This document shows positions 1 to 64,000 of a DNA stretch of 64,000 nt, in pieces. The notes under the pieces are model-generated. The model was not told the origin of the DNA and did no database searches. It saw nothing but the letters and a program-made list of their open reading frames with translations. The DNA is taken from the NCBI RefSeq assembly GCF_029953305.1, contig NZ_JASBAN010000001.1, forward strand, positions 1,524,501 to 1,588,500. Direction: 5' to 3'. How positions within the stretch are numbered: the first letter of the stretch is position 1; each line of letters starts with the position of its first letter. This stretch comes from Commensalibacter nepenthis (GTDB taxonomy: Bacteria > Pseudomonadota > Alphaproteobacteria > Acetobacterales > Acetobacteraceae). The translations under genes were made by a program, and so were the position numbers.

Positions 1-1
1 G

Positions 2-808
2 TTTTCTGTATTTGGTTTTCATTTTATAACCTCTACAGATTGGAATCCTGGGGAACAGCAATTCAGTGCTGGGGCTGCTTTGATTGGAACGTTGGTGAGT
101 TCCTGTATCGGGGTTGTTCTGGCGCTACCCTTATCCTTTGGTTGTGCATATTGTCTAAATGAGTTAATGCCACAACGGTTTTCTAAATATATCACAGCAA
201 CCATACAATTATTGGCTGCTATTCCTTCGATTATTTTAGGAATGTGGGGATTTTTTATTTTAGTTCCATTGATGTCTCAATATGTTCAACCTTTTTTACA
301 AAATCTTTTTGGTAATGTGCCTTATATAGAGCTTCTTTTTTCAGGGGGAACTTATGGTATTGGTATTTTAACAGCTGGATTAATTTTGGCTATTATGATT
401 ACGCCGTTTATTACCGCAATTATGCAAGAATCTTTTTCTAATACCCCTGTGATGCTTAAGGAAAGTGCCTATAGTTTAGGTGCGACAAGATGGGAAGTGA
501 TGCATCAAGTGATTGTGCCATGGGTACAAAAAGGTGTTGTCGGTGGGGTCGTTCTGGGATGGGGACGGGCTTTGGGGGAAACAATGGCGGTTACTTTTGT
601 GATTGGAAATGCCCATCATGCCAGTTGGTCTTTGTTTATGCCAAGCAATACGATTGCATCTTTGATCGCATTGGAATTTTCGGAAAGTGCCGTAGGCAGC
701 CTAAAGATGTCCTCTTTGATGGCATTAGGTGCGGTATTGATGGTGATTTCCTTTGTTGTTTTGTTTTGTTCTCAGCTCTTGTTAAAGCAAGTCTTAAAAT
801 CTCGATAG
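2..808 (+). CDS. pstC: Phosphate ABC transporter permease PstC (5' truncated by window)
   Basis: Inner-membrane permease subunit of the high-affinity phosphate importer PstSCAB. The frame is open to the window edge, and residues before the first internal ATG (position 80) read as PstC sequence (FGFHF...W..G), so the N-terminus lies outside. Several hydrophobic helices are visible. The cytoplasmic EAA loop for docking to PstB appears as GATRWEVMHQVIVPW, followed by GRALGETMA. It lies 12 bases upstream of pstA in one operon with pstB, phoU, phoB and phoR. The operon promoter and any Pho box are outside the window. Confidence 0.93.
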   Translation, partial: FSVFGFHFITSTDWNPGEQQFSAGAALIGTLVSSCIGVVLALPLSFGCAYCLNELMPQRFSKYITATIQLLAAIPSIILGMWGFFILVPLMSQYVQPFLQNLFGNVPYIELLFSGGTYGIGILTAGLILAIMITPFITAIMQESFSNTPVMLKESAYSLGATRWEVMHQVIVPWVQKGVVGGVVLGWGRALGETMAVTFVIGNAHHASWSLFMPSNTIASLIALEFSESAVGSLKMSSLMALGAVLMVISFVVLFCSQLLLKQVLKSR

Positions 809-820
809 GATTGAGTGAAA

Positions 821-1693
821 ATGGCACAAGATGTCAAAAAACTACAAGGGCGTAAAAATAATTTAATTACGTGGCGGTTTATAAAGAATCGTTTAATGAC
901 GGTTTTTGCTTTTGGCACGATTCTGGTTATGCTTTGTATTTTAATTTCAGTTTTAATTACATTATTTGTTAATGGCTTATCCGGTTTATCTTTTTTTACA
1001 TTGACGCATATGACGGCACCTCAGGGTTTGCCTGGGGGGTTATTAAATCCTATTTTAGGCAGTATAATTCAAGTCGGAATTGCCATTATTATTGTTGTTC
1101 CAACAGGAATATTAGGGGGTATTTTTCTGGCTGAATGTAGCAATAAAAAGTTGAGTACGATCATCCGCTTTATTGCAGATATTATGATGTCAGTTCCGTC
1201 GATTTTAATTGGTTTATTTGTATATATTCTGTTGGTGATGACCATGGGATATTCAGCATTAGCAGGCTCTGTGGCGTTGGCATTATTGGCGTTGCCGGTG
1301 ATTGCGCGTACGACTGAAGAATCATTGAATATGGTTCCGTCTGCTATCCATGAAGCCGGTTTTGCGCTGGGTGCACCGAAGTGGAAAGTGATTTTGTTTA
1401 TCTGTTTGCCTGCTGCCAAAGGGGGTATTATTACAGGTATATTACTTTCTATATCAAGAATGGCTGGCGAAACGGCGCCGTTACTTTTTACCTCTTTAGG
1501 CAACTCGGATTGGAGTTGGAATATCTTAAAACCGATGGCAAGCCTGCCGTTAACAATTTATCAATATGCAGATTCTGCAGATGACACATGGATTAAACTT
1601 GCATGGACAGCGGCATTATTAATTACTCTTTTTGTCTTATGTTTAAATCTAATTGCACGAATATATGTGGATAGGCATCGGAAAAAGGATTAA
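821..1693 (+). CDS. pstA: Phosphate ABC transporter permease PstA
   Basis: Second inner-membrane permease of the Pst phosphate importer, pairing with PstC. It has six hydrophobic segments. The EAA-loop region GAPKWKVILFICLPAAKGG is followed by SRMAGETAPLLFT, which is typical of PstA. A GTG at 815 is in frame, but the ATG at 821 is better spaced from the aggA-type ribosome site at 807-810 and is preferred. The length of about 290 residues is usual for PstA. The pstB start follows after 6 bases, so the genes are co-transcribed. Confidence 0.93.
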   Translation: MAQDVKKLQGRKNNLITWRFIKNRLMTVFAFGTILVMLCILISVLITLFVNGLSGLSFFTLTHMTAPQGLPGGLLNPILGSIIQVGIAIIIVVPTGILGGIFLAECSNKKLSTIIRFIADIMMSVPSILIGLFVYILLVMTMGYSALAGSVALALLALPVIARTTEESLNMVPSAIHEAGFALGAPKWKVILFICLPAAKGGIITGILLSISRMAGETAPLLFTSLGNSDWSWNILKPMASLPLTIYQYADSADDTWIKLAWTAALLITLFVLCLNLIARIYVDRHRKKD

Positions 1694-1699
1694 TTTGGA

Positions 1700-2482
1700 A
1701 TGATAAGTAATATGGATAATATGGATAGCAATGTTGCTATTTCAATTCAAAAGGTGAATTTTTATTATGGTGCATATCATGCACTAAGAGATATTAACTT
1801 TGATATTGCCGCGAAAAAAGTCACAGCGATGATTGGACCTTCTGGCTGTGGGAAATCAACATTGTTAAGAATGTTGAACAGGATGTATGATTTATATCCA
1901 AACCAATATGCCAAAGGGGATATTTTGTTTGATGGTGTGAATATTTTGGACAAAGACATTGATTTGAATGTTTTGAGATCGCGCATTGGAATGGTTTTTC
2001 AAAAACCAACGCCTTTTAGTATGTCGGTTTATGAAAATATTGCGTTTGGGATTAAATTGTACGAACGTCCTTCGTCTGCGCGGATACAGGAAAAAATTGA
2101 GACTGCATTGCGCCAGGTTGCGTTGTGGGATGAAGTCAAAGACCGTTTACATCGTTCAGCTTTGGGATTATCAGGTGGGCAGCAACAAAGGTTATGTATT
2201 GCCAGAGCGTTGGCAGTTGAGCCAGAAGTGTTATTACTCGATGAGCCCACATCTGCACTAGATCCTATTTCAACGGCTAAGATCGAAGAGTTGTTGGATA
2301 TTTTAAAAGAAAAATATACAATTGTTTTAGTGACTCATAATTTACAACAAGCAGCACGTTGTGCAGATAATGTTGCTTTTTTCTATTCTGGTGAACTCGT
2401 TGAAATTAACGATGCTGCAACATTATTTACAAAGCCAGCTCAGCCCAAAACGCATGATTATATTACTGGACGTTTTGGATAA
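1700..2482 (+). CDS. pstB: Phosphate ABC transporter ATP-binding protein PstB
   Basis: Cytoplasmic ATPase that powers phosphate import through PstCA. The Walker A motif GPSGCGKST, the ABC signature LSGGQQQR, Walker [14 protein letters not shown] and the H-loop residue in VTHNLQQA are all present in the right order. The 260-residue length is normal for PstB. Three in-frame ATGs lie close together (1700, 1712, 1721); the first is kept because a purine-rich stretch (aaaaaggat) precedes it. It is followed after 17 bases by phoU, the usual partner. Confidence 0.95.
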
Positions 2483-2499
2483 AAAGGAATGATATAAAA

Positions 2500-3216
2500 A
2501 TGGTAGATAAACTTCCAGAACATACAGTCAGCCGTTATGAGCAAGAGCTGGAACAATTACGCAGTATGATTTTACGCATGTTTGGTATGGTTGAAAATCA
2601 GCTGGCACAAACGTTGGTTGTCTTACGTGATCGAAAAATTGATACGGCGTATGAAATTGCGCTGCATGATATTGAAATTGATGCCTATGAGAAAATGGTC
2701 AGTGCCTTTTCTATTCAGATATTGGCATTACGATCACCGATGGCGATTGATTTACGTGAGATTGTTTCTGCGTTTAAGGTCAGTGTTGATTTGGAACGTA
2801 TTGGTGATTTAATTGCGGGTATGTGTCGTCGTATCGTTCAAATTAAAACGATCAACGAGAATATTCCATTATCAGGGTTGTTGACAATGGGACGACAAGT
2901 GCAAGAAAATTTACGCCAAGTGGTGATTGCAATTTCTACGCAAGATCAAAAATTGATGTTACATCTATGGAGTGTGGATGACATTGTAGATGATTTATAT
3001 TTGTCTGTTTTCACAGAATTAACCAACTTAATGGAAAAAGATTCTCAATATATTTGGGTATGCTCTCATTTGCTATTTATGGTAAAAAACCTAGAGAGAA
3101 TAGGGGATCATATCATTAATATTATCGAGAGTTATTATTACGTCTTTACAGGAGATACGCTCCCTTATCAACGTGTGGGTCCTGTGGATGTTATAGAGGA
3201 TACGATAGAATCGTGA
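2500..3216 (+). CDS. phoU: Phosphate signalling regulator PhoU
   Basis: All-helical peripheral protein that links the Pst transporter to the PhoR kinase and represses the Pho response when phosphate is plentiful. The protein shows the two PhoU helical repeats, each with an acidic/basic LERIGD motif (DLERIGDLIAGM and NLERIGDHIINI) that forms the metal-binding sites. The start ATG at 2500 follows the ribosome site aaaaagga. The stop codon overlaps the start of phoB, indicating translational coupling. Confidence 0.94.
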   Translation: MVDKLPEHTVSRYEQELEQLRSMILRMFGMVENQLAQTLVVLRDRKIDTAYEIALHDIEIDAYEKMVSAFSIQILALRSPMAIDLREIVSAFKVSVDLERIGDLIAGMCRRIVQIKTINENIPLSGLLTMGRQVQENLRQVVIAISTQDQKLMLHLWSVDDIVDDLYLSVFTELTNLMEKDSQYIWVCSHLLFMVKNLERIGDHIINIIESYYYVFTGDTLPYQRVGPVDVIEDTIES

Positions 3217-3914
3217 TGAATGCCTTGGTAAATATTTTGATTGTTGAAGATGATACGTCCATTGCCTTATTGCTACAGTATAATCTCGAGAAAAAAGGAT
3301 ATAAGGTGGATGTGGCTGGGAACTATGCTGATGCGTTGACTTATATTCAAAATAATAGCTATTCTGCATTAATATTAGATTGGAATTTGCCGGGCGGCAC
3401 GGGGCTGGATATTTGTCGTTACATTCGTAGCAAAGAAGGGATCTCTGCTTTAGCGGTTATTATGTTAACGGCGCGAGGAGAAGAGCTGGATGAAATCTCA
3501 GCCTTTGATGTGGGTGTAGATGATTTTATTACTAAGCCTTTTAGTATTGATACATTATTATTAAGATTAAAAGCGGTGTTGAGGCGTTCAAGTTTTACTT
3601 CGAAGGTTAAAAATGAAGTTTTACGGTTCGAAGATATTGTCTTTAATATGTTAGAGCACCGCGTATATCGTAATGAACGTTTGCTTAATTTGGGTCCAAC
3701 AGAATATAAAATGTTAGAATATTTTCTACGTAATCCTAAAAAAGTTTTTTCACGTGAAGAGCTATTAAATGCGGTTTGGGGTGAGAATATGAATGTTGAA
3801 ATTAGAACGGTTGATGTTCATATCTTACGATTAAGAAAAGAGCTAAATGCAGGTGGAGAGCGGGATATCATTCGCACGATTCGATCTGCAGGATATGCTC
3901 TTGATGTTCAATAA
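3213..3914 (+). CDS. phoB: Phosphate regulon response regulator PhoB
   Basis: OmpR/PhoB-family transcription factor activated by PhoR under phosphate starvation. The receiver domain carries the phospho-acceptor in LILDWNLPGGTG, the conserved Thr in MLTARGEE and the Lys in TKPFS. The C-terminal half is a winged-helix DNA-binding domain (FSREELLNAVWG, VDVHILRLRKEL, TIRSAGYAL). GTG at 3213 and ATG at 3216 are both possible starts, and both overlap the phoU stop. The end overlaps the likely phoR start by 11 bases. Confidence 0.94.
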   Translation: MMNALVNILIVEDDTSIALLLQYNLEKKGYKVDVAGNYADALTYIQNNSYSALILDWNLPGGTGLDICRYIRSKEGISALAVIMLTARGEELDEISAFDVGVDDFITKPFSIDTLLLRLKAVLRRSSFTSKVKNEVLRFEDIVFNMLEHRVYRNERLLNLGPTEYKMLEYFLRNPKKVFSREELLNAVWGENMNVEIRTVDVHILRLRKELNAGGERDIIRTIRSAGYALDVQ

Positions 3915-5157
3915 TATAGAATTTGACGTTTTATTTGTGTTTATATTGGGTGCTATTATCGGTTTAAGCATCCGTTTCATTTTTCAACAAATTTCGAGAA
4001 ATATTATATCTGTTAAAGAGCATTCGATTGTTCAGGATTCTAGTAAAGGTTTTTTTACAACCTTAGATGATCTTAAAGTTATTATAGATCATATTTCCTT
4101 GCCTATTTTGGTAATCTCTCATCAAAAAACGCCCATTTCTGCATCATTAAGAAATGAATACAAAGAACATTTCAAGTATTTTACCAATAACATTGCTTAT
4201 GATTTCAACATCTATGCGTATAATCATTATAATGATGTGTTTTTAGATATTTTTCGACATCCATTATTCATACAAACTTTGGAAACTCAATCAAAAGACT
4301 CTGTTGTTGAGATAGAGATACAGTTTGAACTTCCTAAATTTTATTATTTTAAACTTGTTTTTAATTCTTTTGATCGTCCAGTACATTTAGAGAATATTGT
4401 TCTTGTTAGTATTATCGATCAAAGCCAATCTATTTCTTTTAATCAAATGCGTACTGACTTTATCGCACACGCCAGTCACGAGTTACGCACCCCTTTGACA
4501 TCGTTAGACGGGTTCGTGCAAACATTATTAAAAATGGATGATGCTGACCCTGAGATGCAAAAGAAGTTTTTGGATATTATGCAGATGCAAGTTGGGCGTA
4601 TGATTCGTTTAACTAATGGATTATTGGCATTATCGAGAGTGGAACGCGACGAATATAAACTGATCAAAGAACATGTTAATTTAAAGGATGTGTTACAACA
4701 AATACTAGAAGAAGCACGATTTAAAATGAAAGATCGAGGAATTATTCTAGAATATAAAGATCATGCCGAAGCGCAGGAAATAGAAATCTATGCAGAAAAA
4801 GATCAACTTTTTCAAATTTTTCATAATCTTTTAGAAAATGCCATGCGATATGCACCTTTGGGCAATCATCAAGAGGCAACAGTGATTTGTGAACTTTCTT
4901 TTTCTGAGGATCGGATCAAGTGGCCTGGCTTAGGGTGGGTGGTTTCCATCAAGGATAATGGACCAGGAATAGAAAAAAATCATATTCCACGGTTAACGGA
5001 ACGTTTTTACCGTGCTGATGATAAAAACGGTGGCACGGGGCTGGGGTTGGCTATTGTCAAACATCTTGTTACCCGCCACAAAGGGGCTTTGATTATAGAA
5101 AGTCAATTAGGGAAGGGAAGTTGTTTTTCAATATGGTTTCCCATGAATTATACATAA
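3904..5157 (+). CDS. phoR: Phosphate regulon sensor histidine kinase PhoR
   Basis: Membrane-bound sensor kinase for PhoB. One clear N-terminal membrane segment (VLFVFILGAIIGLSIRFIF) is followed by a PAS-like linker, the H-box HASHELRTPLTSLDG, and an ATPase domain with N-box HNLLENAMRYAP, G1 DNGPGIE and G2 GGTGLGLA. The frame is open from 3847, but that would overlap phoB by 68 bases. ATG 3904 (or 3895) after the aggat site inside the phoB end is more likely. It is the last gene before the prophage attL core at 5177. Confidence 0.9.
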   Translation: MFNNIEFDVLFVFILGAIIGLSIRFIFQQISRNIISVKEHSIVQDSSKGFFTTLDDLKVIIDHISLPILVISHQKTPISASLRNEYKEHFKYFTNNIAYDFNIYAYNHYNDVFLDIFRHPLFIQTLETQSKDSVVEIEIQFELPKFYYFKLVFNSFDRPVHLENIVLVSIIDQSQSISFNQMRTDFIAHASHELRTPLTSLDGFVQTLLKMDDADPEMQKKFLDIMQMQVGRMIRLTNGLLALSRVERDEYKLIKEHVNLKDVLQQILEEARFKMKDRGIILEYKDHAEAQEIEIYAEKDQLFQIFHNLLENAMRYAPLGNHQEATVICELSFSEDRIKWPGLGWVVSIKDNGPGIEKNHIPRLTERFYRADDKNGGTGLGLAIVKHLVTRHKGALIIESQLGKGSCFSIWFPMNYT

Positions 5158-5176
5158 TTTATAATAAATTAGGGAA

Positions 5177-5193
5177 ATGGTGCTGTTAGAGAG
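5177..5193. other. attL core (left attachment site)
   Basis: The 17-bp sequence ATGGTGCTGTTAGAGAG is repeated exactly at 58933-58949, where it forms the 3' end of the tRNA-Thr gene plus one base. After one mismatch three more bases match. This left copy is the orphan 3' tail of the tRNA displaced by integration. Confidence 0.9.
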
Positions 5194-5296
5194 CATTTTC
5201 AACCTATTGATTTTATTATATTTTATTAAATTTCAACTACTTATATGCCTTATTTTTTAGCAAAATCACCCTATTTTTCCCCATTTTATAATCTAT

Positions 5297-5324
5297 TTTA
5301 CACCAAACTACACCATGATATAAT
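5297..5324 (+). promoter_or_regulatory. Integrase promoter overlapping probable integrase arm sites
   Basis: A -35-like TTTACA (5297-5302), a 16-bp spacer and a perfect -10 TATAAT (5319-5324) lie 31 bases before the integrase start. The spacer holds the direct repeat TACACCAAA-C-TACACCA, which recurs as TACACCAAA-T-TACACCAAA at 58882-58900 inside attR. The shared repeats suggest arm-type binding sites, so integrase or excisionase binding could also control int transcription. Confidence 0.55.
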
Positions 5325-5355
5325 GACAAAATAGGCTCGTATTGAAAGATGTATC

Positions 5356-6366
5356 ATGGCAACTATTATTAAAAGAAATGGATCGTTTCGGGTGCAGATA
5401 AATCGCAAAGGTAAACGTTTATCCGCAACCTTTGATACTAAAGCTCAAGCTGAAGTATGGGCTTATCAAATGGAAGCTATGATTTTAAATGACGAAAATC
5501 TTGAACAAGAAATAATTGTCAATGAGGCTTTAAGCGTTATTGATGTTTTTGAAAAGTATAAAAATACGGTTTCGCCTAAAAAAAGAGGGTTCGTTAAAGA
5601 AAAAATTCGAATCGAAAAACTCTGTCGAGATCCTGCTTTTGCAATCCCTATTGAAAGATTGACTAATAAGGCATTAGCTGTTTGGCGTGACAAAAGATTA
5701 ACTCAAGTTCAACCATTGACTGTCAAGCGAGAGTTAATTCTAATATCAGCAATCTTAAATACGGCGATTAAAGAATGGGGAGTAGATTTATCTCACAACC
5801 CCGTCCAGATGATTCAACAACCCAAAAATCCTAGACCACGCAATCAACGAATATCAGAGGAAAATAAATTAAAGATTATTGAACAGCTCAATTGGGATAT
5901 GAAAACACCACCTGTAACGACAAGCCAATGGGTAGCTTTTGCTTTTTGTTTGGCTTTGGCAACAGCAATGCGTAGGGGCGAGATATGTTCATTCACATGG
6001 GGAGATTTGTATCTTGAGGAATCCTATATTCATCTTGATATGACCAAGAACGGAGATGAAAGAAATGTTCCTTTGTCTACCAAAGCGAAATCTTTGTTAA
6101 AATTATTAATTCCTCAAAGCAAAAATGTCAGGGTCGTTGCGGTTACCCCAGATGTGCTAAGTTCTACATTCAGAAAGGCTAAGATTGCGGTGGGACTAGA
6201 AAATATAAGATTTCATGACGCAAGACGAGAGGCTACTACGCAATTTGCTGAGAAACTTTCTAATCCCTTAGAACTATCTGCTGTAACAGGTCACAAAGAT
6301 ATTAATCTGTTGCGTAGCACTTATTATAATCCGGACGCAAGTAAAATAGCAAAAAAATTAGATTAG
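5356..6366 (+). CDS. int: Tyrosine recombinase (phage integrase)
   Basis: Site-specific recombinase that inserts and excises the prophage at tRNA-Thr. The N-terminal 60 residues resemble an arm-binding domain, and residues 60-160 form the SAM-like core-binding domain. The catalytic domain has Arg206 (ATAMRRGE), the HxxR box at His287-Arg290 (FHDARRE), His313 (VTGHKD) and the Tyr at 323/324 (STYYNPD). At 336 residues it is a full-length phage integrase. It is convergent with, and overlaps by 4 bases, the small excisionase-like gene, a common int/xis arrangement. Confidence 0.93.
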   Translation: MATIIKRNGSFRVQINRKGKRLSATFDTKAQAEVWAYQMEAMILNDENLEQEIIVNEALSVIDVFEKYKNTVSPKKRGFVKEKIRIEKLCRDPAFAIPIERLTNKALAVWRDKRLTQVQPLTVKRELILISAILNTAIKEWGVDLSHNPVQMIQQPKNPRPRNQRISEENKLKIIEQLNWDMKTPPVTTSQWVAFAFCLALATAMRRGEICSFTWGDLYLEESYIHLDMTKNGDERNVPLSTKAKSLLKLLIPQSKNVRVVAVTPDVLSSTFRKAKIAVGLENIRFHDARREATTQFAEKLSNPLELSAVTGHKDINLLRSTYYNPDASKIAKKLD

Positions 6367-6599
6367 AAGACATTATGTTCTTTCCTCTTCCGCCCTCTGG
6401 CTGGTTTGTTGTTTTTATCGTCTTTAAGCCAGTCATTCACGATATCCACATGCCATTTTGTTTTTGAAGTCCTAATTGGTGGTGGTAATCTTTCAGGATG
6501 TTTGCTTTTTAGTGTGGCTACATATTTTTTTGAATATCCTAACAAACATGCCAACCCTTCATAACCAACTACCTTCGATTGCGTTTTCATTCCCCACAT
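6363..6599 (-). CDS. Small DNA-binding protein, excisionase-like
   Basis: 78 residues with a helix-turn-helix pattern at the N-terminus (GYEGLACLLGYSKKYVATLKSKH) followed by a wing-like PPPIRTSKTKWHVDIVNDWL and a basic tail (KPARGRKRKE). This matches the AlpA/MerR-like fold of phage excisionases. Its position, tail-to-tail with the integrase and last in the leftward operon, supports a directionality-factor role. An internal ATG (MKTQSK, 6590) is an alternative start. The function is inferred from fold and position only. Confidence 0.6.
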   Translation of the reverse strand: MWGMKTQSKVVGYEGLACLLGYSKKYVATLKSKHPERLPPPIRTSKTKWHVDIVNDWLKDDKNNKPARGRKRKEHNVF

Positions 6600-6657
6600 C
6601 CATTTATAAAATCGTTAATTGCGTATCCCAGCCAAAAGCTGGAGATCATTATGAGTA

Positions 6658-6978
6658 TTATTGCGATGAGCATGAGTTAAATACCTCGATATTGTTTGTA
6701 TTTTTGTCTGAAACTATCATTAAGCGTTCGGCATCTTGAGGTAAAATATAAGAAATTTCTCCGTCTGCATTATAACCACACCAAGCATAGCTCTTGTTCA
6801 GGCTTGCGTTAAATAGCCACATTTCTGGTTGTTCTTGCCAACCGTGTCTATCTTCATCGTAGATTGATGTCGTTCCATAGATATTGACAATTTGGTCATG
6901 CCTTAGATTTTTTCCTCTTACCTCTTTCTCAACATTACAATCATAACGGTAAAGTGTATTTTCTTTGAGGTTACACAT
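6658..6978 (-). CDS. Hypothetical early phage protein
   Basis: Unrecognised protein of 106 residues. The start is placed at ATG 6978 because this codon overlaps the stop of the upstream ATPase gene (gATGTGTAA), indicating coupled translation; an upstream in-frame start exists at 7032. The sequence is rich in Tyr, Trp, Asn and acidic residues with no membrane segment. It belongs to the leftward recombination operon, so a role in DNA metabolism or its control is possible but not shown. Confidence 0.5.
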   Translation of the reverse strand: MCNLKENTLYRYDCNVEKEVRGKNLRHDQIVNIYGTTSIYDEDRHGWQEQPEMWLFNASLNKSYAWCGYNADGEISYILPQDAERLMIVSDKNTNNIEVFNSCSSQ

Positions 6979-7993
6979 CTGCTTGTGCCTCCTCGTTATC
7001 AAATTCACGGAGCGCTTGTTCAATGAGGTCATCTATGATGCCAGCCCATATTGGCTCTTTTTCTACTAATTCTTTGCGAAGGTTGATGGTTGCTTTGTGA
7101 CCCGTAATTTTCTCTAATTGAGTGCGATCTTTAACTTGTGATAACGTATTTGCAAGACGTTCATAGTTTTGCTCAAGTTGTGATTTCTTGGGTTCAATAT
7201 CGCAACCGCTTTCAGACCACTCTTTCAATCTCTTTCCATGTTCAACGCTAATTAGCTGACCATTTTGGAAAATTACTTGCATATCTCTATTAAGTTTTTT
7301 GTCTAACTCATAATTAGGCTTTCCAGGGTTTGTTGGCTCTAAGGTTAAAGATGCTGTCATTTCAAACATAAAGCCTTTTTCGCAAATAGGTTGAAATCCT
7401 TGATTAACAACCTCAGTAAACCCTTTATGATTTTTAATAGGTTTAACTTTTTCTTCAGCACGTAAGCAAAAAATAATATGACTTCTAACTTGTGTTAGTT
7501 TAGCCATCATCTTCTTATGTTGTTTTTTAGGTTCAGCCCAAGAGAGCATTTTAACAGCTTCTAGTTTTTTAAAATTAATTTCGCCAGTTTGATTGTCTGT
7601 TGCTTTTCTTAGAGCTATTCCATCAGACATCTCAACAATACCACCTTCACCATTCCATTCATGAGATGCGCTGTCGATAACAATTACAGATGCGCCAGCT
7701 TGCTCACAGGTTTGAATTGCTTCTATATAACGTTCTGGTGTAAAAGGAGGAACAAAATCCAAATGAAGAAAATTAAATGTTCCTTTGTTATGGTCTGCTT
7801 GTTCACCGTTTTTTGGTGCATATTGCAAAGAGCGTCCAGCTTCGGTATCAATAACGGCAATCTTTCCGTTGTCACCAGCAATCCCTTGTGCCAATAAAAG
7901 GGCTGAATATGTTTTCCCAGAGCCAGAGGCTCCAGCAATAGCAAAAAGTAAATTGATTTTTTGACGAACAGCAGGTTGTAAAGTGAAACTCAT
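6971..7993 (-). CDS. AAA/RecA-like ATPase, probable Sak4-type single-strand annealing protein
   Basis: RecA-fold ATPase with Walker A GASGSGKT at residues 21-28 and Walker B-like ASVIVIDSASHEW near residue 100. The family (phage nucleotide-binding protein, Sak4-like) pairs complementary DNA during phage recombination. The gene directly follows a RecE-like nuclease in the same leftward operon, the usual exonuclease plus annealase pairing. The C-terminal about 100 residues are charged and helical and may bind partners such as SSB. The Sak4 label is by overall resemblance, not a decisive motif. Confidence 0.7.
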   Translation of the reverse strand: MSFTLQPAVRQKINLLFAIAGASGSGKTYSALLLAQGIAGDNGKIAVIDTEAGRSLQYAPKNGEQADHNKGTFNFLHLDFVPPFTPERYIEAIQTCEQAGASVIVIDSASHEWNGEGGIVEMSDGIALRKATDNQTGEINFKKLEAVKMLSWAEPKKQHKKMMAKLTQVRSHIIFCLRAEEKVKPIKNHKGFTEVVNQGFQPICEKGFMFEMTASLTLEPTNPGKPNYELDKKLNRDMQVIFQNGQLISVEHGKRLKEWSESGCDIEPKKSQLEQNYERLANTLSQVKDRTQLEKITGHKATINLRKELVEKEPIWAGIIDDLIEQALREFDNEEAQADV

Positions 7994-7995
7994 AA

Positions 7996-8902
7996 TTAAA
8001 CCCCCATTGCTTCATAGTAATAATTTTGTTCTTCAATTTGACGAATTACCCAAGGTTTAGGTTCAACACACACGATTTGATCGGTATATCCATCAAGATC
8101 ATCTTTTTGAATTGTTGCTTCCCATAGTTTAATGGCTCGTTCTATTTCTTGTTCAGCAAGTTCTTGTAGTTGATTATCAATCGTGAAAACGGAAACTTCA
8201 AAAGGTTCAAACATTTCTATAACGACAAAATGAGTAGGTGGTCTTTTTTGTCCTGTTAATTTTTTTAGACCTCTTTCATAAAAAACGCCTTGCGTTCTAT
8301 ATGTAGTCATGAGTTTATTTTGCCATTCAAAAGGCGACCCAGACCAGTTTGTTCCTTTGATATCAAAGATTGGATATGTAGGGTTCTTTGGTAGTTTATC
8401 GATCATGGATCGACACCAAATATTACCTTCCTGCCATGACATAACGACTTCATTATCACTTTTGGAAAAGAAAGCATCGCTGATGACATGAAGTTTTAAC
8501 TTACTTAACGCCGTTTTTGCACATTCATAAATATTATCAAAGCATTTTTCTAAGATTGGTGTTTTGTTTGCAGAAAATGCTTCTTGCTTTAATTCCTTAG
8601 CTTTTGGATTTCTATAATCATCATAACGTATGATCCAAATATCGTTCCCTTTGTTTAAAATAAGATTATGAAGCACTGTTCCCATTATCATATCTTTAGT
8701 AGGTTCTTTTTCCTTCTTGTTAGGTGTGATGAACCTTGGATGTTTCCATGCTGCGTGATAAGGGCTTTTATCCAATAAATCCCGAATGAGGCTGTTGGAC
8801 AGGCTGGGGGTAGGGCATGGATCATTATGATAGATTGACGCTGGCATATCGTAATAGATGTCAGGTTCAGTAATTTCAAAGTTTGAAGGGTAATTAACCA
8901 TT
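7996..8902 (-). CDS. PD-(D/E)XK nuclease, RecE/exonuclease VIII-like
   Basis: Probable double-strand DNA exonuclease for phage recombination. The N-terminal motif YHNDPCPTPSLSNSLIRDLLDKSPYHA is typical of the RecE C-terminal nuclease family (DUF3799-type). MGTVLHNLIL is the conserved helix, and the metal-binding D-x-K is in FDIKGTNW. Next to it lies the Sak4-like ATPase. The open frame extends to 8913 (MEGAMVNYP); the exact start is uncertain and a start inside that segment is likely. It overlaps the upstream coiled-coil gene slightly. Confidence 0.78.
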
Positions 8903-9115
8903 GCCCCCTCCATTGTGTTGGGGGAACATATTTTCGTTTATATGAAATATTTGTGAATCGATATTGGTTAGGTGATCGGTTGAAAAAACAGTTTCCCATT
9001 CTCTTAATTGACTAAGAAGCATTTCGATTTTTTTGTCTTTAATGTCGTTATCGATATGTAGTTTTTTATTCTCTTCGATTAAGGCATTGATGAAATCTGA
9101 GAGTTTATTTTCCAT
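8894..9115 (-). CDS. Hypothetical coiled-coil early phage protein
   Basis: 73 residues, mostly one amphipathic helix (FINALIEENKKLHIDNDIKDKKIEMLLSQLREWE) with a coiled-coil pattern and a Gly/Asn-rich tail. No known domain recognised. Its 3' end overlaps the nuclease start region and its start overlaps the gene upstream, so it is translated as part of the leftward operon. Confidence 0.5.
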   Translation of the reverse strand: MENKLSDFINALIEENKKLHIDNDIKDKKIEMLLSQLREWETVFSTDHLTNIDSQIFHINENMFPQHNGGGNG

Positions 9116-9350
9116 GGCTCATTCTCCATGTGTTATTGTTGGCTAGTTTATCGAGTTTCCATTGTAGTTTTTGGGCTATTTGGCGGCATTCTTTGGCATG
9201 TTTGGGATGTCGTTGATTGTAAATATCAGCGTGACGATTGCGGTATTTGATTTGATCTTCTAATTCTTTTATTTTGAGCTCGTTAGCTTCTCGTCGTTGT
9301 TGTAAAAAATCTGGAATTAAGGTAAGTATTTTTTTGCATGATAGATGCAT
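9105..9350 (-). CDS. Hypothetical basic early phage protein
   Basis: 81 residues, highly charged, with a helical segment QQRREANELKIKELEDQIKYR and many Arg, Lys and His. First gene of the leftward recombination operon; the operator-like repeats at 9425-9476 lie just upstream. No family recognised. It could be a small nucleic-acid-binding or regulatory protein; this is only a guess from charge. Confidence 0.5.
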   Translation of the reverse strand: MHLSCKKILTLIPDFLQQRREANELKIKELEDQIKYRNRHADIYNQRHPKHAKECRQIAQKLQWKLDKLANNNTWRMSHGK

Positions 9351-9424
9351 GTTAAACTCCTTTGGGGGTTGGATAAGGGGCTAGAGGGCAGAAGAGCTAG
9401 CCTCTTGTTTTAGTATGATTAATA

Positions 9425-9476
9425 TTAAGTTTAACTAAATATATAAGTCAAGAAATATTATTAAGTTTAACTAAAT
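9425..9476. promoter_or_regulatory. Operator pair for repressor A upstream of the leftward operon
   Basis: The 16-mer TTAAGTTTAACTAAAT occurs exactly twice, at 9425-9440 and 9461-9476, 36 bp apart. Similar dyads (TTTAG...CTAAA) occur at 9816-9832 and 9849-9863 on the other side of the XRE repressor gene. The sites lie between the repressor's 3' end and the first gene of the leftward operon, the expected place for repressor control of that operon. Confidence 0.6.
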
Positions 9477-9483
9477 TAAAAAA

Positions 9484-9783
9484 TTATTTTAAGATGAGCT
9501 TAATTGAGTCTCTGATATTTTCAGGTGCTTCTCTGTATTTTTTAATAAGTTTGATCTCTTCATCAGATATTTTATCCTTGGATTCTTGACCAAAAGAAAT
9601 TAGGTCAACAACCTTTATGTTAAAGTATTCTGCTAAAGCTATTAGCTTTGGAAATTCAGGGTAATATCTACCATTTTCCCAATGGCTAATGGTTGGAATT
9701 GACGTATCAACTATGGCAGCTATATCCGCTTGCCCTAAGTTTTTACTTTCTCTGAATTTTCTTAAACTTTGTCCTATGTTCAT
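9484..9783 (-). CDS. XRE-family repressor A (lysogeny-type regulator)
   Basis: HTH_3 DNA-binding domain at the N-terminus (GQSLRKFRESKNLGQADIAAIVDTSIPTISHWENGRYYP) followed by a short C-terminal segment (EEIKLIKKYREAPENIRDSIKLIL). This size lacks a LexA-type peptidase domain, so RecA-triggered self-cleavage is not expected; inactivation by an antirepressor is more likely. ATG 9783 fits the HTH boundary best; frames extend to 9813. Operator-like dyads lie on both sides of the gene, suggesting control of the leftward operon and of itself. Confidence 0.78.
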   Translation of the reverse strand: MNIGQSLRKFRESKNLGQADIAAIVDTSIPTISHWENGRYYPEFPKLIALAEYFNIKVVDLISFGQESKDKISDEEIKLIKKYREAPENIRDSIKLILK

Positions 9784-9815
9784 AAGAATAGTTAACATCA
9801 ATATTCCATTCATTG

Positions 9816-9863
9816 ATTTAGTTTAGCTAAATAATTAATTGACAATAAATTTAGTTTAAATTA
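9816..9863. promoter_or_regulatory. Operator pair for repressor A in its own upstream region
   Basis: ATTTAGTTTAGCTAAAT (9816-9832) and ATTTAGTTTAAATTA (9849-9863) are variants of the TTTAG...CTAAA dyad found at 9425 and 9461. They sit directly upstream of the repressor A reading frame, consistent with autoregulation. Confidence 0.5.
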
Positions 9864-9908
9864 ATAATAAATCAACACCTGTTCTTTGACCCGTAAATAA
9901 GATTTAAG

Positions 9909-9943
9909 ACCGTGGCTGTATCGATTCCGTCATGGTCTTCCCG
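9909..9943 (-). terminator. Probable terminator after the MarR-like gene
   Basis: AAGACCGTG and CATGGTCTT form an imperfect 9-bp stem (one G-T pair) just downstream of the leftward MarR-like gene. The run of T after it on the minus strand is weak, so the call is tentative. Confidence 0.35.
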
Positions 9944-9955
9944 CTGGGGATTATA

Positions 9956-10240
9956 TTAAGCCATTAGGTTGTTAATATATTCTTGACCCTGAGGGGTTGG
10001 GGTGACGATAATTTTACGTCTATCTTCACGATCAACTTTTCGTTCGATTAATTGACATTCTTCCAATCGATCAAGCGCTCTGGTAACGGCTGGTTTCGAC
10101 AGATTATATTTTTCGGCATAAACCATAACGCTTTCATGAATACCGTCTACATATATAGATGATAGGATAGCAAGTTGGCGAGGAATGAGTAGGAATGGAT
10201 CCATTGCCGCCTTTTTGATAATTTTAAATTGGTCAATCAT
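9956..10240 (-). CDS. MarR-family winged-helix regulator
   Basis: Short winged-helix protein with the MarR pattern: recognition helix LSKPAVTRALDRLEECQLIERKVDREDRRKIIVTPTPQG, including the DxRxxxxxLT-type wing. ATG 10240 follows an aaggag ribosome site by 7 bases; a GTG at 10243 is also in frame. It lies between the two XRE repressors, and the repressor B operators at 10364 and 10397 lie upstream of it. It may be a third layer of control in the immunity region; ligand and target are unknown. Confidence 0.7.
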   Translation of the reverse strand: MIDQFKIIKKAAMDPFLLIPRQLAILSSIYVDGIHESVMVYAEKYNLSKPAVTRALDRLEECQLIERKVDREDRRKIIVTPTPQGQEYINNLMA

Positions 10241-10325
10241 CACTTTCTCCTTTTAAAAAGGGGCAACGATTCGGATGAACCGTCTTTTTGATGGTGTCGA
10301 TTTGGGCGATAACGATTCTAACACC

Positions 10326-10356
10326 AAAAACCCCATGACCATCGTGGCCATAGGGG
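10326..10356 (-). terminator. Rho-independent terminator downstream of repressor B
   Basis: Read on the minus strand, ACCCC...GGGGT arms enclose a TGGCCA...TGG inner stem and are followed by TTTTTGG. The hairpin sits between repressor B and the MarR-like gene, so the MarR-like gene may need its own promoter or read-through. Confidence 0.5.
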
Positions 10357-10363
10357 TATAATT

Positions 10364-10411
10364 ATACGTTATACGAATAATTGTCAATAATAAAATATAC
10401 GTTTTACGAAT
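10364..10411. promoter_or_regulatory. Operator pair for repressor B
   Basis: ATACGTTATACGAAT (10364-10378) and ATACGTTTTACGAAT (10397-10411), 33 bp apart, match the perfect dyad ATACGTTAAACGTAT at 10807-10821 on the other side of the repressor B gene. Spacing of about three helical turns would allow cooperative binding. Confidence 0.6.
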
Positions 10412-10412
10412 A

Positions 10413-10739
10413 TTATTTTTTATCTGTCAGCTTTTCACCTAACGATATCCATTGGAGTTTTGTTTCGTCGTCCATATTTTGTATTATTTTATTCATTTTA
10501 GATAAAAAATCTATAGTAGAGGCATCTTTAGGAGAAACCATTAGCTTGATTGGTTCAATTCCTAGTGTTTTTGCTATTTTTTCAAATGTTTCATCATCAA
10601 TAGCCATTGTTCCACTCTCCCATCTCATTATTGTTGGTTGAGTGGAGTCCAGTTTTTCGGCAAGCTTTTCTTGAGAAAGTTTAAAGTGCTTTCTCCATTC
10701 TTTGAGGTGTTTGTATTTTTTTGTCGAAATAATGTCCAT
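10413..10739 (-). CDS. XRE-family repressor B
   Basis: 108 residues with an N-terminal HTH (LKEWRKHFKLSQEKLAEKLDSTQPTIMRWESG) and a short C-terminal region without a peptidase domain. It is divergent from a Cro-like gene at 10850, the classic CI/Cro layout. A TATAAT lies upstream on the minus strand. Three copies of the ATACGTTWWACGWAT dyad flank the gene. Together with repressor A this gives the phage two separately coded repressor-operator pairs. Confidence 0.78.
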   Translation of the reverse strand: MDIISTKKYKHLKEWRKHFKLSQEKLAEKLDSTQPTIMRWESGTMAIDDETFEKIAKTLGIEPIKLMVSPKDASTIDFLSKMNKIIQNMDDETKLQWISLGEKLTDKK

Positions 10740-10806
10740 ACTTTATTTTACATTATAGTCTTTATAAATTTTATATCATCAAAAGTATATTGCTTTCTCT
10801 ATAAAT

Positions 10807-10821
10807 ATACGTTAAACGTAT
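10807..10821. promoter_or_regulatory. Perfect-dyad operator between repressor B and the Cro-like gene
   Basis: ATACGTTAAACGTAT is an exact palindrome (ATACGTT/AACGTAT around the central A). It lies 29 bp before the Cro-like start and matches the two sites at 10364 and 10397, so it is likely the switch operator for the rightward early promoter. Confidence 0.6.
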
Positions 10822-10849
10822 AAATATAGTATTAACATGAGATAGAAAT

Positions 10850-11032
10850 ATGCGATTAGCTGATTGGATGGATAAGAACAACTTATCACAAAAGGAAATA
10901 GGGGATTTGATAGATGTAAAACAATCTTCTGTTTCAAGATGGGTAAATGGTGTTATGCGTCCTTCTTTATCTAAAATTAAAGAAATAATTGTCTTAACTA
11001 ATGGTGAAGTTAGTTTTGAAGATTTTTGTTAG
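10850..11032 (+). CDS. Cro-like HTH protein
   Basis: 60 residues forming little more than one HTH (LADWMDKNNLSQKEIGDLIDVKQSSVSRWVNG), similar to the YdaS/Cro group of phage regulators that act on the same operators as the divergent repressor. It is first in the rightward early operon, downstream of the 10807 operator. Likely role: turn off repressor B synthesis on induction. Assigned by size, fold and position. Confidence 0.72.
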   Translation: MRLADWMDKNNLSQKEIGDLIDVKQSSVSRWVNGVMRPSLSKIKEIIVLTNGEVSFEDFC

Positions 11033-11061
11033 TCCGACATATTTAAAGAAAGGGTAGAGGG

Positions 11062-11259
11062 ATGAGTGAAGATTTTTTACAAAGGTTTGGACTTCAAACT
11101 ATTACTGATAAGCATGGAATATTAGTTGGTTTTAAACAAACAGCCGAAAAGAAAGAGGATATAGATCATCTTTTTATACTTGGATATTTGCTGATGTTAA
11201 TTTCGAACAATACTCCAACGGAATATATTAGGGGCTTTTTAGATGGTTATGCAGATTAA
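11062..11259 (+). CDS. Hypothetical early phage protein
   Basis: 65 residues starting at an ATG preceded by the ribosome site aaagggtagagg. The sequence has a hydrophobic central helix (LFILGYLLMLISNN) that is too broken by polar residues to be a firm membrane segment. Second gene of the rightward operon after the Cro-like gene; function unknown. Confidence 0.5.
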   Translation: MSEDFLQRFGLQTITDKHGILVGFKQTAEKKEDIDHLFILGYLLMLISNNTPTEYIRGFLDGYAD

Positions 11260-11500
11260 ATCCATTTAAAAAAATAATTCCTTTACTGTTAATTCTATAG
11301 GTTCTTGTTGTTCTATTTTTACTTATATCAGATGGAATTTCTGCAATGTATCCCTCATCAATTAAAAAAGTTAAATGTGCAAATCGTTTATTATATTTAT
11401 CAGTATTTTCATCATCATATTTTTCCTTCATTACGCCATTTGGAAAAAATCCTTCAAGTTCTTTCAAGAGTTCAATTGCATAATTCGGGTCTGTTTTCAT
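11228..11500 (-). CDS. DUF2513-like phage protein
   Basis: Leftward gene overlapping the 3' end of the preceding rightward gene by about 30 bases. The sequence YAIELLKELEGFF...KYNKRFAHLTFLIDEGYIAEI...TRTYRINSKGIIFLNGF fits the DUF2513 pattern of small phage proteins of unknown function. Start set at ATG 11500 (MKTDPNY); a longer frame to 11536 exists. It is oriented against the early operon, so it may be expressed in the lysogen. Confidence 0.55.
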   Translation of the reverse strand: MKTDPNYAIELLKELEGFFPNGVMKEKYDDENTDKYNKRFAHLTFLIDEGYIAEIPSDISKNRTTRTYRINSKGIIFLNGFNLHNHLKSP

Positions 11501-11552
11501 AACAGTTTCCTCATGATTGTAATTGTGTCGGAACATTTATCATGAGGCAAAT

Positions 11553-11626
11553 GGGAAAGGGAGTCAAATTCCTTTCCCGCCATACTCTGCCCTTTCTTTT
11601 CAATGTGTTGAGGGGAAAGGGGAAAG
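11553..11626 (+). promoter_or_regulatory. Alternating G-rich/C-rich leader with mutually exclusive hairpins
   Basis: GGGAAAGG (11553-11560) pairs perfectly with CCTTTCCC (11571-11578). A further CCCTTTC (about 11591) and GGGGAAAGGGG (about 11611-11621) can pair with each other or with the first two blocks. No convincing gene covers the segment; the pattern could be a regulatory RNA leader for the genes from 11628 on. Confidence 0.3.
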
Positions 11627-11627
11627 T

Positions 11628-11723
11628 ATGAACCAGATGAATCTTTTGGATAGTATCATTGCTTTGATCCATTGGGTTCATGCTTTCCGTCCTCCATATA
11701 AGCAGTCTCTTCATGATTGTTAA
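11628..11723 (+). CDS. Possible small ORF (31 residues)
   Basis: ATG 11628 follows a strong purine run (aggggaaaggggaaag) that could act as ribosome site. The product (MNQMNLLDSIIALIHWVHAF...) has a short hydrophobic helix. No homologue recognised and it may simply be part of a leader region. Confidence 0.25.
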   Translation: MNQMNLLDSIIALIHWVHAFRPPYKQSLHDC

Positions 11724-11745
11724 TATGGAGGTATAAAATTCTGTT

Positions 11746-12093
11746 ATGAGAGAAAAATTTTCTGCGGAGAGAGAACGAATGAATGCAGCTGCGTTTTCAG
11801 ATCAAGCGCAAGCCATGCTTAAAAATATGGCAGAGCTGGAAAAAGATCAGCCTTTGAAAGTTGTGTTCGGATCTTTAGCGCGTAAAACAGGACTAAATGA
11901 AGGTCAAGTCAAGCGTCTTTATTATTCTGAATGGAAAATCATTCCTGTGCATATTTATGCGCAAGTAACAAATGCATATCGCAAGTTTAATGAGTTAGCT
12001 ATTCAAAATATGGAACATAGAGAAATGATCTTGCAACAAAGAATAGAACAAGTCAGTAAGGAAATCGAACATGTCTTTCATCAATTCCCTTAG
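11746..12093 (+). CDS. Conserved hypothetical early phage protein
   Basis: 115 residues, soluble and helical. The middle part GSLARKTGLNEGQVKRLYYSEWKIIP reads like a helix-turn-helix, and the C-terminal half is a coiled-coil (HREMILQQRIEQVSKEIEHVF). A gagg ribosome site lies upstream with rather long spacing. Location upstream of a GapR homologue and a replication gene suggests a DNA-related role. No firm family. Confidence 0.55.
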   Translation: MREKFSAERERMNAAAFSDQAQAMLKNMAELEKDQPLKVVFGSLARKTGLNEGQVKRLYYSEWKIIPVHIYAQVTNAYRKFNELAIQNMEHREMILQQRIEQVSKEIEHVFHQFP

Positions 12094-12232
12094 GCACAAA
12101 TATCATGAATGTATTGGTCATCGATTGTTAAACAAAGCTTTATCATTAAAAAATAAAGCAGAGCAGCATTTGAATATAGCCAAGAAAATCAAAGAACATT
12201 TGAAGAGTAAAAAGGAAATAACCCATGAGTGA
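12071..12232 (+). CDS. Small basic protein (53 residues)
   Basis: ATG 12071 lies inside the end of the previous gene. The frame runs 53 codons to a TGA that overlaps the GapR-like start by 8 bases. The product is Lys/His-rich and helical (NKALSLKNKAEQHLNIAKKIKEHLK). Overlap at both ends and uninterrupted amphipathic helices favour a real, translationally coupled gene, but no homologue is recognised. Confidence 0.45.
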   Translation: MSFINSLRHKYHECIGHRLLNKALSLKNKAEQHLNIAKKIKEHLKSKKEITHE

Positions 12233-12473
12233 ACCAGAAGTAGGCGGCATTGCAGCGGATCGATTACGCAGCCTCATTGAACGGATCGAGCGTATCGAAG
12301 AAGAACGTAAAGGTTTGGCTGATGATATCAAGGATATTTACGCCGAGGCAAAATCAGCGGGTTTTGATGTGCCTGTCATTCGACGTATCATCAGCGCACG
12401 TAAAAAAAAGCCGTCCGAGATAGAAGAACAAGAGAATTTGTTTGATGTATATCGTCAAGCATTGGGGATGTAA
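12225..12473 (+). CDS. GapR-family nucleoid-associated protein (DUF2312)
   Basis: 82-residue protein with the full DUF2312 pattern: IAADRLRSLIERIERIEEERKGLADDIKDIYAEAKSAGFD...IRRIISARKKKPSE. In Caulobacter, GapR tetramers clamp overtwisted AT-rich DNA ahead of replication forks and stimulate topoisomerases. Family members are nearly confined to alphaproteobacteria and their phages, which supports the host assignment. Placed just before the replication gene, it may assist phage replication or compete with the host protein on DNA. Confidence 0.85.
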   Translation: MSEPEVGGIAADRLRSLIERIERIEEERKGLADDIKDIYAEAKSAGFDVPVIRRIISARKKKPSEIEEQENLFDVYRQALGM

Positions 12474-12556
12474 TGAATAGTCAAAACAATCAATTAAATC
12501 ATTGTGAGGATGCAAAGTTTGGCGACGAGGCTCCTCACAATGGCTCACAATTCTAA
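12473..12556 (+). CDS. Possible 27-residue ORF
   Basis: ATG 12473 overlaps the GapR-like stop (taATG) and runs 27 codons (MNSQNNQLNHCEDAKFGDEAPHNGSQF). The composition is polar with no structure visible. The coupled start is the only support. Confidence 0.2.
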   Translation: MNSQNNQLNHCEDAKFGDEAPHNGSQF

Positions 12557-12567
12557 AGGAAAGAGCA

Positions 12568-12945
12568 ATGACAAAAATAGAGAACAACAGGCAAGTTGTA
12601 AAGAAAGAAGTTTTTAAACTCAATATCATTGATATTTTTTATCTCTCACATATAAATTGGGAAGTATCAAGAAAGACGCAAAAAGTTATCGATAAGCTGG
12701 ACTTTTTAATTGGTTTAAAAGAAGTACAATCTAAATTTGCTTTTGCTTTGCCCATTACAAACGGACTTTCACGTTTAGATCAAATTAATTTCCAAGAGTT
12801 ATCTGATTATGAATGTGATCCAGATGAGATTAAGAAAATTGATATAAAAATCATTCGCCAAGCAGCTCAAGAGTTAGAAGAAAAGGGTTATTTGATCCGT
12901 GATACAGATGGCAATCTTGAATTTCATCAAAGTGAGGCTGTGTAA
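12568..12945 (+). CDS. Hypothetical early phage protein
   Basis: 125 residues, start preceded by the ribosome site aaaggaaagag. The C-terminal half (ELSDYECDPDEIKKIDIKIIRQAAQELEEKGYLIRDTDGNLEF) looks like a winged-helix end. The last base of its stop overlaps the start of the replication gene, so the two are coupled. It may be a replication accessory factor; function not established. Confidence 0.55.
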   Translation: MTKIENNRQVVKKEVFKLNIIDIFYLSHINWEVSRKTQKVIDKLDFLIGLKEVQSKFAFALPITNGLSRLDQINFQELSDYECDPDEIKKIDIKIIRQAAQELEEKGYLIRDTDGNLEFHQSEAV

Positions 12946-13757
12946 TGGCTCGTATTCCTTCAAATCAATATTATATCCAACTTGACTATAGGGCTGTCCT
13001 TTGTGATGGAACGTTAAACAGCATTGATGATGCAGCTCAAAATATTTGGACAACAATGTTTTACAAATCCCTATCTTATGAAGAGATGGGGCATTTTAAA
13101 GTCAATGGTAAACCATTATCAATTAGTGATCTTGCTAAGGTCTTAGGTAAAGATTTAAAGAAACTTAAAAGAGTTTTACCGATTTTAGTAGAAGTTGGTT
13201 TATGTGAGCAATTGGAAGATGGCACAATTATCATTCCCAGCTCTAAATTTGACCAATTTGCCTGCAATTTGCATTCAAAATGCGCGCAAAGTGACGGCAA
13301 AACGACGGCAAAACCGCGGCAAAATGCCGAGCAGAATGGCAGTTTAAAGCCAAAAACAACACCCCCTATAAAAGAAAAGAATATAAATAGAAAAGATATA
13401 TCTAATAAATTAGATATACCCCCTAAAGATATAAATACCCCCCAAGCTAAATCAAAACATGGTTCAAGGCTTCCTGACGATTGGTTGCCGGATGAGGAGG
13501 ATCGAGAATACGCCCGTAACCGTGGACTTGATGTTATTCGAACGATTGAGGATTTTTGTGGATATTGGCACGCCAAGGCTGGAAAAGATGCAATCAAAAT
13601 GGATTGGTCTTTGACGTGGAAAACCTGGTGTCGAAAAGCAAGAGATTGGGGAAATGTCCATCATTTTCCTAAGCAAAACCAACAACACCCTGCCAAAAAA
13701 CCACATAATCTTGATTGGATGATCGAAGAAGATAACCAACTTTGGGGGAACGTATAA
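12945..13757 (+). CDS. Phage replication initiator/organiser protein
   Basis: 270 residues. The N-terminal part (DDAAQNIWTTMFYKSLSYEEMGHFKVNGKPLSISDLAKVLGKDLKKLKRVLPILVEVGLCE) is a winged-helix like those of phage replisome organisers. A low-complexity polar linker (residues about 115-170) follows. The C-terminal part LPDDWLPDEEDREYARNRGLD...YWHAKAGKDAIKMDWSLTWKTWCRKA is the DnaT/helicase-loader-like module seen at the end of many phage replication proteins. It probably loads the host helicase at the phage origin. No origin iterons were seen. Confidence 0.65.
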   Translation: MARIPSNQYYIQLDYRAVLCDGTLNSIDDAAQNIWTTMFYKSLSYEEMGHFKVNGKPLSISDLAKVLGKDLKKLKRVLPILVEVGLCEQLEDGTIIIPSSKFDQFACNLHSKCAQSDGKTTAKPRQNAEQNGSLKPKTTPPIKEKNINRKDISNKLDIPPKDINTPQAKSKHGSRLPDDWLPDEEDREYARNRGLDVIRTIEDFCGYWHAKAGKDAIKMDWSLTWKTWCRKARDWGNVHHFPKQNQQHPAKKPHNLDWMIEEDNQLWGNV

Positions 13758-14635
13758 TGAACGAAATTATTGAAAAATCTTCCGTATCCTTGCCTGTTTG
13801 GTTGAATATTTCTGCACCGTCCTGGACAAAGCAATTTAAAGATCAAAAAAGCTACAATTGCTATTCTTGTGAGGGAATGACTGATTTAAAAATTGCGAGA
13901 ACTTTTGGTAAAACAAAAATTAGTGAAGAACGCCATAACGAGGCTAAAGCAGCATTAGATCATTTCCTAAAATTATCTTCTGTTCCTGTTTCAATGGCAG
14001 TTTTTAGAGAAGTTTTTAAATTAGTTAATGGGAGTGTTTCGAATTCTCTATCTCAAGAAATTTTTAATTTCAAAGTGAAAGCCCTTTATAGCATTTTTGC
14101 TGATTATCCTGCTTGTATTTTCACACAAGAAACAACTCGTAAAATTGCAAATTTAAACAAATTTTTTCCATCAGGTAACGAGATTGAAACAGTTTTAGAC
14201 CAAGCCAAACAAGACCTAGATAATGAAATTGAAAACTTAAAAGCTATTGTTGGGTATGGTTTTGAAACCAAAGAAGATCAACGCCGTGAACAACGAGAAT
14301 TGCAAGAAAAACGCCGTCAATATTTGCAAGATAAGGCAAACCAAGAGCGACAGCATCGTATCAATTACCTGAACGCTATTACACAACCTTTGGATGAATT
14401 AAACAAAGCCATCAAAGAAGCTGTTGAGAGCTATGTTCCACAAAATGCAGCTAATATGAATAGTCAAGCCCTGATTCAACTATTCACAGAGCAAATGAAC
14501 CAGATTGACGACCAACAAATTAAATTAATTCTTCAAGATAAAATCAATACCATTCGTTCAGCTGCAAGACAGATAGAGGAATTGCGTAAGCTGGGTGTTG
14601 TTGTGAAACCAATAAAGCGAGGAGCTTTCGCATGA
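13757..14635 (+). CDS. Hypothetical phage protein with charged coiled-coil
   Basis: 293 residues. ATG 13757 overlaps the stop of the replication gene (taATGA). The N-terminal third contains a Cys pair (NCYSCEGMTD). The centre (residues about 175-205) is a dense charged helix (EDQRREQRELQEKRRQYLQDK), and the C-terminal third is also helical. The position between replication, KilA-N and SSB genes suggests a DNA replication or recombination accessory role. Its stop overlaps the next start. Confidence 0.5.
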   Translation: MNEIIEKSSVSLPVWLNISAPSWTKQFKDQKSYNCYSCEGMTDLKIARTFGKTKISEERHNEAKAALDHFLKLSSVPVSMAVFREVFKLVNGSVSNSLSQEIFNFKVKALYSIFADYPACIFTQETTRKIANLNKFFPSGNEIETVLDQAKQDLDNEIENLKAIVGYGFETKEDQRREQRELQEKRRQYLQDKANQERQHRINYLNAITQPLDELNKAIKEAVESYVPQNAANMNSQALIQLFTEQMNQIDDQQIKLILQDKINTIRSAARQIEELRKLGVVVKPIKRGAFA

Positions 14636-15336
14636 CCCAACAATTAATCGTTGCACAAACATTCATTCGTCAAGATAATCAAGGTCGTTATTGTTTAAAT
14701 GATTGTCATCGTGCATCTGGAAGTGATTTGAATAAAAGACCTCAGATGTGGTTAAGGAACGATCAAACTAAGGAATTAGTTGAGGAATTGACCGATGCGC
14801 AAATTTGCGCATCGCCTATATCCATTGTAAAAGGTGGCCTTGAACAAGGCACTTATGTTGTTAAAGAACTTGTTTACGCCTATGCAATGTGGATCAGTCC
14901 ATCTTTTAATTTACAAGTTATTCGTGCTTATGATGATCTTGTTTCACAACCACGATTTCAAATCCCCCAAACCTTATCAGATGCCCTGCGTTTAGCAGCA
15001 GATCAAGCAGAGGAAATCAGTATTTTAAAGCCAAAGGCTGATGGGCTAGATTTACTTACTGATGCTAATGGATCTATGTGTTTTACAGATGCTGCTAAAA
15101 GTTTAAAGGTGAAACGATCTGAACTCATAGAGTATCTCAACAATAACAAATGGATATATAAGCGTAAAGCAAAAGATAATTGGATTGCCTATCAAGATAA
15201 AATTGAACAAGGTTTGATGTGGCACCAAATAACAGAAGATACACGTTCAGGTAAACTAAAAATTTATACACAAGCTTTAATCACTCCTAAAGGTCTGGCA
15301 AAATTGGCAACCATTTTTGTAAGAGAGATTGCATAA
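14632..15336 (+). CDS. KilA-N / KilAC antirepressor-type protein
   Basis: N-terminal KilA-N DNA-binding domain ([34 protein letters not shown]...[37 protein letters not shown]) joined to a KilAC/ANT C-terminal domain ([29 protein letters not shown]...[12 protein letters not shown]...[13 protein letters not shown]). Such proteins inactivate repressors or control phage genes. The C-terminal domain is a paralogue of that in the BRO gene at 30298. The coding sequence contains a perfect 22-bp palindrome at 14793-14814, in the variable loop of the KilA-N domain. It follows the previous gene with a 4-base overlap and precedes ssb with 1 base shared. Confidence 0.85.
14793..14814. repeat. Perfect 22-bp palindrome inside the KilA-N gene
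   Basis: Half-arm CGATGCGCAAA followed directly by its reverse complement. It encodes the variable loop T-D-A-Q-I-C-A-S of the KilA-N domain. Unusually GC-rich for this region. See the matching elements at 52326-52353 and 30481-30503. Confidence 0.85.
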
Positions 15337-15740
15337 TGGCAGGCAGTGTAAACAAAGTCATCATTATCGGGCATCTTGGACAAAATCCAGAGGTTAGAAC
15401 AACGCAGGCTGGGACTAAGGTTGTTAATCTCACATTGGCAACCAGCGAAAGTTGGAACGACAAGCAAACGGGTGAACGTAAAGAGGCTACTGAATGGCAT
15501 CGAGTGGTCGTCTTCAAAGAACATCTGGCAAACTTCGCGGAAAAATACCTTACAAAAGGTCGCAAGGTTTACGTTGAGGGGCAATTAAAAACCCGTAAAT
15601 GGACAGACCAACAAGGCGTAGAACGTTATACCACAGAGGTTGTTATCAGTCCTTATCGCGGGGATTTAGTGCCAATGGATAACAAAGATCAGGCACAAGC
15701 AGGATCAAATAATAATCTCGATGATGAAATACCGTTCTAG
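15336..15740 (+). CDS. ssb: Single-stranded DNA-binding protein
   Basis: OB-fold SSB with the standard start [37 protein letters not shown], the EWHRVVVF strand and [21 protein letters not shown] short linker leads to the acidic tip LDDEIPF that recruits partner proteins. The 134-residue length is typical of phage-coded SSBs. It probably protects single strands in replication and works with the Sak4-like/RecE-like module encoded at 6971-8902. Confidence 0.95.
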
Positions 15741-15750
15741 GGGATAATGA

Positions 15751-16269
15751 ATGGCAAGAGTTAAAAGAAAATCACAAGCTCGTTATCCTCAAATTGTTAA
15801 AGAACATGGCTTGCAAGAGCCATGGAACTCTGGACGGCTGGAAGTCGTTCAAGAGCAAGACGAGGAAAATCCTAAGAAAACGGTTGAGCGGTTAAGGGTG
15901 AAAGCTGTTTATGATGAAATGTTATCCAGAGGAACTATTACTAAAGAGCAAAGAGACTGTGCAGAGAAATACGCCATTCTATTTGAAAAGGCAGAGGGTG
16001 CAGCCCAAGGTTTATATGCTCGGGTTAGTTTGTTACATTCAAATCATAATCGTTGGGAACCAAAGTATTCTCAATTAGAAGCAATTGAAATGATAAGGAA
16101 TATCGAGGCAGAAGTTGGGAAGTATCACACAATAATTTTAAGAATGATAATTATATTTAATATGAATGCCTCAAAGATTGCCCCAGTAATTGGCAGGAAT
16201 AATGATTTTGTGATGGGGCAAATTATGTCTACATTTATTCGATTAGAAGAGGCAATAGAAAATATTTAA
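15751..16269 (+). CDS. Hypothetical phage protein, possible late-gene regulator
   Basis: 172 residues. The last part (MNASKIAPVIGRNNDFVMGQIMSTFIRLEEAIENI) looks like a helix-turn-helix of the RinA/ArpU type, and the gene sits between replication and packaging genes where phage late regulators are usual. The N-terminus is basic (MARVKRKSQARYPQIVKEHG). No decisive motif, so the regulator role is inference from position. Confidence 0.5.
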   Translation: MARVKRKSQARYPQIVKEHGLQEPWNSGRLEVVQEQDEENPKKTVERLRVKAVYDEMLSRGTITKEQRDCAEKYAILFEKAEGAAQGLYARVSLLHSNHNRWEPKYSQLEAIEMIRNIEAEVGKYHTIILRMIIIFNMNASKIAPVIGRNNDFVMGQIMSTFIRLEEAIENI

Positions 16270-16449
16270 AATATACTATTGTACGATTCAGAAAATAGTG
16301 TTAACGTAGTGTCATCATCAAAGAATTGCGTCGTGATTATGACAGTCACTTGATGCTTGTGGAAATATATCAACGTCCAAGTAAATACTAGGGGCGTTTT
16401 TTGTTGTGATGTAAAGTTAACAGTGAAATAAGAGCAATCCTTTTTAAAA

Positions 16450-16608
16450 ATTGGTGATGTCGTCAAGCATAAAAAGAAAAAACCATATCCTACGATGAGA
16501 ATTATAGAGATTGTACCTCCTGGATACTGTTTGTGTGAATGGTACAGCAAGCATTGGAAGAAATGGGAAAGAACTCTTTTTAAACCCGCCGAATTAGTTA
16601 AGAAATAA
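16450..16608 (+). pseudogene. YodC-like (DUF2158) gene lacking a normal start
   Basis: The frame reads IGDVVKHKKKKPYPTMRIIEI...CLCEWY...ERTLFKPAELVKK, a clear match to the DUF2158/YodC pattern (GDVV.LKSGG..M.V......C.W........F....L). No ATG, GTG or TTG opens the domain. Upstream, GTG AAA at 16423 is followed at once by an in-frame TAA (16429-16431), then GAG CAA TCC TTT TTA AAA ATT GGT. Either a nonsense mutation has killed the gene or translation begins at a rare codon such as ATT 16450. The stop is at 16606-16608, just before terS. Confidence 0.55.
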
Positions 16609-16625
16609 TTTAAGTAAGTATAGAA

Positions 16626-17045
16626 ATGGCTAGACCCTCTAAATATTCAGAAGAAATTGTGAATAAGATTTGTGAGCAAATAGCGAGCGGTGGAACTTTA
16701 CTTAAGATATGTGAAAATGAAGATATGCCAGGCTATTCGACTGTTATGGCTTGGAAAAATGAAAGAAAAGAGTTTCAAGACAAATACGCGCGCGCGCGTG
16801 AAGATAGGGCTGATTTTCGATTTGATGAAATCGATCAAATTCTTTCAGAAGATATGCAAGATATGGTTGCTGTGCAACGAGCTAAATTGAAGATTGATGC
16901 AAAAAAATGGCAAATGTCTAAGGAAGCTCCTAAGAAGTATAGCGATAAAATAGATATGACCAGTTCTGATGGAACCATGTCGCCAGATAAAAGTATTACA
17001 GTTATTTTTGAAGAAGCCAAATTACCAAATTCCGAAAACTCATAA
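16626..17045 (+). CDS. terS: Terminase small subunit
   Basis: 139 residues with the N-terminal DNA-binding HTH of phage small terminases (RPSKYSEEIVNKICEQIASGGTLLKICENEDMPGYSTVMAWKNERKEFQDKYARARE), a helical oligomerisation region and a disordered tail. It recognises the packaging site and recruits the large subunit coded from 17720. The gene contains an alternating (CG)6 run at 16786-16799, conspicuous in this AT-rich sequence. TerS and TerL are separated by a leftward small gene and several hairpins. Confidence 0.82.
   Translation: MARPSKYSEEIVNKICEQIASGGTLLKICENEDMPGYSTVMAWKNERKEFQDKYARAREDRADFRFDEIDQILSEDMQDMVAVQRAKLKIDAKKWQMSKEAPKKYSDKIDMTSSDGTMSPDKSITVIFEEAKLPNSENS
16786..16799. repeat. 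Alternating (CG)6 palindrome inside terS
   Basis: ACGCGCGCGCGCGT is a 14-bp alternating purine-pyrimidine palindrome encoding part of YARARED. Such tracts can form left-handed DNA. Some headful phages carry their pac site inside the small terminase gene, so this is a possible packaging-recognition feature, not a proven one. Confidence 0.5.
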
Positions 17046-17156
17046 CTAATAAATAATTTCCGTTTAATATCATATCTCTTGGTTTACGGACAAAATTAAG
17101 ATTGTGCAATATATGAACGTTTTAAGGATTGACGAGCGACCAGATTTTGTATTTGG

Positions 17157-17399
17157 CTATTTAGGATCAGCTGGTAAAAAACCACGTTCTTTCATCTCGG
17201 CAAGTAGGTTAATTATCACAATTGTTTTTGGATCAACTTTACTTTCGCCTGATTTTTCACGATCTAGCGTGTTTCTTGCCCCTTTGTTAGTTCTGTAGTC
17301 TCCGTAGCTAGACATTACCCTGATAAATGCACTGTAGCTATACCCTAAATCTTTAATGGCTTTTTCTAAATCTTCTTTTGTTTCAATCTTGTATTTCAT
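17157..17399 (-). CDS. Hypothetical leftward small protein between terS and terL
   Basis: 80 residues on the strand opposite to the late genes. EDLEKAIKDLGYSYSAFIRVMSSYGDYRTNKGARNTLDREKSGESKVDPKTIVIINLLAEM resembles a phage helix-turn-helix domain with a following helix. A purine-rich ribosome site (aaggttttgat) precedes ATG 17399. As an opposite-strand gene inside the packaging module it is probably a lysogeny-expressed accessory gene. No named family. Confidence 0.5.
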   Translation of the reverse strand: MKYKIETKEDLEKAIKDLGYSYSAFIRVMSSYGDYRTNKGARNTLDREKSGESKVDPKTIVIINLLAEMKERGFLPADPK

Positions 17400-17719
17400 A
17401 TCAAAACCTTTTATATTTAATTAAGAGAGATCGGGAAGGTTTCCCCTCCCAACCCCTCTTAGTGGTTTTTAAAAGGAATGCTGATCGTAATCTTTATTCC
17501 TTTTTCAGATAGCGAAAGTTCCAGTTTCACTATTTGAAGCAACCACCAGAGAAAAAGAATATAATCCATTCTTTTTTCTCCAATTATGTTGAGACCCCAT
17601 TGTCTCAACACTTATAAAATTGCCCCATTATGGGGTATATGTAAAGTAATAAAGTGCATTTTTCCTCGGAATTTTGCACTTTTTTTATGTCTTTTTTGTA
17701 AAATTATTTATCGTAAAAT
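17400..17719. other. 320-bp non-coding stretch with tandem hairpins before terL
   Basis: No gene is visible. It holds GTTGAGAC-6 nt-GTCTCAAC (17588-17609), CCCCAT-T-ATGGGG (17623-17635) and a terminator-like hairpin at 17651-17682. The first two are perfect stems sharing the CCCCATT sequence. They could be packaging-site elements or a structured leader of terL mRNA. Confidence 0.45.
17651..17686 (+). terminator. Intrinsic terminator upstream of terL
   Basis: AAAGTGCA (17651-17658) pairs with TGCACTTT (17675-17682), followed by TTTT. It lies 33 bp before the terL start, so terL is either read through by an antiterminated polymerase or started from a promoter very close to the gene. Confidence 0.6.
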
Positions 17720-19009
17720 ATGCCAGATATTAAGTTTCCAAGATGGGCAAGAGATTTGTTTGTGCCAGCTCGGTATAAATTGCTTAACGGTGGCCGTGGA
17801 GGTGGTAAATCATGGGCTGTGGCATCTGCTTTAACCCTTCAGGGAGCGCAAAGACCATTACGTGTAATTTGTGGACGTGAATTTCAAAAATCAATTCAAG
17901 AATCAGTACATCAACTTCTGTGCGATTCAATTCATAGAAATGGTTTAAGTAACTTATATGACGTTAAAGATACTAAAATACTTGGTAAAAATAATACGGA
18001 ATTTATTTTTACAGGTTTGGCTAGAAATATTGACTCTATAAAATCTATCGAAGGAATTGATATTGTTTGGATTGAAGAAGCTCAAACAATTAGTCAAAAG
18101 AGTTTGGATTTTTTAAGACCTACCATTCGTAAAAAGGATTCTGAATTATGGTTTACTTGGAATCCTGATGACGAAAATGATCCGATTCAGTTATTAAAAA
18201 ATAGTTTAGTAATAGATCAAGAACAAAAAGCAATTATCAAAAAAATTACTTGGCGTGATAATCTTTGGTTTCCAGAAGAATTAAATAAAGAACGATTACA
18301 TTGTTTAAGAACAAACCCAGCTCAATATAATCATATTTGGGAAGGCGATTTCATACAATCTCTTAGCGAGTTTTTTAAAGAAGAATGTTTTCTGGTTGAT
18401 AATAAGCCAGTTGAAACGCCCCTTCATATCAATTTAGTTTTTGCCACCGTGGATACAACCTTGAAGGGTGGTGAAGGTAAAGATGGAACAGCTGTTTGTT
18501 ATTGGGGATTAAACACTTTTGATGAAAATTATCCTCTTATTCTTCTCGACTGGGATCTGGTTGAGTTAGAAGGGTATTTACTTAAAGATTGGATGAATAG
18601 TGTCGTTTACCCAAATTTGGAAATTTTAGCCGTACAAACGCAAGCCATTAGAGGAAGTGCTGGGGCATACGTGGAAGATAAAGCCGTTGGGACGGTTCTC
18701 ATTCAACAGGCAATGAGTCAAGGGTTAGATGTATATGCAATTGATTCAAAATTAACAGCGTTAGGAAAAGATCGGCGTTGCATTCTTATTTCTGATGTTG
18801 TTCGCGAGGGAAAAGTGAAGTTTACGTTTCATGCTTATTATAAAACAACTAAATTCAGAGGCATCACAAGAAATCATCTCGTGAAACAGGTTGTATCATT
18901 TTCTCCTGGGGACAAGGAAGCAGATAAAAGACAAGATGATTTATTAGATGCGTTTGCGTATGGCGTAGCAATAGGGTTAAAGGATTCATTGGTTGATGCA
19001 ATCGAATAA
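17720..19009 (+). CDS. terL: Terminase large subunit
   Basis: Packaging motor ATPase/nuclease of the Terminase_3 type. Walker A-like GGRGGGKS is at residues 24-31, Walker B plus catalytic Glu at IDIVWIEEAQ (residues 113-122), and the coupling motif in LWFTWNPDDEND. The C-terminal RNase H-like nuclease shows FATVDTT, the aspartate-containing VYAIDSK region and QDDLLDAFAYG. 429 residues is the usual length. Its end overlaps the portal gene start. Confidence 0.93.
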   Translation: MPDIKFPRWARDLFVPARYKLLNGGRGGGKSWAVASALTLQGAQRPLRVICGREFQKSIQESVHQLLCDSIHRNGLSNLYDVKDTKILGKNNTEFIFTGLARNIDSIKSIEGIDIVWIEEAQTISQKSLDFLRPTIRKKDSELWFTWNPDDENDPIQLLKNSLVIDQEQKAIIKKITWRDNLWFPEELNKERLHCLRTNPAQYNHIWEGDFIQSLSEFFKEECFLVDNKPVETPLHINLVFATVDTTLKGGEGKDGTAVCYWGLNTFDENYPLILLDWDLVELEGYLLKDWMNSVVYPNLEILAVQTQAIRGSAGAYVEDKAVGTVLIQQAMSQGLDVYAIDSKLTALGKDRRCILISDVVREGKVKFTFHAYYKTTKFRGITRNHLVKQVVSFSPGDKEADKRQDDLLDAFAYGVAIGLKDSLVDAIE

Positions 19010-20468
19010 TGATATGTCAGGATTTGCTTGTTTAAATAGGGTATTCAATAAAACTTTTCACAACCCTAACTATATGAACCCAGATTATTTGTCTTATGAT
19101 TTGTGTAAACAACTCTACGTTTACCATCCATTAGGAAAACGGATTGTTGATCTTCCTATTGATTTGACTTTGAATAAAGATAGGATTTTAAACGTCAAAC
19201 ATGAGTTAAGCCCTGAGCTATTAGAGCAATTTAATAAAAAATGGAAGGAATTAAACCTTACCAGAGTTATCCGTAATTTAGCGGTTACATCACGTTTATA
19301 CGGGATTGCAGCTCTGTTTATTAAAGCTGATGGAGTAGAGGATAATAAAAAAATACCTGATGATAAAACTCTAAATAACTATAAGATCACACCGCTAGTT
19401 TATGATGCGCTGAATATTGCAGGAAGTGCTACAGGCAATCAGAATATTGATTCTGTAGATTTTTTAGAGTTAAAAGATGTTTATCGATCAGGCACAGCAT
19501 TGGCAAAAGATCGGTCAATTATTCTCAGTAACGGTGACCCTATTTATATTGAGTATATTAACTCTGCTTATGGTTATGCGGGGCGTAGTGTATTTCAAAA
19601 CTGTGCGGGACTGTTACAATCTTATCTTGATGTAATGGAAGCAGATAATACGGTGGCTCGTAAGGTTGCTTTGATTGTGGCTAAACTAAATCAAGGTGGG
19701 AGTGCTACTAGAGTTCAGGAAGCCGCTAATGATCAAAAAAGAAATTTACTACAAGAAGCCCGTAATGATAATGTTTTAAGTATTGGTACTAATGAAGATA
19801 TCGATACGTTAAATATGACGAATGTAGATAACTCTTTAGATACGTCTCGTCGTCATATTATTGAGGATATTGCCAATGCTATTGATTTACCTGTAATCTT
19901 GCTTAATGGGCAAAAATTTACAGGTGGGTTTGGTGAAGGTTCCGAGGACACCAAAAATATCGGTCGTCATATTGATAATAAACGTCAATGGCTTGAACCG
20001 ATATTTGATTTTTGTGACAATTTAGTCATGGAGTTGGCATGGGATTTTAATTTTATTGACTCTTTAAATTCTAAAAATTCTTCTTTTTATGATAAGAACT
20101 TAACATCATTTGAAGAAAAACAACGTCTTTATAAGGTTAAGTTCCAAGAGTTAAAGAATAGTTTTTCCTATAGTTTCCCTTCATTTCTGACTGAAACTGA
20201 AGCTGAAATACTAGATGGTGACGTTAAGAAAATTAATTCTATGAAGACCATCTTTGAAAGTGTTTACGACAAAGTTGATCCACAAACAAAAAGCCAGCTG
20301 ATTTGCTGGATGATGGATAATTTTAACGATTTGCGAAGTGTCAACAAAGTTAAAATTGATTACAATCCTGATGAAATTAAAGAGTTTATAGAGATCAATG
20401 GGGCTGATGATTTAATAAATCGCTTAACAAATGGTAATAAGCAGGAGCAATCTAATGACACTGCTTAA
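18996..20468 (+). CDS. Portal protein (DUF1073 type)
   Basis: Dodecameric head vertex protein through which DNA is packed. The sequence follows the DUF1073 portal family: MNPDYLSYDLCKQLYVYHPLGKRIVDLPIDLTLN..., then EDIANAIDLPVILLNGQKFTGGFGEGSEDTKNIGRHIDNKRQWLEPIFDFCDNLV. ATG 18996 overlaps the terL end; ATG 19014 is an alternative. Database entries for this portal family are sometimes labelled 'anti-CBASS Acb1-like'. Here the length (about 490) and position mark it as a portal. Confidence 0.88.
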   Translation: MQSNNDMSGFACLNRVFNKTFHNPNYMNPDYLSYDLCKQLYVYHPLGKRIVDLPIDLTLNKDRILNVKHELSPELLEQFNKKWKELNLTRVIRNLAVTSRLYGIAALFIKADGVEDNKKIPDDKTLNNYKITPLVYDALNIAGSATGNQNIDSVDFLELKDVYRSGTALAKDRSIILSNGDPIYIEYINSAYGYAGRSVFQNCAGLLQSYLDVMEADNTVARKVALIVAKLNQGGSATRVQEAANDQKRNLLQEARNDNVLSIGTNEDIDTLNMTNVDNSLDTSRRHIIEDIANAIDLPVILLNGQKFTGGFGEGSEDTKNIGRHIDNKRQWLEPIFDFCDNLVMELAWDFNFIDSLNSKNSSFYDKNLTSFEEKQRLYKVKFQELKNSFSYSFPSFLTETEAEILDGDVKKINSMKTIFESVYDKVDPQTKSQLICWMMDNFNDLRSVNKVKIDYNPDEIKEFIEINGADDLINRLTNGNKQEQSNDTA

Positions 20469-21267
20469 ACGTGTTTTACTTTTTTTAAAAAAAGTTCAAG
20501 ATAGCGCAGAAAAAATAGACGTAATTACGTATGAAATGATGCAATCTTGGCAACAAGAGCTTTCAGGCCTTTTAAAAAATGAAAATAAAGTCGTCAATCC
20601 TGATCCTATCTATAAATATTTAAAAGGGATTGTTAAAAAGCAATTAACCAGAAAAAGCCTTCAAAAAAACTTTAAAGGAAATACACTTAATTTCACAAGA
20701 GCAAGGTTAACTGAAAATTCTCAGAAATATCTGGATGAAAGGGTAATGTTCTCTGTTTCTTTAATACAACATAATCGAGAGCAACAAGTTAATGCCACTT
20801 TAAAACGTTTTGCAGGATGGCTTTCTGCTATTCCAACAAACAGTGTTTCAGAGGCAAAAGAAAAACCAAAAGAGGCTGTAAAGGATATTATTAAACCACT
20901 GATTCGGCAGACCTTTGAGGAAAGGAGAGTATTAATTGACCAAGGTCATAAATTAAGTGCTGCGGTGAATGAGGCGATTGCTCAAGATCAAGGGGCAATA
21001 TGTGTTGAATGGCATAGTCATTGGCAAGAGGTTAATTATAATTATCGTAAAACTCACAAGGAGCGGGATAGAAAGTTATTTTTTTATAAAGATAATTATT
21101 TTGTCCAAAATGGTTATATTAAAAAAGATGGTATTCAATACATCAATGATATTGATGGATTTGGACAGGAACCGTTTTGCAGGTGCTACGGCACCTATTT
21201 TTTTACCCTTTACGATATCCCAGAGAGTTATTTAACTAAAAAAGGGAAAGACTATATCAATGGTTAA
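20455..21267 (+). CDS. Phage head morphogenesis protein (Mu F / SPP1 gp7-like)
   Basis: Minor head protein made after the portal. The C-terminal part has the typical Cys/His-containing pattern CVEWHSHWQEVNYNYRKTHKERDRKLFFYKDNYFVQNGYI...DGFGQEPFCRCYGTYFF, as in head morphogenesis proteins of this type. The start is set at ATG 20455 after the strong caggag site, inside the portal end; frames extend to 20431. Overlaps the following Nudix-DUF2213 gene by 8 bases. Confidence 0.78.
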   Translation: MTLLKRVLLFLKKVQDSAEKIDVITYEMMQSWQQELSGLLKNENKVVNPDPIYKYLKGIVKKQLTRKSLQKNFKGNTLNFTRARLTENSQKYLDERVMFSVSLIQHNREQQVNATLKRFAGWLSAIPTNSVSEAKEKPKEAVKDIIKPLIRQTFEERRVLIDQGHKLSAAVNEAIAQDQGAICVEWHSHWQEVNYNYRKTHKERDRKLFFYKDNYFVQNGYIKKDGIQYINDIDGFGQEPFCRCYGTYFFTLYDIPESYLTKKGKDYING

Positions 21268-23155
21268 CCTTGTTGCATGTGCCATGATTAAGGTTGGGAA
21301 ATCTATCCTTTTAGTGAAAAGAAAAGATAATGATCTTTGGAGTTTTCCTGGAGGGCATACTGAGGGTAATGAAAATCCTTTTGAGACCGCTATACGTGAA
21401 ACGTATGAAGAAACAGGGATTGAATTAACTAAACCTGTTGAGGATAGTTTTTGTAATCTATGGTCTGAGGATAAGTTTATTTCTTTTATTCCGTTTCGAT
21501 TAAAGGAATTAAAAGAAGTTTCTTTAGATACAGATGAGTTGATAGATGCTCATTTATTTCCAATTGATAAATTGCCTTCCGATTGTATGGATACAGTCTA
21601 TACCGCCATAAAATGGGGTGGCTATGATGAACATGATGTATCCCAGGCTATTGCAAAAGGTGAACTAGCTTCACCTCAATATTTTGATGGTAATTATCTA
21701 TTTGATATGCGTTTAACAGGCACAGGAACTGCGAAGCGCAATTTAGAAGATAATCAGACAGAAATTACTTACAGAGACCCAAAAGAATTTCTATCAAAGA
21801 AATTTTTAAACCTTTGTAATGGGGTAAGGGTAGTTTTCGACCATCCTGAAAAAGATAATGTTGATACTGAATATTTAAGAAACAGGCAAGTTGGAACCGT
21901 CATTTTACCTTATGTGTTCGGTCAAGAGGTTTGGGCGATTGTTAAGGTTGCTAGTGCTTTATTTTCAGAAATGCTTATGCAAACACCGTATTCAACAAGC
22001 CCATGTGTAAGTAATCGTTCACAAAATCAGCCTGTTTATTTCGAAAAGAATAAACGAGCTTTGTATGAAAACAGCCCCTATGTAGTGGATCATTTGGCAA
22101 TTGTTTTACATGGGGTCTGGGATAAAGATGGGGAAGTGCCACCAGGGATATCAACCCCTATTAATTATATTAATAAAATTGGAGCTAAAATTATTATGCC
22201 TAATGATTTAGATGATCGCTATAAAAGTTTAATGGAAAAAGTTAGTAGTAAAAGGAGTGATTCAAGCAGAAGAGATGCCGATAATGCTTTTTTAGAAGAA
22301 AGCAAACGCAAATTTGAATTACAGCTTGAGCTTGCCAAAGAACGTATTGAAAATGGTGATTTTACTGATAAAGATCAAGAGTATCTCGATCGTGCTCGTG
22401 AACAATATGAAAAAGCAAAAGAGGCAACAAGTAAAACACAAGAAGGGGCTGATGCGGGTCGTCAAGATAGCGCTGAATCAATGCTTGCTAATGCAGCTAA
22501 TGCCAGTCAGCCCATTACACGTGATGAAATAAAGGGGATGTTCCAAGAGTTGGGAACGCAGATTGTTGGTGCATTATCTAAACAAGATTCTTCCGAACCT
22601 CCAGCAGAACCACCCCCACCGCCAGAAGACAAAAAAAAAGACGAGTTGCAGTCTGAAAAAAAAAATGATGGTGACAACGGTAACGGAACCCAAAGGGAAG
22701 GTGAGGATGTGGATCAGAAAGCGGTTGATGCTATCTTAGCAAGTAAAGATCAGGGTAAAGAGTTGACTGACGAAGAACGAACAACGATTAGTGACTGTCA
22801 ACAGCGGTTTGAAATGGCATATAAAATGCATAATAAACGTGTTCCTACTCCTTTAGCTTATGAAAGTCCTGCCCAATATGGTGCCCGTGTTTTAAGTGGA
22901 GTTATTCAACATTCGCCTCGCTGGAGCGCAATTGGTTTAGAGGCAGTTCGTAAAGATTCAAATCTTATGAAAATAGCTCTTGAGGAAGTTCCACAAGCAG
23001 CAGAGAAAGCAGCATGTGTTGAGTTGACTGGCAAAGGTGAAATGCGTGTGACTGAAACACACGATGGCTCAAGAACAATTCGCACCCCAACAGGAAGCCC
23101 TAGCGCGTTTTTACGCCCTTTCTCTACTCGTGATCGAGTTGTTGCTTTTAATTAA
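21260..23155 (+). CDS. Fusion of Nudix hydrolase and DUF2213 capsid-maturation domain
   Basis: 631 residues. The N-terminus is a Nudix fold with an almost complete box at residues 32-54 (GHTEGNENPFETAIRETYEE), including the metal-binding REx2EE core. From about residue 135 a DUF2213 domain begins (DMRLTGTGTAKRNLEDNQTEITYRDPKEFLSKKFLNLCNGVRVVFDHP), a family found at the prohead protease position. A charged scaffold-like region (residues 310-470, rich in Glu, Lys, Asp and Pro) and a C-terminal domain follow. So maturation, scaffolding and a nucleotide-cleaving or decapping-like activity may be tied together. Position between head morphogenesis and decoration genes fits. Confidence 0.8.
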   Translation: MVNLVACAMIKVGKSILLVKRKDNDLWSFPGGHTEGNENPFETAIRETYEETGIELTKPVEDSFCNLWSEDKFISFIPFRLKELKEVSLDTDELIDAHLFPIDKLPSDCMDTVYTAIKWGGYDEHDVSQAIAKGELASPQYFDGNYLFDMRLTGTGTAKRNLEDNQTEITYRDPKEFLSKKFLNLCNGVRVVFDHPEKDNVDTEYLRNRQVGTVILPYVFGQEVWAIVKVASALFSEMLMQTPYSTSPCVSNRSQNQPVYFEKNKRALYENSPYVVDHLAIVLHGVWDKDGEVPPGISTPINYINKIGAKIIMPNDLDDRYKSLMEKVSSKRSDSSRRDADNAFLEESKRKFELQLELAKERIENGDFTDKDQEYLDRAREQYEKAKEATSKTQEGADAGRQDSAESMLANAANASQPITRDEIKGMFQELGTQIVGALSKQDSSEPPAEPPPPPEDKKKDELQSEKKNDGDNGNGTQREGEDVDQKAVDAILASKDQGKELTDEERTTISDCQQRFEMAYKMHNKRVPTPLAYESPAQYGARVLSGVIQHSPRWSAIGLEAVRKDSNLMKIALEEVPQAAEKAACVELTGKGEMRVTETHDGSRTIRTPTGSPSAFLRPFSTRDRVVAFN

Positions 23156-23175
23156 TACATTAAGGATTTAAATAT

Positions 23176-23775
23176 ATGGCTATTACTGGTTTAAACCCAT
23201 TGGGCACTTCGTTTGCTAGTGGGTCTTTTTCTACCGATAGTTCGGGATATACCCATGGTATAATGGAGGCGGATCCAGCTGCACGCTATGCTATCACGGC
23301 GGGAAAAATTAAGCAGACAGACAAAAATATTTACTTTGGTGGCATGCCAATTGTAGAAAATGTTTCAGAAATGCGGGGAAATCCACTGCCTTATATTCAA
23401 TTAGCAACAGCAAGTGACACGCCAATTGGATTTACAGTATTTAATCAGGCAAATAACCTGTTTATATTAGGGGCTAACCAAGTGCCGACAACGACTGGTG
23501 GAGGAACCATTAATTATGTTCGTTTTGGCAGTAACGCACGCGTGGCTCTAACGTGTGATCCAGCGTTGAGATTTTCGTTAAACCAACCTGTAAGCACTTT
23601 AAAAGTCGCATGGGATTTCGATAAAAATCAATTGGTTGCAGCAGGTTCAGGAACGGCTTTGCCTGTAAAAGTGCTGAGCCTTTCTTTGCAAAATTCTAAA
23701 ACTGTTCAATTTAATCAAGATACGCAGATTATTAGTTGGAACCCAAATGGTTCATGTGCGTTAGTATTGTTATAA
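23176..23775 (+). CDS. Head decoration / structural cement protein
   Basis: 199-residue beta-rich protein directly before the major capsid gene. PAARYAITAGKIKQTDKNIYFGGMPIVENV and later FNQDTQIISWNPNGSCALVLL resemble structural cement proteins of myovirus heads. No membrane or signal segment. Likely stabilises the capsid lattice. Assignment rests on position and general resemblance. Confidence 0.65.
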   Translation: MAITGLNPLGTSFASGSFSTDSSGYTHGIMEADPAARYAITAGKIKQTDKNIYFGGMPIVENVSEMRGNPLPYIQLATASDTPIGFTVFNQANNLFILGANQVPTTTGGGTINYVRFGSNARVALTCDPALRFSLNQPVSTLKVAWDFDKNQLVAAGSGTALPVKVLSLSLQNSKTVQFNQDTQIISWNPNGSCALVLL

Positions 23776-23785
23776 GGAATAATAA

Positions 23786-24979
23786 ATGTCAACTTTAGCA
23801 CCCGCATCGTTTCGACTTAATCCAAGTTTTTCATCTCCAAATGTCTTAGTTGACAGAAATCAACCTTCTGGTGCGTTTTATTTGCTGCAAAATGGCGAAT
23901 TTAGAGTACAATTGGGCTTGGCAGATAAAATGGTTTATATGAACCGCCTTGGAATTAAAACCCGCAATTCAATTGCTCAAGATTCACAAAATGAATTGGC
24001 ATCTGTTGATATTGCCATGGGTCAGGTTCAGACACCAACTTATTTACTGCAAGCTCGTGCCATTTATAATCGCCACGAGGTTGCGGCAGCATCGGCTTAC
24101 AATGTAGCTTTGCCTATGGCATTTTCATTGGCGTTGAGGCAAGCACATTACAACCAGTTACGTGATTTATTGCTGTATGGTTTCCAACCTGAATACGGTG
24201 AGGGAATATTGAATGCAGTCGGTGCAAAGCGCACTGTTATTCCAGCAGATAGTAATGGGACAAAAGATGTTTTAAATATGATTTCTGGTGAGATTTCAGA
24301 GTTTTTATTGAAAGAAATCACCGATATTATTAATCGAACACAACAAGCGGGTTTAAAAAATATCATTACAATTCTTGCACCTCAACGGGTATTAAATCAA
24401 TTCGCCATTAGTAAAATTGTTAGTCTATCAACCTATCAGATGGCTGGCGGTGGTGTTGCAACCATCAAAGGACAGCTTGATGCAATCTTAAAAGATAACG
24501 ATACAGTTCTTTTATGGCAGTATGATGATACGTTACAAGGCAAAGGCGATAATGGCTCTGATGTTATTATTATATCATTGGTTGAGCTTGATATGGGGGG
24601 CTTTGATAGAGCCATAAATACTAATATTTTTGCTCAAAATATAAGCCCTCAAGAGAATGCATGTAATTTAATGTTTACTGATGTTCCAGCACCAGTTGAA
24701 TTTATTACGCCACTTGCTGGAACAGCGACGCATATTCAAGCCGAAATGCGTGCAACGCCAGGATGGGCTGTCCGTCCAACTGCCACAACGATTATTTCTG
24801 CTGCCATTGAGGTTGACGACGTAAATGAGAATGATCGTAGTTTTAATTTTGCTTCAAATACAGCAACAGACGGTAAAGGTGAAACTCAAACTACTGATGG
24901 AACAGTAGCAGGGAATAACACTAATACAGGGTCAACAAAGTCTACTTCAAATACTGCAACAGACGGTAAAAATAAATAG
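23786..24979 (+). CDS. Major capsid protein
   Basis: 397 residues, HK97-fold type by position and by the family-like text DIAMGQVQTPTYLLQARAIYNRHEVAAASAYNVALPMAFSLALRQAHYNQLRDLLLYG (DUF2184-like capsid group). The C-terminal 50 residues are a polar Thr/Asn/Gly tail in which SNTATDGK occurs twice, from a duplicated 24-bp segment. This tail may be surface exposed or a recent extension. A small hairpin (CCTGT/ACAGG, 24988-25003) follows the gene. Confidence 0.83.
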   Translation: MSTLAPASFRLNPSFSSPNVLVDRNQPSGAFYLLQNGEFRVQLGLADKMVYMNRLGIKTRNSIAQDSQNELASVDIAMGQVQTPTYLLQARAIYNRHEVAAASAYNVALPMAFSLALRQAHYNQLRDLLLYGFQPEYGEGILNAVGAKRTVIPADSNGTKDVLNMISGEISEFLLKEITDIINRTQQAGLKNIITILAPQRVLNQFAISKIVSLSTYQMAGGGVATIKGQLDAILKDNDTVLLWQYDDTLQGKGDNGSDVIIISLVELDMGGFDRAINTNIFAQNISPQENACNLMFTDVPAPVEFITPLAGTATHIQAEMRATPGWAVRPTATTIISAAIEVDDVNENDRSFNFASNTATDGKGETQTTDGTVAGNNTNTGSTKSTSNTATDGKNK

Positions 24980-25024
24980 AACCTAAGCCTGTGTCATTAC
25001 AGGATTTTACAATAAGGAAATGAT

Positions 25025-25525
25025 ATGGCTGTTTTATTTTTAGCTAATTTTAAACCACAAATATTTTGCTTTACGTTTAATATCCCTGGGGCAGGGAAAG
25101 GGGCAACATGGCAACTGAATTTGCATCCTTATACTCAACAGCGTATTTATAAGGATACCAATGTTGATTTATTAAAAGAACTTTTAAGTCAAGTTCATCA
25201 TTATGGGTTTCAAACTTATGAAGAAGCATTGCTTAATCCCAAATATGATGGGTATGGTTTTTCTTTTGGCAAGCCTTTTTCTGATGATGAAATTATTGAA
25301 TTAAAGGCACAATATTTTCGTTGTTCTCAGAAAATAGGGGCAAAAAGACGAAATCAATCCTTATTAGAAACAGGCAATCATTTACTTAATGCAGCCTTAA
25401 ATATGGATAATAAAATAAATATGGATGATATGTATTCTGATCCTAAGAACTTTGGATTAAAAGTTGTTCAGCAAGGCGACCAATATGAACGTGGGCGGTT
25501 AAATGAAAACTATGGGTTGCTTTGA
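25025..25525 (+). CDS. Hypothetical head/neck protein
   Basis: 166 residues. No family recognised. The sequence contains IPGAGKGATWQLNLHPYTQQRIYKDTNVDLLKELLSQVHHYGFQTYEEAL, and its end overlaps the next gene by 23 bases. Lying between the major capsid and connector genes, it is probably a structural or assembly protein of the head-tail junction. Confidence 0.55.
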   Translation: MAVLFLANFKPQIFCFTFNIPGAGKGATWQLNLHPYTQQRIYKDTNVDLLKELLSQVHHYGFQTYEEALLNPKYDGYGFSFGKPFSDDEIIELKAQYFRCSQKIGAKRRNQSLLETGNHLLNAALNMDNKINMDDMYSDPKNFGLKVVQQGDQYERGRLNENYGLL

Positions 25526-25994
25526 GGATGATAAGGCTACGTTTGAAGGGTTTCTTGAGTTTGTAACAATTCTTAACCTTGGTATTGATAATCTTGATGA
25601 TCCCTCATCGGCAGAATATCGATTACTATATCTAAATTATCGTTTAGCAGTCCGATTGGTTCCTTGTGCATTATTATGTATTGACCCATATTTATACAAG
25701 CAAGCTATTTATAACTATGCCATTCATGTATTTATAACGCTTTGTTTTGATATTAATCTTGATTATCTTGATAAGACAAAATTAATAAATATGGGTTTTT
25801 CCAAAGGAACGGGGTGGCGTAATGGTATTGTGCAGGCGGCATCTGACCAAGCCACCTCAGTGAGTTACATGACCCCTGAATTTTATAAAAACATGTCCTT
25901 AAATGACTTTGAGTTATTAAGAACTCCTTTTGGTCGAGAATATGAAAAGCTGATTCAGCAAGTAGGTACGATATGGGGGCTGACTTCTTATTAA
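25503..25994 (+). CDS. Head-tail connector-type protein
   Basis: 163 residues with GWRNGIVQAASDQATSVSYMTPEFYKNMSLNDFELLRTPFGREYEKLIQQVGTIWG, a pattern seen in neck proteins of contractile phages. ATG 25503 lies in the previous gene; ATG 25512 is also possible. The end overlaps the next gene by 22 bases, typical of this tightly packed late operon. Confidence 0.55.
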   Translation: MKTMGCFEDDKATFEGFLEFVTILNLGIDNLDDPSSAEYRLLYLNYRLAVRLVPCALLCIDPYLYKQAIYNYAIHVFITLCFDINLDYLDKTKLINMGFSKGTGWRNGIVQAASDQATSVSYMTPEFYKNMSLNDFELLRTPFGREYEKLIQQVGTIWGLTSY

Positions 25995-26446
25995 AAGAAA
26001 TAAATCTTGGCGTGATTGATTACCCATATTCTAATAATGGTGGTCAATCAACAGGCTCGGTAGCAAAGATTTTAGAAGATAAATATGAAATTCTTACCAA
26101 TTTTGCTGCAAGACATGAAGACGACATAGCGCAAGCATTAACGGACGCTATGACGAATGCTGTTAGAAATCAAATCCAAACTGGGAAATTGAATAGAAGT
26201 GCATTTAATACAGCATTTAGTCAAATTTCTTCTGACATGAAACAATTTCTTAGTTCTCAAGAGGTTGAAAAAATAGGCATTAAAGGGGTGCCGACACAAG
26301 CTGCTTTAAAAGGGGTTTCCCATCGTTTTAAAAGAAAGAGAAAAAGAATTGTTCATGGGAAAAGAACACTAGGCGCAAGACGACCATCATTTATTGATAC
26401 AGGGCAAATGGAAAGTTCCTATATTGTCTGGGGAAGTTTTAAATGA
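25973..26446 (+). CDS. Neck/tail completion-like protein
   Basis: 157 residues with a central helical region, a strongly basic stretch (SHRFKRKRKRIVHGKR) and the ending RRPSFIDTGQMESSYIVWGSFK, which recalls gp10-like tail completion proteins. Its stop overlaps the following ATG. Role inferred from gene order. Confidence 0.5.
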   Translation: MGADFLLKEINLGVIDYPYSNNGGQSTGSVAKILEDKYEILTNFAARHEDDIAQALTDAMTNAVRNQIQTGKLNRSAFNTAFSQISSDMKQFLSSQEVEKIGIKGVPTQAALKGVSHRFKRKRKRIVHGKRTLGARRPSFIDTGQMESSYIVWGSFK

Positions 26447-27390
26447 ATGATTATGCAGATGCTTTGCAAGATGGTTTAAACACCATCCGTCAAGGTCAAG
26501 TAATTATTATTACTTATTATCAAAAAGCAATCTTACCATATGATGGTTTCGTTTACTGGGTTAAAAGTAGAAAGAAAGATTCAGTTGAAGCATCAATGAT
26601 TCATTATTCTGATGAATTAAGACATGAAGATCAAAGCTATTACGATGATGCTTCTTTAATTATTACTACGACCGAACCATTATTTGATTTTTCTCAGGAA
26701 GATATAGAAACATTACCTGTATTTAATTATGCAGGGAAACAATATGTTATCAAAAAAACTGGTAATAATACAGATAATGCAGGATTATATCATAACTTTG
26801 CCAAAGTTATTGAGCCAAGATTAAAAAGTATTTTCTTAAATACTAAAAAAGATTTTTTAGAGAAAACTGTTCAATTTAGTAATTCAATTTCACGGTTTAT
26901 TTTATTGGCCAATGGATATTTTGATTTAGTAAAAATACCTTATATTATTTACCCTGAATGGCTGGTCCCATTAAATAAAACGCCTCCTTATATTACAATA
27001 GGAATAACAGAAACAGAGGCTTTGAGTGTCGGGCATAAGCAGGTCTATATTAACGAACAACCCACATTTGTTAATCCAGCCAAAGATTATATAGAGCTTA
27101 ATTTATATGGGTTAGACAATCACGAAGCGATTAATTTTTTGGCAACCTTAGAAAAGTGGTCTTTGATATACCAGCAAATGGGTTTTTTAAATATCCCAAG
27201 GATTAAAGACTTACCAAGCTCCCAAAATGAAATTGGTTCTCTTTCTCAAAAGAAAATTATTGAGATCGAAGTTTTTTATTATCAAAGTGCCAATATAGAT
27301 GAAGCTCTATTAGACCGCATGATTGATGAAATTTTAACAAATATGAATTATAACGATAGGGAAAAAGATGTTCTCAGATGTGAGCGGTAA
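26443..27390 (+). CDS. Hypothetical neck/tail terminator-region protein
   Basis: 315 residues, longer than either of its neighbours. The first 130 residues form a beta-rich region (VIIITYYQKAILPYDGFVYWVKSRK...VFNYAGKQYVIKKTG) and the rest a separate mixed domain ending LDRMIDEILTNMNYND. It may be a fusion of two neck proteins that other phages code separately. It directly precedes and overlaps the sheath gene. No firm family. Confidence 0.5.
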   Translation: MNDYADALQDGLNTIRQGQVIIITYYQKAILPYDGFVYWVKSRKKDSVEASMIHYSDELRHEDQSYYDDASLIITTTEPLFDFSQEDIETLPVFNYAGKQYVIKKTGNNTDNAGLYHNFAKVIEPRLKSIFLNTKKDFLEKTVQFSNSISRFILLANGYFDLVKIPYIIYPEWLVPLNKTPPYITIGITETEALSVGHKQVYINEQPTFVNPAKDYIELNLYGLDNHEAINFLATLEKWSLIYQQMGFLNIPRIKDLPSSQNEIGSLSQKKIIEIEVFYYQSANIDEALLDRMIDEILTNMNYNDREKDVLRCER

Positions 27391-28486
27391 TGATGTCGTA
27401 AGCATTTCTGTCACCCGAAATACCATTGGGTTAAATGAAAATGTACAACAACAAGCGATGATTTTTGGTTACAAAGCACTTAAACTTGGCTGTGACACTC
27501 AAAATAATGAAGTAACAATATACAGTCTTAGTGATTTACAACAATATCTGATTGATGAAGATACTGATGCACGTCAGCAATTAATCAATACGGTAACAGG
27601 GTGGTTTTCACAAGGTAATCGTAGCGTTAAACTATGTGATCTTGGCAATGTAACGGCTGATACCATTAATGATTTAGATCAATATTGTTATATTGCTATT
27701 GCAGGTTATAACTGGGAAAATATTGCTACACAAAAAAATATTTTATTAAATACTGCCACTCAACAGCTCAATACTGCGAATAAAGCTTGTTATATAGTAG
27801 GGTCATTGGCATTTGACCAATTTAATACCAATACTAAAGAAAAGCTGGTTGGATATAAGTCACTATTTACTATTGGAAACAAATCCTTATCAAGCAATAG
27901 CCAAATGGCAGCTGGTGCGGTGGGATATGAATTAAGTAATTATAGCCCTTCATCATATAACAAGGTCAATCCGATGACCTATCGTTATCTTTACAGTGCA
28001 TTATCATTAAGTGACGAGGATAAACGTTTAAATCAACAATTGATTAATGATTATTATACTAATTTTTTGGTCTCGCCACCGCGTAATACGACGAATGCTA
28101 AGAGTTTACTTTTCCCTGGTTGTTTGGCAGATGGGAATGATTTTACCTATTGGTATGGGATTGATTATATTCGGTATACCGTAATTGATACAATTACTAA
28201 TTTATTAATCTCGGCATCAAATAACAGCATTAATCCTTTGTATTATAACCAACAAGGGATCAATCGCATTAAAGATGCTGTCAATAATATTTTAGCCAAT
28301 TGTGCTGCTTACGGTATTATAGAAAATAATTATATCGTAACAACTATTGATTTTCCTAGCTATGTCAGTCAAAACTCTGGCGACTATAAGGCAGGAATTT
28401 ATGGTGGGATTACCTTTGAAGTGCAGCCTTTAAAAGCAATGAAAAAAATTAAATTCAATATGAACGTTTCAGATTTAATCAATTAA
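27368..28486 (+). CDS. Contractile tail sheath protein
   Basis: 372 residues. The C-terminal half reads FPGCLADGNDFTYWYGIDYIRYTVIDTITNLLISASNNSINPLYYNQQGINRIKDAVNNILANCAAYGIIE, the conserved sheath core of the DUF3383-type contractile phages. The gene is followed by the tube gene and the frameshifted chaperone gene, the canonical order. It identifies the phage as a myovirus. Confidence 0.85.
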   Translation: MFSDVSGNDVVSISVTRNTIGLNENVQQQAMIFGYKALKLGCDTQNNEVTIYSLSDLQQYLIDEDTDARQQLINTVTGWFSQGNRSVKLCDLGNVTADTINDLDQYCYIAIAGYNWENIATQKNILLNTATQQLNTANKACYIVGSLAFDQFNTNTKEKLVGYKSLFTIGNKSLSSNSQMAAGAVGYELSNYSPSSYNKVNPMTYRYLYSALSLSDEDKRLNQQLINDYYTNFLVSPPRNTTNAKSLLFPGCLADGNDFTYWYGIDYIRYTVIDTITNLLISASNNSINPLYYNQQGINRIKDAVNNILANCAAYGIIENNYIVTTIDFPSYVSQNSGDYKAGIYGGITFEVQPLKAMKKIKFNMNVSDLIN

Positions 28487-28500
28487 CACGGAGAAAAACA

Positions 28501-28944
28501 ATGGCTGTAACGCCTGTTGAATTAAATGGCATTAATCGCTTACTTGCCACGATGAATTTCTTGTCTAATAGCAATTTAAATATTTCTCCTACTGATTTAT
28601 CAGAAGAAGGTATTGATATTAAGGCTGAGGAAGAGGCTGTAACCCCTTTGCGTGGAATGACGGGTTTTGTAAATTCTCCAAAACCATATTGGGGGTTAAG
28701 ATCAACCGTTCATATTTTGAAAAGCTCTCCTGCTGTCAGCTCTTGGCTAGACGCAATTAAGCAAAATGCTACCATTGGCAGGGTGGTTGTATATCCTGAT
28801 AGTAACATGATGGGGACATTCGAACTCCATCAATGCTCTATTCAGACGATTGGAACGGTTAATTTTAATGGAAGCACTGCTTTTATTCCATTTGAATTAT
28901 TTGGTTCACAAGTGATTAACAAAGTTATATGGGATGAAGCATAA
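28501..28944 (+). CDS. Tail tube protein
   Basis: 147 residues, beta-rich, directly after the sheath gene behind the ribosome site cggagaaaaac. GMTGFVNSPKPYWGLRSTVHILKSSPAVSSWLDAIKQNATIGRVVVYPDSNMMGTFELHQCSI suits the tube family that pairs with DUF3383 sheaths. The stop shares one base with the start of the chaperone gene. Confidence 0.78.
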   Translation: MAVTPVELNGINRLLATMNFLSNSNLNISPTDLSEEGIDIKAEEEAVTPLRGMTGFVNSPKPYWGLRSTVHILKSSPAVSSWLDAIKQNATIGRVVVYPDSNMMGTFELHQCSIQTIGTVNFNGSTAFIPFELFGSQVINKVIWDEA

Positions 28945-29501
28945 TGTTTTTTGATAAAAATTTCAATTTAATTGAACATATTACAGATGATATTGAAGTA
29001 TGCTTTAAGCCCATTACAAGGGCTTTTTTTAAACGCTATTACAAACCGTTTTCTGATTTGGCTGGTCGTCTAAATGTCCAAATTGCCGAGAATGGTGGGG
29101 CTTTAATTCAGCAAACCGCCATTCTTGATTTGGAAGATGTGATGCATAAGCAGTTTGGGGATGACTATCAAACCCATTTTAACGGGATCATCTCTGAAAT
29201 AGAACGCACAATTCTGGTCAGTATTGCGTCAAGAGATAAAGAGGCAATCCCTTTTTCAGTAGCTAGAAAAGAAAAGTTCATTGATGAAGATGATTGTGAT
29301 CTTATTCTAAATACCATAATTTTTTTTTCGTGTCTCTTACTCGGAATACTCCCGAAAAACGATGCAGGCTTGAAGTTTTTGCTGGAGCAGTCATCGATAC
29401 ATTCGACATCATTAAGCTATACGGAATGGCGGAAATCATCCGCGACATCGAAAACCGCAGAGACTACAGAAAAGAAGAAGAAAACTTCTATACCTACGTA
29501 A
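28944..29501 (+). CDS. Tail assembly chaperone, zero-frame product
   Basis: 185 residues. Upstream of residue 127 the sequence looks like a genuine chaperone. After the T9 run at 29320-29328 it turns into a Ser/Thr/Lys-rich tail (SSATSKTAETTEKKKKTS) that looks much less protein-like. The heptamer T-TTT-TTT at 29321-29327, in the zero frame, allows a -1 shift into the frame ending at 29623. Tail chaperone genes between tube and tape measure commonly make such G/GT or E/E' pairs. Confidence 0.72.
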   Translation: MFFDKNFNLIEHITDDIEVCFKPITRAFFKRYYKPFSDLAGRLNVQIAENGGALIQQTAILDLEDVMHKQFGDDYQTHFNGIISEIERTILVSIASRDKEAIPFSVARKEKFIDEDDCDLILNTIIFFSCLLLGILPKNDAGLKFLLEQSSIHSTSLSYTEWRKSSATSKTAETTEKKKKTSIPT

Positions 29502-29623
29502 TGAATAGAATTACTGAAGATGATTTTGAAATCTTTGACTTTTATTTATCAAAGTATGGAGGAATGAAAAACAAATATGATTGTGCCGAGCATTTCAGGC
29601 AACGTTATAATATAATGTTTTAA
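29321..29623 (+). CDS. Tail assembly chaperone, -1 frameshift extension
   Basis: After a -1 slip on the T run the product continues RVSLTRNTPEKRCRLEVFAGAVIDTFDIIKLYGMAEIIRDIENRRDYRKEEENFYTYVMNRITEDDFEIF and ends at 29623. This frame has balanced amino-acid use and overlaps the zero frame by about 180 bases. A GTG at 29330 could also start it independently but has no ribosome site. Programmed frameshifting or a homopolymer length difference (T10 instead of T9) would both join the two frames. Confidence 0.65.
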   Translation, partial: FFFVSLTRNTPEKRCRLEVFAGAVIDTFDIIKLYGMAEIIRDIENRRDYRKEEENFYTYVMNRITEDDFEIFDFYLSKYGGMKNKYDCAEHFRQRYNIMF

Positions 29624-29698
29624 GGTAAGTTGGTTGCTTTATAAGAATGTTTAATTAATAATAAGCAATTATTTTATATTTAAAAAGGTTCTTATGAA

Positions 29699-30301
29699 AT
29701 GAAACTGTTTAAATGTTCACTATTGTTAATTGTTGGGTTTGCTCTTTTTACACCCAAAGTATTTGCCGACAATCTCGATAACGTGCCTCTTGCAACGCTA
29801 AAGCAGAGGATGAATCATGGTGATACAGATGCTGAAACTAAATATTACACGATCACAGGAAAAAAATATAAAAACAAATCATTAACTCAACTAGAAGAAA
29901 TGGCTAACCAAGGTGATGGGGGTGCGGCGGCTCAACTTGCGTCTAAATACGAATTTGGTATTGATGGAGCGTCTAAAGATCCAGAAAAAGCATTAGAATG
30001 GTATAAGAAATCTGTTAATCTAGGGTTTGAAGAGTCTTTGATGAATGTAGCTAGTTTTTATCTTGATGGTAAGGTTGTTTCACAAGATGTAAATAAAGCG
30101 ATTAAATTATATGAGCAGGCTGCTAATAAAGGTAGTTTACGCGCCTATAACAATCTAGGTGTACTTTATATGCAAAATAAATATGGTAACCAAGATTATT
30201 TTAAATCAAAGGAATGGTTCGAAAAAGCAGCGGATCAGTCGCCAAACGTTCCCACTGCTTCTCTTGAAAACAACAATTGCCTAGAAGGACAATCATTATG
30301 A
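29699..30301 (+). CDS. Secreted Sel1-repeat protein
   Basis: 200 residues with a clear signal peptide (MKLFKCSLLLIVGFALFTPKVFA, cleavage after FADN likely) and about three Sel1-type repeats (GDGGAAAQLASKYEFGIDGASKDPEKALEWYKKSV; GFEESLMNVASFYLDGK...; GSLRAYNNLGVLYMQNKYG). Exported Sel1 proteins mediate protein-protein contacts. It is not part of tail assembly; it is cargo inserted between the tail chaperone and tape measure genes. Its stop overlaps the start of the BRO-type gene (ATGA), so they are co-translated. Confidence 0.75.
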   Translation: MKLFKCSLLLIVGFALFTPKVFADNLDNVPLATLKQRMNHGDTDAETKYYTITGKKYKNKSLTQLEEMANQGDGGAAAQLASKYEFGIDGASKDPEKALEWYKKSVNLGFEESLMNVASFYLDGKVVSQDVNKAIKLYEQAANKGSLRAYNNLGVLYMQNKYGNQDYFKSKEWFEKAADQSPNVPTASLENNNCLEGQSL

Positions 30302-31071
30302 ATAATCAGAATATATCTAATTTAAATAGCATTATACCGTTTACTTTTGAAAATACAAGTGTTCGTGTTGTCAATCGCGATGGTGAAGCATGGTTTGTAG
30401 GGGCAGATGTTGCAAAAGCTCTAGGGTATGCTAATGCGCAAAAAGCAATACAAACTCATTGTAAAGCAGCAGAAAACTGCAAATCTCCCGTTTTGGGAGA
30501 TTTAGGAATAGAAGCACTTTCTCCTAGAGGGTTAATTTTAATTCCAGAACGTGATGTATATCGTTTAGTGATGAGATCGAAATTACCATCAGCGGAACAG
30601 TTTGAGGAGAAAGTTGTTGGCGAAATATTACCATCTATTCGTAAGACTGGTGGCTATATGGCGACCATTCCTGATGAAACACCAGAACAAACGCTTTCTC
30701 GTGCTTTGTTGCTTGCTAAAAATACTATGGACAGGCAAACACAGGAAATCGCCCAATTAAAACCTAAAGCGGACGGTTATGACTTGATTGCAACCTCTGA
30801 TGGTTCGATGTGTATTACCAATGCTGCCAAATATTTACAGATCAAGCCAAAGGCATTGTTTGATTACCTAAAGATGAATGGTTGGATTTACAGACGTGCA
30901 GGCGGGAAAAACTGGATTGCGTATCAAGATAAATTACAACAAGTTGTTTTGGAACATAAAGTTTCTCAACTATTTACCAATGATGGGGAAAGTAGAATCA
31001 GAGAGCAAGTCTTGGTAACACCCAAAGGAATTGCCAAACTTGCCCAAATCTTTTCCACAGAAAAAGCATAG
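30298..31071 (+). CDS. BRO-N / KilAC antirepressor-type protein
   Basis: 257 residues. N-terminal BRO-N domain (FTFENTSVRVVNRDGEAWFVGADVAKALGYANAQKAIQTHCKAAEN...LSPRGLILIPERDVYRLVMRSKLPSAEQFEEKVVGEILPSIRKTGGY) plus the KilAC domain (LKPKADGYDLIATSDGSMCITNAAKYLQIK...WIAYQDKLQQ...VTPKGIAKLAQIF), paralogous to the C-terminus of the gene at 14632. ATG 30298 follows the agaagga site. The variable loop between HCK and SPRG is coded by a perfect inverted repeat (30481-30503). Its location among tail genes is unusual for a regulator. Confidence 0.82.
   Translation: MNNQNISNLNSIIPFTFENTSVRVVNRDGEAWFVGADVAKALGYANAQKAIQTHCKAAENCKSPVLGDLGIEALSPRGLILIPERDVYRLVMRSKLPSAEQFEEKVVGEILPSIRKTGGYMATIPDETPEQTLSRALLLAKNTMDRQTQEIAQLKPKADGYDLIATSDGSMCITNAAKYLQIKPKALFDYLKMNGWIYRRAGGKNWIAYQDKLQQVVLEHKVSQLFTNDGESRIREQVLVTPKGIAKLAQIFSTEKA
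30481..30503. repeat. Perfect inverted repeat inside the BRO gene
   Basis: AAATCTCCC (30481-30489), 5-nt loop, GGGAGATTT (30495-30503). It encodes the variable loop of the BRO-N domain and corresponds in position to the palindromes in both KilA-N genes. Confidence 0.75.
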
Positions 31072-31080
31072 GAGGATGCT

Positions 31081-31380
31081 ATGTCCAATCCTGCTTTTGT
31101 TGATTTGGATCAGGTTCGTGAAAAGAAAATGGCAACGAACGAGCTGATTGACAATGCTGCTTATGTTGCAAGGAATATTCCTGTTGCATGTGGGATCATT
31201 TATTCTCTAATTGAAAAATTAGAAGCAGATCGTCGCAAGGAAGAGCTATTTGACGGGGAAACAGAAGATTTTTTGTTTCAACTAAAATATCTCATCCATG
31301 CAATGCAAGAAAACACAAACAAAATACACAAATGCTTGATCGATACAGGACATAAAGACAAGCTATACTATCAGGATTAA
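31081..31380 (+). CDS. Hypothetical cargo-island protein
   Basis: 99 residues, helical and charged (NELIDNAAYVARNIPVACGIIYSLIEKLEADRRKEELF...LIHAMQENTNKIHKCLID). The start follows the ribosome site aggaggat. It is the last gene of the first cargo island and is followed at once by the shared terminator hairpin at 31389. No family recognised. Confidence 0.5.
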   Translation: MSNPAFVDLDQVREKKMATNELIDNAAYVARNIPVACGIIYSLIEKLEADRRKEELFDGETEDFLFQLKYLIHAMQENTNKIHKCLIDTGHKDKLYYQD

Positions 31381-31388
31381 TAACAACG

Positions 31389-31416
31389 AAGCCACCCAAT
31401 GCGGTGGCTTTTTTAT
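31389..31416 (+). terminator. Shared island terminator, copy 1
   Basis: Stem AAGCCACC (31389-31396) / GGTGGCTT (31403-31410) with loop CAATGC, followed by a T run. It ends 16-17 bp before the tape measure start. Near-identical copies occur at 37066 and 41024. Confidence 0.85.
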
Positions 31417-31426
31417 TGGAAAAATC

Positions 31427-33550
31427 ATGGCAAATATACCTATCGTAAAAATTGGAACAGATTTCACAAGCTTTTCTAAATTTACGAAAAACTTTTCTAA
31501 TTTTAAAAAGCAAACTGCAAAACCTCAAAATATTGGCTTTAACGTTGATAAAAGTTCAATGGCGGTATTAAAAAGTATCGCTAGTGATTTGCGTGTAATC
31601 TCTCAAATACAAATGGGGATTATTTCCAAATCAAAGCGTTTTCGGGATGTTTTCGAGTCCGTCAAGCTACAAAATCCCGTGATTGATGGAACAGCCACGG
31701 ATAAAACAGATCAAAAGAAAATATCGAATTTTTCAAATGCCGTTTCAAAGATTGCTCAATTTTTAAAATCCGTAAGTGCATCAGGCGTTAAACGCAGTCT
31801 CGCATTTGGTGCAAGGGCAATACCACAACCCGTAAAGGACAAATGGGGAGTATTTTCCAATAGAGTTTCTGATGTTTCCAAAAGAATAAAAGAAAATCCC
31901 CTTGTTGCCAAAAGCTCGGCTGTATTTGTTGATGCAATTAAAAAGTTGACATCCGTAATGGCGAAGTTAACCGCTTTTTCCATTAGAACAGGTGGAACCG
32001 TCTTAGGAAGTGGTATTGGAAAACTATTCGGCGCATTAAAAGCCATTCCTATTGTGGGGGGATTGGCTTTAGGAGCGGTTACAGGGTCTTTGTTTGGCAT
32101 CGGTGGTGCAACAAATAGGGCAACGGGTTTACGCACTCAGGCACGCAATACGGGGCTTACTACTGGGCAAGTATTAGCTGGCAAGAATGTATTAGACCCT
32201 TACATTGATTTTAATGGTTGGGCGCAGCAAATTGCACAAGAGAAAACCTCGATCAATAGTGCGAATATCTTTCAACAATTAGGTGTAGGGCAAAATGCGT
32301 CCACGTCTGATATTCTTGTGGCCAAGATGCGTAAAGCTGCTGAGATTGCTAGGGGATTAATGGCTCAAGGAAAAGGTAATCTTTTGGATAGTGACCCGTT
32401 TTTAAAGCAATGGGGTATTCCTGCTGTTGATGCCCAAGCTCTGGGGAGGTTATCTCCAAAAGAATTAGAACAAGATGTAATAGGAGGATTCGAAAAACAA
32501 AGTAAAAACCTTAATCAGGACGATAGTACAAGCAAGAAGCTACAAGATTTAAATACCAATCTTGGGATTACCTCTGATTTAATCAAGAATAAATTTGCTG
32601 CAGCGATCGCTACCATTGCCCCTCAAATCGAGAAATTGGCAAGTTTTTTCCAAAACTTACTGAATAATATATTTGATCCAAAAACTTTTAAGAATATTAG
32701 CGATTTATTTCAAGGAGGTGCAAAAAAACTAGGCGAGTTTCTAAAGGATTTTAATGGGATTGGTTCTCTATTTGGGATTTTAAAAGGAATATTTGGTGAT
32801 TATTTAATTAAACCTTTAGCAAAATTAATCAAAGACAGCCTCATTGATCCATTAATAAAAGCACTCAGCGAGAAAATAATCACTCCTTTAACCAATCTTT
32901 TTAGAAATTTAAATCCATTTGGTAATGGGGGTAATCCATCCATTCAAAAAACAGCTTATGAAACTCGAGATTTTGGACCATTACTTCAACAGCCAGAATG
33001 GAAGACTTTGCCTGGCGGAATAGCCAACGACAATAAATCTTCTAGTGAGTGGAAAAAGAATCAATATTTAGATAACCTTAATCAAAAAATTGGATTGCCT
33101 CCGAAGTTCTTTCAAGCCCTGCGTCAACTTGAGTCAAGTAATAATGATTTAGCAAAAAATCCAGGAAGCTCTGCTGCTGGTGCTTTTCAATTAACAAAAG
33201 CAACCCAAAAAGATTATGGGGTCAAAAATCCATATAATTTTTATGAAAGTGCAACGGGTGCGGGGCGGTATATCGATGATGCACAGCATATGTTCGATAA
33301 TTATCGTAAATCGATTGTTTCTTATCATATGGGGAAAAATGGTGCTGATAAATTCTTTAAACGCTATGGCGCGAATTGGGAAGCAAATTTGAAACCACAA
33401 GATAAAGAGTATTTAAGGAAATTTGAGCAAATATTAATTCAATTACAACGCCAACAACCTCAACAGGTTGATATTAATATTAATAACAATACAGCCACAT
33501 CCCCTGTTGTGAATGCAGGTATGGCTTCAAAAAGAACGACTCAATTATAA
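31427..33550 (+). CDS. Tail tape measure protein with lytic transglycosylase domain
   Basis: 707 residues. Helical N-terminal half with a hydrophobic Gly-rich segment (KLFGALKAIPIVGGLALGAVTG, residues about 200-225) as is usual for tape measures. The C-terminal part is an SLT lysozyme-like domain (residues about 550-650: PPKFFQALRQLESSNNDLAKNPGSSAAGAFQLT), with the likely catalytic Glu in LES. The domain should help tail penetration through peptidoglycan. Its start follows the shared terminator, so transcripts must read through or begin nearby. Confidence 0.8.
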   Translation: MANIPIVKIGTDFTSFSKFTKNFSNFKKQTAKPQNIGFNVDKSSMAVLKSIASDLRVISQIQMGIISKSKRFRDVFESVKLQNPVIDGTATDKTDQKKISNFSNAVSKIAQFLKSVSASGVKRSLAFGARAIPQPVKDKWGVFSNRVSDVSKRIKENPLVAKSSAVFVDAIKKLTSVMAKLTAFSIRTGGTVLGSGIGKLFGALKAIPIVGGLALGAVTGSLFGIGGATNRATGLRTQARNTGLTTGQVLAGKNVLDPYIDFNGWAQQIAQEKTSINSANIFQQLGVGQNASTSDILVAKMRKAAEIARGLMAQGKGNLLDSDPFLKQWGIPAVDAQALGRLSPKELEQDVIGGFEKQSKNLNQDDSTSKKLQDLNTNLGITSDLIKNKFAAAIATIAPQIEKLASFFQNLLNNIFDPKTFKNISDLFQGGAKKLGEFLKDFNGIGSLFGILKGIFGDYLIKPLAKLIKDSLIDPLIKALSEKIITPLTNLFRNLNPFGNGGNPSIQKTAYETRDFGPLLQQPEWKTLPGGIANDNKSSSEWKKNQYLDNLNQKIGLPPKFFQALRQLESSNNDLAKNPGSSAAGAFQLTKATQKDYGVKNPYNFYESATGAGRYIDDAQHMFDNYRKSIVSYHMGKNGADKFFKRYGANWEANLKPQDKEYLRKFEQILIQLQRQQPQQVDININNNTATSPVVNAGMASKRTTQL

Positions 33551-34194
33551 TGTTTTATGATTTATATAAGCTGGCATTTGAAACATCTCCTATCTTATTG
33601 ACGGGTGGGGTTGCTGAATTGGCTGGTGGGGTTTTGCCAATTATTGCGATAAGTGAAGGGTTAAATCTTGGTATTAACGCTTTATTGGGAAATTTTGAAG
33701 GATTAATGGAAAGCACACGGTTTTTTAGTTTCAAACCAAGTGCTGGGGGAACGGTTATTCAAAATACGGTCGGCATGTATCCATTTTTAAACCAAGCCAC
33801 CGCTGCGAATACGATTATAACAGAGCCTTTACATTTTTCCCTAACAGCTTATTGCCCTGTTGATAGTAATAAAAAGCCTTTTGATAGGCTGGTAAAGTTT
33901 GAAACCATTGTGAATGCGTTAACCTATCATAATAATAATGGGGGATTATATACCGTATTAACGCCGTCTTATATTTATAGGGACTGTTTCTTAACCAATG
34001 TTGTTGACTTGCAATCGGGTGTTGATGATAGTGGTCAATCACAAGTAACGTGGCGGTTTGATTTCGTAAAACCGCTGATTTCTGAAGAAAAAACGGAACA
34101 AGTATTAACCAGCTTTCTAAACAAGACCAAAGGTGGTAATGTGACACAAGCCAGTTGGGGTTCCTTTGGAAATAGTTTAAAGTTTTGGGAGTAA
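33550..34194 (+). CDS. Tail/baseplate protein
   Basis: 214 residues with a hydrophobic N-terminal segment (ILLTGGVAELAGGVLPIIAIS) and a beta-rich remainder (FHFSLTAYCPVD-like, VTWRFDFVKPLI). It starts with one base shared with the tape measure stop and precedes the baseplate plug, the position of hub or tail-distal proteins. Exact role not determined. Confidence 0.55.
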   Translation: MFYDLYKLAFETSPILLTGGVAELAGGVLPIIAISEGLNLGINALLGNFEGLMESTRFFSFKPSAGGTVIQNTVGMYPFLNQATAANTIITEPLHFSLTAYCPVDSNKKPFDRLVKFETIVNALTYHNNNGGLYTVLTPSYIYRDCFLTNVVDLQSGVDDSGQSQVTWRFDFVKPLISEEKTEQVLTSFLNKTKGGNVTQASWGSFGNSLKFWE

Positions 34195-34197
34195 AAA

Positions 34198-34500
34198 ATG
34201 GCAGATGTAAAATATGCGTTTTTACCAACCAATAATAATTCGCCTCCTTTCCAAGCGACGATCTATATGGATGGCAGCGGATATATCTTGAAAGTATGGT
34301 TTAATATTTATTCGCAACGATGGTATTTTTCTTTGTATGATTTCAATCAAACGATTATTAAAACAGCCCCATTGATCTCTTCAACAGCTACTCATGACAT
34401 TAATTTAACTTTCAATCTTTTTACACGAAATAGCTTAGTTTTTAGGGAAGATATAGGGTTTATTCTGGTCCGAGATATTGTGGATCTTCTACAATTTTAA
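34198..34500 (+). CDS. Baseplate plug-like protein
   Basis: 100-residue beta protein (QATIYMDGSGYILKVWFNIYSQRWYFSLYDFNQTII...GFILVRDIVDLLQF) similar to the small baseplate plug family (Pam3 gp18/DUF6983 type). It lies between the preceding tail protein and the hub gene at 37104, now separated from the hub by a 2.6-kb cargo island. Confidence 0.6.
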   Translation: MADVKYAFLPTNNNSPPFQATIYMDGSGYILKVWFNIYSQRWYFSLYDFNQTIIKTAPLISSTATHDINLTFNLFTRNSLVFREDIGFILVRDIVDLLQF

Positions 34501-34891
34501 ATGAATGCAACATTTGTTGTCCACCGAAACGATTGACAAATATTTTTGGTTCTATTCCTTTAACATGTATTGTAAAAGTTAATTTAGTTGGATCATCAAA
34601 ATTTTCTTCGATGGGTTTGTCACTTGTTATATAATAGGTTGTATCACTATTACCATATACAACGTGTATTATAACTTCCTTGGGTGATAACCATTGTGCT
34701 TTTGGTTCGTAAAGATTTAATCGATAACAATTTCCGACTACATTGTTAGGATTCCCTAGTTTACGATTGGCGAGAATAGGCTCAATTTCTTCAAACGATT
34801 TACATTGCTGATCTATATTTTTTGCATATCCCGACGTAGGAAGGATTAATATTGAGAATATTGATCCACAAACAAGTAATAATTTCTTCAT
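34460..34891 (-). CDS. Secreted protein of cargo island B
   Basis: 143 residues with signal peptide MKKLLLVCGSIFSILILPTSGYA and two Cys (QQCKSF, GNCYRL) that could form a disulphide. Unknown family. It is opposite to the late operon and overlaps the baseplate plug end by 41 bases. Its upstream 67 bp (34875-34941), including the aaaaggag ribosome site and first codons, are almost identical to those of the secreted gene at 39090. It probably is expressed from the lysogen as a periplasmic protein. Confidence 0.6.
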   Translation of the reverse strand: MKKLLLVCGSIFSILILPTSGYAKNIDQQCKSFEEIEPILANRKLGNPNNVVGNCYRLNLYEPKAQWLSPKEVIIHVVYGNSDTTYYITSDKPIEENFDDPTKLTFTIHVKGIEPKIFVNRFGGQQMLHSFKIVEDPQYLGPE

Positions 34892-34941
34892 AACAACACT
34901 CCTTTTCCGTAACGATAGGGGAGTTGGGAGGCGTTGGCAAG
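34875..34941 (-). repeat. 67-bp leader repeat, copy 1
   Basis: Matches 39074-39140 at 65 of 67 positions. It covers the ribosome site, the first codons (MKKLLL) of the secreted gene and about 45 bp of 5' leader. The match ends abruptly at both sides, as expected for a duplicated or exchanged expression cassette. Confidence 0.85.
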
Positions 34942-34977
34942 GGGTTATTTGTCGTGGTGTGTGGTTAGTTAAGTAGA

Positions 34978-35006
34978 TTGTTTGTTTATTTAAAATTGTA
35001 TATAAT
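34978..35006 (+). promoter_or_regulatory. Promoter of the island B cargo operon
   Basis: TTGTTT (34978-34983), 17-bp spacer, TATAAT (35001-35006). It would start a transcript near 35013, about 100 bases ahead of the first cargo gene, independent of the late promoter. Confidence 0.55.
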
Positions 35007-35110
35007 AAAAGGTAGAATCTTGCATTTTAGTCAGATTAAATATTATATAAAAATTATATTAACTGTTTTATTATTCATATGGTTATGTACTAACAAGGTA
35101 AATAAAGTTC

Positions 35111-35443
35111 GTGGACTATTCTACTTATTTGTCAATTACATTGACGGCTTTATCAGTCATATTAACTGCGATGACTATTGGTATAGGCATAGTAGCTTGG
35201 GTAACGATAGGGTCAATTCAAAAAAAAGCAAAAAAAATTGCTATAATTACGGTTGAAGCGAAGCTAAAAGAGTTGGAAGATGAAAGAATTTTACCTTTTA
35301 TTAAAGAAACGATTTTGACTAAGACAAATGAACAAATTGAGATTATGATTAAAAATGGTGAATTAAGAGAATATACCTTTCAGAATGAGAGATCTGTTCT
35401 TAATCCTGAAACAGAAAAAGAATTAGAAGAGAAGGAGGAGTAA
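35111..35443 (+). CDS. Membrane-anchored coiled-coil protein
   Basis: 110 residues. One strong membrane segment (LSITLTALSVILTAMTIGIGIVAWVTIGSI, residues 7-36) then a long charged helix (KAKKIAIITVEAKLKELEDERILPFIKE) with an acidic tail. Start codon GTG 35111 after aaggt. First of three genes in a compact operon with an ImmA-like protease and a beta-family protein (gaps of 2 and 6 bases). The layout suggests a membrane anchor for a sensing or killing complex; function unknown. Confidence 0.6.
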   Translation: MDYSTYLSITLTALSVILTAMTIGIGIVAWVTIGSIQKKAKKIAIITVEAKLKELEDERILPFIKETILTKTNEQIEIMIKNGELREYTFQNERSVLNPETEKELEEKEE

Positions 35444-35445
35444 AA

Positions 35446-35949
35446 ATGGCAAAACAATTACTGGAAACTCTTCCAGATCAAACCAAAAAATTAATAACAC
35501 GTTATTTGGATATGCGCCCTGTTCCATTAGGAAAAATAGCAAAAGAGTTCGGAGTGAAAGTGTTTACCTCACCTTTGGAGCAAGGGATATCAGGACAAAT
35601 AGCTAAAGAGAATGGCGATTTTGTTATTAGAATTAATAAATATGAATCTCGTCAACGACAACGTTTTACTCTTGCCCACGAGTTAGCGCATTATTTTCTT
35701 CATAAAGACATTATAGAAAATGAAGGCCCGATAAAAGATAATATTCTTTATAGATCTGGCAAATCTGATACTGTAGAGGCTCAAGCTAATAGACTTGCAG
35801 CTGAAATAATTATGCCAGATGAAAAAATAAAATCTGATTTAAATCAACTAAGGAAAAATATGGATGAAGAAACATTTGATATGATTGCTTCTAAATGGGA
35901 AGTATCTAATCAAGCGTTACGTATAAAACTTTCAACAGTTGGTGGGTAA
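35446..35949 (+). CDS. ImmA/IrrE-family metallopeptidase
   Basis: 167 residues with the zinc-protease motif HELAH in FTLAHELAHYFLHKD and the downstream EAQANRLAAEIIMP helix supplying the third ligand, both diagnostic of ImmA/IrrE proteases. Relatives cut phage or mobile-element repressors in response to damage. Here it sits between a membrane protein and a beta-family protein, so the substrate may be a partner in this operon or one of the XRE repressors. The ribosome site is aaggaggag. Confidence 0.82.
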   Translation: MAKQLLETLPDQTKKLITRYLDMRPVPLGKIAKEFGVKVFTSPLEQGISGQIAKENGDFVIRINKYESRQRQRFTLAHELAHYFLHKDIIENEGPIKDNILYRSGKSDTVEAQANRLAAEIIMPDEKIKSDLNQLRKNMDEETFDMIASKWEVSNQALRIKLSTVGG

Positions 35950-35955
35950 AGTAAT

Positions 35956-37014
35956 ATGCATCTATCAGGCAAAAACTATGTACCAATTCTTTCATTAAGA
36001 CCTAGTGAAATGAATGCATTGGAATATTTGCTTGATCCTGCTAAAGATCAAATGACTCCTGTGATATTGTTGGCTCCTTGGGCTAATTCGAAAACATTAA
36101 ATCAAGCCGTTGAACGTGTTCAAAGAGCTTTTCCTGGTAGGTCATTTATCTTAGATATTGATCGTAATTATGAGATTCCATCTTCGTCTAATATAAATGA
36201 AGCCAAACAAAAGTGGTTGGATTTATCAAAAGCTAGTGGTGATTGTAAAATATGGTACGATTTTTGTGACGAATTTATGAATGTTGTGCCTTGCTTGCGC
36301 ATTAATGGCGATATAGACCAACAACTTAAAAATATACAAACAATAGGTAAAGAATTTTCTGTAAGATTAACTCCTGATATTTATCAATCACCAAGTCGGA
36401 TGAGTGTTTTAATTTCTTCGCTGAAACAAGTTGATATCCCTTATTCTATCATTATCGATGGTGAATGGACAAATGATCCGCTTTCACTTGCAGGATCACA
36501 TGAAAGGGTAGTAACAAACTACATTAATCAATTAGGGGATAATTTAACTATTGTTTCATCATGTACTTCCATGTTGAAGAATTTTCAGGATATATCTGGC
36601 ATAAAAGAATTTCCTTTTTCTAATCATAATTTGGTTGAACAGGTAGCCAGATCAACCAATAGGAAAATCATCTATAGTGATTGGGGAAGTGCACGACCAA
36701 GGGAGCCAGCTAAAATAGCTAGAACGCCTTTACCTAGAATTGATTATCCAACAACTAGTAACAGTTGGCTAATAGCTCGTAAAAATGATTGGACATACGA
36801 AGATGCAGCTAAACAAATAGTTTCAAGTGCAAACAGGGATCTTAACTTGGATTTATGGGGAATGAATTTAATTAGGGCAACAGCCAATGGCAAAAAAGGC
36901 ATAGATAACCCTAGGGCAAATACTGCAGCAAGAATTAATATTCATCTCTATCGCCAAGCTATGCTTGGTATTCAAAATGATGGTTTCGTTGCAGATGCCC
37001 CTTGGATAGATTAA
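35956..37014 (+). CDS. Beta-family protein (T4 beta-like, PF14350)
   Basis: 352 residues with the opening typical of this family (YVPILSLRPSEMNALEYLLDPAKDQMTPVILLAPW) and the repeated TIM-barrel-like pattern with IIDGEWTNDP, SSCTSM and ...DWGSARPREPAKIARTPLPRIDYPT. Homologues are found in phages and scattered bacterial islands; the molecular role is poorly known. It is the largest gene of the operon and is followed by the shared terminator. A defence or superinfection function is an inference from context. Confidence 0.7.
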   Translation: MHLSGKNYVPILSLRPSEMNALEYLLDPAKDQMTPVILLAPWANSKTLNQAVERVQRAFPGRSFILDIDRNYEIPSSSNINEAKQKWLDLSKASGDCKIWYDFCDEFMNVVPCLRINGDIDQQLKNIQTIGKEFSVRLTPDIYQSPSRMSVLISSLKQVDIPYSIIIDGEWTNDPLSLAGSHERVVTNYINQLGDNLTIVSSCTSMLKNFQDISGIKEFPFSNHNLVEQVARSTNRKIIYSDWGSARPREPAKIARTPLPRIDYPTTSNSWLIARKNDWTYEDAAKQIVSSANRDLNLDLWGMNLIRATANGKKGIDNPRANTAARINIHLYRQAMLGIQNDGFVADAPWID

Positions 37015-37065
37015 CGTTTAGTTTTAAATATAAAGAAAGTGTTATTCAATAATCTTAACACACAC

Positions 37066-37091
37066 AAGCCACCCAATGCGGTGGCTTTTTT
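37066..37091 (+). terminator. Shared island terminator, copy 2
   Basis: Stem AAGCCACC (37066-37073) / GGTGGCTT (37080-37087), loop CAATGC, T run. Identical in stem and loop to the copy at 31389. It closes cargo island B, 16 bp before the hub gene start. Confidence 0.85.
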
Positions 37092-37103
37092 ATTGGGGAA
37101 ATC

Positions 37104-38171
37104 ATGCGTTATTATCGAATTGAAATTGCGAACACGCCTACCGTAGATGCGGGATTGGATGATAATGGCAATCCTATTACTTATAAAGATGTAGGCAATA
37201 CCTCATTATATGTCTACACCAGTCATTTACCGAATGGGCAAATGAACCCTGGGGCATTAAATGTGACGTTTAATATTGCTATTTCTTTTTTGCATAACAG
37301 CGCCAATGTGGGGTCATTTGTTCAAATCCAAGGGCTACCTTTATCTTTTCTTTCCCAATCTTATGATTTAAGAAAAAAACATATTCGTATTTTCGGTGGG
37401 ATGACAAAGAATTATGGTATGGATAAAGATAATATAGGGCTGTTATTGAACGGTATTATTGTTGCCCCTTATGGAAACTGGGAAGGTACCAATCAAACAT
37501 TATCTTTTTATATCATTCCATCTACATTTGTGGATCAAAAGGAAATAGTTTTTTATTGGGCTAAGGATCAATTATTAAGCGCTGCATTGAAATCATCATT
37601 GTCGGTAACTTTCCCTAAACATAAGGTTGTTGTAGATATAAACTCTACCAACGATCGAAAAGCGTTAAAAAAAGAAGGTGGAATATATAAAAACATAGAG
37701 AATTTTGCAGAAATCCTAAATAGACAAAAGGACGTATATAAATTTTCCAGTGCCATTAATATGTATGTTCATGATAATACGATCTATGTGACGGATCATA
37801 CATTGGGTAAAAAAATACAACTTAAAACGAAAGACATGGTTGGACAACCAACATGGTCAGATAATAATGATATTACTGTTTCTTTGGTTTTGCGACCAGA
37901 CATTAATATCAATGATATTGTGGTTTTTCCAAAGGAAAGTGCTATATTAGGGGTAATTAAGCCATCAAATAATATTAGAGATTCCTACTTTAATCGTGGT
38001 TTGAATGCCGATATTAAAAACAAACCAATTTTTCAAGGGGAATATATGGTTTTATCGGTTCAGCATGTTGCAAATTATAAATCCCCATCTCCTCAAGATT
38101 GGATTACATTTTTAACCTTGTCTACGATTAACGCGGAAGACAATGTGCTGGTTGAAGGCAATCTAATATAG
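37104..38171 (+). CDS. Baseplate hub-type protein
   Basis: 355 residues, beta-rich, with FIPLS-like hub features (GSFVQIQGLPLSFLSQSYDLRKKHIRIFGGM...GIIVAPYGNWEGTNQTLSFYIIP) and a C-terminal PIFQGEYMVLSVQHVANYKSP. Lies in the baseplate block between the plug and the spike gene (41061). Likely equivalent of the central hub in Mu-like baseplates. Cargo islands flank it on both sides. Confidence 0.6.
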   Translation: MRYYRIEIANTPTVDAGLDDNGNPITYKDVGNTSLYVYTSHLPNGQMNPGALNVTFNIAISFLHNSANVGSFVQIQGLPLSFLSQSYDLRKKHIRIFGGMTKNYGMDKDNIGLLLNGIIVAPYGNWEGTNQTLSFYIIPSTFVDQKEIVFYWAKDQLLSAALKSSLSVTFPKHKVVVDINSTNDRKALKKEGGIYKNIENFAEILNRQKDVYKFSSAINMYVHDNTIYVTDHTLGKKIQLKTKDMVGQPTWSDNNDITVSLVLRPDININDIVVFPKESAILGVIKPSNNIRDSYFNRGLNADIKNKPIFQGEYMVLSVQHVANYKSPSPQDWITFLTLSTINAEDNVLVEGNLI

Positions 38172-38197
38172 AAATGGGAGGCGTTTATTAATGCGTA

Positions 38198-38656
38198 TTA
38201 TGTTGAAGATAGAAGCGCTGTTAATGCAGTCATAATTACGGTAGAGAAGGCTGCATACATAAGAAAAATATAATATGTAATACAAAAAGCAAAAAACAGT
38301 ATTATAGATTGGATAAGGCAGACAAAGAATTCACCTATAATCGTCATACGATCAAAAGGTGTTAAAAGATAATAATCTGTGCGTTGGTTAGGTTGACCAC
38401 AATGAGGACAGTATCTCGCTGCGTTGGCGTGCCTTTCGCTACAAGCAGGGCATGTAACCATTTTATAATTGTTACAGTTTCTATTAGGTAAGAATTCTAA
38501 AATAATAAGTAAAGGATTAAATGCAAAAGTAAATAATGACCACAAAGGTGCATTTCTGCCTTTTCTTTTGGCTGCGATATAAGAAGTGATTGCAGTTATT
38601 AAACTTAAAATGATAGGGATGAGGAGTAAATAAACGGCATTGTGACTGTTTTGCAT
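38198..38656 (-). CDS. Zinc-ribbon membrane protein
   Basis: 152 residues with an N-terminal membrane helix (LLLIPIILSLITAITSYIAA), a second hydrophobic segment (NAPLWSLFTFAFNPLLIILEF), then a zinc ribbon (CPACSERHANAARYCPHCG) and a C-terminal hydrophobic stretch (IIGEFFVCLIQSIILFFAFCITYYIFLMYAAF). Cargo island C, last of three leftward genes. Family unknown; membrane sensor or effector possible. Confidence 0.6.
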   Translation of the reverse strand: MQNSHNAVYLLLIPIILSLITAITSYIAAKRKGRNAPLWSLFTFAFNPLLIILEFLPNRNCNNYKMVTCPACSERHANAARYCPHCGQPNQRTDYYLLTPFDRMTIIGEFFVCLIQSIILFFAFCITYYIFLMYAAFSTVIMTALTALLSST

Positions 38657-38663
38657 AGTATAA

Positions 38664-38858
38664 CTATTTCATATGAGGGCAATTTGTAACGTTATTAATG
38701 ATAACTCTTGTTGAATCATTAAAATATTGCATAGCATTTTGAACGCTGCCAAAATATGGATTAAAGTAAATTTTAGTACGTTCTTCTACGGCAGGGTCAG
38801 ATAAAAAACCATCTGTTGGTAAATCTGCTCCTGTTTGAGATTTAAATAAACTGCTCAT
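38664..38858 (-). CDS. Small hypothetical protein of cargo island C
   Basis: 64 residues, soluble, start overlapping the end of the upstream secreted gene by 17 bases. The sequence (GADLPTDGFLSDPAVEERTKIYFNPYFGSVQNAMQYFNDSTRVI) matches nothing I recognise. Overlap suggests coupled translation with the secreted protein. Confidence 0.45.
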   Translation of the reverse strand: MSSLFKSQTGADLPTDGFLSDPAVEERTKIYFNPYFGSVQNAMQYFNDSTRVIINNVTNCPHMK

Positions 38859-39090
38859 GTAATATGATTAAAGCTGTGTCTTCAAGCATGCATTTCTCTT
38901 TGTTGTTACTGGTAAGATAGCAATTAGAGACATGTTTTATTAAACCACTCTCTCCATTATTACAAAATACTGGTTTAAGTTCTTTTATAACTTGCTTCAT
39001 GGTAGATATCGGAACAGTTTTTTCTAGATTAGCCAAAGCAACACTTGGCAGTCCAAGAGCCAGAATATTAGCGAGTAATAATTTCTTCAT
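38842..39090 (-). CDS. Secreted protein of cargo island C
   Basis: 82 residues with signal peptide MKKLLLANILALGLPSVALA. The mature part has three Cys (VFCNNG, SNCYLT, EKCMLE). The first 67 bp (39074-39140) including the ribosome site are nearly identical to the leader of the secreted gene at 34891, but the mature proteins differ. Likely exported in the lysogen; no family. Confidence 0.55.
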   Translation of the reverse strand: MKKLLLANILALGLPSVALANLEKTVPISTMKQVIKELKPVFCNNGESGLIKHVSNCYLTSNNKEKCMLEDTALIILHEQFI

Positions 39091-39140
39091 AACAACACTC
39101 CTTTTCCGTAACGATAGGAGAGTTGGGAGGTGTTGGCAAG
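39074..39140 (-). repeat. 67-bp leader repeat, copy 2
   Basis: 65/67 match to 34875-34941; the mismatches are two transitions. Marks the left border of the cargo portion of island C in the same arrangement as island B. Confidence 0.85.
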
Positions 39141-39149
39141 ATAAAGATA

Positions 39150-39178
39150 TTTAAAAATCATAATTAAAGTGTTATAAT
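39150..39178 (+). promoter_or_regulatory. Promoter of the island C cargo operon
   Basis: TTTAAA (39150-39155), 17-bp spacer, TATAAT (39173-39178). It leaves a leader of about 95 bases before the DUF488 gene, the same geometry as the promoter in island B. Confidence 0.45.
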
Positions 39179-39278
39179 CTCACTCAAGATAACGAAAATA
39201 CAATAGATAAATTTATAAAAATGTTTTTAAATAGCATGATTAAAAGAGTTGATTAAGTAGGTAATTAAACCTAAATGA

Positions 39279-40193
39279 ATGGTTATGGTTTACATAAAAA
39301 GTTATTCCCTTTTTAAGCGTCAGAAACTATTGCTTGCAATATTGCAAGTATTTGGGGGGCGTTTATCTAGTTTGGATTTGCAAAAATATTTATTTTTATA
39401 TACGCAGAACTACCAAGAAATAAAAAGTTATGATTTTGTTCCTTATAAGTATGGTTGCTTTTCTTTCCAGTCTTATGCTGATCGTAGACGTTTAATTGAA
39501 TTAGGTAAGATTGATAGTAGTAATGAGTGGTGTTTAACAAGTGATTGTGACCATATCAGTGCATTAGATAAGGTTGAGCAAAAAAAACTCTCTTTATTTT
39601 CTAATCGCTACGCAAATCTTCATGGTAATAGTTTAATTCATTATATATATAAAAATTATCCTTATTATGCGATTAATAGTGAAATTGCTTGTAACATTAT
39701 GAATAAAGACGAGTTGCTTGCAATTCAAAATGCACGACCAAAACAACAAGATTTTGGATTTTTTACAATTGGTTATGAAGGGGCAAGTATTGAAAATTAT
39801 CTAAATCGTTTAATTCAAAACAATATTCATGTGGTATGTGATGTAAGAAATAATCCAGTAAGCAGGAAATATGGTTTTTCTAAAACTGCTTTGTCTCAAT
39901 TATTGTCGTTATTAGGCATTCAATATATCCATATACCACAGTTGGGTATTATTTCTGAAAATCGTCAAGAGTTAAACACTCAACAAGATTATGATCGATT
40001 GTTCGATCAATATGAAAAGTCAATTTTGTTAAAACAGCAAGAATCTTTAAATAAATTGAAGTTGATAACAGATAATAACAAAAGAGTTGCAATAACTTGT
40101 TTCGAAGCCGTATATTCGATGTGTCATAGGAGTAGAATTGCGAAAGTTTTGACCAATAGGTCAGACTGGCATTATCCAATAAAACATATTTAA
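39279..40193 (+). CDS. DUF488 protein with N-terminal accessory domain
   Basis: 304 residues. The C-terminal half (from residue 158) is a DUF488 domain: FFTIGYEGASIENYLNRLIQNNIHVVCDVRNNPVSRKYGFSKTALSQLLSLLGIQYIHIPQLGI...CFEAVYSMCHRSRIAKVL. The N-terminal 150 residues (KLLLAILQVFGGRLSSLDLQKYLFLYTQ...YDFVPYKYGCFSFQSYADRRRLIELGKI) resemble the Panacea/DUF4065 antitoxin-like fold, by inspection only. It is co-directional with the next gene (10-base gap). DUF488 proteins are often in mobile islands; biochemical role unknown. Confidence 0.65.
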   Translation: MVMVYIKSYSLFKRQKLLLAILQVFGGRLSSLDLQKYLFLYTQNYQEIKSYDFVPYKYGCFSFQSYADRRRLIELGKIDSSNEWCLTSDCDHISALDKVEQKKLSLFSNRYANLHGNSLIHYIYKNYPYYAINSEIACNIMNKDELLAIQNARPKQQDFGFFTIGYEGASIENYLNRLIQNNIHVVCDVRNNPVSRKYGFSKTALSQLLSLLGIQYIHIPQLGIISENRQELNTQQDYDRLFDQYEKSILLKQQESLNKLKLITDNNKRVAITCFEAVYSMCHRSRIAKVLTNRSDWHYPIKHI

Positions 40194-40203
40194 GGAGTAT
40201 AGT

Positions 40204-40995
40204 TTGGAAACTATTAAGATTTTAATTGCCGTTAAAACTTATCCTTGTCGTTCTGATAAATATGTTGAAACAGTTTGCACTGCTGGATTTCGTGAAGATG
40301 GTTCTTGGATTAGATTATATCCAATTCCTTTTCGATTACATGACAATCAATATGCAAAATATCAGTGGATTGAAGCAAAGATAGAAAAAAATACCACAGA
40401 TATGCGCCCAGAAAGTTATCGTATCGTTGATATAGATAATATTAAATTATTAGACAAAGTTGATACAAAAAACAATTGGCAAGAGCGGCGTAATTTTATT
40501 TTTAGTAACAATAAAATCTATAAAAATTTAACTGAAGTGATTGACCTAGCACGTAATAATGATCTTTCATTAGCGATTTTTAAACCAACCAAAATAATAG
40601 ACTTTGTCGTTGAAAATGTTGAATTAAAAGAACGAGATGAAAATTATAAATATGTATTAGCTCAAAGTAATTTATTTGAAATTGAAGAATATAAAAAAGT
40701 TTGGTTAATGCCTCTTTTATCTAAAAAATTCTTTTATATTTTTGAAGATGAACAAGGAAAAAAAAGCAAGTTATTGATCGAAGACTGGGAAATATGTCAA
40801 TTATATCTTAATTGTAAACGTAGAGAGCCAACTGAAGAGATGGCAATTCAAAAGGTCAAAGAAAAATATTGGGATAATTTTGCGTTTAAGAAGGATTTAC
40901 ATTTTTTTCTAGGAACGACTTTACAATGGCATAGAAGAAGAGCAAAAAATCCTTTTGTAATCACAGGGGTTTTTTATCCACCTTTGCCAAAATAA
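40204..40995 (+). CDS. Uncharacterised DUF488-partner protein
   Basis: 263 residues, start codon TTG after ggagtatag. The opening IKILIAVKTYPCRSDKYVETVCTAGFREDGSWIRLYPIPFR...YAKYQWIEAKIEKNTTDMRPESYR looks like a conserved beta-rich fold and recalls proteins coded beside DUF488 genes in other genomes; I cannot name the family. Ends 28 bases before the shared terminator. Probably forms a two-component module with the preceding gene. Confidence 0.5.
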   Translation: METIKILIAVKTYPCRSDKYVETVCTAGFREDGSWIRLYPIPFRLHDNQYAKYQWIEAKIEKNTTDMRPESYRIVDIDNIKLLDKVDTKNNWQERRNFIFSNNKIYKNLTEVIDLARNNDLSLAIFKPTKIIDFVVENVELKERDENYKYVLAQSNLFEIEEYKKVWLMPLLSKKFFYIFEDEQGKKSKLLIEDWEICQLYLNCKRREPTEEMAIQKVKEKYWDNFAFKKDLHFFLGTTLQWHRRRAKNPFVITGVFYPPLPK

Positions 40996-41023
40996 TTCAA
41001 TTATTAATAATAGAAGAAATACG

Positions 41024-41048
41024 AGCCACCCATGCGGTGGCTTTTTTA
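41024..41048 (+). terminator. Shared island terminator, copy 3
   Basis: Stem AGCCACC (41024-41030) / GGTGGCT (41036-41042), loop CATGC, T run. One base shorter in the loop than copies 1 and 2. It closes cargo island C, 18 bp before the spike gene. Confidence 0.82.
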
Positions 41049-41060
41049 TTGGGAAAAATC

Positions 41061-41681
41061 ATGTATGAAAATCCATTAAAAGCGCCACTCTTCAAATCTC
41101 TTATTGATATTTCGCAAAATACTGTCAATAGCAATAATGATTTGCAGGGAAAAATATGGCCTGCAACAGTCGAAAATTATGATGGATTTATAGCGATTGT
41201 TAATATCGAAATATCCTCGGTTAATAATTACCCGCAAATAGAAGTGCCTGTTTTAAGATCAGAATATATAAGATTGCCTATTCAAAAAGGTTGTCGGGGT
41301 CTTTTAATACCCTTGGCTGTTAATATAGATCACATTATAGGGATGGGGCAGACTGCGCCTACGGATATAGCTGGTTTTAATTTGGGTAATATGGCTTTTC
41401 TACCCATTTCCAGCCAGTTAGATCCAAAAACTGATAAAGATATTTTGGTTATTTACGGCGAGGATCAAGGTGTAAAAATCCAGTCTAAAGATGGAAAGAC
41501 TTTCGTTTATATCACAAAAAATTCCATAGAGATTGACGGGGATGTTACTCTTAAAAAGAATATTACTATTAATGGGGATGTGGATATTAAAGGCACCCTG
41601 ACAGTTGGTAATATTGAATTCAAATCTCACCAACATGAGAATGGTAACCAAGGTCAGCCAACAGGCGGGGTGATTGGATGA
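41061..41681 (+). CDS. Baseplate assembly / spike protein (gpV or Gp138-like)
   Basis: 206 residues. OB-fold-like N-terminal part (GKIWPATVENYDGFIAIVNIEISSV), then beta-helical repeats (IEIDGDVTLKKNITINGDVDIKGTLTVGNIEF) and the His-containing tip KSHQHENGNQGQPTGGVIG, typical of phage membrane-piercing spikes. ATG 41061 follows the shared terminator; the frame extends upstream through the hairpin. Overlaps the next gene by 4 bases. Confidence 0.75.
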   Translation: MYENPLKAPLFKSLIDISQNTVNSNNDLQGKIWPATVENYDGFIAIVNIEISSVNNYPQIEVPVLRSEYIRLPIQKGCRGLLIPLAVNIDHIIGMGQTAPTDIAGFNLGNMAFLPISSQLDPKTDKDILVIYGEDQGVKIQSKDGKTFVYITKNSIEIDGDVTLKKNITINGDVDIKGTLTVGNIEFKSHQHENGNQGQPTGGVIG

Positions 41682-42028
41682 GGATTTATCATAAAGTCAG
41701 GAATGAGGACACAGGAAAAGAAGAATGGTTGGTTCTTACCAGTGACGATGATGTTTATGTTTACTGGTTGATACAAGTTTTAAGATTAGTATTAGGGGAA
41801 AGTCCGTTTTATTCTACTTATGGCATTCCTGCGGTTGAGACGATAGCAACCAATATTTATCCTGATTACTATGTTGCTTTAGTAAGGGATCAATTTTCCC
41901 CTTACTTCGCATCTTTGACTATTACGCGTGTTACTCAAGAACGTGACCCGATTTACAATGTTAATGTTCTTACGAATAACGGCAGACAAATTAACCAAAT
42001 AATTCAAGGCATAAGAAATAATGGCTAA
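41678..42028 (+). CDS. Baseplate wedge protein (gp25/gpW-like)
   Basis: 116 residues between the spike and baseplate J genes, the standard position of the gp25-like wedge component. EEWLVLTSDDDVYVYWLIQVLRLVLGESPFYSTYGIPAVETI and the final ITRVTQERDPIYNVNVLTNNGR agree with this. Overlaps both neighbours by a few bases. Confidence 0.65.
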   Translation: MRIYHKVRNEDTGKEEWLVLTSDDDVYVYWLIQVLRLVLGESPFYSTYGIPAVETIATNIYPDYYVALVRDQFSPYFASLTITRVTQERDPIYNVNVLTNNGRQINQIIQGIRNNG

Positions 42029-43433
42029 TAATTTAGTTATTACGCAAGAAGGGGTGGTTCCAACTCCTCCTCAGGTCATTCGGGAGCAAATTCAATCTGA
42101 AATTGAAAATACGGTTCCTGATTATACCGCATCTTTACCAGGAACATTGATTGAAGATTTACTTAGCACTTGTTGTGGATGTGCAGTTTTTATTGAGCAA
42201 GCAAAAGTAGATTTAATTAATTCCATCTCTCCATCAACAGCAAATGAAGCATTATTGGATCAGCTGGGTGTTGTATATGGTATTATACGGAAATCGGGAT
42301 CAAGTGGTAGTGCTTATGTAGTTTTTACGGGGACAGCTGGTTTTATTGTGCCACGTGGCTTTATTATTTCGGATGGAATACATCGTTTTATTGTGCAGAA
42401 TGATACGGTCATTAATCAAGAAGGGTCATCTGGGCAAGTATATGTATTAGCACAAGATACGTCTGTTTTCGATATTCCAGCAAACACAATCACTAAGATT
42501 GAATCATCTGTTCGTAACGATATAAAATTAACGGTTACTAACCCACAAATTGGCATTATTGGTTCAAAAGCTGAATCTTACGCAGATTATAGAGCCAGGA
42601 TTATGAATGCGGGTATTGTAACCTCAACAGCTACGCCTACCATGATACGCACTAAATTACTTGCTATTCCTAATGTTCAACAAAGATTATTATCAATTAT
42701 TGCAAATGGAGATGGCTACTCTGTTATCTGTGGGGGTGGAGATCCTTATGATGTGGCGAATGCTATTTTTCAATCGATCCCAACGACTGGAATTTTGAAG
42801 CCATCTGTTATTGATGTGTCAAGGTTTGACAAAGGTAATCCAACAGTTATGTATACTAATTTAATCCATGGATTAAAAGATGGAGACTTGGTCACATTCT
42901 CAGGTCTAGGGTTTAACGACCTTCAGAATAAACGATTTAAGGCAAAAATTTTAACAGCAAATAGTTTCTCAATTCCAGTAGATACTACGAATTTTTCTGA
43001 TTATACAGGTGGTTTGATCTTAAATCAAAACATCAGAAACCGTTCAATTATTTTACGCGATGGCGTAGATAGTTATACAATCCCTTTTGTTGTTCCTTTG
43101 CAGCAACAAGTTGAAGTTCAATTAATTTGGAATACGGATGTTGAGAGCAGTCTGTATGTAGGCGCTATTTCCAACACAACCATACCGTTAATTGTTCAGT
43201 ATATAAACGGTATAAGTATCGGGGACTCAATTAATTTATACGAAGTTGAAAAAATATTTCTTGAAGGCGTAAACCAAGTTGTTAATCAAAATTTAGTTAC
43301 CAATATCGAAATTTTGATCTTTATTGATGGGGTTCAGCAAGAACCATTACCAAAAGAAAATATAATCCGTGGTGACCCTCAATCATATTTTTATACCACT
43401 GAAGAAAAAATAGTAGTGACAGATGGAAAATAA
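42021..43433 (+). CDS. Baseplate J-like protein
   Basis: 470 residues. The conserved J pattern is clear: IENTVPDYTASLPGTLIEDLLSTCCGCAVFIEQAKVDLINSISPSTANEALLDQLGVVYGI, then SYADYRARIM and the C-terminal half with an inserted beta domain (NPTVMYTNLIHGLKDGDLVTFSGL). It is a main wedge component. Overlaps the next gene by 11 bases. Confidence 0.85.
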   Translation: MANNLVITQEGVVPTPPQVIREQIQSEIENTVPDYTASLPGTLIEDLLSTCCGCAVFIEQAKVDLINSISPSTANEALLDQLGVVYGIIRKSGSSGSAYVVFTGTAGFIVPRGFIISDGIHRFIVQNDTVINQEGSSGQVYVLAQDTSVFDIPANTITKIESSVRNDIKLTVTNPQIGIIGSKAESYADYRARIMNAGIVTSTATPTMIRTKLLAIPNVQQRLLSIIANGDGYSVICGGGDPYDVANAIFQSIPTTGILKPSVIDVSRFDKGNPTVMYTNLIHGLKDGDLVTFSGLGFNDLQNKRFKAKILTANSFSIPVDTTNFSDYTGGLILNQNIRNRSIILRDGVDSYTIPFVVPLQQQVEVQLIWNTDVESSLYVGAISNTTIPLIVQYINGISIGDSINLYEVEKIFLEGVNQVVNQNLVTNIEILIFIDGVQQEPLPKENIIRGDPQSYFYTTEEKIVVTDGK

Positions 43434-44052
43434 TAACCAAGAAGTAGTCGCACCCTATACGCATAATTTACAAGCTTATTTATATTGGCAGTGGGAGGGG
43501 GATGAATATATTAAAGCTTTTTTTGATAGTTATAATAAGCTCGCAAATCAACAAGTAGATGATTTTAATAGTTTAAATTTACCTAATTATTTTACCAAGA
43601 CAGGATTATGGCTCGATTATGTTGCTAAAAACATATATGGCATGGATAGAAAGCAAGTGCTTTATGCCAATAACCTTGTTCGAAGTGGATTAAATACGGT
43701 TGATCCAAATGAAATTGAGCCTAATGCTGCAAAAGTCATCAAAGTTTCTAAAGCACACAGTATGACCGATGAAGAATTTAAAAAAATTATTCAATGGAAC
43801 TTTTATAAAGCAGATGGTTTTACTTTTACAATACCTTATTTAAAAAGAAGAGTAATTCGGTTTTTGAATATATGCCCAAATAATGATATAGATATAAACA
43901 ATATCTCCATTATTCCCAAAGATAGAATCTTTTATATTAAAGTTCTGAATGGTCTTTCAAACTCTACTTTTATGCAGCTTTTACAAGATGCCATTATTAA
44001 TAATTTAATTAACCTTCCTTTTATGTATAAATTTATTTTGGAGAGTGAATAA
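43423..44052 (+). CDS. Baseplate/tail-fibre connector protein (gpI-like)
   Basis: 209 residues directly after baseplate J and before the fibres, where P2 gpI-like or DUF2612-type proteins sit. FNSLNLPNYFTKTGLWLDYVAKNIYGMDR and a helical middle are visible. It probably attaches the fibre to the baseplate. The stop overlaps the fibre start by one base. Confidence 0.6.
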   Translation: MENNNQEVVAPYTHNLQAYLYWQWEGDEYIKAFFDSYNKLANQQVDDFNSLNLPNYFTKTGLWLDYVAKNIYGMDRKQVLYANNLVRSGLNTVDPNEIEPNAAKVIKVSKAHSMTDEEFKKIIQWNFYKADGFTFTIPYLKRRVIRFLNICPNNDIDINNISIIPKDRIFYIKVLNGLSNSTFMQLLQDAIINNLINLPFMYKFILESE

Positions 44053-45974
44053 TGGATAAATTCTTATTTGGAAATAATTTAAATACGCTGTTAAGCAGCA
44101 ATATCGATGAAAATGCTACAGTTATTACGGTTTCAACTGGTGCTGGCGTTTCTTTTCCAAACCCAAATAAACATAACAAAGAATGTTTCGCCATTACTCT
44201 AGCTAGATATGATAATGATGATAATACGGAGATATGCTTTGTTACCGCAAAAGATGGTGATAAATTTACTGTTTTAAGGGGACAAGAAGGGACTCTTCCA
44301 CAAAAATGGAGCCAAGGAACTAAAGTTTCAAATAAGATCACAGCAGAACCTTTGAATCAGATCAAAGACAAAGCCAATCAATCTGATGTCGATAACGCGT
44401 TAGGAAATATTGATTTTACGCCCTATTATCGAAAGTCAGGTGATACCTTAACTGGTGTGATGCATACTAATGGTAATTATTTTTGGGCTGGAGGTAACAA
44501 GACATATTGGGTCGGTCAAGATAATACCTGGTATATTAAAAACGCTAACCATGTTGCATTAATTTCTTTTGAAAATGGTAGTATCACTCTTAATGGTTCA
44601 TATTCGGCTTTTATCGGAAACAAACTTCAAGCAAATATGATAACTAACAACGGTGCTGGTAAGGTAACTTTTGATACAGAGGTTTATTTTTCACAGCCGT
44701 TTGTTGCACAAGGTTCATTCAGGCTGAATTATAATGATCTCCAGTTAATATCGAATATAGACCGACCTGATACTGGAAACTTTAGGAATACAAGTTCTAT
44801 AATCTGGCAATTTGGTGAGGATACCAGTATGCGGGGGCTTGCATATTTCCAGGAACATGTTGGTATTTCAAATAATTTGATATTTTATGTTTCTGGTGGA
44901 AACAGTAATTATAATTATGTTTTTGATAATTTTGGCAAATTTTCATGTAAAAATATTTCGGCTGAAACAGCTATAAGTTCAAACTCTATTATGGTTAATC
45001 AAGCGATTATACAGGATGGTAATGTCACTATTCAAAGTAGTAACACTGCTGCTGATGGTAATGGGTATATACATGGGAACGGTATAAATTTTAATTTGCA
45101 AAATCGTGGTGTTAGTGGAAATATTTACTTACAAGAACATCCAGGGGTCGAAACTTCTTTGATATTCCAAGCGTCGGGCGGTGGTGTAACAAAAAGTATG
45201 AGTTTCAACACAACTGGTAAGTTGACCACTGATGCGGTGCAAACAAATACAATAACTAACAATAATGGTGATAAAGTTACTTTTGATACCTCAGTTTATT
45301 TTCCACAATCAGTAGTTACAGCTAATAGTGTTCAAGTTAAAAATAATGATATATTATTATCCTCGGATTCTGGATCAGTTGATACCGGAAAATATAGAAA
45401 TACAAGTAGCCTTAAATTTCAATTTAATAATGGCAGTAATATGAATGCTGCTTTGTATTTTCAAGAACACGCTGGAACTTCAAATAATTTGATATTTTAT
45501 GTTTCTGGTGGAAGCAATAATTATAATTACGTTTTTGATAATTTTGGCAATATGTATGCCGAAAACTTTCAAGGAACAGCGTTACAAGCGAAATATGCAG
45601 ATTTAGCAGAATATTATATTGCGGATCAAAATTATGACCCAGGAACGATCGTGAAGATCGGAGGAATAAATGAGATTACAACCGCCTCAAAGGGCGGTTT
45701 TTTTATAGGCATTATCTCTACAAAACCTGGGCTTGAAATGAATGAAAGTATTAAAGATCATCCGCTTGCGCTTCCTGTGGCATTGGCTGGTCGGGTTCCC
45801 GTCAAAGTTATTGGAGTTATTTCAAAAGGGGATCCTATTACTTTATCGGATATTAATGGGATCGCAACAAAGTTAAAAAATACAGAAGATATCATTGGTT
45901 TTGCTTTAGAGGCTAGTGATGATCCTTCGATAAAACTAGTTGAGTGTAGCGTTAAATCTATAGGGAGATGTTGA
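44052..45974 (+). CDS. Tail fibre protein with internal duplication
   Basis: 640 residues. The N-terminal part (ITVSTGAGVSFPNPNKHNKECFAITLARYDNDDNTEICFVTAKDGDKFTVLRGQEGTLPQKW) is the baseplate-binding module common in fibres. The middle shows repeated beta-strand units; a 72-bp segment occurs twice (44867-44938 and 45479-45550, 69 of 72 identical) coding NLIFYVSGG..NYNYVFDNFG. The C-terminal domain (YYIADQNYDPGTIVKIGG...GRVPVKVIGVISKGDPI) resembles peptidase G2-like fibre ends. A perfect terminator-like hairpin (45680-45704) lies inside the coding sequence. Confidence 0.75.
   Translation: MDKFLFGNNLNTLLSSNIDENATVITVSTGAGVSFPNPNKHNKECFAITLARYDNDDNTEICFVTAKDGDKFTVLRGQEGTLPQKWSQGTKVSNKITAEPLNQIKDKANQSDVDNALGNIDFTPYYRKSGDTLTGVMHTNGNYFWAGGNKTYWVGQDNTWYIKNANHVALISFENGSITLNGSYSAFIGNKLQANMITNNGAGKVTFDTEVYFSQPFVAQGSFRLNYNDLQLISNIDRPDTGNFRNTSSIIWQFGEDTSMRGLAYFQEHVGISNNLIFYVSGGNSNYNYVFDNFGKFSCKNISAETAISSNSIMVNQAIIQDGNVTIQSSNTAADGNGYIHGNGINFNLQNRGVSGNIYLQEHPGVETSLIFQASGGGVTKSMSFNTTGKLTTDAVQTNTITNNNGDKVTFDTSVYFPQSVVTANSVQVKNNDILLSSDSGSVDTGKYRNTSSLKFQFNNGSNMNAALYFQEHAGTSNNLIFYVSGGSNNYNYVFDNFGNMYAENFQGTALQAKYADLAEYYIADQNYDPGTIVKIGGINEITTASKGGFFIGIISTKPGLEMNESIKDHPLALPVALAGRVPVKVIGVISKGDPITLSDINGIATKLKNTEDIIGFALEASDDPSIKLVECSVKSIGRC
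44867..44938 (+). repeat. 72-bp fibre repeat, copy 1
   Basis: Matches 45479-45550 at 69 of 72 positions, far above the similarity of the flanks. It suggests a recent internal duplication in the receptor-binding gene. Confidence 0.8.
45479..45550 (+). repeat. 72-bp fibre repeat, copy 2
   Basis: Second copy of the segment at 44867-44938. The pair could recombine to shorten or lengthen the fibre shaft. Confidence 0.8.
45680..45704 (+). terminator. Terminator-like hairpin inside the fibre gene
   Basis: AACCGCC (45680-45686) / GGCGGTT (45693-45699), loop TCAAAG, followed by seven T. It encodes TASKGGFF in the open frame. On the plus strand it has the full structure of an intrinsic terminator. 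Confidence 0.5.
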
Positions 45975-46870
45975 TGGCGTTTGGATATTTAAATAACTCG
46001 TTACTCTTAGGTGGATTAATGCAGGTTGACGATTATAACGAAGTCATCAGGTTTTATGGTCAAATATCAGCATTTCAATATCAGAATTATAAAAATGTTG
46101 GTGATTTAATTACCGCAAGTGATTGGCAAGATTTATCTAATCATATCCAAGCATTGAGAAATCAAAATTATACTATCCCATGGGTTCCAACAGGTTTTGT
46201 TAAAGGCAGATTGATAAGAGCGACAAGCTGGTCAAACGCTATTTACAGAGAAGTATCGAGCCCAGGAGATTATACATTTCAAGCTCCAAATGAGTCACGT
46301 AAAATTCAATTTGAATGGTTAATGGCTGGTGGTGGCTCTGGTGGTGGTGGGGATGAAACGGGATATGGTGCTAGTGGAGGAGGAGGCGGTTCTGGTGGTT
46401 ATCAACAAAATATAAGTTTCTCGCTATCTGGTGGTGAAACAATCACCGTTCATATCGGCGCAGGTGGCTCTCCTACTGATAAGTATCAAACAGACGGAGG
46501 GAATGGATCAGACAGTTATATCATGATTAATAATCAAGAGAAGCTTCGTGTGACAGGTGGACAAGGCGGTCAAAACGCACTGGCAGTGAATTATTCAGGA
46601 GCAAACCCCAAAGGTGGCGTAGGTGGTTCTCCGAATGGTGTTGCTGGTGGCGATGGATTGCGAGGGAATAACAACGATAAAATCGGTGGTGCAGGTGGGA
46701 ATACCCCCCTAGGCGTGGGTGGGCAGCCAACTTGGGCAGATCATGGTGAAAGTGCATCTGGCTATGGTGCAGGTGGTGGTGGTGGATGCACCAGAGACAG
46801 ACAAAGACCAGGCTATTGGATTGGTGGTTTTGGATCTGGTGGTTATTGCTTGTTTAATCTGACGAATTAA
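45974..46870 (+). CDS. Glycine-rich tail adhesin
   Basis: 298 residues. After an N-terminal domain (residues 1-110) the protein is dominated by Gly tracts (AGGGSGGGGDETGYGASGGGGG, GAGGNTPLGVGG, YGAGGGGGC). Such polyglycine sandwiches form the receptor-binding tip in T-even gp38-like adhesins, so a host-range role is likely. ATG 45974 overlaps the fibre stop (TGATG). Two Cys at the C-terminal end. Confidence 0.65.
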   Translation: MAFGYLNNSLLLGGLMQVDDYNEVIRFYGQISAFQYQNYKNVGDLITASDWQDLSNHIQALRNQNYTIPWVPTGFVKGRLIRATSWSNAIYREVSSPGDYTFQAPNESRKIQFEWLMAGGGSGGGGDETGYGASGGGGGSGGYQQNISFSLSGGETITVHIGAGGSPTDKYQTDGGNGSDSYIMINNQEKLRVTGGQGGQNALAVNYSGANPKGGVGGSPNGVAGGDGLRGNNNDKIGGAGGNTPLGVGGQPTWADHGESASGYGAGGGGGCTRDRQRPGYWIGGFGSGGYCLFNLTN

Positions 46871-46897
46871 TAATTATTTTAAATTTAAAGGTATAGA

Positions 46898-49189
46898 ATG
46901 GTTCATTTTCCAGAAAATGCTCTGAGTTGTAGTTCAGAAACAACGACAGATACAAAAAATGACAATGTTATTTATCAAAAAAACAGAGATATTTTAACCT
47001 TACCTGCAGGGTGCTTAGCAACTACAGTGCTGAGACTAAGTTGTAAAGGTATTCAAGAAAAAAAGCATTATTCATTTGATCTTAAAAATCGAATGCTTAA
47101 TGGTGATGAAATCGTTCGTGTTGAGATGTATCCAAATAACGATACAGTGACGAATGAGAAAGTGTCTTATGATAAACAGACATTCACCATTCTTATTTCT
47201 GGTGGTGAAATGATTGCTGACGTTGGTATCAATTTTGTTATCAAAACTCTTGAAGGTGAAGACTTAGAGTTTATTTGTATTTTACCCATTAGACCAGAGG
47301 GTATTCTTGAAGCTGGTAGTAATTACAATGTTATTATGGGGGCGCAAGGACCAGCAGGGAAAGCTTCATATACTCTTTCTATCGGAACCGTCACAACACT
47401 TGAACCAGATCAACAAGCAACAGCCGAAATTATTCAAGGTGAGAATGGTGCTAATACGCTTAACCTTGCACTCGTAAAGGGCGATCAAGGCAAAACGGGT
47501 GAGGCTGGTAAAGATGGGGCAAGCTATGTCAATGATGGAACGGTTGATTTAAATGTTCAGTCTTTGATTTTAGGGAACGTAAATAGCGTTCCATTTGAAG
47601 ATGTAAAAGATGGTGCAATAATGTTCAACCCTTCTACCCAACAACTTGTAATCAAAAAAAACAAACAATGGATACCTTTAAATATGAATAATTTTACACT
47701 TCAAACATCTTATAAAAACAACAGTGGAACCACGCCCGTTAATTTTGCCCCTGACCAAATAACCCTCAGCAAAGACGGCGTTTCTGGAAATGATGGGGTG
47801 ACAGCAGGCTATTTGCAATTTACGGGAAGTTCAGTGGCAACCCCTACGCTTTTAGAAGTAAGGACCAGCTTTAAATTAACAACCACGACGGATATGGATT
47901 ATTATATTGCTGGCTATAATGGAAATATTAATATTCGTGTTAATCCAAACAAGAAAACAATCGCGGTATATAGTAACAATACAACTAAAGCCTATGAGGT
48001 TGATTATACGAATTTAGGACTTAATTTAACGGATAATAACTTTCATGTTTTGTCCTTGTGCTTAAATGCTGGTTATCGTGGTTTTATGTCTTTTGCGATT
48101 GATGGGGTGTTTTTTAACAGAAACTATCCACCCGCTAATTTCTATTTTTCAGATTTACGCATCCGAGGAACAGAAAATATGATTGTTCCTGCCAATGAGT
48201 TAACGGTAAAAGATATTGCTTTATCGAGCCAACTTCCAACTCGGGTGAATAAAACAGCTGTGCAATCGTCTTTTGCGAGCTATGATGGTTGGTATGTATG
48301 TATTAATAATAACGTGACTAACCAGCAATTAACTAATGGTTTACTCTTAAAACCGAACAGCTTATTGGATTCATTTAAATCGATTTGCCCTTATTACTTA
48401 AATAATTCGATTGTTGCTAATCAGTCTTTGTTTAATGAAGAGGGTTTGTATAGCGGGATTATGTCGCTTCATTCGACGATGGATATTCCAATCTTTACGA
48501 TGGAATTGGCTTTTAAATTTAAAAGCGAGTATAATATTCCAAAATTACGTCGCACCATTGTGGGGAACATAAACAATATGTACAGTATTGGGTTAACTGC
48601 GAATAGTATCAATCGATTAACGATTAAATACCATACCGCGCCTGATGCAGAATTTACTTTAGTGGATGCACTCACATTGGATGAATGGCATATATTGGCG
48701 GTTTCTAGTAACAATAATTTAATGCATGTTTTTGTTGATGGGAAGTTAGTTCATGTAAGAAATTTTGCAACCAATTTTCAAAATCTGTATTTTAGGGCAT
48801 TGGACTGGAACCAATATATTGTTGATCCAAATTGCCTGAGCATTAAGCATCTTTCTTTGTTAATTGGCACAGCAAAATATTACAAAGATTATGATGTTAC
48901 GCAAACACCAGACACGCCAACGGATTACAATTTAAACGGGTTCTTTTATCCTTTGGTTGATGGTCGTCTTGCTAATGAAAATGCCACTTCGCCGCTTGTC
49001 AATGTGATTTTGGACGAAAATAGCAGCTTTAAAGCCAAAACTGTGCCTTATAATGAAGCGATGACTACCTTTCCATCGTTACCATTCGCATCCTATGGCA
49101 CGAATAATCCCCCATCTGTTTTTGATACAAAGGGTGCCAATATTTATATAACTTCTATTTCTGGGAACGCTCTAAAGGAAACCGTCTAA
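46898..49189 (+). CDS. Large tail protein with collagen-like and LamG-type domains
   Basis: 763 residues. The N-terminal 140 residues resemble BppU-type baseplate upper-protein domains (LTLPAGCLATTVLRLSCKG...FICILPI). Then follows a collagen-like stretch (GDQGKTGEAGKDGAS) and two concanavalin/LamG-like modules (residues about 265-420 and 480-640, each with YTNLGLNLTDNNFHVLSL-type or LDEWHILAVSSNN strands). These bind carbohydrate in other phages. Probably a side fibre or tailspike. The last base of its stop overlaps the esterase gene. Confidence 0.65.
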   Translation: MVHFPENALSCSSETTTDTKNDNVIYQKNRDILTLPAGCLATTVLRLSCKGIQEKKHYSFDLKNRMLNGDEIVRVEMYPNNDTVTNEKVSYDKQTFTILISGGEMIADVGINFVIKTLEGEDLEFICILPIRPEGILEAGSNYNVIMGAQGPAGKASYTLSIGTVTTLEPDQQATAEIIQGENGANTLNLALVKGDQGKTGEAGKDGASYVNDGTVDLNVQSLILGNVNSVPFEDVKDGAIMFNPSTQQLVIKKNKQWIPLNMNNFTLQTSYKNNSGTTPVNFAPDQITLSKDGVSGNDGVTAGYLQFTGSSVATPTLLEVRTSFKLTTTTDMDYYIAGYNGNINIRVNPNKKTIAVYSNNTTKAYEVDYTNLGLNLTDNNFHVLSLCLNAGYRGFMSFAIDGVFFNRNYPPANFYFSDLRIRGTENMIVPANELTVKDIALSSQLPTRVNKTAVQSSFASYDGWYVCINNNVTNQQLTNGLLLKPNSLLDSFKSICPYYLNNSIVANQSLFNEEGLYSGIMSLHSTMDIPIFTMELAFKFKSEYNIPKLRRTIVGNINNMYSIGLTANSINRLTIKYHTAPDAEFTLVDALTLDEWHILAVSSNNNLMHVFVDGKLVHVRNFATNFQNLYFRALDWNQYIVDPNCLSIKHLSLLIGTAKYYKDYDVTQTPDTPTDYNLNGFFYPLVDGRLANENATSPLVNVILDENSSFKAKTVPYNEAMTTFPSLPFASYGTNNPPSVFDTKGANIYITSISGNALKETV

Positions 49190-50283
49190 TGTTTGTCTAT
49201 GCAGATCACGAGAATATTCATTTTTCCAAAGGGACATGGTTGTTACAAGAGCAACAAGCAACTTGTTATGCAAGTGGGGCTAATGTTGTGTTTACGACCG
49301 ATGCTTTGACGAAGGGAAATAAAACCATCACCCTTCATTTAAATTTGCCTAATGTAGAGGCTGGTTATGAACCTGTGATTGCTTATAATATTAACGGGGT
49401 TTATTGGGGGTACGCACGGGCATTGTCCGAGGTCGTGATTACTTTGCCCTCTGGCGTTCCAAATTGTACAGAAACACCCTTCATGTCCAATCTTCCCTTT
49501 CATTATATCGAAATTTGGGTAAGGACAACCTCTAATCAAAAGCCAAGATGGACGAACAATCAAGTCAAAAACAATAATGTTATGATTTTACAATCAATTG
49601 AGGTGGATGATGCATCGATCTTTTACGAAACTCGCCTAAATAACCTTACGATGCTGGCAGTAGGCTCATCATCGAGCGAAGGTTTCGGCACAGTAGGTAA
49701 AGAGTTTGATGATATCACGTCCAATGATGCAACCTGTTCTTTTGGTGCGTTGCTTGGTGAGAGCTTGGGGATAACTGTTTCTACGGTTGGATATGGTGGG
49801 ACAGGGCTAGCCAAGATGGGGGACGGTTGGGCACCAGATGCCTTGACATATTATAAATATATGGATGAGGGTATTGTAAGAGATTGGACGGGAATTGATA
49901 TTGCGGTTTTTAATGTTGGCGCAAATGATAATGTCAATTCAGCCGATTTTATCAATCTGAATTATGAACTGGTTGATGAGTTAAGCGGGTCCTATCCCAA
50001 TCTAACGATTATTATGACCAGCCCATTTTACGGAACACGTCTAAGTGAATATGCGGTGATGCGCAATAAATATGCCGCTAACAACCATATTCACTTTATA
50101 GATGCAAATTACCAAAATATCCTTAGCAACCATCATCCCACGATCAGTAATTACAAACGGTATATAATGCCAGACCTACGCGACAAAGTAAGACCACTCA
50201 TCTTTAGTGAAGTATCAGTAAGTATAAAAACGGTTAGCAATAATAGTAATTACTATACTTTCCAAAGTATTTCACATTCTTAA
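49189..50283 (+). CDS. Tail-associated SGNH/GDSL-type esterase
   Basis: 364 residues. An N-terminal beta domain (1-145) carries an SGNH hydrolase with block I AVGSSSSEGFG (nucleophile Ser near residue 160), block II GYGGTG (201-206), block III NVGANDN (242-248) and a His-containing block V near residue 315 (NHHPT). Such enzymes remove acetyl groups from host surface polysaccharides. The position after the LamG fibre indicates a virion-bound receptor-modifying enzyme. Asp of the usual DxxH is not obvious. Confidence 0.7.
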   Translation: MFVYADHENIHFSKGTWLLQEQQATCYASGANVVFTTDALTKGNKTITLHLNLPNVEAGYEPVIAYNINGVYWGYARALSEVVITLPSGVPNCTETPFMSNLPFHYIEIWVRTTSNQKPRWTNNQVKNNNVMILQSIEVDDASIFYETRLNNLTMLAVGSSSSEGFGTVGKEFDDITSNDATCSFGALLGESLGITVSTVGYGGTGLAKMGDGWAPDALTYYKYMDEGIVRDWTGIDIAVFNVGANDNVNSADFINLNYELVDELSGSYPNLTIIMTSPFYGTRLSEYAVMRNKYAANNHIHFIDANYQNILSNHHPTISNYKRYIMPDLRDKVRPLIFSEVSVSIKTVSNNSNYYTFQSISHS

Positions 50284-50307
50284 ATTAAATATTTATAGGC
50301 ATAAAAC

Positions 50308-50329
50308 GGGGCGCGAAAGCGTCTTTTTT
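50308..50329 (+). terminator. Terminator after the fibre operon
   Basis: GGCGC-GAAA-GCGTC stem with a GNRA tetraloop followed by seven T. It lies between the esterase and the first lysis-module gene. Confidence 0.6.
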
Positions 50330-50359
50330 TATGTCTTTTTTACAAGGGAAAAAAGCAAG

Positions 50360-50611
50360 ATGGACAATTTGGATTTAATGATGCAGGTTTTTCAATATTT
50401 ACTGGGGGTTATTCCTGGGGATATTGCGGGGAACATTGTGGCTGTGGTGACGACGATTGTGACGATTTGTACGTTGATTATTCGGTTTTGGAAAATGCCA
50501 GAGCCGAGCAGTAAGCTCTATAAATTATGGAAATTGCTGCATGTCTTAGCATCGTTTAAAGCACCGCCTGTCTCAAAAACGGAGAGCAAAGATGGTCAAA
50601 AGATTACTTAA
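50360..50611 (+). CDS. Small membrane protein of the lysis module
   Basis: 83 residues with one membrane helix (NIVAVVTTIVTICTLIIRFW) and a basic C-terminal tail. The ribosome site is aagggaaaaaagcaag. Overlaps the next gene by 20 bases. Small membrane proteins here are usually holin, antiholin or spanin parts; which one cannot be told. Confidence 0.5.
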   Translation: MDNLDLMMQVFQYLLGVIPGDIAGNIVAVVTTIVTICTLIIRFWKMPEPSSKLYKLWKLLHVLASFKAPPVSKTESKDGQKIT

Positions 50612-51005
50612 TTCGATGAAAACGCACGATCATTGGTTTGCCGAGTGGTGGAACTCTATTTTACTGGTGGTTGTTGGAGTGTATGGATTATGTGTGCCAA
50701 ACAGTTTTATCATTCAACAATCTTTTATTGATGGGTTTTTACAGTTTTTTCCATTTGATGTATGGCAGTGGCTGTTTATTGTATTTGGGTTGTTTCAATT
50801 TACTGCTTTGCGTCGTGAAAGCATGATTGGCAGAGGGGTTGCAGCGTTCTTTTCCTCCTCTTTGTTAATTTGGGGAACATTAAATATCCTTGTTTATGGT
50901 CAATGGCATTTCAGCTTGGTCGCGTGGGGTGTTTTTGCATCCATCAATCTCTATGCCCTATACAGAATTGCAAAGGGGATAGAGAAATATCATGAACTTC
51001 TTTGA
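50592..51005 (+). CDS. Multi-spanning membrane protein, probable holin
   Basis: 137 residues with about four membrane helices (SILLVVVGVYGLCVP, VWQWLFIVFGLFQFTAL, GVAAFFSSSLLIWGTLNILVYG, LVAWGVFASINLYALYRIA). Starts inside the previous gene after ggagagcaaag and overlaps the following 52-residue gene. Likely forms the membrane hole for endolysin release, although the endolysin gene lies 6.4 kb away. Confidence 0.55.
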   Translation: MVKRLLNSMKTHDHWFAEWWNSILLVVVGVYGLCVPNSFIIQQSFIDGFLQFFPFDVWQWLFIVFGLFQFTALRRESMIGRGVAAFFSSSLLIWGTLNILVYGQWHFSLVAWGVFASINLYALYRIAKGIEKYHELL

Positions 51006-51150
51006 AATCCTGAAATGGTGGTGGGAAAGCAACGCCGAATGGATCAAAATCCACGACCCTTGGGTCATCCCAATCATGGCTGTCTGTGTTCCAGCCTCTC
51101 TCATCATCCGCGCAATCTGCGCACTCATTAAGGTCTGGCGGGGGAAGTAA
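50992..51150 (+). CDS. Small membrane protein (52 residues) of the lysis module
   Basis: ATG 50992 overlaps the holin-like stop. The product has a Trp-rich start (FEILKWWWESNAEW) and one membrane helix (WVIPIMAVCVPASLIIRAICALI) with a basic end. The codon usage (many C-ending codons) differs slightly from its surroundings. Third consecutive small membrane gene; a spanin- or antiholin-like role is possible. Confidence 0.5.
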   Translation: MNFFEILKWWWESNAEWIKIHDPWVIPIMAVCVPASLIIRAICALIKVWRGK

Positions 51151-51190
51151 AATAAAATATGGTAATTATATACATTTATACACAAAAATA

Positions 51191-51218
51191 TTGACATTGT
51201 GTTAAGTTATACTAAGAT
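51191..51218 (+). promoter_or_regulatory. Probable promoter of the transposase/KilA-N pair
   Basis: Consensus TTGACA (51191-51196), 16-bp spacer, TAAGAT (51213-51218), 19 bases before the transposase start. The -10 element is poor. Confidence 0.4.
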
Positions 51219-51236
51219 ATTAGTAGAGGTAGCAGA

Positions 51237-52148
51237 ATGATTAAAAAGTTTAACACTATCATAGATCTTATTAATACTTTCCCAGATGAAGAAGCGTGTA
51301 TCAAACACCTTGAGAATTTAAAATGGGGTGGCAATATTATCTCTCCTTTTGATCCAGCTTCAAAAGTTTATGTATGTAAGGGTAATCGATACCGTTGTAG
51401 GAATACTAGTAAATATTTCAATGTTAAAACAAACACCTTATTTGATAATTCAAAAATACCACTTCAAAAATGGTTTTTAGCAATATGGATTATTACTTGT
51501 CATACTAAAGGAATCTCATCAGTGCAGTTAGCTAAAGACTTAGGTGTGACGCAAAAAACAGCTTGGTTTCTTCTGCATCGTATTCGCAATTGCTTTAGTT
51601 TTGATAATAACAATGTCTTAAACAATGAAATTGAAGTAGACGAAACTTATGTCGGTGGCAAGAATAAATTTCGTCATATCTGTAGAAAAGTACAACATTC
51701 TCAAGGTAGAAGTTCAAAAGATAAAACACCTGTATTTGGCATGATTGAACGTTCAGGAAAATTAAATGCTAAAAAGGTTAATGATGTATCAGCAACAACA
51801 TTGACAAAGCAAATTGTTAGTTACGCTAATAAAGATGCCACTATTTATTCTGATGAATGGTTAGGGTATTCACAACTAACTAAAATCTATAACCACGCTA
51901 TCGTAAAACATGCCAATAAAGAATATGTTAATGGTAAAGTTCATACTAATACTATAGAAGGTTTCTGGTCGTTATTTAAGCGCGGCATCATTGGAATTTA
52001 TCATTCGGTGTCAGTTAAGCATTTACAAAAATATGTTGATGAATTTGTATTCCGCTACAACACCCGTAAACACCGGCAAGACCATCGCTTTGATTATCTG
52101 CTAACACATATGAGTTGTAGAATGACTTATCAAAGTTTAACGACATGA
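51237..52148 (+). CDS. IS1595/ISXO2-like transposase
   Basis: 303 residues. Zinc-ribbon-like N-terminus (YVCKGNRYRCRNTSKYFNVKTNTLFDNSKIPLQKW), HTH (GISSVQLAKDLGVTQKTAWFLLHRIR) and the DDE/N catalytic core: VDETYVGGK, YSDEWLGY, HTNTIEGFWSLFKR. Catalytic residues look intact. I see no terminal inverted repeats around it. The KilA-N gene follows after 7 bases with a ribosome site, so it may be a resident phage gene, not a recent IS. Confidence 0.8.
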   Translation: MIKKFNTIIDLINTFPDEEACIKHLENLKWGGNIISPFDPASKVYVCKGNRYRCRNTSKYFNVKTNTLFDNSKIPLQKWFLAIWIITCHTKGISSVQLAKDLGVTQKTAWFLLHRIRNCFSFDNNNVLNNEIEVDETYVGGKNKFRHICRKVQHSQGRSSKDKTPVFGMIERSGKLNAKKVNDVSATTLTKQIVSYANKDATIYSDEWLGYSQLTKIYNHAIVKHANKEYVNGKVHTNTIEGFWSLFKRGIIGIYHSVSVKHLQKYVDEFVFRYNTRKHRQDHRFDYLLTHMSCRMTYQSLTT

Positions 52149-52155
52149 GGTAGAA

Positions 52156-52995
52156 ATGGAACAATTAGATTTACCGCTTATTCAAAGACAAGAAAATAAT
52201 GTTTTAATATCGCAACGCGCTTACGACGGTTACATTAATGCTACTGCTATGTGTAAAGCTGCGAGTAAAGAGTTTAAGCATTATAATAGTTTATCCACTA
52301 CAAAGGCCTTTGTTCAGGAACTTTCTTCCGTGGTCGGAATTCCGACCACGGAATTAATACAGTCAATACAAGGAGGTGTTCCTACATTACAAGGTACATG
52401 GGTACATCCTCAAGTAGCAATAAATTTAGGCCAATGGGCATCACCCAAATTTGCTGTTCTGGTATCTAAATGGGTTTTAGAATGGATGCAGGGTGGCGAG
52501 AAAAAACACTCAACACTTCCTTGGCACATTCGCAGGTATTTAATCAATAGAGAAAAAATACCACCTACTCATTTTTCTATGCTAGATCAAATGACATTAA
52601 AACTATTAGCACCTCTAGAATCAAGAGGATACTTATTGCCGGATCGAATGATGCCAGACATTTCTCTAGGAAAAATGTTTTGTAAATGGCTAAGAAGTAA
52701 TGGTTATGATCCAGATTCTTTCCCAACATATACTCACTCTTTTGGAGACGGGAAACGCCCTAACGTCAATGCAAAACTATATCCAAACGAACTAATAACT
52801 TCTTTTAATTTAGAGGTTAATAATTGGATTGTAGATCCTAACAAAGCTCTTAAATATTTCAAAGATCGTGATAAAGAGTCAGTAATCCCGTTAACCAATT
52901 TTATTCTTACTTTACCAACTCCTGAGAATGCTCGTACAGAACTAGACAATAAACTAATTACAGCATTGACATACAACCCAAAAGATCAATTCTAA
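52156..52995 (+). CDS. KilA-N protein with distinct C-terminal domain
   Basis: 279 residues. KilA-N domain at residues 15-110 (ISQRAYDGYINATAMCKAASKEFKHYNSLSTTKAFVQEL...GGVPTLQGTWVHPQVAINLGQWASPKFAVLVSKWVLEW). The C-terminal domain (FSMLDQMTLKLLAPLESRGYLLPDRMMPDISLGKMFCKWLR...YTHSFGDGKRPNVNAKLYPNELITSFN) differs from the KilAC domain of the other phage copies. KilA-N proteins with such C-termini include candidate abortive-infection proteins (a BstA-like role is a guess). A perfect 28-bp palindrome sits in its KilA-N loop. Confidence 0.75.
   Translation: MEQLDLPLIQRQENNVLISQRAYDGYINATAMCKAASKEFKHYNSLSTTKAFVQELSSVVGIPTTELIQSIQGGVPTLQGTWVHPQVAINLGQWASPKFAVLVSKWVLEWMQGGEKKHSTLPWHIRRYLINREKIPPTHFSMLDQMTLKLLAPLESRGYLLPDRMMPDISLGKMFCKWLRSNGYDPDSFPTYTHSFGDGKRPNVNAKLYPNELITSFNLEVNNWIVDPNKALKYFKDRDKESVIPLTNFILTLPTPENARTELDNKLITALTYNPKDQF
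52326..52353. repeat. Perfect 28-bp palindrome inside the second KilA-N gene
   Basis: Arm TTCCGTGGTCGGAA followed at once by its reverse complement. It encodes SSVVGIPTTE in the variable loop of the KilA-N domain, the same domain position as the 22-bp palindrome at 14793. Confidence 0.9.
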
Positions 52996-53143
52996 ATAAG
53001 GTTTTTTAGATTTAATTTTTCTATGAATTTGTAATTATTTTGTGTAGAGATGTATATAATTACCTAAAATATTTAATTTGCAATAATACCTATTGAAAGG
53101 TTAAAATTGACAAAAATCTCATAAAGAATGGGCTATAGATATT

Positions 53144-53896
53144 ATGGTAAAATTATTTTTTAATGAATATAACTTAAAAGCAAGATGCATTCCTGTTATT
53201 ATAGCTTGCTTCCCTATATTGGCTTTACTAGCTTCTTTTCTTGATTTAAATAAATTTTTAATTGCTAACTCTATAGTTGTAATTATTTTTTCAGTAATAA
53301 TTATATTTTTATTGTCACTTTATGCAAGAAGTAAAGGGAAGCAATTAGAAAAAGATTTGGTCAAGGAATGGAATGGTTGGCCGACAACTCGTTTTTTACG
53401 TCATGGGGATCAAACAATTAATAAAATAGAGAAGCAAAAAATATATCAAATAATTAAAGAGAATTTAACTGATAAAATACCCACAGAAGATGAAGAAAAA
53501 AATAGCCCTGAAGAGGCCGATAAACAATATAATATTATTGTTAATACCTTAAGAATGAAAACAAGAGGTGAAGAGTATTATATTTTATTATATGAAAATA
53601 TTTCATATGGATTTTTTAGAAATAGTTTTGCGCTTAAGAAAATTTCTTTATCTATAAGTATTTTTATAATGATTGGATTATTTATTATGTTTTTCCAAAA
53701 TAATCCATATCATTTCTGTGATTTCAAGAATTTTATTAGTTATTTATTTATAGTCAAATTGTCTTTTAATTTAACATTTATATTAACTATTATGATGTTT
53801 TTTTATTGGTGCTTTGCGATAACTAAAAAAAACGTGAAAAAATATGCGGATAGATATGCTTTAGCTTTAATAAATACAGTTTATCAAATTTGGTAG
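53144..53896 (+). CDS. Four-TM membrane protein (candidate effector)
   Basis: 250 residues. Two membrane helices at the N-terminus (residues about 14-34 and 40-62), a cytosolic centre of 95 residues with WNGWPTTRFLRHGDQTINKIEKQKIYQIIKENL, and two more helices (about 160-185 and 197-225). The PTTRFLRH motif looks strongly conserved. A 61-base gap separates it from an MBL hydrolase on the same strand. Membrane proteins beside soluble sensors are typical defence effectors; that role is inference. Confidence 0.6.
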   Translation: MVKLFFNEYNLKARCIPVIIACFPILALLASFLDLNKFLIANSIVVIIFSVIIIFLLSLYARSKGKQLEKDLVKEWNGWPTTRFLRHGDQTINKIEKQKIYQIIKENLTDKIPTEDEEKNSPEEADKQYNIIVNTLRMKTRGEEYYILLYENISYGFFRNSFALKKISLSISIFIMIGLFIMFFQNNPYHFCDFKNFISYLFIVKLSFNLTFILTIMMFFYWCFAITKKNVKKYADRYALALINTVYQIW

Positions 53897-53957
53897 CAAA
53901 AAATTAATAATAACTTTATAATAATGAATAATATGTAAATTTGTTTGTGAGTGTATA

Positions 53958-55085
53958 ATGACAATGTCACCTGGTTATGAAATAGATTTTTTACCTGTTG
54001 GTCAAGATCAAGATGGGGATGCTATTGTTTTAAGGTGGGGATATAATGAAGTCAATTATACCAATAATCCTTTAATTAATCAGAAAGTGGTCATTATTGA
54101 TACTGGTTTTTCGTCAGATGGAGAAAAAATCAGAACGCATATTAATAACTATTATTTTGTTAATAAAGTTGATTTGATTATTATTACGCATCCTGATTTG
54201 GATCATATAGGTGGTCTTAAATATATACTTGAAAATATGGAAGTTGGAGAGCTATGGATACATAGACCTTTGTTACACGGTGCTATGGTTCAGGTTGATG
54301 ATAGAAGGGTAACAGAAAATAGTAAAACCAAAAGATTAATAGAGTGTAAAGTTAAAATTGAAGACGCAATTAAGATAGCTCAAAGTAAAAATATAATAAT
54401 AAAAGAGCCTTTTCAAGGGCTAGGTTTTAATGATGGGAATGGGTTTATAACTGTTTTAGCACCTACAAAAGAATATTATGAAAGTTTATTGCCAGAGTTT
54501 ATAGGAGAAAAATCATCCTCAAATTTGATGGCTGAAGGATTGAGGAATGCTGTTGAAAGCATTGGAGAAAAAATCAAAAAATTAGTAACATCAAATAAAG
54601 ATGAAGATGATTTAAACGATGATGATACAACAAGTGCAGTTAATAAATCTAGTGCAATAATACTGTTTGGTTGTTGTGGTGATTATTCTTTTTTTACAGG
54701 AGATGCTGGTATTGAAACGTTAGATATTGCATATCAGTATCTTACCTCACAGTTTAATTATAATCTTTTTCTTTCAATGCTTAAAGTTTTTCAAATTCCT
54801 CATCATGGTAGCAAAAGAAATTTGGGGCCTACTATATTGAATAAATTGTTTTCAAATGTTGATAATAGTCATATATCAGCGGTAGTTTCTTGTATAAAAA
54901 CAAGCAATACGAATGTAACGTTAAAGCATCCTCATCAAGCTGTAATTAATGCTTTTAAGCGAAGAAATATAAATGTATATCCAACAAAAGGATTAACTAT
55001 CTACCATTCTAAAAATATGCCTAGTAGAAAAGGTTGGTCTACTGCAGATTCTTTAGATTATAAGTTAGAATATTTTGAAGAATAG
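53958..55085 (+). CDS. ComEC-like MBL-fold metallohydrolase (soluble)
   Basis: 375 residues with an intact metallo-beta-lactamase site: HPDLDH at residues 78-83, TGDA with Asp249, and PHHGS at 281-285, as in ComEC/Rec2 C-terminal nucleases. No membrane helices, so it is a stand-alone cytosolic enzyme. A likely target is nucleic acid or a nucleotide. A charged insert (residues 205-228, TSNKDEDDLNDDDTT) is present. It is convergent with the TcmP-like gene (17 bases apart). Confidence 0.75.
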   Translation: MTMSPGYEIDFLPVGQDQDGDAIVLRWGYNEVNYTNNPLINQKVVIIDTGFSSDGEKIRTHINNYYFVNKVDLIIITHPDLDHIGGLKYILENMEVGELWIHRPLLHGAMVQVDDRRVTENSKTKRLIECKVKIEDAIKIAQSKNIIIKEPFQGLGFNDGNGFITVLAPTKEYYESLLPEFIGEKSSSNLMAEGLRNAVESIGEKIKKLVTSNKDEDDLNDDDTTSAVNKSSAIILFGCCGDYSFFTGDAGIETLDIAYQYLTSQFNYNLFLSMLKVFQIPHHGSKRNLGPTILNKLFSNVDNSHISAVVSCIKTSNTNVTLKHPHQAVINAFKRRNINVYPTKGLTIYHSKNMPSRKGWSTADSLDYKLEYFEE

Positions 55086-55101
55086 AAAAAATAAGCAAAC
55101 T

Positions 55102-56349
55102 TTATTTAATAAAAAAGGGAAAAAAGCTTTTTTGGTCTTTTAATTTAATAGTATCGCTTTTTGTATTAATAGATTTCGCACTGCGCCTAACACCTCCATC
55201 TTCTTTAATGATTTCTATATCTGGAATATCAATCAGAGATTGTTTAATAATGTTAGATGATGCTGGTGTTTGATTATAGATATCATTAAAAAAATCTAGC
55301 ACAGGAATGGTATCACCATAATTAGATACAAACTGTGGTATATCAATTAAAAGTTGCTGTTTTGTTTGTTCAGAAGCTGTCATATCAAACGTATATAAAA
55401 AGCTATCTTGTTCTGTTGAGTTATAAGAAAGCATATTTAATCCAGAGCGACCGAAATGTGCTTGAGAAGATGAAGCTTCATGCAATATATTATTATAGAC
55501 CTCTCGTGCTCTATAAACATTTGAAAAATGTAATAACCAATATCTCCAGCCAGTTGGATTGTTAATAGAAAAAGGGCTTACAAAAGTAGAGCAAGAGCTA
55601 AAAGCATCGAATACCATACGTTCATAAACACCAAGCTCTTCTTGTCTTGTAATTAGATACTCTGGGTCAAGAGCATCGTTAGTTGAAATATTATTTTCAT
55701 TTAAAATTTGTTTATAAGGGGTAATGCTTTTTTCATTTGCGTAAGTTAGAAAGGATTGAATTGCAAAGGTGTAAAATATTTCTGTTCTTGGAAATGAGCG
55801 GAGTATTGTACGTATAGTATTAATATCAGCATCAGTTTGACCAAATTGGTCTAAATTGAATAAGACACTATTACGACAGTTAGTATTTTCAATTTTTTCT
55901 CTGATTATTGGATAATTGTTTTTAAATTCACCATTGATGTAATCAAAATGAATAATTAAATAGGGATTTGCTTCTATCTCTTGAATATATGGGCTGATAT
56001 TTTGCTTAAGTAGGTTTATAGCTGCTGGATCAGAATCATTTAATAGTAATAAACATTCAATATGTAGTGGTTTAAATTTATTTGTTTTTCTAAAGATATT
56101 AATATTGCTGCTAAATTTTAAAAGTTCTTCAATGAAAACAATTGGAGATCCAGGGCTTCCACACTTATATTTCCCCCCTCCAGCAAAACCGTCGACTACG
56201 GATAATCGAAAAAACTCTTGCTGTGGAAATTTACACCTTGTATCTAGATATTGATAAAAATAATTACGTAATATTTTTAGTTTTTGTTTTGAGTGATCCT
56301 CTAAAAGAGCCCCATGTTCCCAATTATATTTGTTTTTTGATTTAACCAT
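55102..56349 (-). CDS. tcmP: Three-Cys-motif partner protein TcmP
   Basis: 415 residues. The family opening WEHGALLEDHSKQKLKILRNYFYQYLDTR is followed by a Rossmann-like nucleotide-binding glycine loop (VVDGFAGGGKYKCGSPGSP). The family is defined as the partner of three-Cys (DUF5131/Gp37-Gp68) proteins and resembles SAM-dependent methyltransferases. The partner lies 21 bases upstream on the same strand, confirming the pair. C-terminal 150 residues are family-typical but uncharacterised. Confidence 0.85.
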   Translation of the reverse strand: MVKSKNKYNWEHGALLEDHSKQKLKILRNYFYQYLDTRCKFPQQEFFRLSVVDGFAGGGKYKCGSPGSPIVFIEELLKFSSNINIFRKTNKFKPLHIECLLLLNDSDPAAINLLKQNISPYIQEIEANPYLIIHFDYINGEFKNNYPIIREKIENTNCRNSVLFNLDQFGQTDADINTIRTILRSFPRTEIFYTFAIQSFLTYANEKSITPYKQILNENNISTNDALDPEYLITRQEELGVYERMVFDAFSSCSTFVSPFSINNPTGWRYWLLHFSNVYRAREVYNNILHEASSSQAHFGRSGLNMLSYNSTEQDSFLYTFDMTASEQTKQQLLIDIPQFVSNYGDTIPVLDFFNDIYNQTPASSNIIKQSLIDIPDIEIIKEDGGVRRSAKSINTKSDTIKLKDQKSFFPFFIK

Positions 56350-56370
56350 ATTAAATTAAAACCTAAAAAA

Positions 56371-57144
56371 TTATATATTAAGAGAAAGAGGAAGCTCATT
56401 CCAAACAGTACCTTTATACTCGCGTCCATTGGCTTTTTTAGAACGTTTTTTATTATCTTTTCCCCATCGCCCCCATTGTTTAAAGAAAAAAGCAGTATCA
56501 TAGATGCGACAAGCATCATGAATATCATCAATCCATTCTTCTTTTATTGGACGAGCAGAAGAACCGCTTTCTCCGCCAACGATAGCCCAATGAATATTAT
56601 TTAAATTGATATTCCCAACAGAGCCTATCAGAGGTTCAAAAGAGACAAATCTAACAATTGCTGGAACGATACGAAGATGTTCAATGCGATCAGTCACTTC
56701 TTGGTTTTCCACACTTGTTCCTAGCCATACATTAGGTAATACTTTATTAAGTTTAATAACAAAATCAGCCATTCTTTGAGGGCGTTTTGTCAAAATTTGA
56801 TAAGAATGATGGGGTGTTTCTTCCATCACCTTCCAAATTTGATATATAAATTCATCACTAACATTATCATGAAATAAATCACTCATTGAGTTGACAAATA
56901 TTTTTCGAGGTTTTTTCCACTTGTGAGGAAGCATTAAAGAATGATGATCTTCTTTAATTTTACCATTCCATATCATTTTATGGTTAGTTTTTTTAAGAAG
57001 ACCTTGGTATTTTTCAATACCCATTGCTTCGAGGCGTCTAGCCATTTCCATAGCATAACAGTTTAGACAACCAGATTTTACAATTGAACAACCAGCAACA
57101 GGATTCCAAGTAGTATCTGTCCATTCAATTTGTGACTTTGCCAT
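56371..57144 (-). CDS. Three-Cys-motif DUF5131 (Gp37/Gp68) protein
   Basis: 257 residues. IEWTDTTWNPVAGCSIVKSGCLNCYAMEMARRL holds the three Cys (19, 26, 29; C-x6-C-x2-C), a likely iron-sulphur ligand set reminiscent of radical-SAM enzymes. Conserved FVNSMSDLFHD, TKRPQRM, WLGTSVENQ, FEPLIG and IVGGESG blocks are all present, so it looks intact. It heads the leftward operon with tcmP. The chemistry of the pair is not known to me. Confidence 0.85.
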   Translation of the reverse strand: MAKSQIEWTDTTWNPVAGCSIVKSGCLNCYAMEMARRLEAMGIEKYQGLLKKTNHKMIWNGKIKEDHHSLMLPHKWKKPRKIFVNSMSDLFHDNVSDEFIYQIWKVMEETPHHSYQILTKRPQRMADFVIKLNKVLPNVWLGTSVENQEVTDRIEHLRIVPAIVRFVSFEPLIGSVGNINLNNIHWAIVGGESGSSARPIKEEWIDDIHDACRIYDTAFFFKQWGRWGKDNKKRSKKANGREYKGTVWNELPLSLNI

Positions 57145-57413
57145 TATTTTAACTCAAATATTTTTAATTTACTTTTAAATTTTAGCATTTTTTAAATTTA
57201 AATAAAGTTTTATTATTTATTAAACGATAATAAACAACTTAAAATAATACTGACCCAATAAAAATGGTGGTTAAGTCGTGTTTATTGAGGTTTTTCGGGG
57301 CGCCCAGAAAAAGGTATTATCTTTCCCAATGTCAGGAAAGAGGTTTTTGCGGGAGGCTGCAAAAACTAGCTATCTAATAAAAAATAGCCTCATAAATCAC
57401 AAGGAAAATCAAC
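57145..57413. other. Hairpin-rich segment before the endolysin gene
   Basis: No gene is visible. Structures seen: an imperfect hairpin around the palindrome GGGCGCCC (about 57288-57310) flanked by T5 and A5, GTTTTTGC-8 nt-GCAAAAAC (57343-57366), and a short GCTAT/ATAGC stem. The first is terminator-like in both directions. Confidence 0.45.
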
Positions 57414-57932
57414 ATGACCAAAGTTACAGGTGGAATTTATATTCCCCACTTAAAACATGAGATCATTAAACCAGCATTGGATTATCTTGGCTTGGGTGGA
57501 TCGCGAGCAATCAATCAGGTCACAGGGACGTTCTTAGCAGAAGGATACGCTGGGGGTAGCACTTACCTCAAGCAACTTGGCAAAGGACCTGCCGTGGGGG
57601 CGATGCAGATGGAGCCTGTAACCTATTATGATATTTGGAAGAACTTTCTGTCAAACCCGAAACGTGCCAACTTAGTCATTGCGTTAAAACATCTAGCAGG
57701 GGATTGGAACACGGATAATAACGGTATCCCAAGACCAGAAGTCATGACGGGTAATGTGTTCTTTGCAGCAGCAATGTGTCGTATGTTCTACCTGCGTATC
57801 CCAACAGCCCTGCCACTGGCAAATGATGCCACCGCAATGGCACAATATCACAAACGATACTACAACACCGCACAAGGCAAAGCCGTCTGGAAAGACAATG
57901 TCGATCGGTTCCAGCAAGCAATTGATGGGTGA
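57414..57932 (+). CDS. Probable endolysin (lysozyme/transglycosylase-like)
   Basis: 172 residues, no signal peptide. TFLAEGYAGGSTYLKQLGKGPAVGAMQMEPVTYYDIWKNFL has the Glu-then-Q pattern of lysozyme-superfamily muramidases or transglycosylases, and FFAAAMCRMFYLRIP...AQYHKRYYNTAQGKA closes the fold. Ribosome site aaggaaaatc. It should cut cell-wall peptidoglycan when released through the holin. It is displaced from the holin block by the lysis-cassette cargo island. Confidence 0.7.
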   Translation: MTKVTGGIYIPHLKHEIIKPALDYLGLGGSRAINQVTGTFLAEGYAGGSTYLKQLGKGPAVGAMQMEPVTYYDIWKNFLSNPKRANLVIALKHLAGDWNTDNNGIPRPEVMTGNVFFAAAMCRMFYLRIPTALPLANDATAMAQYHKRYYNTAQGKAVWKDNVDRFQQAIDG

Positions 57933-57975
57933 AATGGCAACTATCACAAACATTGAGACGAGTTCAATTATTCTC

Positions 57976-58004
57976 TTGTACTGATTTGTTGTTAGTGGTA
58001 TAAT
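57976..58004 (+). promoter_or_regulatory. Strong sigma70-like promoter without downstream ORF
   Basis: TTGTAC (57976-57981), exact 17-bp spacer, perfect TATAAT (57999-58004). The next 190 bases contain no gene and end at a strong terminator. Confidence 0.65.
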
Positions 58005-58010
58005 GAAGGT

Positions 58011-58197
58011 AGTGGTTGCAAGAGGTTAATGAATTGAATCTAGAATAAATTTATTATAAATCTTGTATCATTGTTAATTCAATGCTCGAGGCAACAGATT
58101 TAATATCTGAGAGGCCGCCAGGGTTCTCACCTAGGCTCTGTTTTACCCTAAATGAGGAGTAAGAAACATATAAAGGTGGCCACCTTTTATGTTTTTG
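58011..58197 (+). ncRNA. Candidate small RNA near attR
   Basis: A transcript of about 185-190 nt would run from the promoter at 57976 to the terminator at 58165. The stretch has no ORF beyond 8 codons with no ribosome site. The middle holds a small CAGAT/ATCTG stem (about 58097-58111) and a GC-richer core (GAGGCCGCCAGGGTTCTC) that stands out from the AT-rich surroundings. No known RNA family recognised. Confidence 0.45.
58165..58196 (+). terminator. Strong intrinsic terminator
   Basis: AACATATAAAGGTGG pairs with CCACCTTTTATGTT (one bulge), followed by T run. Very stable for this AT-rich genome. Confidence 0.75.
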
Positions 58198-58433
58198 AAA
58201 CTCATCATAATTAATTTTATTTACAACATCATATTTATAGAAACGGTAGAAATCAACATTTCCATATGTTTCAAATATTTTCTGAATTGGATATAGAGAA
58301 ATTTAAATTAGTGATAACTCAGTGGGTGTCTCTCGTTGACAAAATGTAATGGATAATTGTAGAGAAAAACACTTTGTAGTGTAATTTTGTATGAGTGTAT
58401 CTTGTAAAACTATGAGTTAGTCAAGGATAAGGT

Positions 58434-58688
58434 ATGAAGCGAATAAATCCTGTGATGTTACAATTAGTCCTTAACTTACGGCATTATTCTAAGGCTAGGC
58501 TTAGAAAAGAAATAAATTTTAGCATTCCTCCTAGAAGGTTTCTTAATATTTGTGATGGGGCTTTAATACCAACACAAGAAGAATTGCAAGAAATATCAAG
58601 AGTATTACATGTAAGACCCTCTTTTTTTCAAGGTAACCCTTTCGTGCCTTGTATAATAGTTTCCTTTCATGAAAGTTCTGGTTTTTAA
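58434..58688 (+). CDS. Small XRE-like HTH protein near attR
   Basis: 84 residues. The part LRKEINFSIPPRRFLNICDGALIPTQEELQEISRVLHVRPSFF follows the XRE helix-turn-helix plan with a truncated first helix. ATG 58434 follows the ribosome site aaggataaggt. It is the last phage gene before attR, expressed towards the junction, and may be a lysogeny-expressed regulator. Confidence 0.55.
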   Translation: MKRINPVMLQLVLNLRHYSKARLRKEINFSIPPRRFLNICDGALIPTQEELQEISRVLHVRPSFFQGNPFVPCIIVSFHESSGF

Positions 58689-58879
58689 AAAACAAGAAGT
58701 ATGAAATTTATGACGTGATGAATATGGGATCTTATTTGATAGAAATATAATTGAAAGTTGTAGAGAGAATCACCTTGAAGCATAGATTCTTGTAAGGGTA
58801 TATGGTAAAATTACTCTTTAAGGGAACCACCCTATCGAAGGAGTTTTTGGGTGTAATTCACAGATAACTTTCTTTAAGG

Positions 58880-58903
58880 TTTACACCAAATTACACCAAA
58901 TTA
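58880..58903. promoter_or_regulatory. Probable integrase arm sites in attR
   Basis: Two tandem TTACACCAAA units, 10 bp apart, match the TACACCAAA-C-TACACCA pair at 5299-5315 near attL. An inverted partial copy (GTGTAATT) occurs near 58851. Their distance of about 30-55 bp from the core suits integrase arm binding. Confidence 0.5.
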
Positions 58904-58933
58904 TATTTTAAGTAACTGATTTTACTTGATTTA

Positions 58934-59009
<76 letters not shown>

Positions 59010-59097
59010 TTCCGTGTCTTTAGTAGCTTTTCATAGAATATGATGCAACAAAAAAATTTGTTTTTCAGCAATTTTTTTTGCTCTAATGATTTAAAAG

Positions 59098-59848
59098 GGT
59101 CTTGTTGCAAATATTGAATGGGGCTGTAATTAGCCATAAAGCTAGCTAATTTAGACGGGTATATTATTATTTAGACCGAATATGCTTTGAATAAGCTTTA
59201 TTTGTTCGTTGATTGTCCATTTTCCTTTAAAACCCAGTCCTTTTTTTATCCAGAGAATGGCCTCATATCCTTTGAGTGTTTTTCTTGCGGTATGAAAAGA
59301 TTGAAAGCAACCATTTCTTGGTATACCCCTCTTTAACCTGAAATGATCATTTTCTATTCCCTGTTGTAAGGACTTTCTTGTTTCATGAACGCAGTGATTG
59401 GCAAGGATATGCTCATTCTTCATGGTTTGTATGGTTTTTGGAAACGGTAATGCTTTATCTGTGCCAATATGGGTTGGAGCGAACAGACCCTCTTCTTTAA
59501 ATGCTTTTATAAAAAAGCGTTGTGCTGCTTTTATATTTCTTTTAGCTGTTAACAAGAAATCAATAGCAGTCCCATTCTTATCAGTGGCTCTATATAGATA
59601 CTTCCACTGACCTTTTACTTTGATATAGGTTTCATCAATCCTCACCTCACCACAATGAGGCTTTCTATAGCTTCTCAAACGTTTTTCTAATAGTGGTGCA
59701 TAGCGTAATACCCAATGGTTTAACGTGCTATGATCTGTATTTATCCCACGTTTTAGGAATAATTCCTCAATGTCTCGATAGCTAAGACAATAGCGTAAAT
59801 ACCAGTTTACCGCTTGGATAATCATCAATCCATTAAAATGACGACCTT
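59098..59848 (-). mobile_element. IS6-type element, 5'-truncated copy
   Basis: Starts at 59098 with the terminal repeat GGTCTTGTTGCAAAT, contains the transposase, and is cut off at 59848, where a 151-bp MITE-like element joins. Compared with the copy at 62869 it has lost its promoter end and about 20 transposase codons. Confidence 0.7.
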
Positions 59849-59861
59849 GGTCTTGTCGCAA
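59151..59861 (-). CDS. IS6-family transposase (N-terminally truncated)
   Basis: 236 residues with the DDE pattern of the family: VRIDETYIKVKGQWKYLYRA, GTDKALPFPKT and GIENDHFRLKRGIP. The only start is TTG 59861, which lies inside the terminal repeat of the adjoining element (reading RQDQGRHFNGL). The complete copy at 62943 has about 20 more residues. Function is therefore doubtful although catalysis residues are intact. Confidence 0.75.
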   Translation of the reverse strand: MRQDQGRHFNGLMIIQAVNWYLRYCLSYRDIEELFLKRGINTDHSTLNHWVLRYAPLLEKRLRSYRKPHCGEVRIDETYIKVKGQWKYLYRATDKNGTAIDFLLTAKRNIKAAQRFFIKAFKEEGLFAPTHIGTDKALPFPKTIQTMKNEHILANHCVHETRKSLQQGIENDHFRLKRGIPRNGCFQSFHTARKTLKGYEAILWIKKGLGFKGKWTINEQIKLIQSIFGLNNNIPV

Positions 59862-59999
59862 AGTTTTTAGTTTAGTGGTTTTTAATATTATTTCTGCAAA
59901 ATAGAATTTTTTAATTTATTGAATTATATAGATATTGTATAATAACTAATACTAGTAAAAACTTAAAATTTTATAAAATTTAAACTTTGCGACAAAACC
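59849..59999. mobile_element. 151-bp MITE-like element with 18-bp inverted ends
   Basis: Ends GGTCTTGTCGCAAAGTTT and, as reverse complement of the right end, GGTTTTGTCGCAAAGTTT: 17 of 18 match. The inside is AT-rich without an ORF. The ends resemble IS6-copy ends (GGTCTTGTCGCAAATTT), so an IS6-family transposase could move it. It is wedged between the truncated IS6 copy and an IS481-type element. Confidence 0.55.
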
Positions 60000-60859
60000 G
60001 TAGGAATTGATCGCGTTATTTACAGTGATATGGAATATTACTGTAAATAACATGCATAGAAAAACGAAGCTTACACTGTATCATCGAGAAGAGATATGGC
60101 GATTACATCATCAAGAGAAAGTCACGGTAACGGATCTGGCTAAGTGTTTTATGGTCAGCAGGTCTACGATTTATGTTGTATTAAGGCGTGCTCGGTTGCA
60201 ATTTTTTGTGCCGATGTCCAGCACAAATGAGCGTTATAAAACAATCAAATATGGCATTAAACGCCTTGAAAAACACTTGAGGACAAGCTCAGACGGCAAG
60301 CCAAAAAATATAACAACTCTTATCCTGGGGAGATGGTGCATGTCGAGACTAAACGGCTTCCTTTGTTGAAAAATGAGACTAAACAGCAAACTCGGGAGTA
60401 TCTTTTTGTAGGTATTGATGATTTTTCTCGAGAACGCTATGCAGGGATTTACAACGATAAATCTCAGTTTAGTGCAGCTCAGTTCCTACAAGACGATGTG
60501 CTGGTTCAATGCCCTTATATGATCGAATGTGTTTACTCTGACAATGGCAGAGAATACCAAGGAACGCTTGAACATCTGTTTGTTAAATCTTGTTATACCA
60601 ATCGGATTAACCAGAAATTTACCAAGCCGGCTTGCCCTCAAACCAATGGCAAAGCAGAGCGCGTCATTCGCACACTCATGGAAATGTGGCATGAGCGTGC
60701 ATTGTTCGTCAATGCTCAGGATCGAAAGTTAAAGTTGAAACGATTTATTCATTATTATAACACTGTTAAACCCCATAAAGGCATTCAAGGAAAAACACCC
60801 TATGAGGTCTTAGATGGTTATTTTAAACAAAATCTGTAAATAACACGATCAATTCTTAC
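60000..60859 (+). mobile_element. IS481-type insertion sequence
   Basis: About 860 bp bounded by inverted repeats: GTAGGAATTGATCGCGTTAT... at 60000 and the reverse complement of ...ACACGATCAATTCTTAC ending at 60859 (24 of 26 match). It contains one transposase gene broken into two frames. A second, interrupted copy lies at 63837-63986. Confidence 0.8.
60052..60839 (+). pseudogene. IS481-family transposase, frameshifted
   Basis: Part 1 (60052-60369 frame) gives RKTKLTLYHREEIWRLHHQEKVTVTDLAKCFMVSRSTIYVVLRRARL, the HTH region. Part 2 (frame ending 60839) gives the DDE core: FVGIDDFSRERYAGIY, VYSDNGREYQG, KAERVIRTLMEMW. The two frames would join by a -1 shift near the A5 run at about 60270 (KRLEK / LEDKLRRQAKKYNN). 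Most likely inactivated; programmed shifting is less likely for this family. Confidence 0.75.
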
Positions 60860-60958
60860 AAATATAAACGTTCTTAGTAGGTTTTGGATTTAACTCTTTG
60901 GATATTTATTTCATTAAAGACGATACTGGAAAAACAATCGAATATGAGTTTTGTAAAT
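60860..60958 (+). pseudogene. 3' fragment of a gene cut by the IS481-type element
   Basis: Directly after the IS end one frame reads LVGFGFNSLDIYFIKDDTGKTIEYEFCK and stops at 60958. It looks like the end of a protein but is too short to name. The rest up to 61112 shows no gene. Confidence 0.3.
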
Positions 60959-61112
60959 AAAAGCAACATTTTAAAAATGCGAACCCGTTAATCATCATCT
61001 CCAAATACAACAGGGTACCCTTTTAGTTTTTGTTTTACAGATCATGCCCATAAATAAACCATAAACCAGACTAACCCTGTGTGGATCCTTATCTAAAACA
61101 TTAACCTTCATA

Positions 61113-62651
61113 TTACTCATGCTTGCTAGATTTCGAATTCGTTGTAACAATCGTCCCATCAGGATACGTAGTTTCCCACCCACCGCCAAGTGCTTTGTAA
61201 AGCTGCACAAGATTAATCGAAATTTGTGCGTTGCTTTGAATTAAATCTTGTTGCGAAGACAGTAAACGCCTTTGAGCATCTAATACATTAATAAAAGTTT
61301 GCAATCCTTGACGATATTGCGCCTGAGCCAACTCAACAGAACGCTGATTAGATTTTACTGTATCTTGTAAACGCACTTGCTTTAATTGCTCTGCCTGATA
61401 GGCATTTAGAGCATTATCAACTTCTTGCCATGCTTGTAAAACTGTTTTGCGATATGCCAAAGCAGCTTCTTTTTGCTCGGCTTTTTTAAGTGTTAATTGC
61501 CCTTTCAACTTTCCACCTTCAAAAATGGGTAGAGAGATTGATGGACCAACATTCCAAGCTCCGGCACTCCAAAATCCTAAATCCCTAAAAGATAACGATT
61601 GAAATCCCATTCGAGCATCAATCGTTACTTTTGGATAAAAATCTGCCTCCGCCATTCCAACCTCAGCAGTTGCAGAATGTAATTTAGCCTCAGACTGTCG
61701 AATATCAGGTCTGCGTTGTGCTAATTCAGAAGGAAAACCAATCGGCACTTGAGGGGGAACAAGTGGAATCGGTTGTGGTGTAGATAATTCTTCACTTAAA
61801 GCCCTTGGGGGTTCGCCCAATAATAATCCCAACGCATTGATATATTGAATAACTTGTTGCTCTAAATTAGGAATCTCGGATCTGGTTTGTTCTAATTGTG
61901 CTTCTGCCGAACGGACATCCAACTCTGTAACCAACCCCCCATTAAATCGTTGGGTTGCAAGGGTTAAAATATTTAGAGCAATTTTTTCATTTTCTTTGAC
62001 AATATGTAATTGCGATTGCAATTCACGCAATGTCATATAATTTTGTGCAACCTCTGCCTGTTGAGCAATCAATACCCCTCGACGATCTTCTTCAGAAACT
62101 TGCTTTAAGGCACTTGCTGATTCATATTGCCGTCTTACTCGTCCCCATAAATCGAGCTCCCAACTGGTATCTAAACTATCACTCCATTGATTAAAAGAAG
62201 GGATATCTACATCACTTGGATTAACCACATTTCCTAATGCAGGTTCACTGGTCTTAACCTTTTGCAATGCTCTACTAAATGATTTCTGACTATACTGACT
62301 TCTTTGATATCCTGCAGAGGCACCCAAACTTGGGAAGCGCGCGGCACCCGCAATCATTAATTGCGCTCGACTGGCAATTAATCGTTGTGTTGCCATCTGA
62401 ATATCCAAATTTGCTGTTACTGCACGGCGTTCCAAATCCGTCAAAACAGGATCATGAAAATATTCCCACCATTGTGGATTAATTTTCTGCATAACTACTT
62501 GACTATTAACAGGAGCTTGTAAATTACTAGTAACGTTTGACCATTTCGAAGGTGTCCAAACATCTTCTTTATGATAATCAGGTCCAACCGCACACCCGAC
62601 CAAGGTTGGAATTGTAATCACCATTGTTAAAAAGGAAACTCTATATTTCAT
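61113..62651 (-). CDS. NodT-family outer membrane efflux lipoprotein
   Basis: Outer-membrane channel of a tripartite RND-type efflux pump. The start is put at ATG 62651 because MKYRVSFLTMVITIPTLVGC is a lipoprotein signal with the lipobox LVGC; the open frame extends to 62732. Mature protein begins CAVGPDYHKEDVWTPSKW. Two OEP repeats are present, with ELDLWGRVRRQYESASAL in the first and AQRRPDIRQSEAKLHSATAEVGMAEADFYP in the second. No pump or adaptor gene is in view; IS elements flank the gene on both sides, so its partners may have been separated. Confidence 0.9.
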   Translation of the reverse strand: MKYRVSFLTMVITIPTLVGCAVGPDYHKEDVWTPSKWSNVTSNLQAPVNSQVVMQKINPQWWEYFHDPVLTDLERRAVTANLDIQMATQRLIASRAQLMIAGAARFPSLGASAGYQRSQYSQKSFSRALQKVKTSEPALGNVVNPSDVDIPSFNQWSDSLDTSWELDLWGRVRRQYESASALKQVSEEDRRGVLIAQQAEVAQNYMTLRELQSQLHIVKENEKIALNILTLATQRFNGGLVTELDVRSAEAQLEQTRSEIPNLEQQVIQYINALGLLLGEPPRALSEELSTPQPIPLVPPQVPIGFPSELAQRRPDIRQSEAKLHSATAEVGMAEADFYPKVTIDARMGFQSLSFRDLGFWSAGAWNVGPSISLPIFEGGKLKGQLTLKKAEQKEAALAYRKTVLQAWQEVDNALNAYQAEQLKQVRLQDTVKSNQRSVELAQAQYRQGLQTFINVLDAQRRLLSSQQDLIQSNAQISINLVQLYKALGGGWETTYPDGTIVTTNSKSSKHE

Positions 62652-62868
62652 TATTCCAACCAAATCTCTAATCACATTGATATCATTATCAGCAATTTGC
62701 TTTGTAGCATTTTTATATATCATATCAACCAAAAAAACTATCCTACAATGAAAGTTGATAGAATTTATTATCCATTATTTATATAGGGTATTTACTTGAG
62801 TGATCTATACAAAAACTTATTTCAAAGTAGAGCATTTCTTGTGCAAAATAGCAAAATTAAAATAAACG

Positions 62869-63744
62869 GTCTTGTCGCAAATTTAATTATGTATTTTAGT
62901 ATGATGTAGAAATGGAGTGATTATTTTATTTAGGATTGATTTATGTCTATTGGTATCTATAGCAAGCTTATATTAAGGTCTAAGGATGATTTTAAAGGTC
63001 GTCATTTTAATGGATTGATGATTATACAAGCGGTAAACTGGTATTTACGCTATTGTCTTAGCTATCGAGACATTGAAAAATTGTTTTTAGAGCGTGGAGT
63101 AAGCGTTGATCATAGCACGTTAAACCGTTGGGTATTACGCTATGCTCCTCTATTAGAAAAACGTTTGAGAAGCTATAGAAAACCTCATTGTGGTGAGGTG
63201 AGGATTGATGAAACCTATATCAAAGTAAAAGGTCAGTGGAAGTATCTATATAGAGCCATTGATAAGAATGGAACTGCTATTGATTTCTTATTAACAGCTA
63301 AAAGAAATATCAAAGCAGCACAACGTTTCGTTAGAAAGGCGTTTAAAAAAGATGGCCTATTCGCTCCAACCTATATTGGAACAGATAAAGCATCTCCTTT
63401 TCCAAAGACCATACAAACCATGAAGAATGAGTATATCCTTCCCAATCACTGCGTTCATGAAACAAAGAAATCTTTACAACAGGGAATAGAAAATGATCAT
63501 TTTAGAGTAAAGAGAATGATCCCAAAGAATGGTTGCTTTCAGTCTTTTCATACCGCAAGAAAAACACTCAACGGATATGAGGCCATTCTCTGGATAAAAA
63601 AAGGACTGGGCTTTAAAGGAAAATGGACAATCAACGAACAAATAAAGCTCATTCAAAATATCTTCGGTTTAAACAAATCTCTCGCTTGCTAAATTAACCA
63701 ATTCCATACTAAAAAACAACCTAGTTTTAAATTTGCAACAAGAC
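62869..63744 (+). mobile_element. IS6-type element, complete copy
   Basis: Left end GGTCTTGTCGCAAATTT at 62869 and right end AAATTTGCAACAAGAC ending at 63744, inverted repeats matching at most positions. About 876 bp with an intact transposase. A second right-end fragment follows directly at 63745-63836. Confidence 0.75.
62943..63692 (+). CDS. IS6-family transposase
   Basis: 249 residues, complete: N-terminal HTH (FKGRHFNGLMIIQAVNWYLRYCLSYRDIEKLFLERGVSVDHSTLNRWV) and DDE core VRIDETYIKVKGQWKYLYRA, GTDKASPFPKT, GIENDHFRVKRMIP. It differs from the copy at 59151 at scattered residues, so the two are diverged relatives and not a recent duplication. Start ATG 62943 follows the weak site aggattgatt. 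Confidence 0.85.
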   Translation: MSIGIYSKLILRSKDDFKGRHFNGLMIIQAVNWYLRYCLSYRDIEKLFLERGVSVDHSTLNRWVLRYAPLLEKRLRSYRKPHCGEVRIDETYIKVKGQWKYLYRAIDKNGTAIDFLLTAKRNIKAAQRFVRKAFKKDGLFAPTYIGTDKASPFPKTIQTMKNEYILPNHCVHETKKSLQQGIENDHFRVKRMIPKNGCFQSFHTARKTLNGYEAILWIKKGLGFKGKWTINEQIKLIQNIFGLNKSLAC

Positions 63745-63836
63745 TAAATATCTTCGGTCTAAATAATAATATATTCGTCTAAATTAGCTAGCTTTATGGC
63801 TAATCACAGCACCATGTCAATATTTGCAACAAGACC
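63745..63836 (+). mobile_element. 92-bp right-end remnant of another IS6-type copy
   Basis: Repeats the end of an IS6 element: TCTTCGGTCTAAATAATAAT..., matching (inverted) the 59098-59180 copy better than the adjoining complete copy. It ends with the terminal repeat ATTTGCAACAAGACC at 63836. Likely left by recombination between two IS6 copies. Confidence 0.65.
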
Positions 63837-63986
63837 ACATAAATCGTAGACCTGCTGACCATAAAACGCTTAGCCAGATCTGTTATCGTGACTTTCTCTT
63901 GATGATACAGCATAAGCTTCGTTTTTCTATGCATGTTCATTACAGTAATATTTCATATCACTGTAAACAACGCGATCAATTCTTAC
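63837..63986 (-). mobile_element. IS481-type fragment, interrupted by IS6-type sequence
   Basis: Reverse complement of the first 178 bp of the element at 60000, with a 27-bp internal deletion in the transposase start. It ends at 63986 in the terminal repeat (…CAATTCTTAC). The IS6 sequences at 62869-63836 are inserted into it at the codon for the HTH region. Confidence 0.75.
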
Positions 63987-64000
63987 ACCTAATCTGTATG

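Follow-up and report, generated by a model that had tools for sequence, protein, structure and literature searches.

Cargo islands with end modules in common at tail-gene boundaries of Commensalibacter prophages

PeSL elements of T4-type phages were reportedly described by Arbiol et al. in 2010. These 'mobile regulatory cassettes', which PMC3950731 also mentions, resemble the islands reported here in that a regulatory repeat bears a stem-loop proposed to favour gene shuffling; PeSL, an intergenic repeat of lytic phages, unites the promoter with the stem-loop, unlike our islands, which carry a leader and a hairpin at opposite cassette ends and belong to temperate phages. The P22-like 'ant moron', in the portion of PMC2629481 available to us, is a set of accessory genes, usually independently expressed, in the late operon, with a content that is variable and missing in some relatives. 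Its genes include an antirepressor, Arc/Mnt repressors and one for exclusion, and the tailspike gene is affected by transcription that passes through the moron (PMC2629481). The islands share with it late-operon accessory genes that vary or are missing among relatives, as well as antirepressor modules; in contrast to the ant moron, described there at one location before the tailspike gene, they occupy three sites in a single phage and different sites in phages of other types, and the sites have end modules in common. The SAS/ESAS of Cluster K mycobacteriophages are likewise short repeats, some containing inverted repeats, located by translation starts and suggested as possible recombination targets, but the accessible text of PMC3203893 gives them no role as borders of exchangeable cargo in the tail operon. 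The regions of genomic plasticity of Mu-like phages in Pseudomonas are similar in that accessory genes, anti-CRISPR genes among them, vary at fixed loci, whereas no common end modules are described for them in the part of PMC4378225 at hand. Moron-type insertion itself is already known; what is unusual here is the standardised ends, a common promoter and a common terminator.

The DNA analysed, hereafter the window, comprises 64,000 nt of Commensalibacter nepenthis (GCF_029953305.1, NZ_JASBAN010000001.1, positions 1,524,501-1,588,500, forward strand), and coordinates are those of the window. The prophages are those of a bee-gut bacterium. One Commensalibacter prophage in the window has three cargo islands, A, B and C, in its tail operon. 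The labels hub and baseplate J rest on family matches; tape-measure, spike, major tail and Mu-like were assigned from position and gene order, without family matches.

An earlier note on this DNA had proposed that one terminator module closes all three islands just before a tail-gene start, and we located the module at each end, always on the + strand. The hairpin, T-run, ribosome-site region and ATG of island A (31389-31429) precede a tape-measure-like gene with an SLT domain (31427-33550), those of island B (37066-37106) the baseplate-hub gene (37104-38171), and those of island C (41023-41063) a gene that is spike-like by position only (41061-41681). The hairpin pattern matched exactly three times in the 64-kb window and never in 100 shuffles. 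The hairpins with their T-runs are predicted terminators of -13 to -14 kcal/mol, are preserved by compensating changes, and lie so close to the next tail gene that its ATG is 18-19 nt from the first T of the T-run and 12-13 nt past the T-run end. A search of 26000-45000 against Rfam at gathering scores returned no match.

The same note had reported a 67-bp repeat in islands B and C (34875-34941 and 39074-39140, both on the - strand), and its 65/67 identity was confirmed. Its interpretation as the start of a secreted-protein gene did not hold: judged by the ORF starts, coding sequence makes up just 17 bp of the repeat, and the other 50 bp contain a promoter-like TTGCCA-17-TATCGT with AAGGAG. 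As read from the sequence, the repeat is thus mostly a putative leftward promoter and ribosome site, with copy 1 reaching into the first 17 bp of the leftward gene of island B and copy 2 opening that of island C. The -35, -10 and RBS are kept and the spacer is not, and the module, a predicted driver, can precede a different gene. The proposed common plan, a leftward secreted-type gene with its leader, was borne out for B and C, the islands for which it had been claimed; island A has neither and opens with a rightward Sel1 gene. Searching the own genome with the 67-bp repeat gave two matches plus a degenerate relative at C1:129625, and the leader pattern occurs at eight places in four of nine genus genomes, seven of the eight being tail islands. 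One leader-bearing cassette, C7, is without rightward cargo.

Island A (29624-31388, +) consists of a Sel1-repeat gene (29699-30301) and a Bro-N/KilAC antirepressor gene (30298-31071), both from domain matches, followed by a 99-aa ORF (31081-31380), all on the + strand. In island B, a leftward gene of 143 aa with a signal-peptide-like start (34460-34891, -) overlaps the 3' end of the tail gene at 34198-34500. A candidate rightward promoter, TTGTTT-17-TATAAT, was read by eye at 34978-35006 (+), and the rightward cargo (35111-37014, +), assigned by domain and defence-model matches, comprises a 110-aa ORF, an M78 peptidase matching the capP model (35446-35949, +) and a Beta protein matching the beta model (35956-37014, +). 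Against PD-Lambda-2, the B and C models matched weakly (E 4e-8 and 1e-4), capP and beta fitted better, and there was no match to the A component. In island C, the secreted-type gene is divided by a frame break into two reading frames (38664-38858 and 38842-39090, -), and a relative has a single 143-aa gene. This island also carries an additional leftward gene, missed previously, for a Zn-ribbon protein with a weak Pfam match (38198-38656, -). A scan placed a candidate rightward promoter, TTTAAA-17-TATAAT with TG, at 39150-39178 (+); the 92 promoter-like sites of the scan compare with 87.4 in shuffles, a background level that makes such a site weak evidence by itself. The cargo behind it (39279-40995, +) has two defence-model matches, a DUF488 protein to PDC-M19A (39279-40193, +) and a second product to PDC-M19B (40204-40995, +). 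Structures predicted from single sequences for two secreted-type leader gene products had mean pLDDT values of 44.3 (window 34460-34891) and 59.5 (L041 1242-1673).

Comparison with related prophages, a sample of few genomes and related phages, gives a direct view of the anatomy, presence and absence of the islands, of cargo replacement and sharing across phage types, and of junction positions. In five related phages, the hairpin closes 7/7 insertions versus 2/53 uninterrupted boundaries. Each of the sites A, B and C is occupied in some of these phages and empty in others, the island being absent between the same two genes as expected of a moron; the insert of island A, for instance, is missing from C. 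communis C11 and C. intestini I9. At site B, cargo has been replaced between the leader promoter module and the hairpin, with flanks 88% identical. There, C11 carries AbiLi and AbiLii adjoining, by model matches (E 6e-78 and 4e-24), and a C11 protein is 97% identical to the leftward 143-aa product of island B. Sel1 relatives occur at site A in the window and at site C in C11 and I9. Within one host genome, phages of different types hold two cassettes at 90% and 94-96% DNA identity, and the edges of near-identical cassettes fall at the leader -35, T-run, TATTGG and ATG. The cargo as a whole includes defence-model matches and, by sequence resemblance, P22-like antirepressor modules: antirepressor-type genes stand between late genes as KilAC/Bro-N in island A, as KilAC, Bro-N, KilA-N or Rha in C13, G040, L095 and L097, and as ORF6N in P3. 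An Arc domain is present in C13, G040 and P3; none was seen in island A of the window.

The terminator-ATG pattern had 11 matches genus-wide, all at prophage tail-gene boundaries; an insert lies upstream of 10 of them, and the remaining one is at an empty site. Across 397 family genomes there were 11 matches in four genomes, 10 of them at prophage tail boundaries; the eleventh, G300:C15, precedes an ORF similar to one in prophage W3. A pattern search of the own genome gave five matches, two in the window, two in another prophage (one not adjoining a start codon) and one beside an orphan cassette. Ordinary host terminators were rejected as an explanation on these contexts. The two outcomes named earlier as refuting, the same cargo at all sites or repeats widespread as ordinary host terminators unrelated to cargo, were not found: cargo differs among relatives and the genus matches all lie at tail boundaries. 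The docking scaffold for cargo swapping proposed in the note holds in part. In its favour, a single site can hold different cargo, related cargo recurs at other sites and in other phage types, and exchange edges fall at leader and hairpin; it is qualified by hairpins at some empty boundaries, look-alikes in unrelated phages and a leader that is a promoter/RBS module, and recombination through the ends is what we infer.

We consider it probable that, taken as a whole, these are accessory cassettes, or morons, at tail-gene boundaries of the late operon, whose like ends allow replacement, stacking and transfer between phages. Judged from sequence, the islands would be morons with ends in common, and their exchange by recombination is probably helped by those ends. 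Alternatively, they may be ordinary morons that arrived by rare illegitimate insertion, their ends alike by convergence of strong terminators or descent from an early insertion, and not guiding exchange. This would fit the island A junction in the window, a 7-bp microhomology (AAAGCAG) with no module, and the three insert-free boundaries with a hairpin (C11-A, I9-A and C. communis C9 before a 199-aa gene). Some boundaries use another stem, GGCACC/GGTGC, as in the C9 and I20 inserts adjoining the tape-measure-like gene, where it is followed by a T-run. Unrelated phages also hold hairpin look-alikes (472 records with partial matches, E up to 10), so hairpin likeness alone is weak evidence of descent. 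We nevertheless regard this alternative as rather unlikely, since cargo edges match the modules in the cassette comparisons, the two window leaders show 2 differences in 67 bases despite belonging to different genes, and the leader was found in Commensalibacter only; five named phage records matched it partially, none covering 80% of it.

Another view is that the hairpins are chiefly late-operon attenuators tuning tail-protein ratios, with cargo settling beside them as the least harmful spot. Consistent with this, the tape-measure-like gene is preceded by a hairpin in five of five related phages, occupied or empty, and in C9 a hairpin follows the major-tail-like gene without an insert. Sites B and C argue otherwise, with the hairpin in 5/5 occupied and 0/5 empty alleles; we judge attenuation unlikely as the main explanation. 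That the cassettes are autonomous mobile elements moving outside phages too is very improbable: their ends are discrete and an orphan cassette with a degenerate leader and hairpin lies beyond recognisable prophage (G000:C1, ~127.6-129.7 kb), but no recombinase family was found among the cassette proteins searched, and the orphan looks like a prophage remnant because a tRNA-Leu adjoins it and C. communis has an integrase-domain gene and tail-fibre-like ORFs there.

Returning to morons with like ends, we infer expression, terminator read-through, the recombination route and protection along the following lines. A typical leader-bearing cassette would comprise a leftward gene, under the conserved promoter/RBS module, whose small product is secreted or membrane-bound, a rightward cargo operon encoding a phage defence or antirepressor module, and an intrinsic terminator whose T-run passes directly into the region where the next tail gene starts. 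Cargo transcription in the lysogen would end at the hairpin, leaving the tail genes silent. During lytic growth, late transcription would have to pass the hairpins, because the 12-13 nt gap is too short for another promoter. Because the ends resemble one another across several boundaries and phage types, recombination at the leader and the terminator could replace or stack cassettes or carry them into another phage. A candidate recombination pair encoded by the phage (6971-8913), comprising an AAA protein with a weak Sak4-like match (6971-7993, -) and an exonuclease VIII-like protein (7996-8913, -), may perform it. A complete exonuclease was found in the own genome only; C. communis has two partial matches at contig ends, and seven of nine genus genomes have none. 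More tentatively, and with some doubt, we propose a cassette format of temperate phages of this one genus, with the promoter module at one end and the terminator fused to the next gene start at the other, in which recombination at ends of ~40-67 bp, with no dedicated integrase, would let phages that differ in their tails exchange defence and immunity operons, replace them or stack them at several tail-gene boundaries.

The hairpin position implies that late transcription would have to read through terminators in these phages. The leader and the hairpin-ATG module provide sequence handles for unannotated defence cassettes in insect-gut symbionts. They also point to a concrete and testable way for prophages to exchange defence systems while sparing essential late genes, with regulatory ends doubling as recombination targets, and this would account for near-identical cargo in different phage types of one cell.

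The window prophage (W), in a Commensalibacter host genome of 2.52 Mb, encodes an integrase (5356-6366), a small-terminase match (16626-17045), a baseplate hub (phrog_196) and a baseplate J protein, with an IS1595-type transposase near its right part (51237-52148). Inserts A, B and C occupy three of its tail-gene boundaries. The earlier note had placed a hairpin module at the end of each of these islands (31410, 37087 and 41042) and a 67-bp repeat, the leader module, in B and C (34875-34941 and 39074-39140); these positions were confirmed in the window sequence.

The terminator module consists of an 8-9-bp stem, a T-run, TATTGG and then an ATG, and the window's three hairpins have folding energies of -14.4, -13.1 and -13.2 kcal/mol. 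A scan for the hairpin with a T-run and TATTG after it returned 21 sites in 15 regions. By our own reading of the contexts, a tail-gene start lies 17-23 nt past the first T at 20 of the 21, the sole exception being an orphan cassette elsewhere in the host genome; in the IMG/VR phage L097 the true start is 23 nt away, and another ATG is due to chance. Across 18 distinct hairpins, base pairing is found in 95.8% of cells of the alignment, in which the row for site A of C11 (a C. communis prophage) is off by one column. Three pairs are changed on both sides. These levels of pairing and paired change are reached by 1-2 of 500 shuffles; related sequences may beat shuffles even without structure. Of 397 family genomes, 4 have the terminator pattern, each of them a Commensalibacter. 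When E values as high as 10 are admitted, 472 phage records contain partial matches to the hairpin module. At 41037-41063 the terminator can also be read as an ORF start (GTG, MAFLLG...), so that gene callers may begin the following tail gene within the hairpin.

In seven copies of the leader, the invariant columns are concentrated in TTGCCAAC (7/8), TATCGTT (7/7) and the RBS block (9/12); the counts are 4/15 in the spacer, 0/15 in the upstream part and 5/39 in the signal-peptide region. Judged from sequence, such a distribution fits a promoter combined with a ribosome site. In the C. intestini phage I9, the same module precedes a Zn-ribbon gene that is without a signal-peptide start. All seven copies are oriented against the tail genes. 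The exact pattern occurs at five places, all Commensalibacter, among genomes of 84,980 species (a set that may lack the records of the window's own genome), with a single occurrence in IMG/VR. A search tolerating as many as 3 mismatches gives eight places, spread over 4 of the 9 genus genomes: seven in tail islands and one, degenerate, at the orphan cassette.

We compared five phages of the window's type: W, C11, I9, and L095 and L097 from IMG/VR (hub identity 49%). Site A is full in W, L095 and L097 and empty in C11 and I9, and has the hairpin in all five. Site B is full with a hairpin in W and C11, and empty without one in I9, L095 and L097; site C is full with a hairpin in W, C11 and I9, and empty without one in L095 and L097. 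With an insert defined as over 400 bp, and with 61 boundaries scored (60 with a known gap; L097 site A was excluded as its left neighbor was not found), the hairpin is present at 7/7 inserts versus 2/53 uninterrupted boundaries (Fisher p 9e-8; as these phages are relatives, the true certainty is lower). Counted by hand over all phage types, 15 of 17 inserts over 400 bp are closed by a hairpin from the scan; the other two, adjoining a tape-measure-like gene (so labeled by position and gene order) in phages C9 (C. communis) and I20, are closed by a hairpin with a different stem. Against a strict scaffold of shared ends stand the 472 phage records with partial hairpin matches and a few cargo-free hairpins, located at site A of C11 and of I9, and in a 133-bp gap before the 199-aa gene of C9, at the counterpart of which I20 has an additional 171-aa gene. 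Since hairpins exist without cargo, the hairpin is a cassette end and, at the same time, a boundary element. We conclude that it arrives with the cassette at sites B and C; at site A it seems to be older.

In two phages (L091 4996-6244; L092, reversed, 5117-6300) tandem duplicated leftward secreted-type genes adjoin the tape-measure-like gene, the duplicates sharing 603 bp at 87% in I20 and 550 bp at 91% in C9. Prophage W3 of the host genome (L090, reversed, 636-1176) seems to have no tape-measure-like gene in the interval from the 199-aa to the 225-aa tail gene. In C. papalotli (L036 11911-13674), an ORF of this kind appears by eye to carry a fused integrase-like N-terminus, a sign of a rearranged prophage.

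The cargo differs from island to island. In the window, island A carries Sel1 and a Bro-N/KilAC antirepressor, B an M78 peptidase and a Beta protein, and C a PDC-M19A/B pair. C11 carries AbiLi and AbiLii at site B, and Sel1 with an antisense lipoprotein-like gene at site C. In I9, site C holds Sel1, the Zn-ribbon gene and a DUF4747 protein accompanied by another ORF, then a terminator and a second cassette, related to one in phage I22, with a DUF6414 match below cut-off. Tail islands of phages C13, G040, L095 and L097 contain antirepressor-type proteins, and P3 has an ORF6N protein; in C13, G040 and P3 these genes are accompanied by an Arc-domain gene. The defense-model matches, together with the small secreted or membrane proteins, suggest possible roles in defense and superinfection exclusion. 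The orphan cassette (L064 15640-17700; G000:C1 about 127.6-129.7 kb), outside any recognizable prophage and beside a tRNA-Leu, is bounded by a degenerate leader and the hairpin and encodes an RmrA-like protein and another of 229 aa; it is probably a prophage remnant.

Three comparisons point to a probable exchange of cassettes, with the edges of similarity inside the modules. Islands B of W and C11 differ in cargo, with flanks 88% identical and a common leftward gene (96% over 412 bp); their similarity ends 17 bp beyond the leader and restarts at the hairpin. C7 and site C of C11, from two phage types in one genome, share 483 bp at 90%, a block that spans from the leader's GGCGTTGGCAAG to the ATG; the C7 region has only two weak matches (30-34%) to the window's own proteins. 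I22 and site C of I9, also in one genome, have stretches of 426 bp (94%) and 360 bp (96%) in common; the similarity sets in within the T-run of the terminator before them and stops at TATTGG. In window island A, the Sel1 gene joins the antirepressor cassette at a common AAAGCAG instead of at a module. This gene (29699-30301) encodes 200 aa, versus 230 aa in its C11 relative, and runs into antirepressor-cassette sequence. The window phage also encodes an AAA protein, whose Sak4-like match is weak, and an exonuclease VIII-like protein, the latter found complete only in its own genome, partial in C. communis and in 0 of the other 7 genus genomes.

We found no description of a shared-end cassette format in titles and abstracts of the open-licence literature, and the parts consulted of a study of Commensalibacter prophages (PMC10149009) describe no such cassettes. 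We conclude that the type of insertion is already known, and that the shared-end format is probably what is new. The P22 ant moron, an accessory insertion, is thought to influence the amount of late transcription reaching the tailspike gene (PMC2629481). With 12-13 nt from T-run to ATG, too short for a promoter, transcription of the downstream tail genes would have to come by read-through of the hairpins. The same hairpins would end the cargo transcripts in the lysogen.
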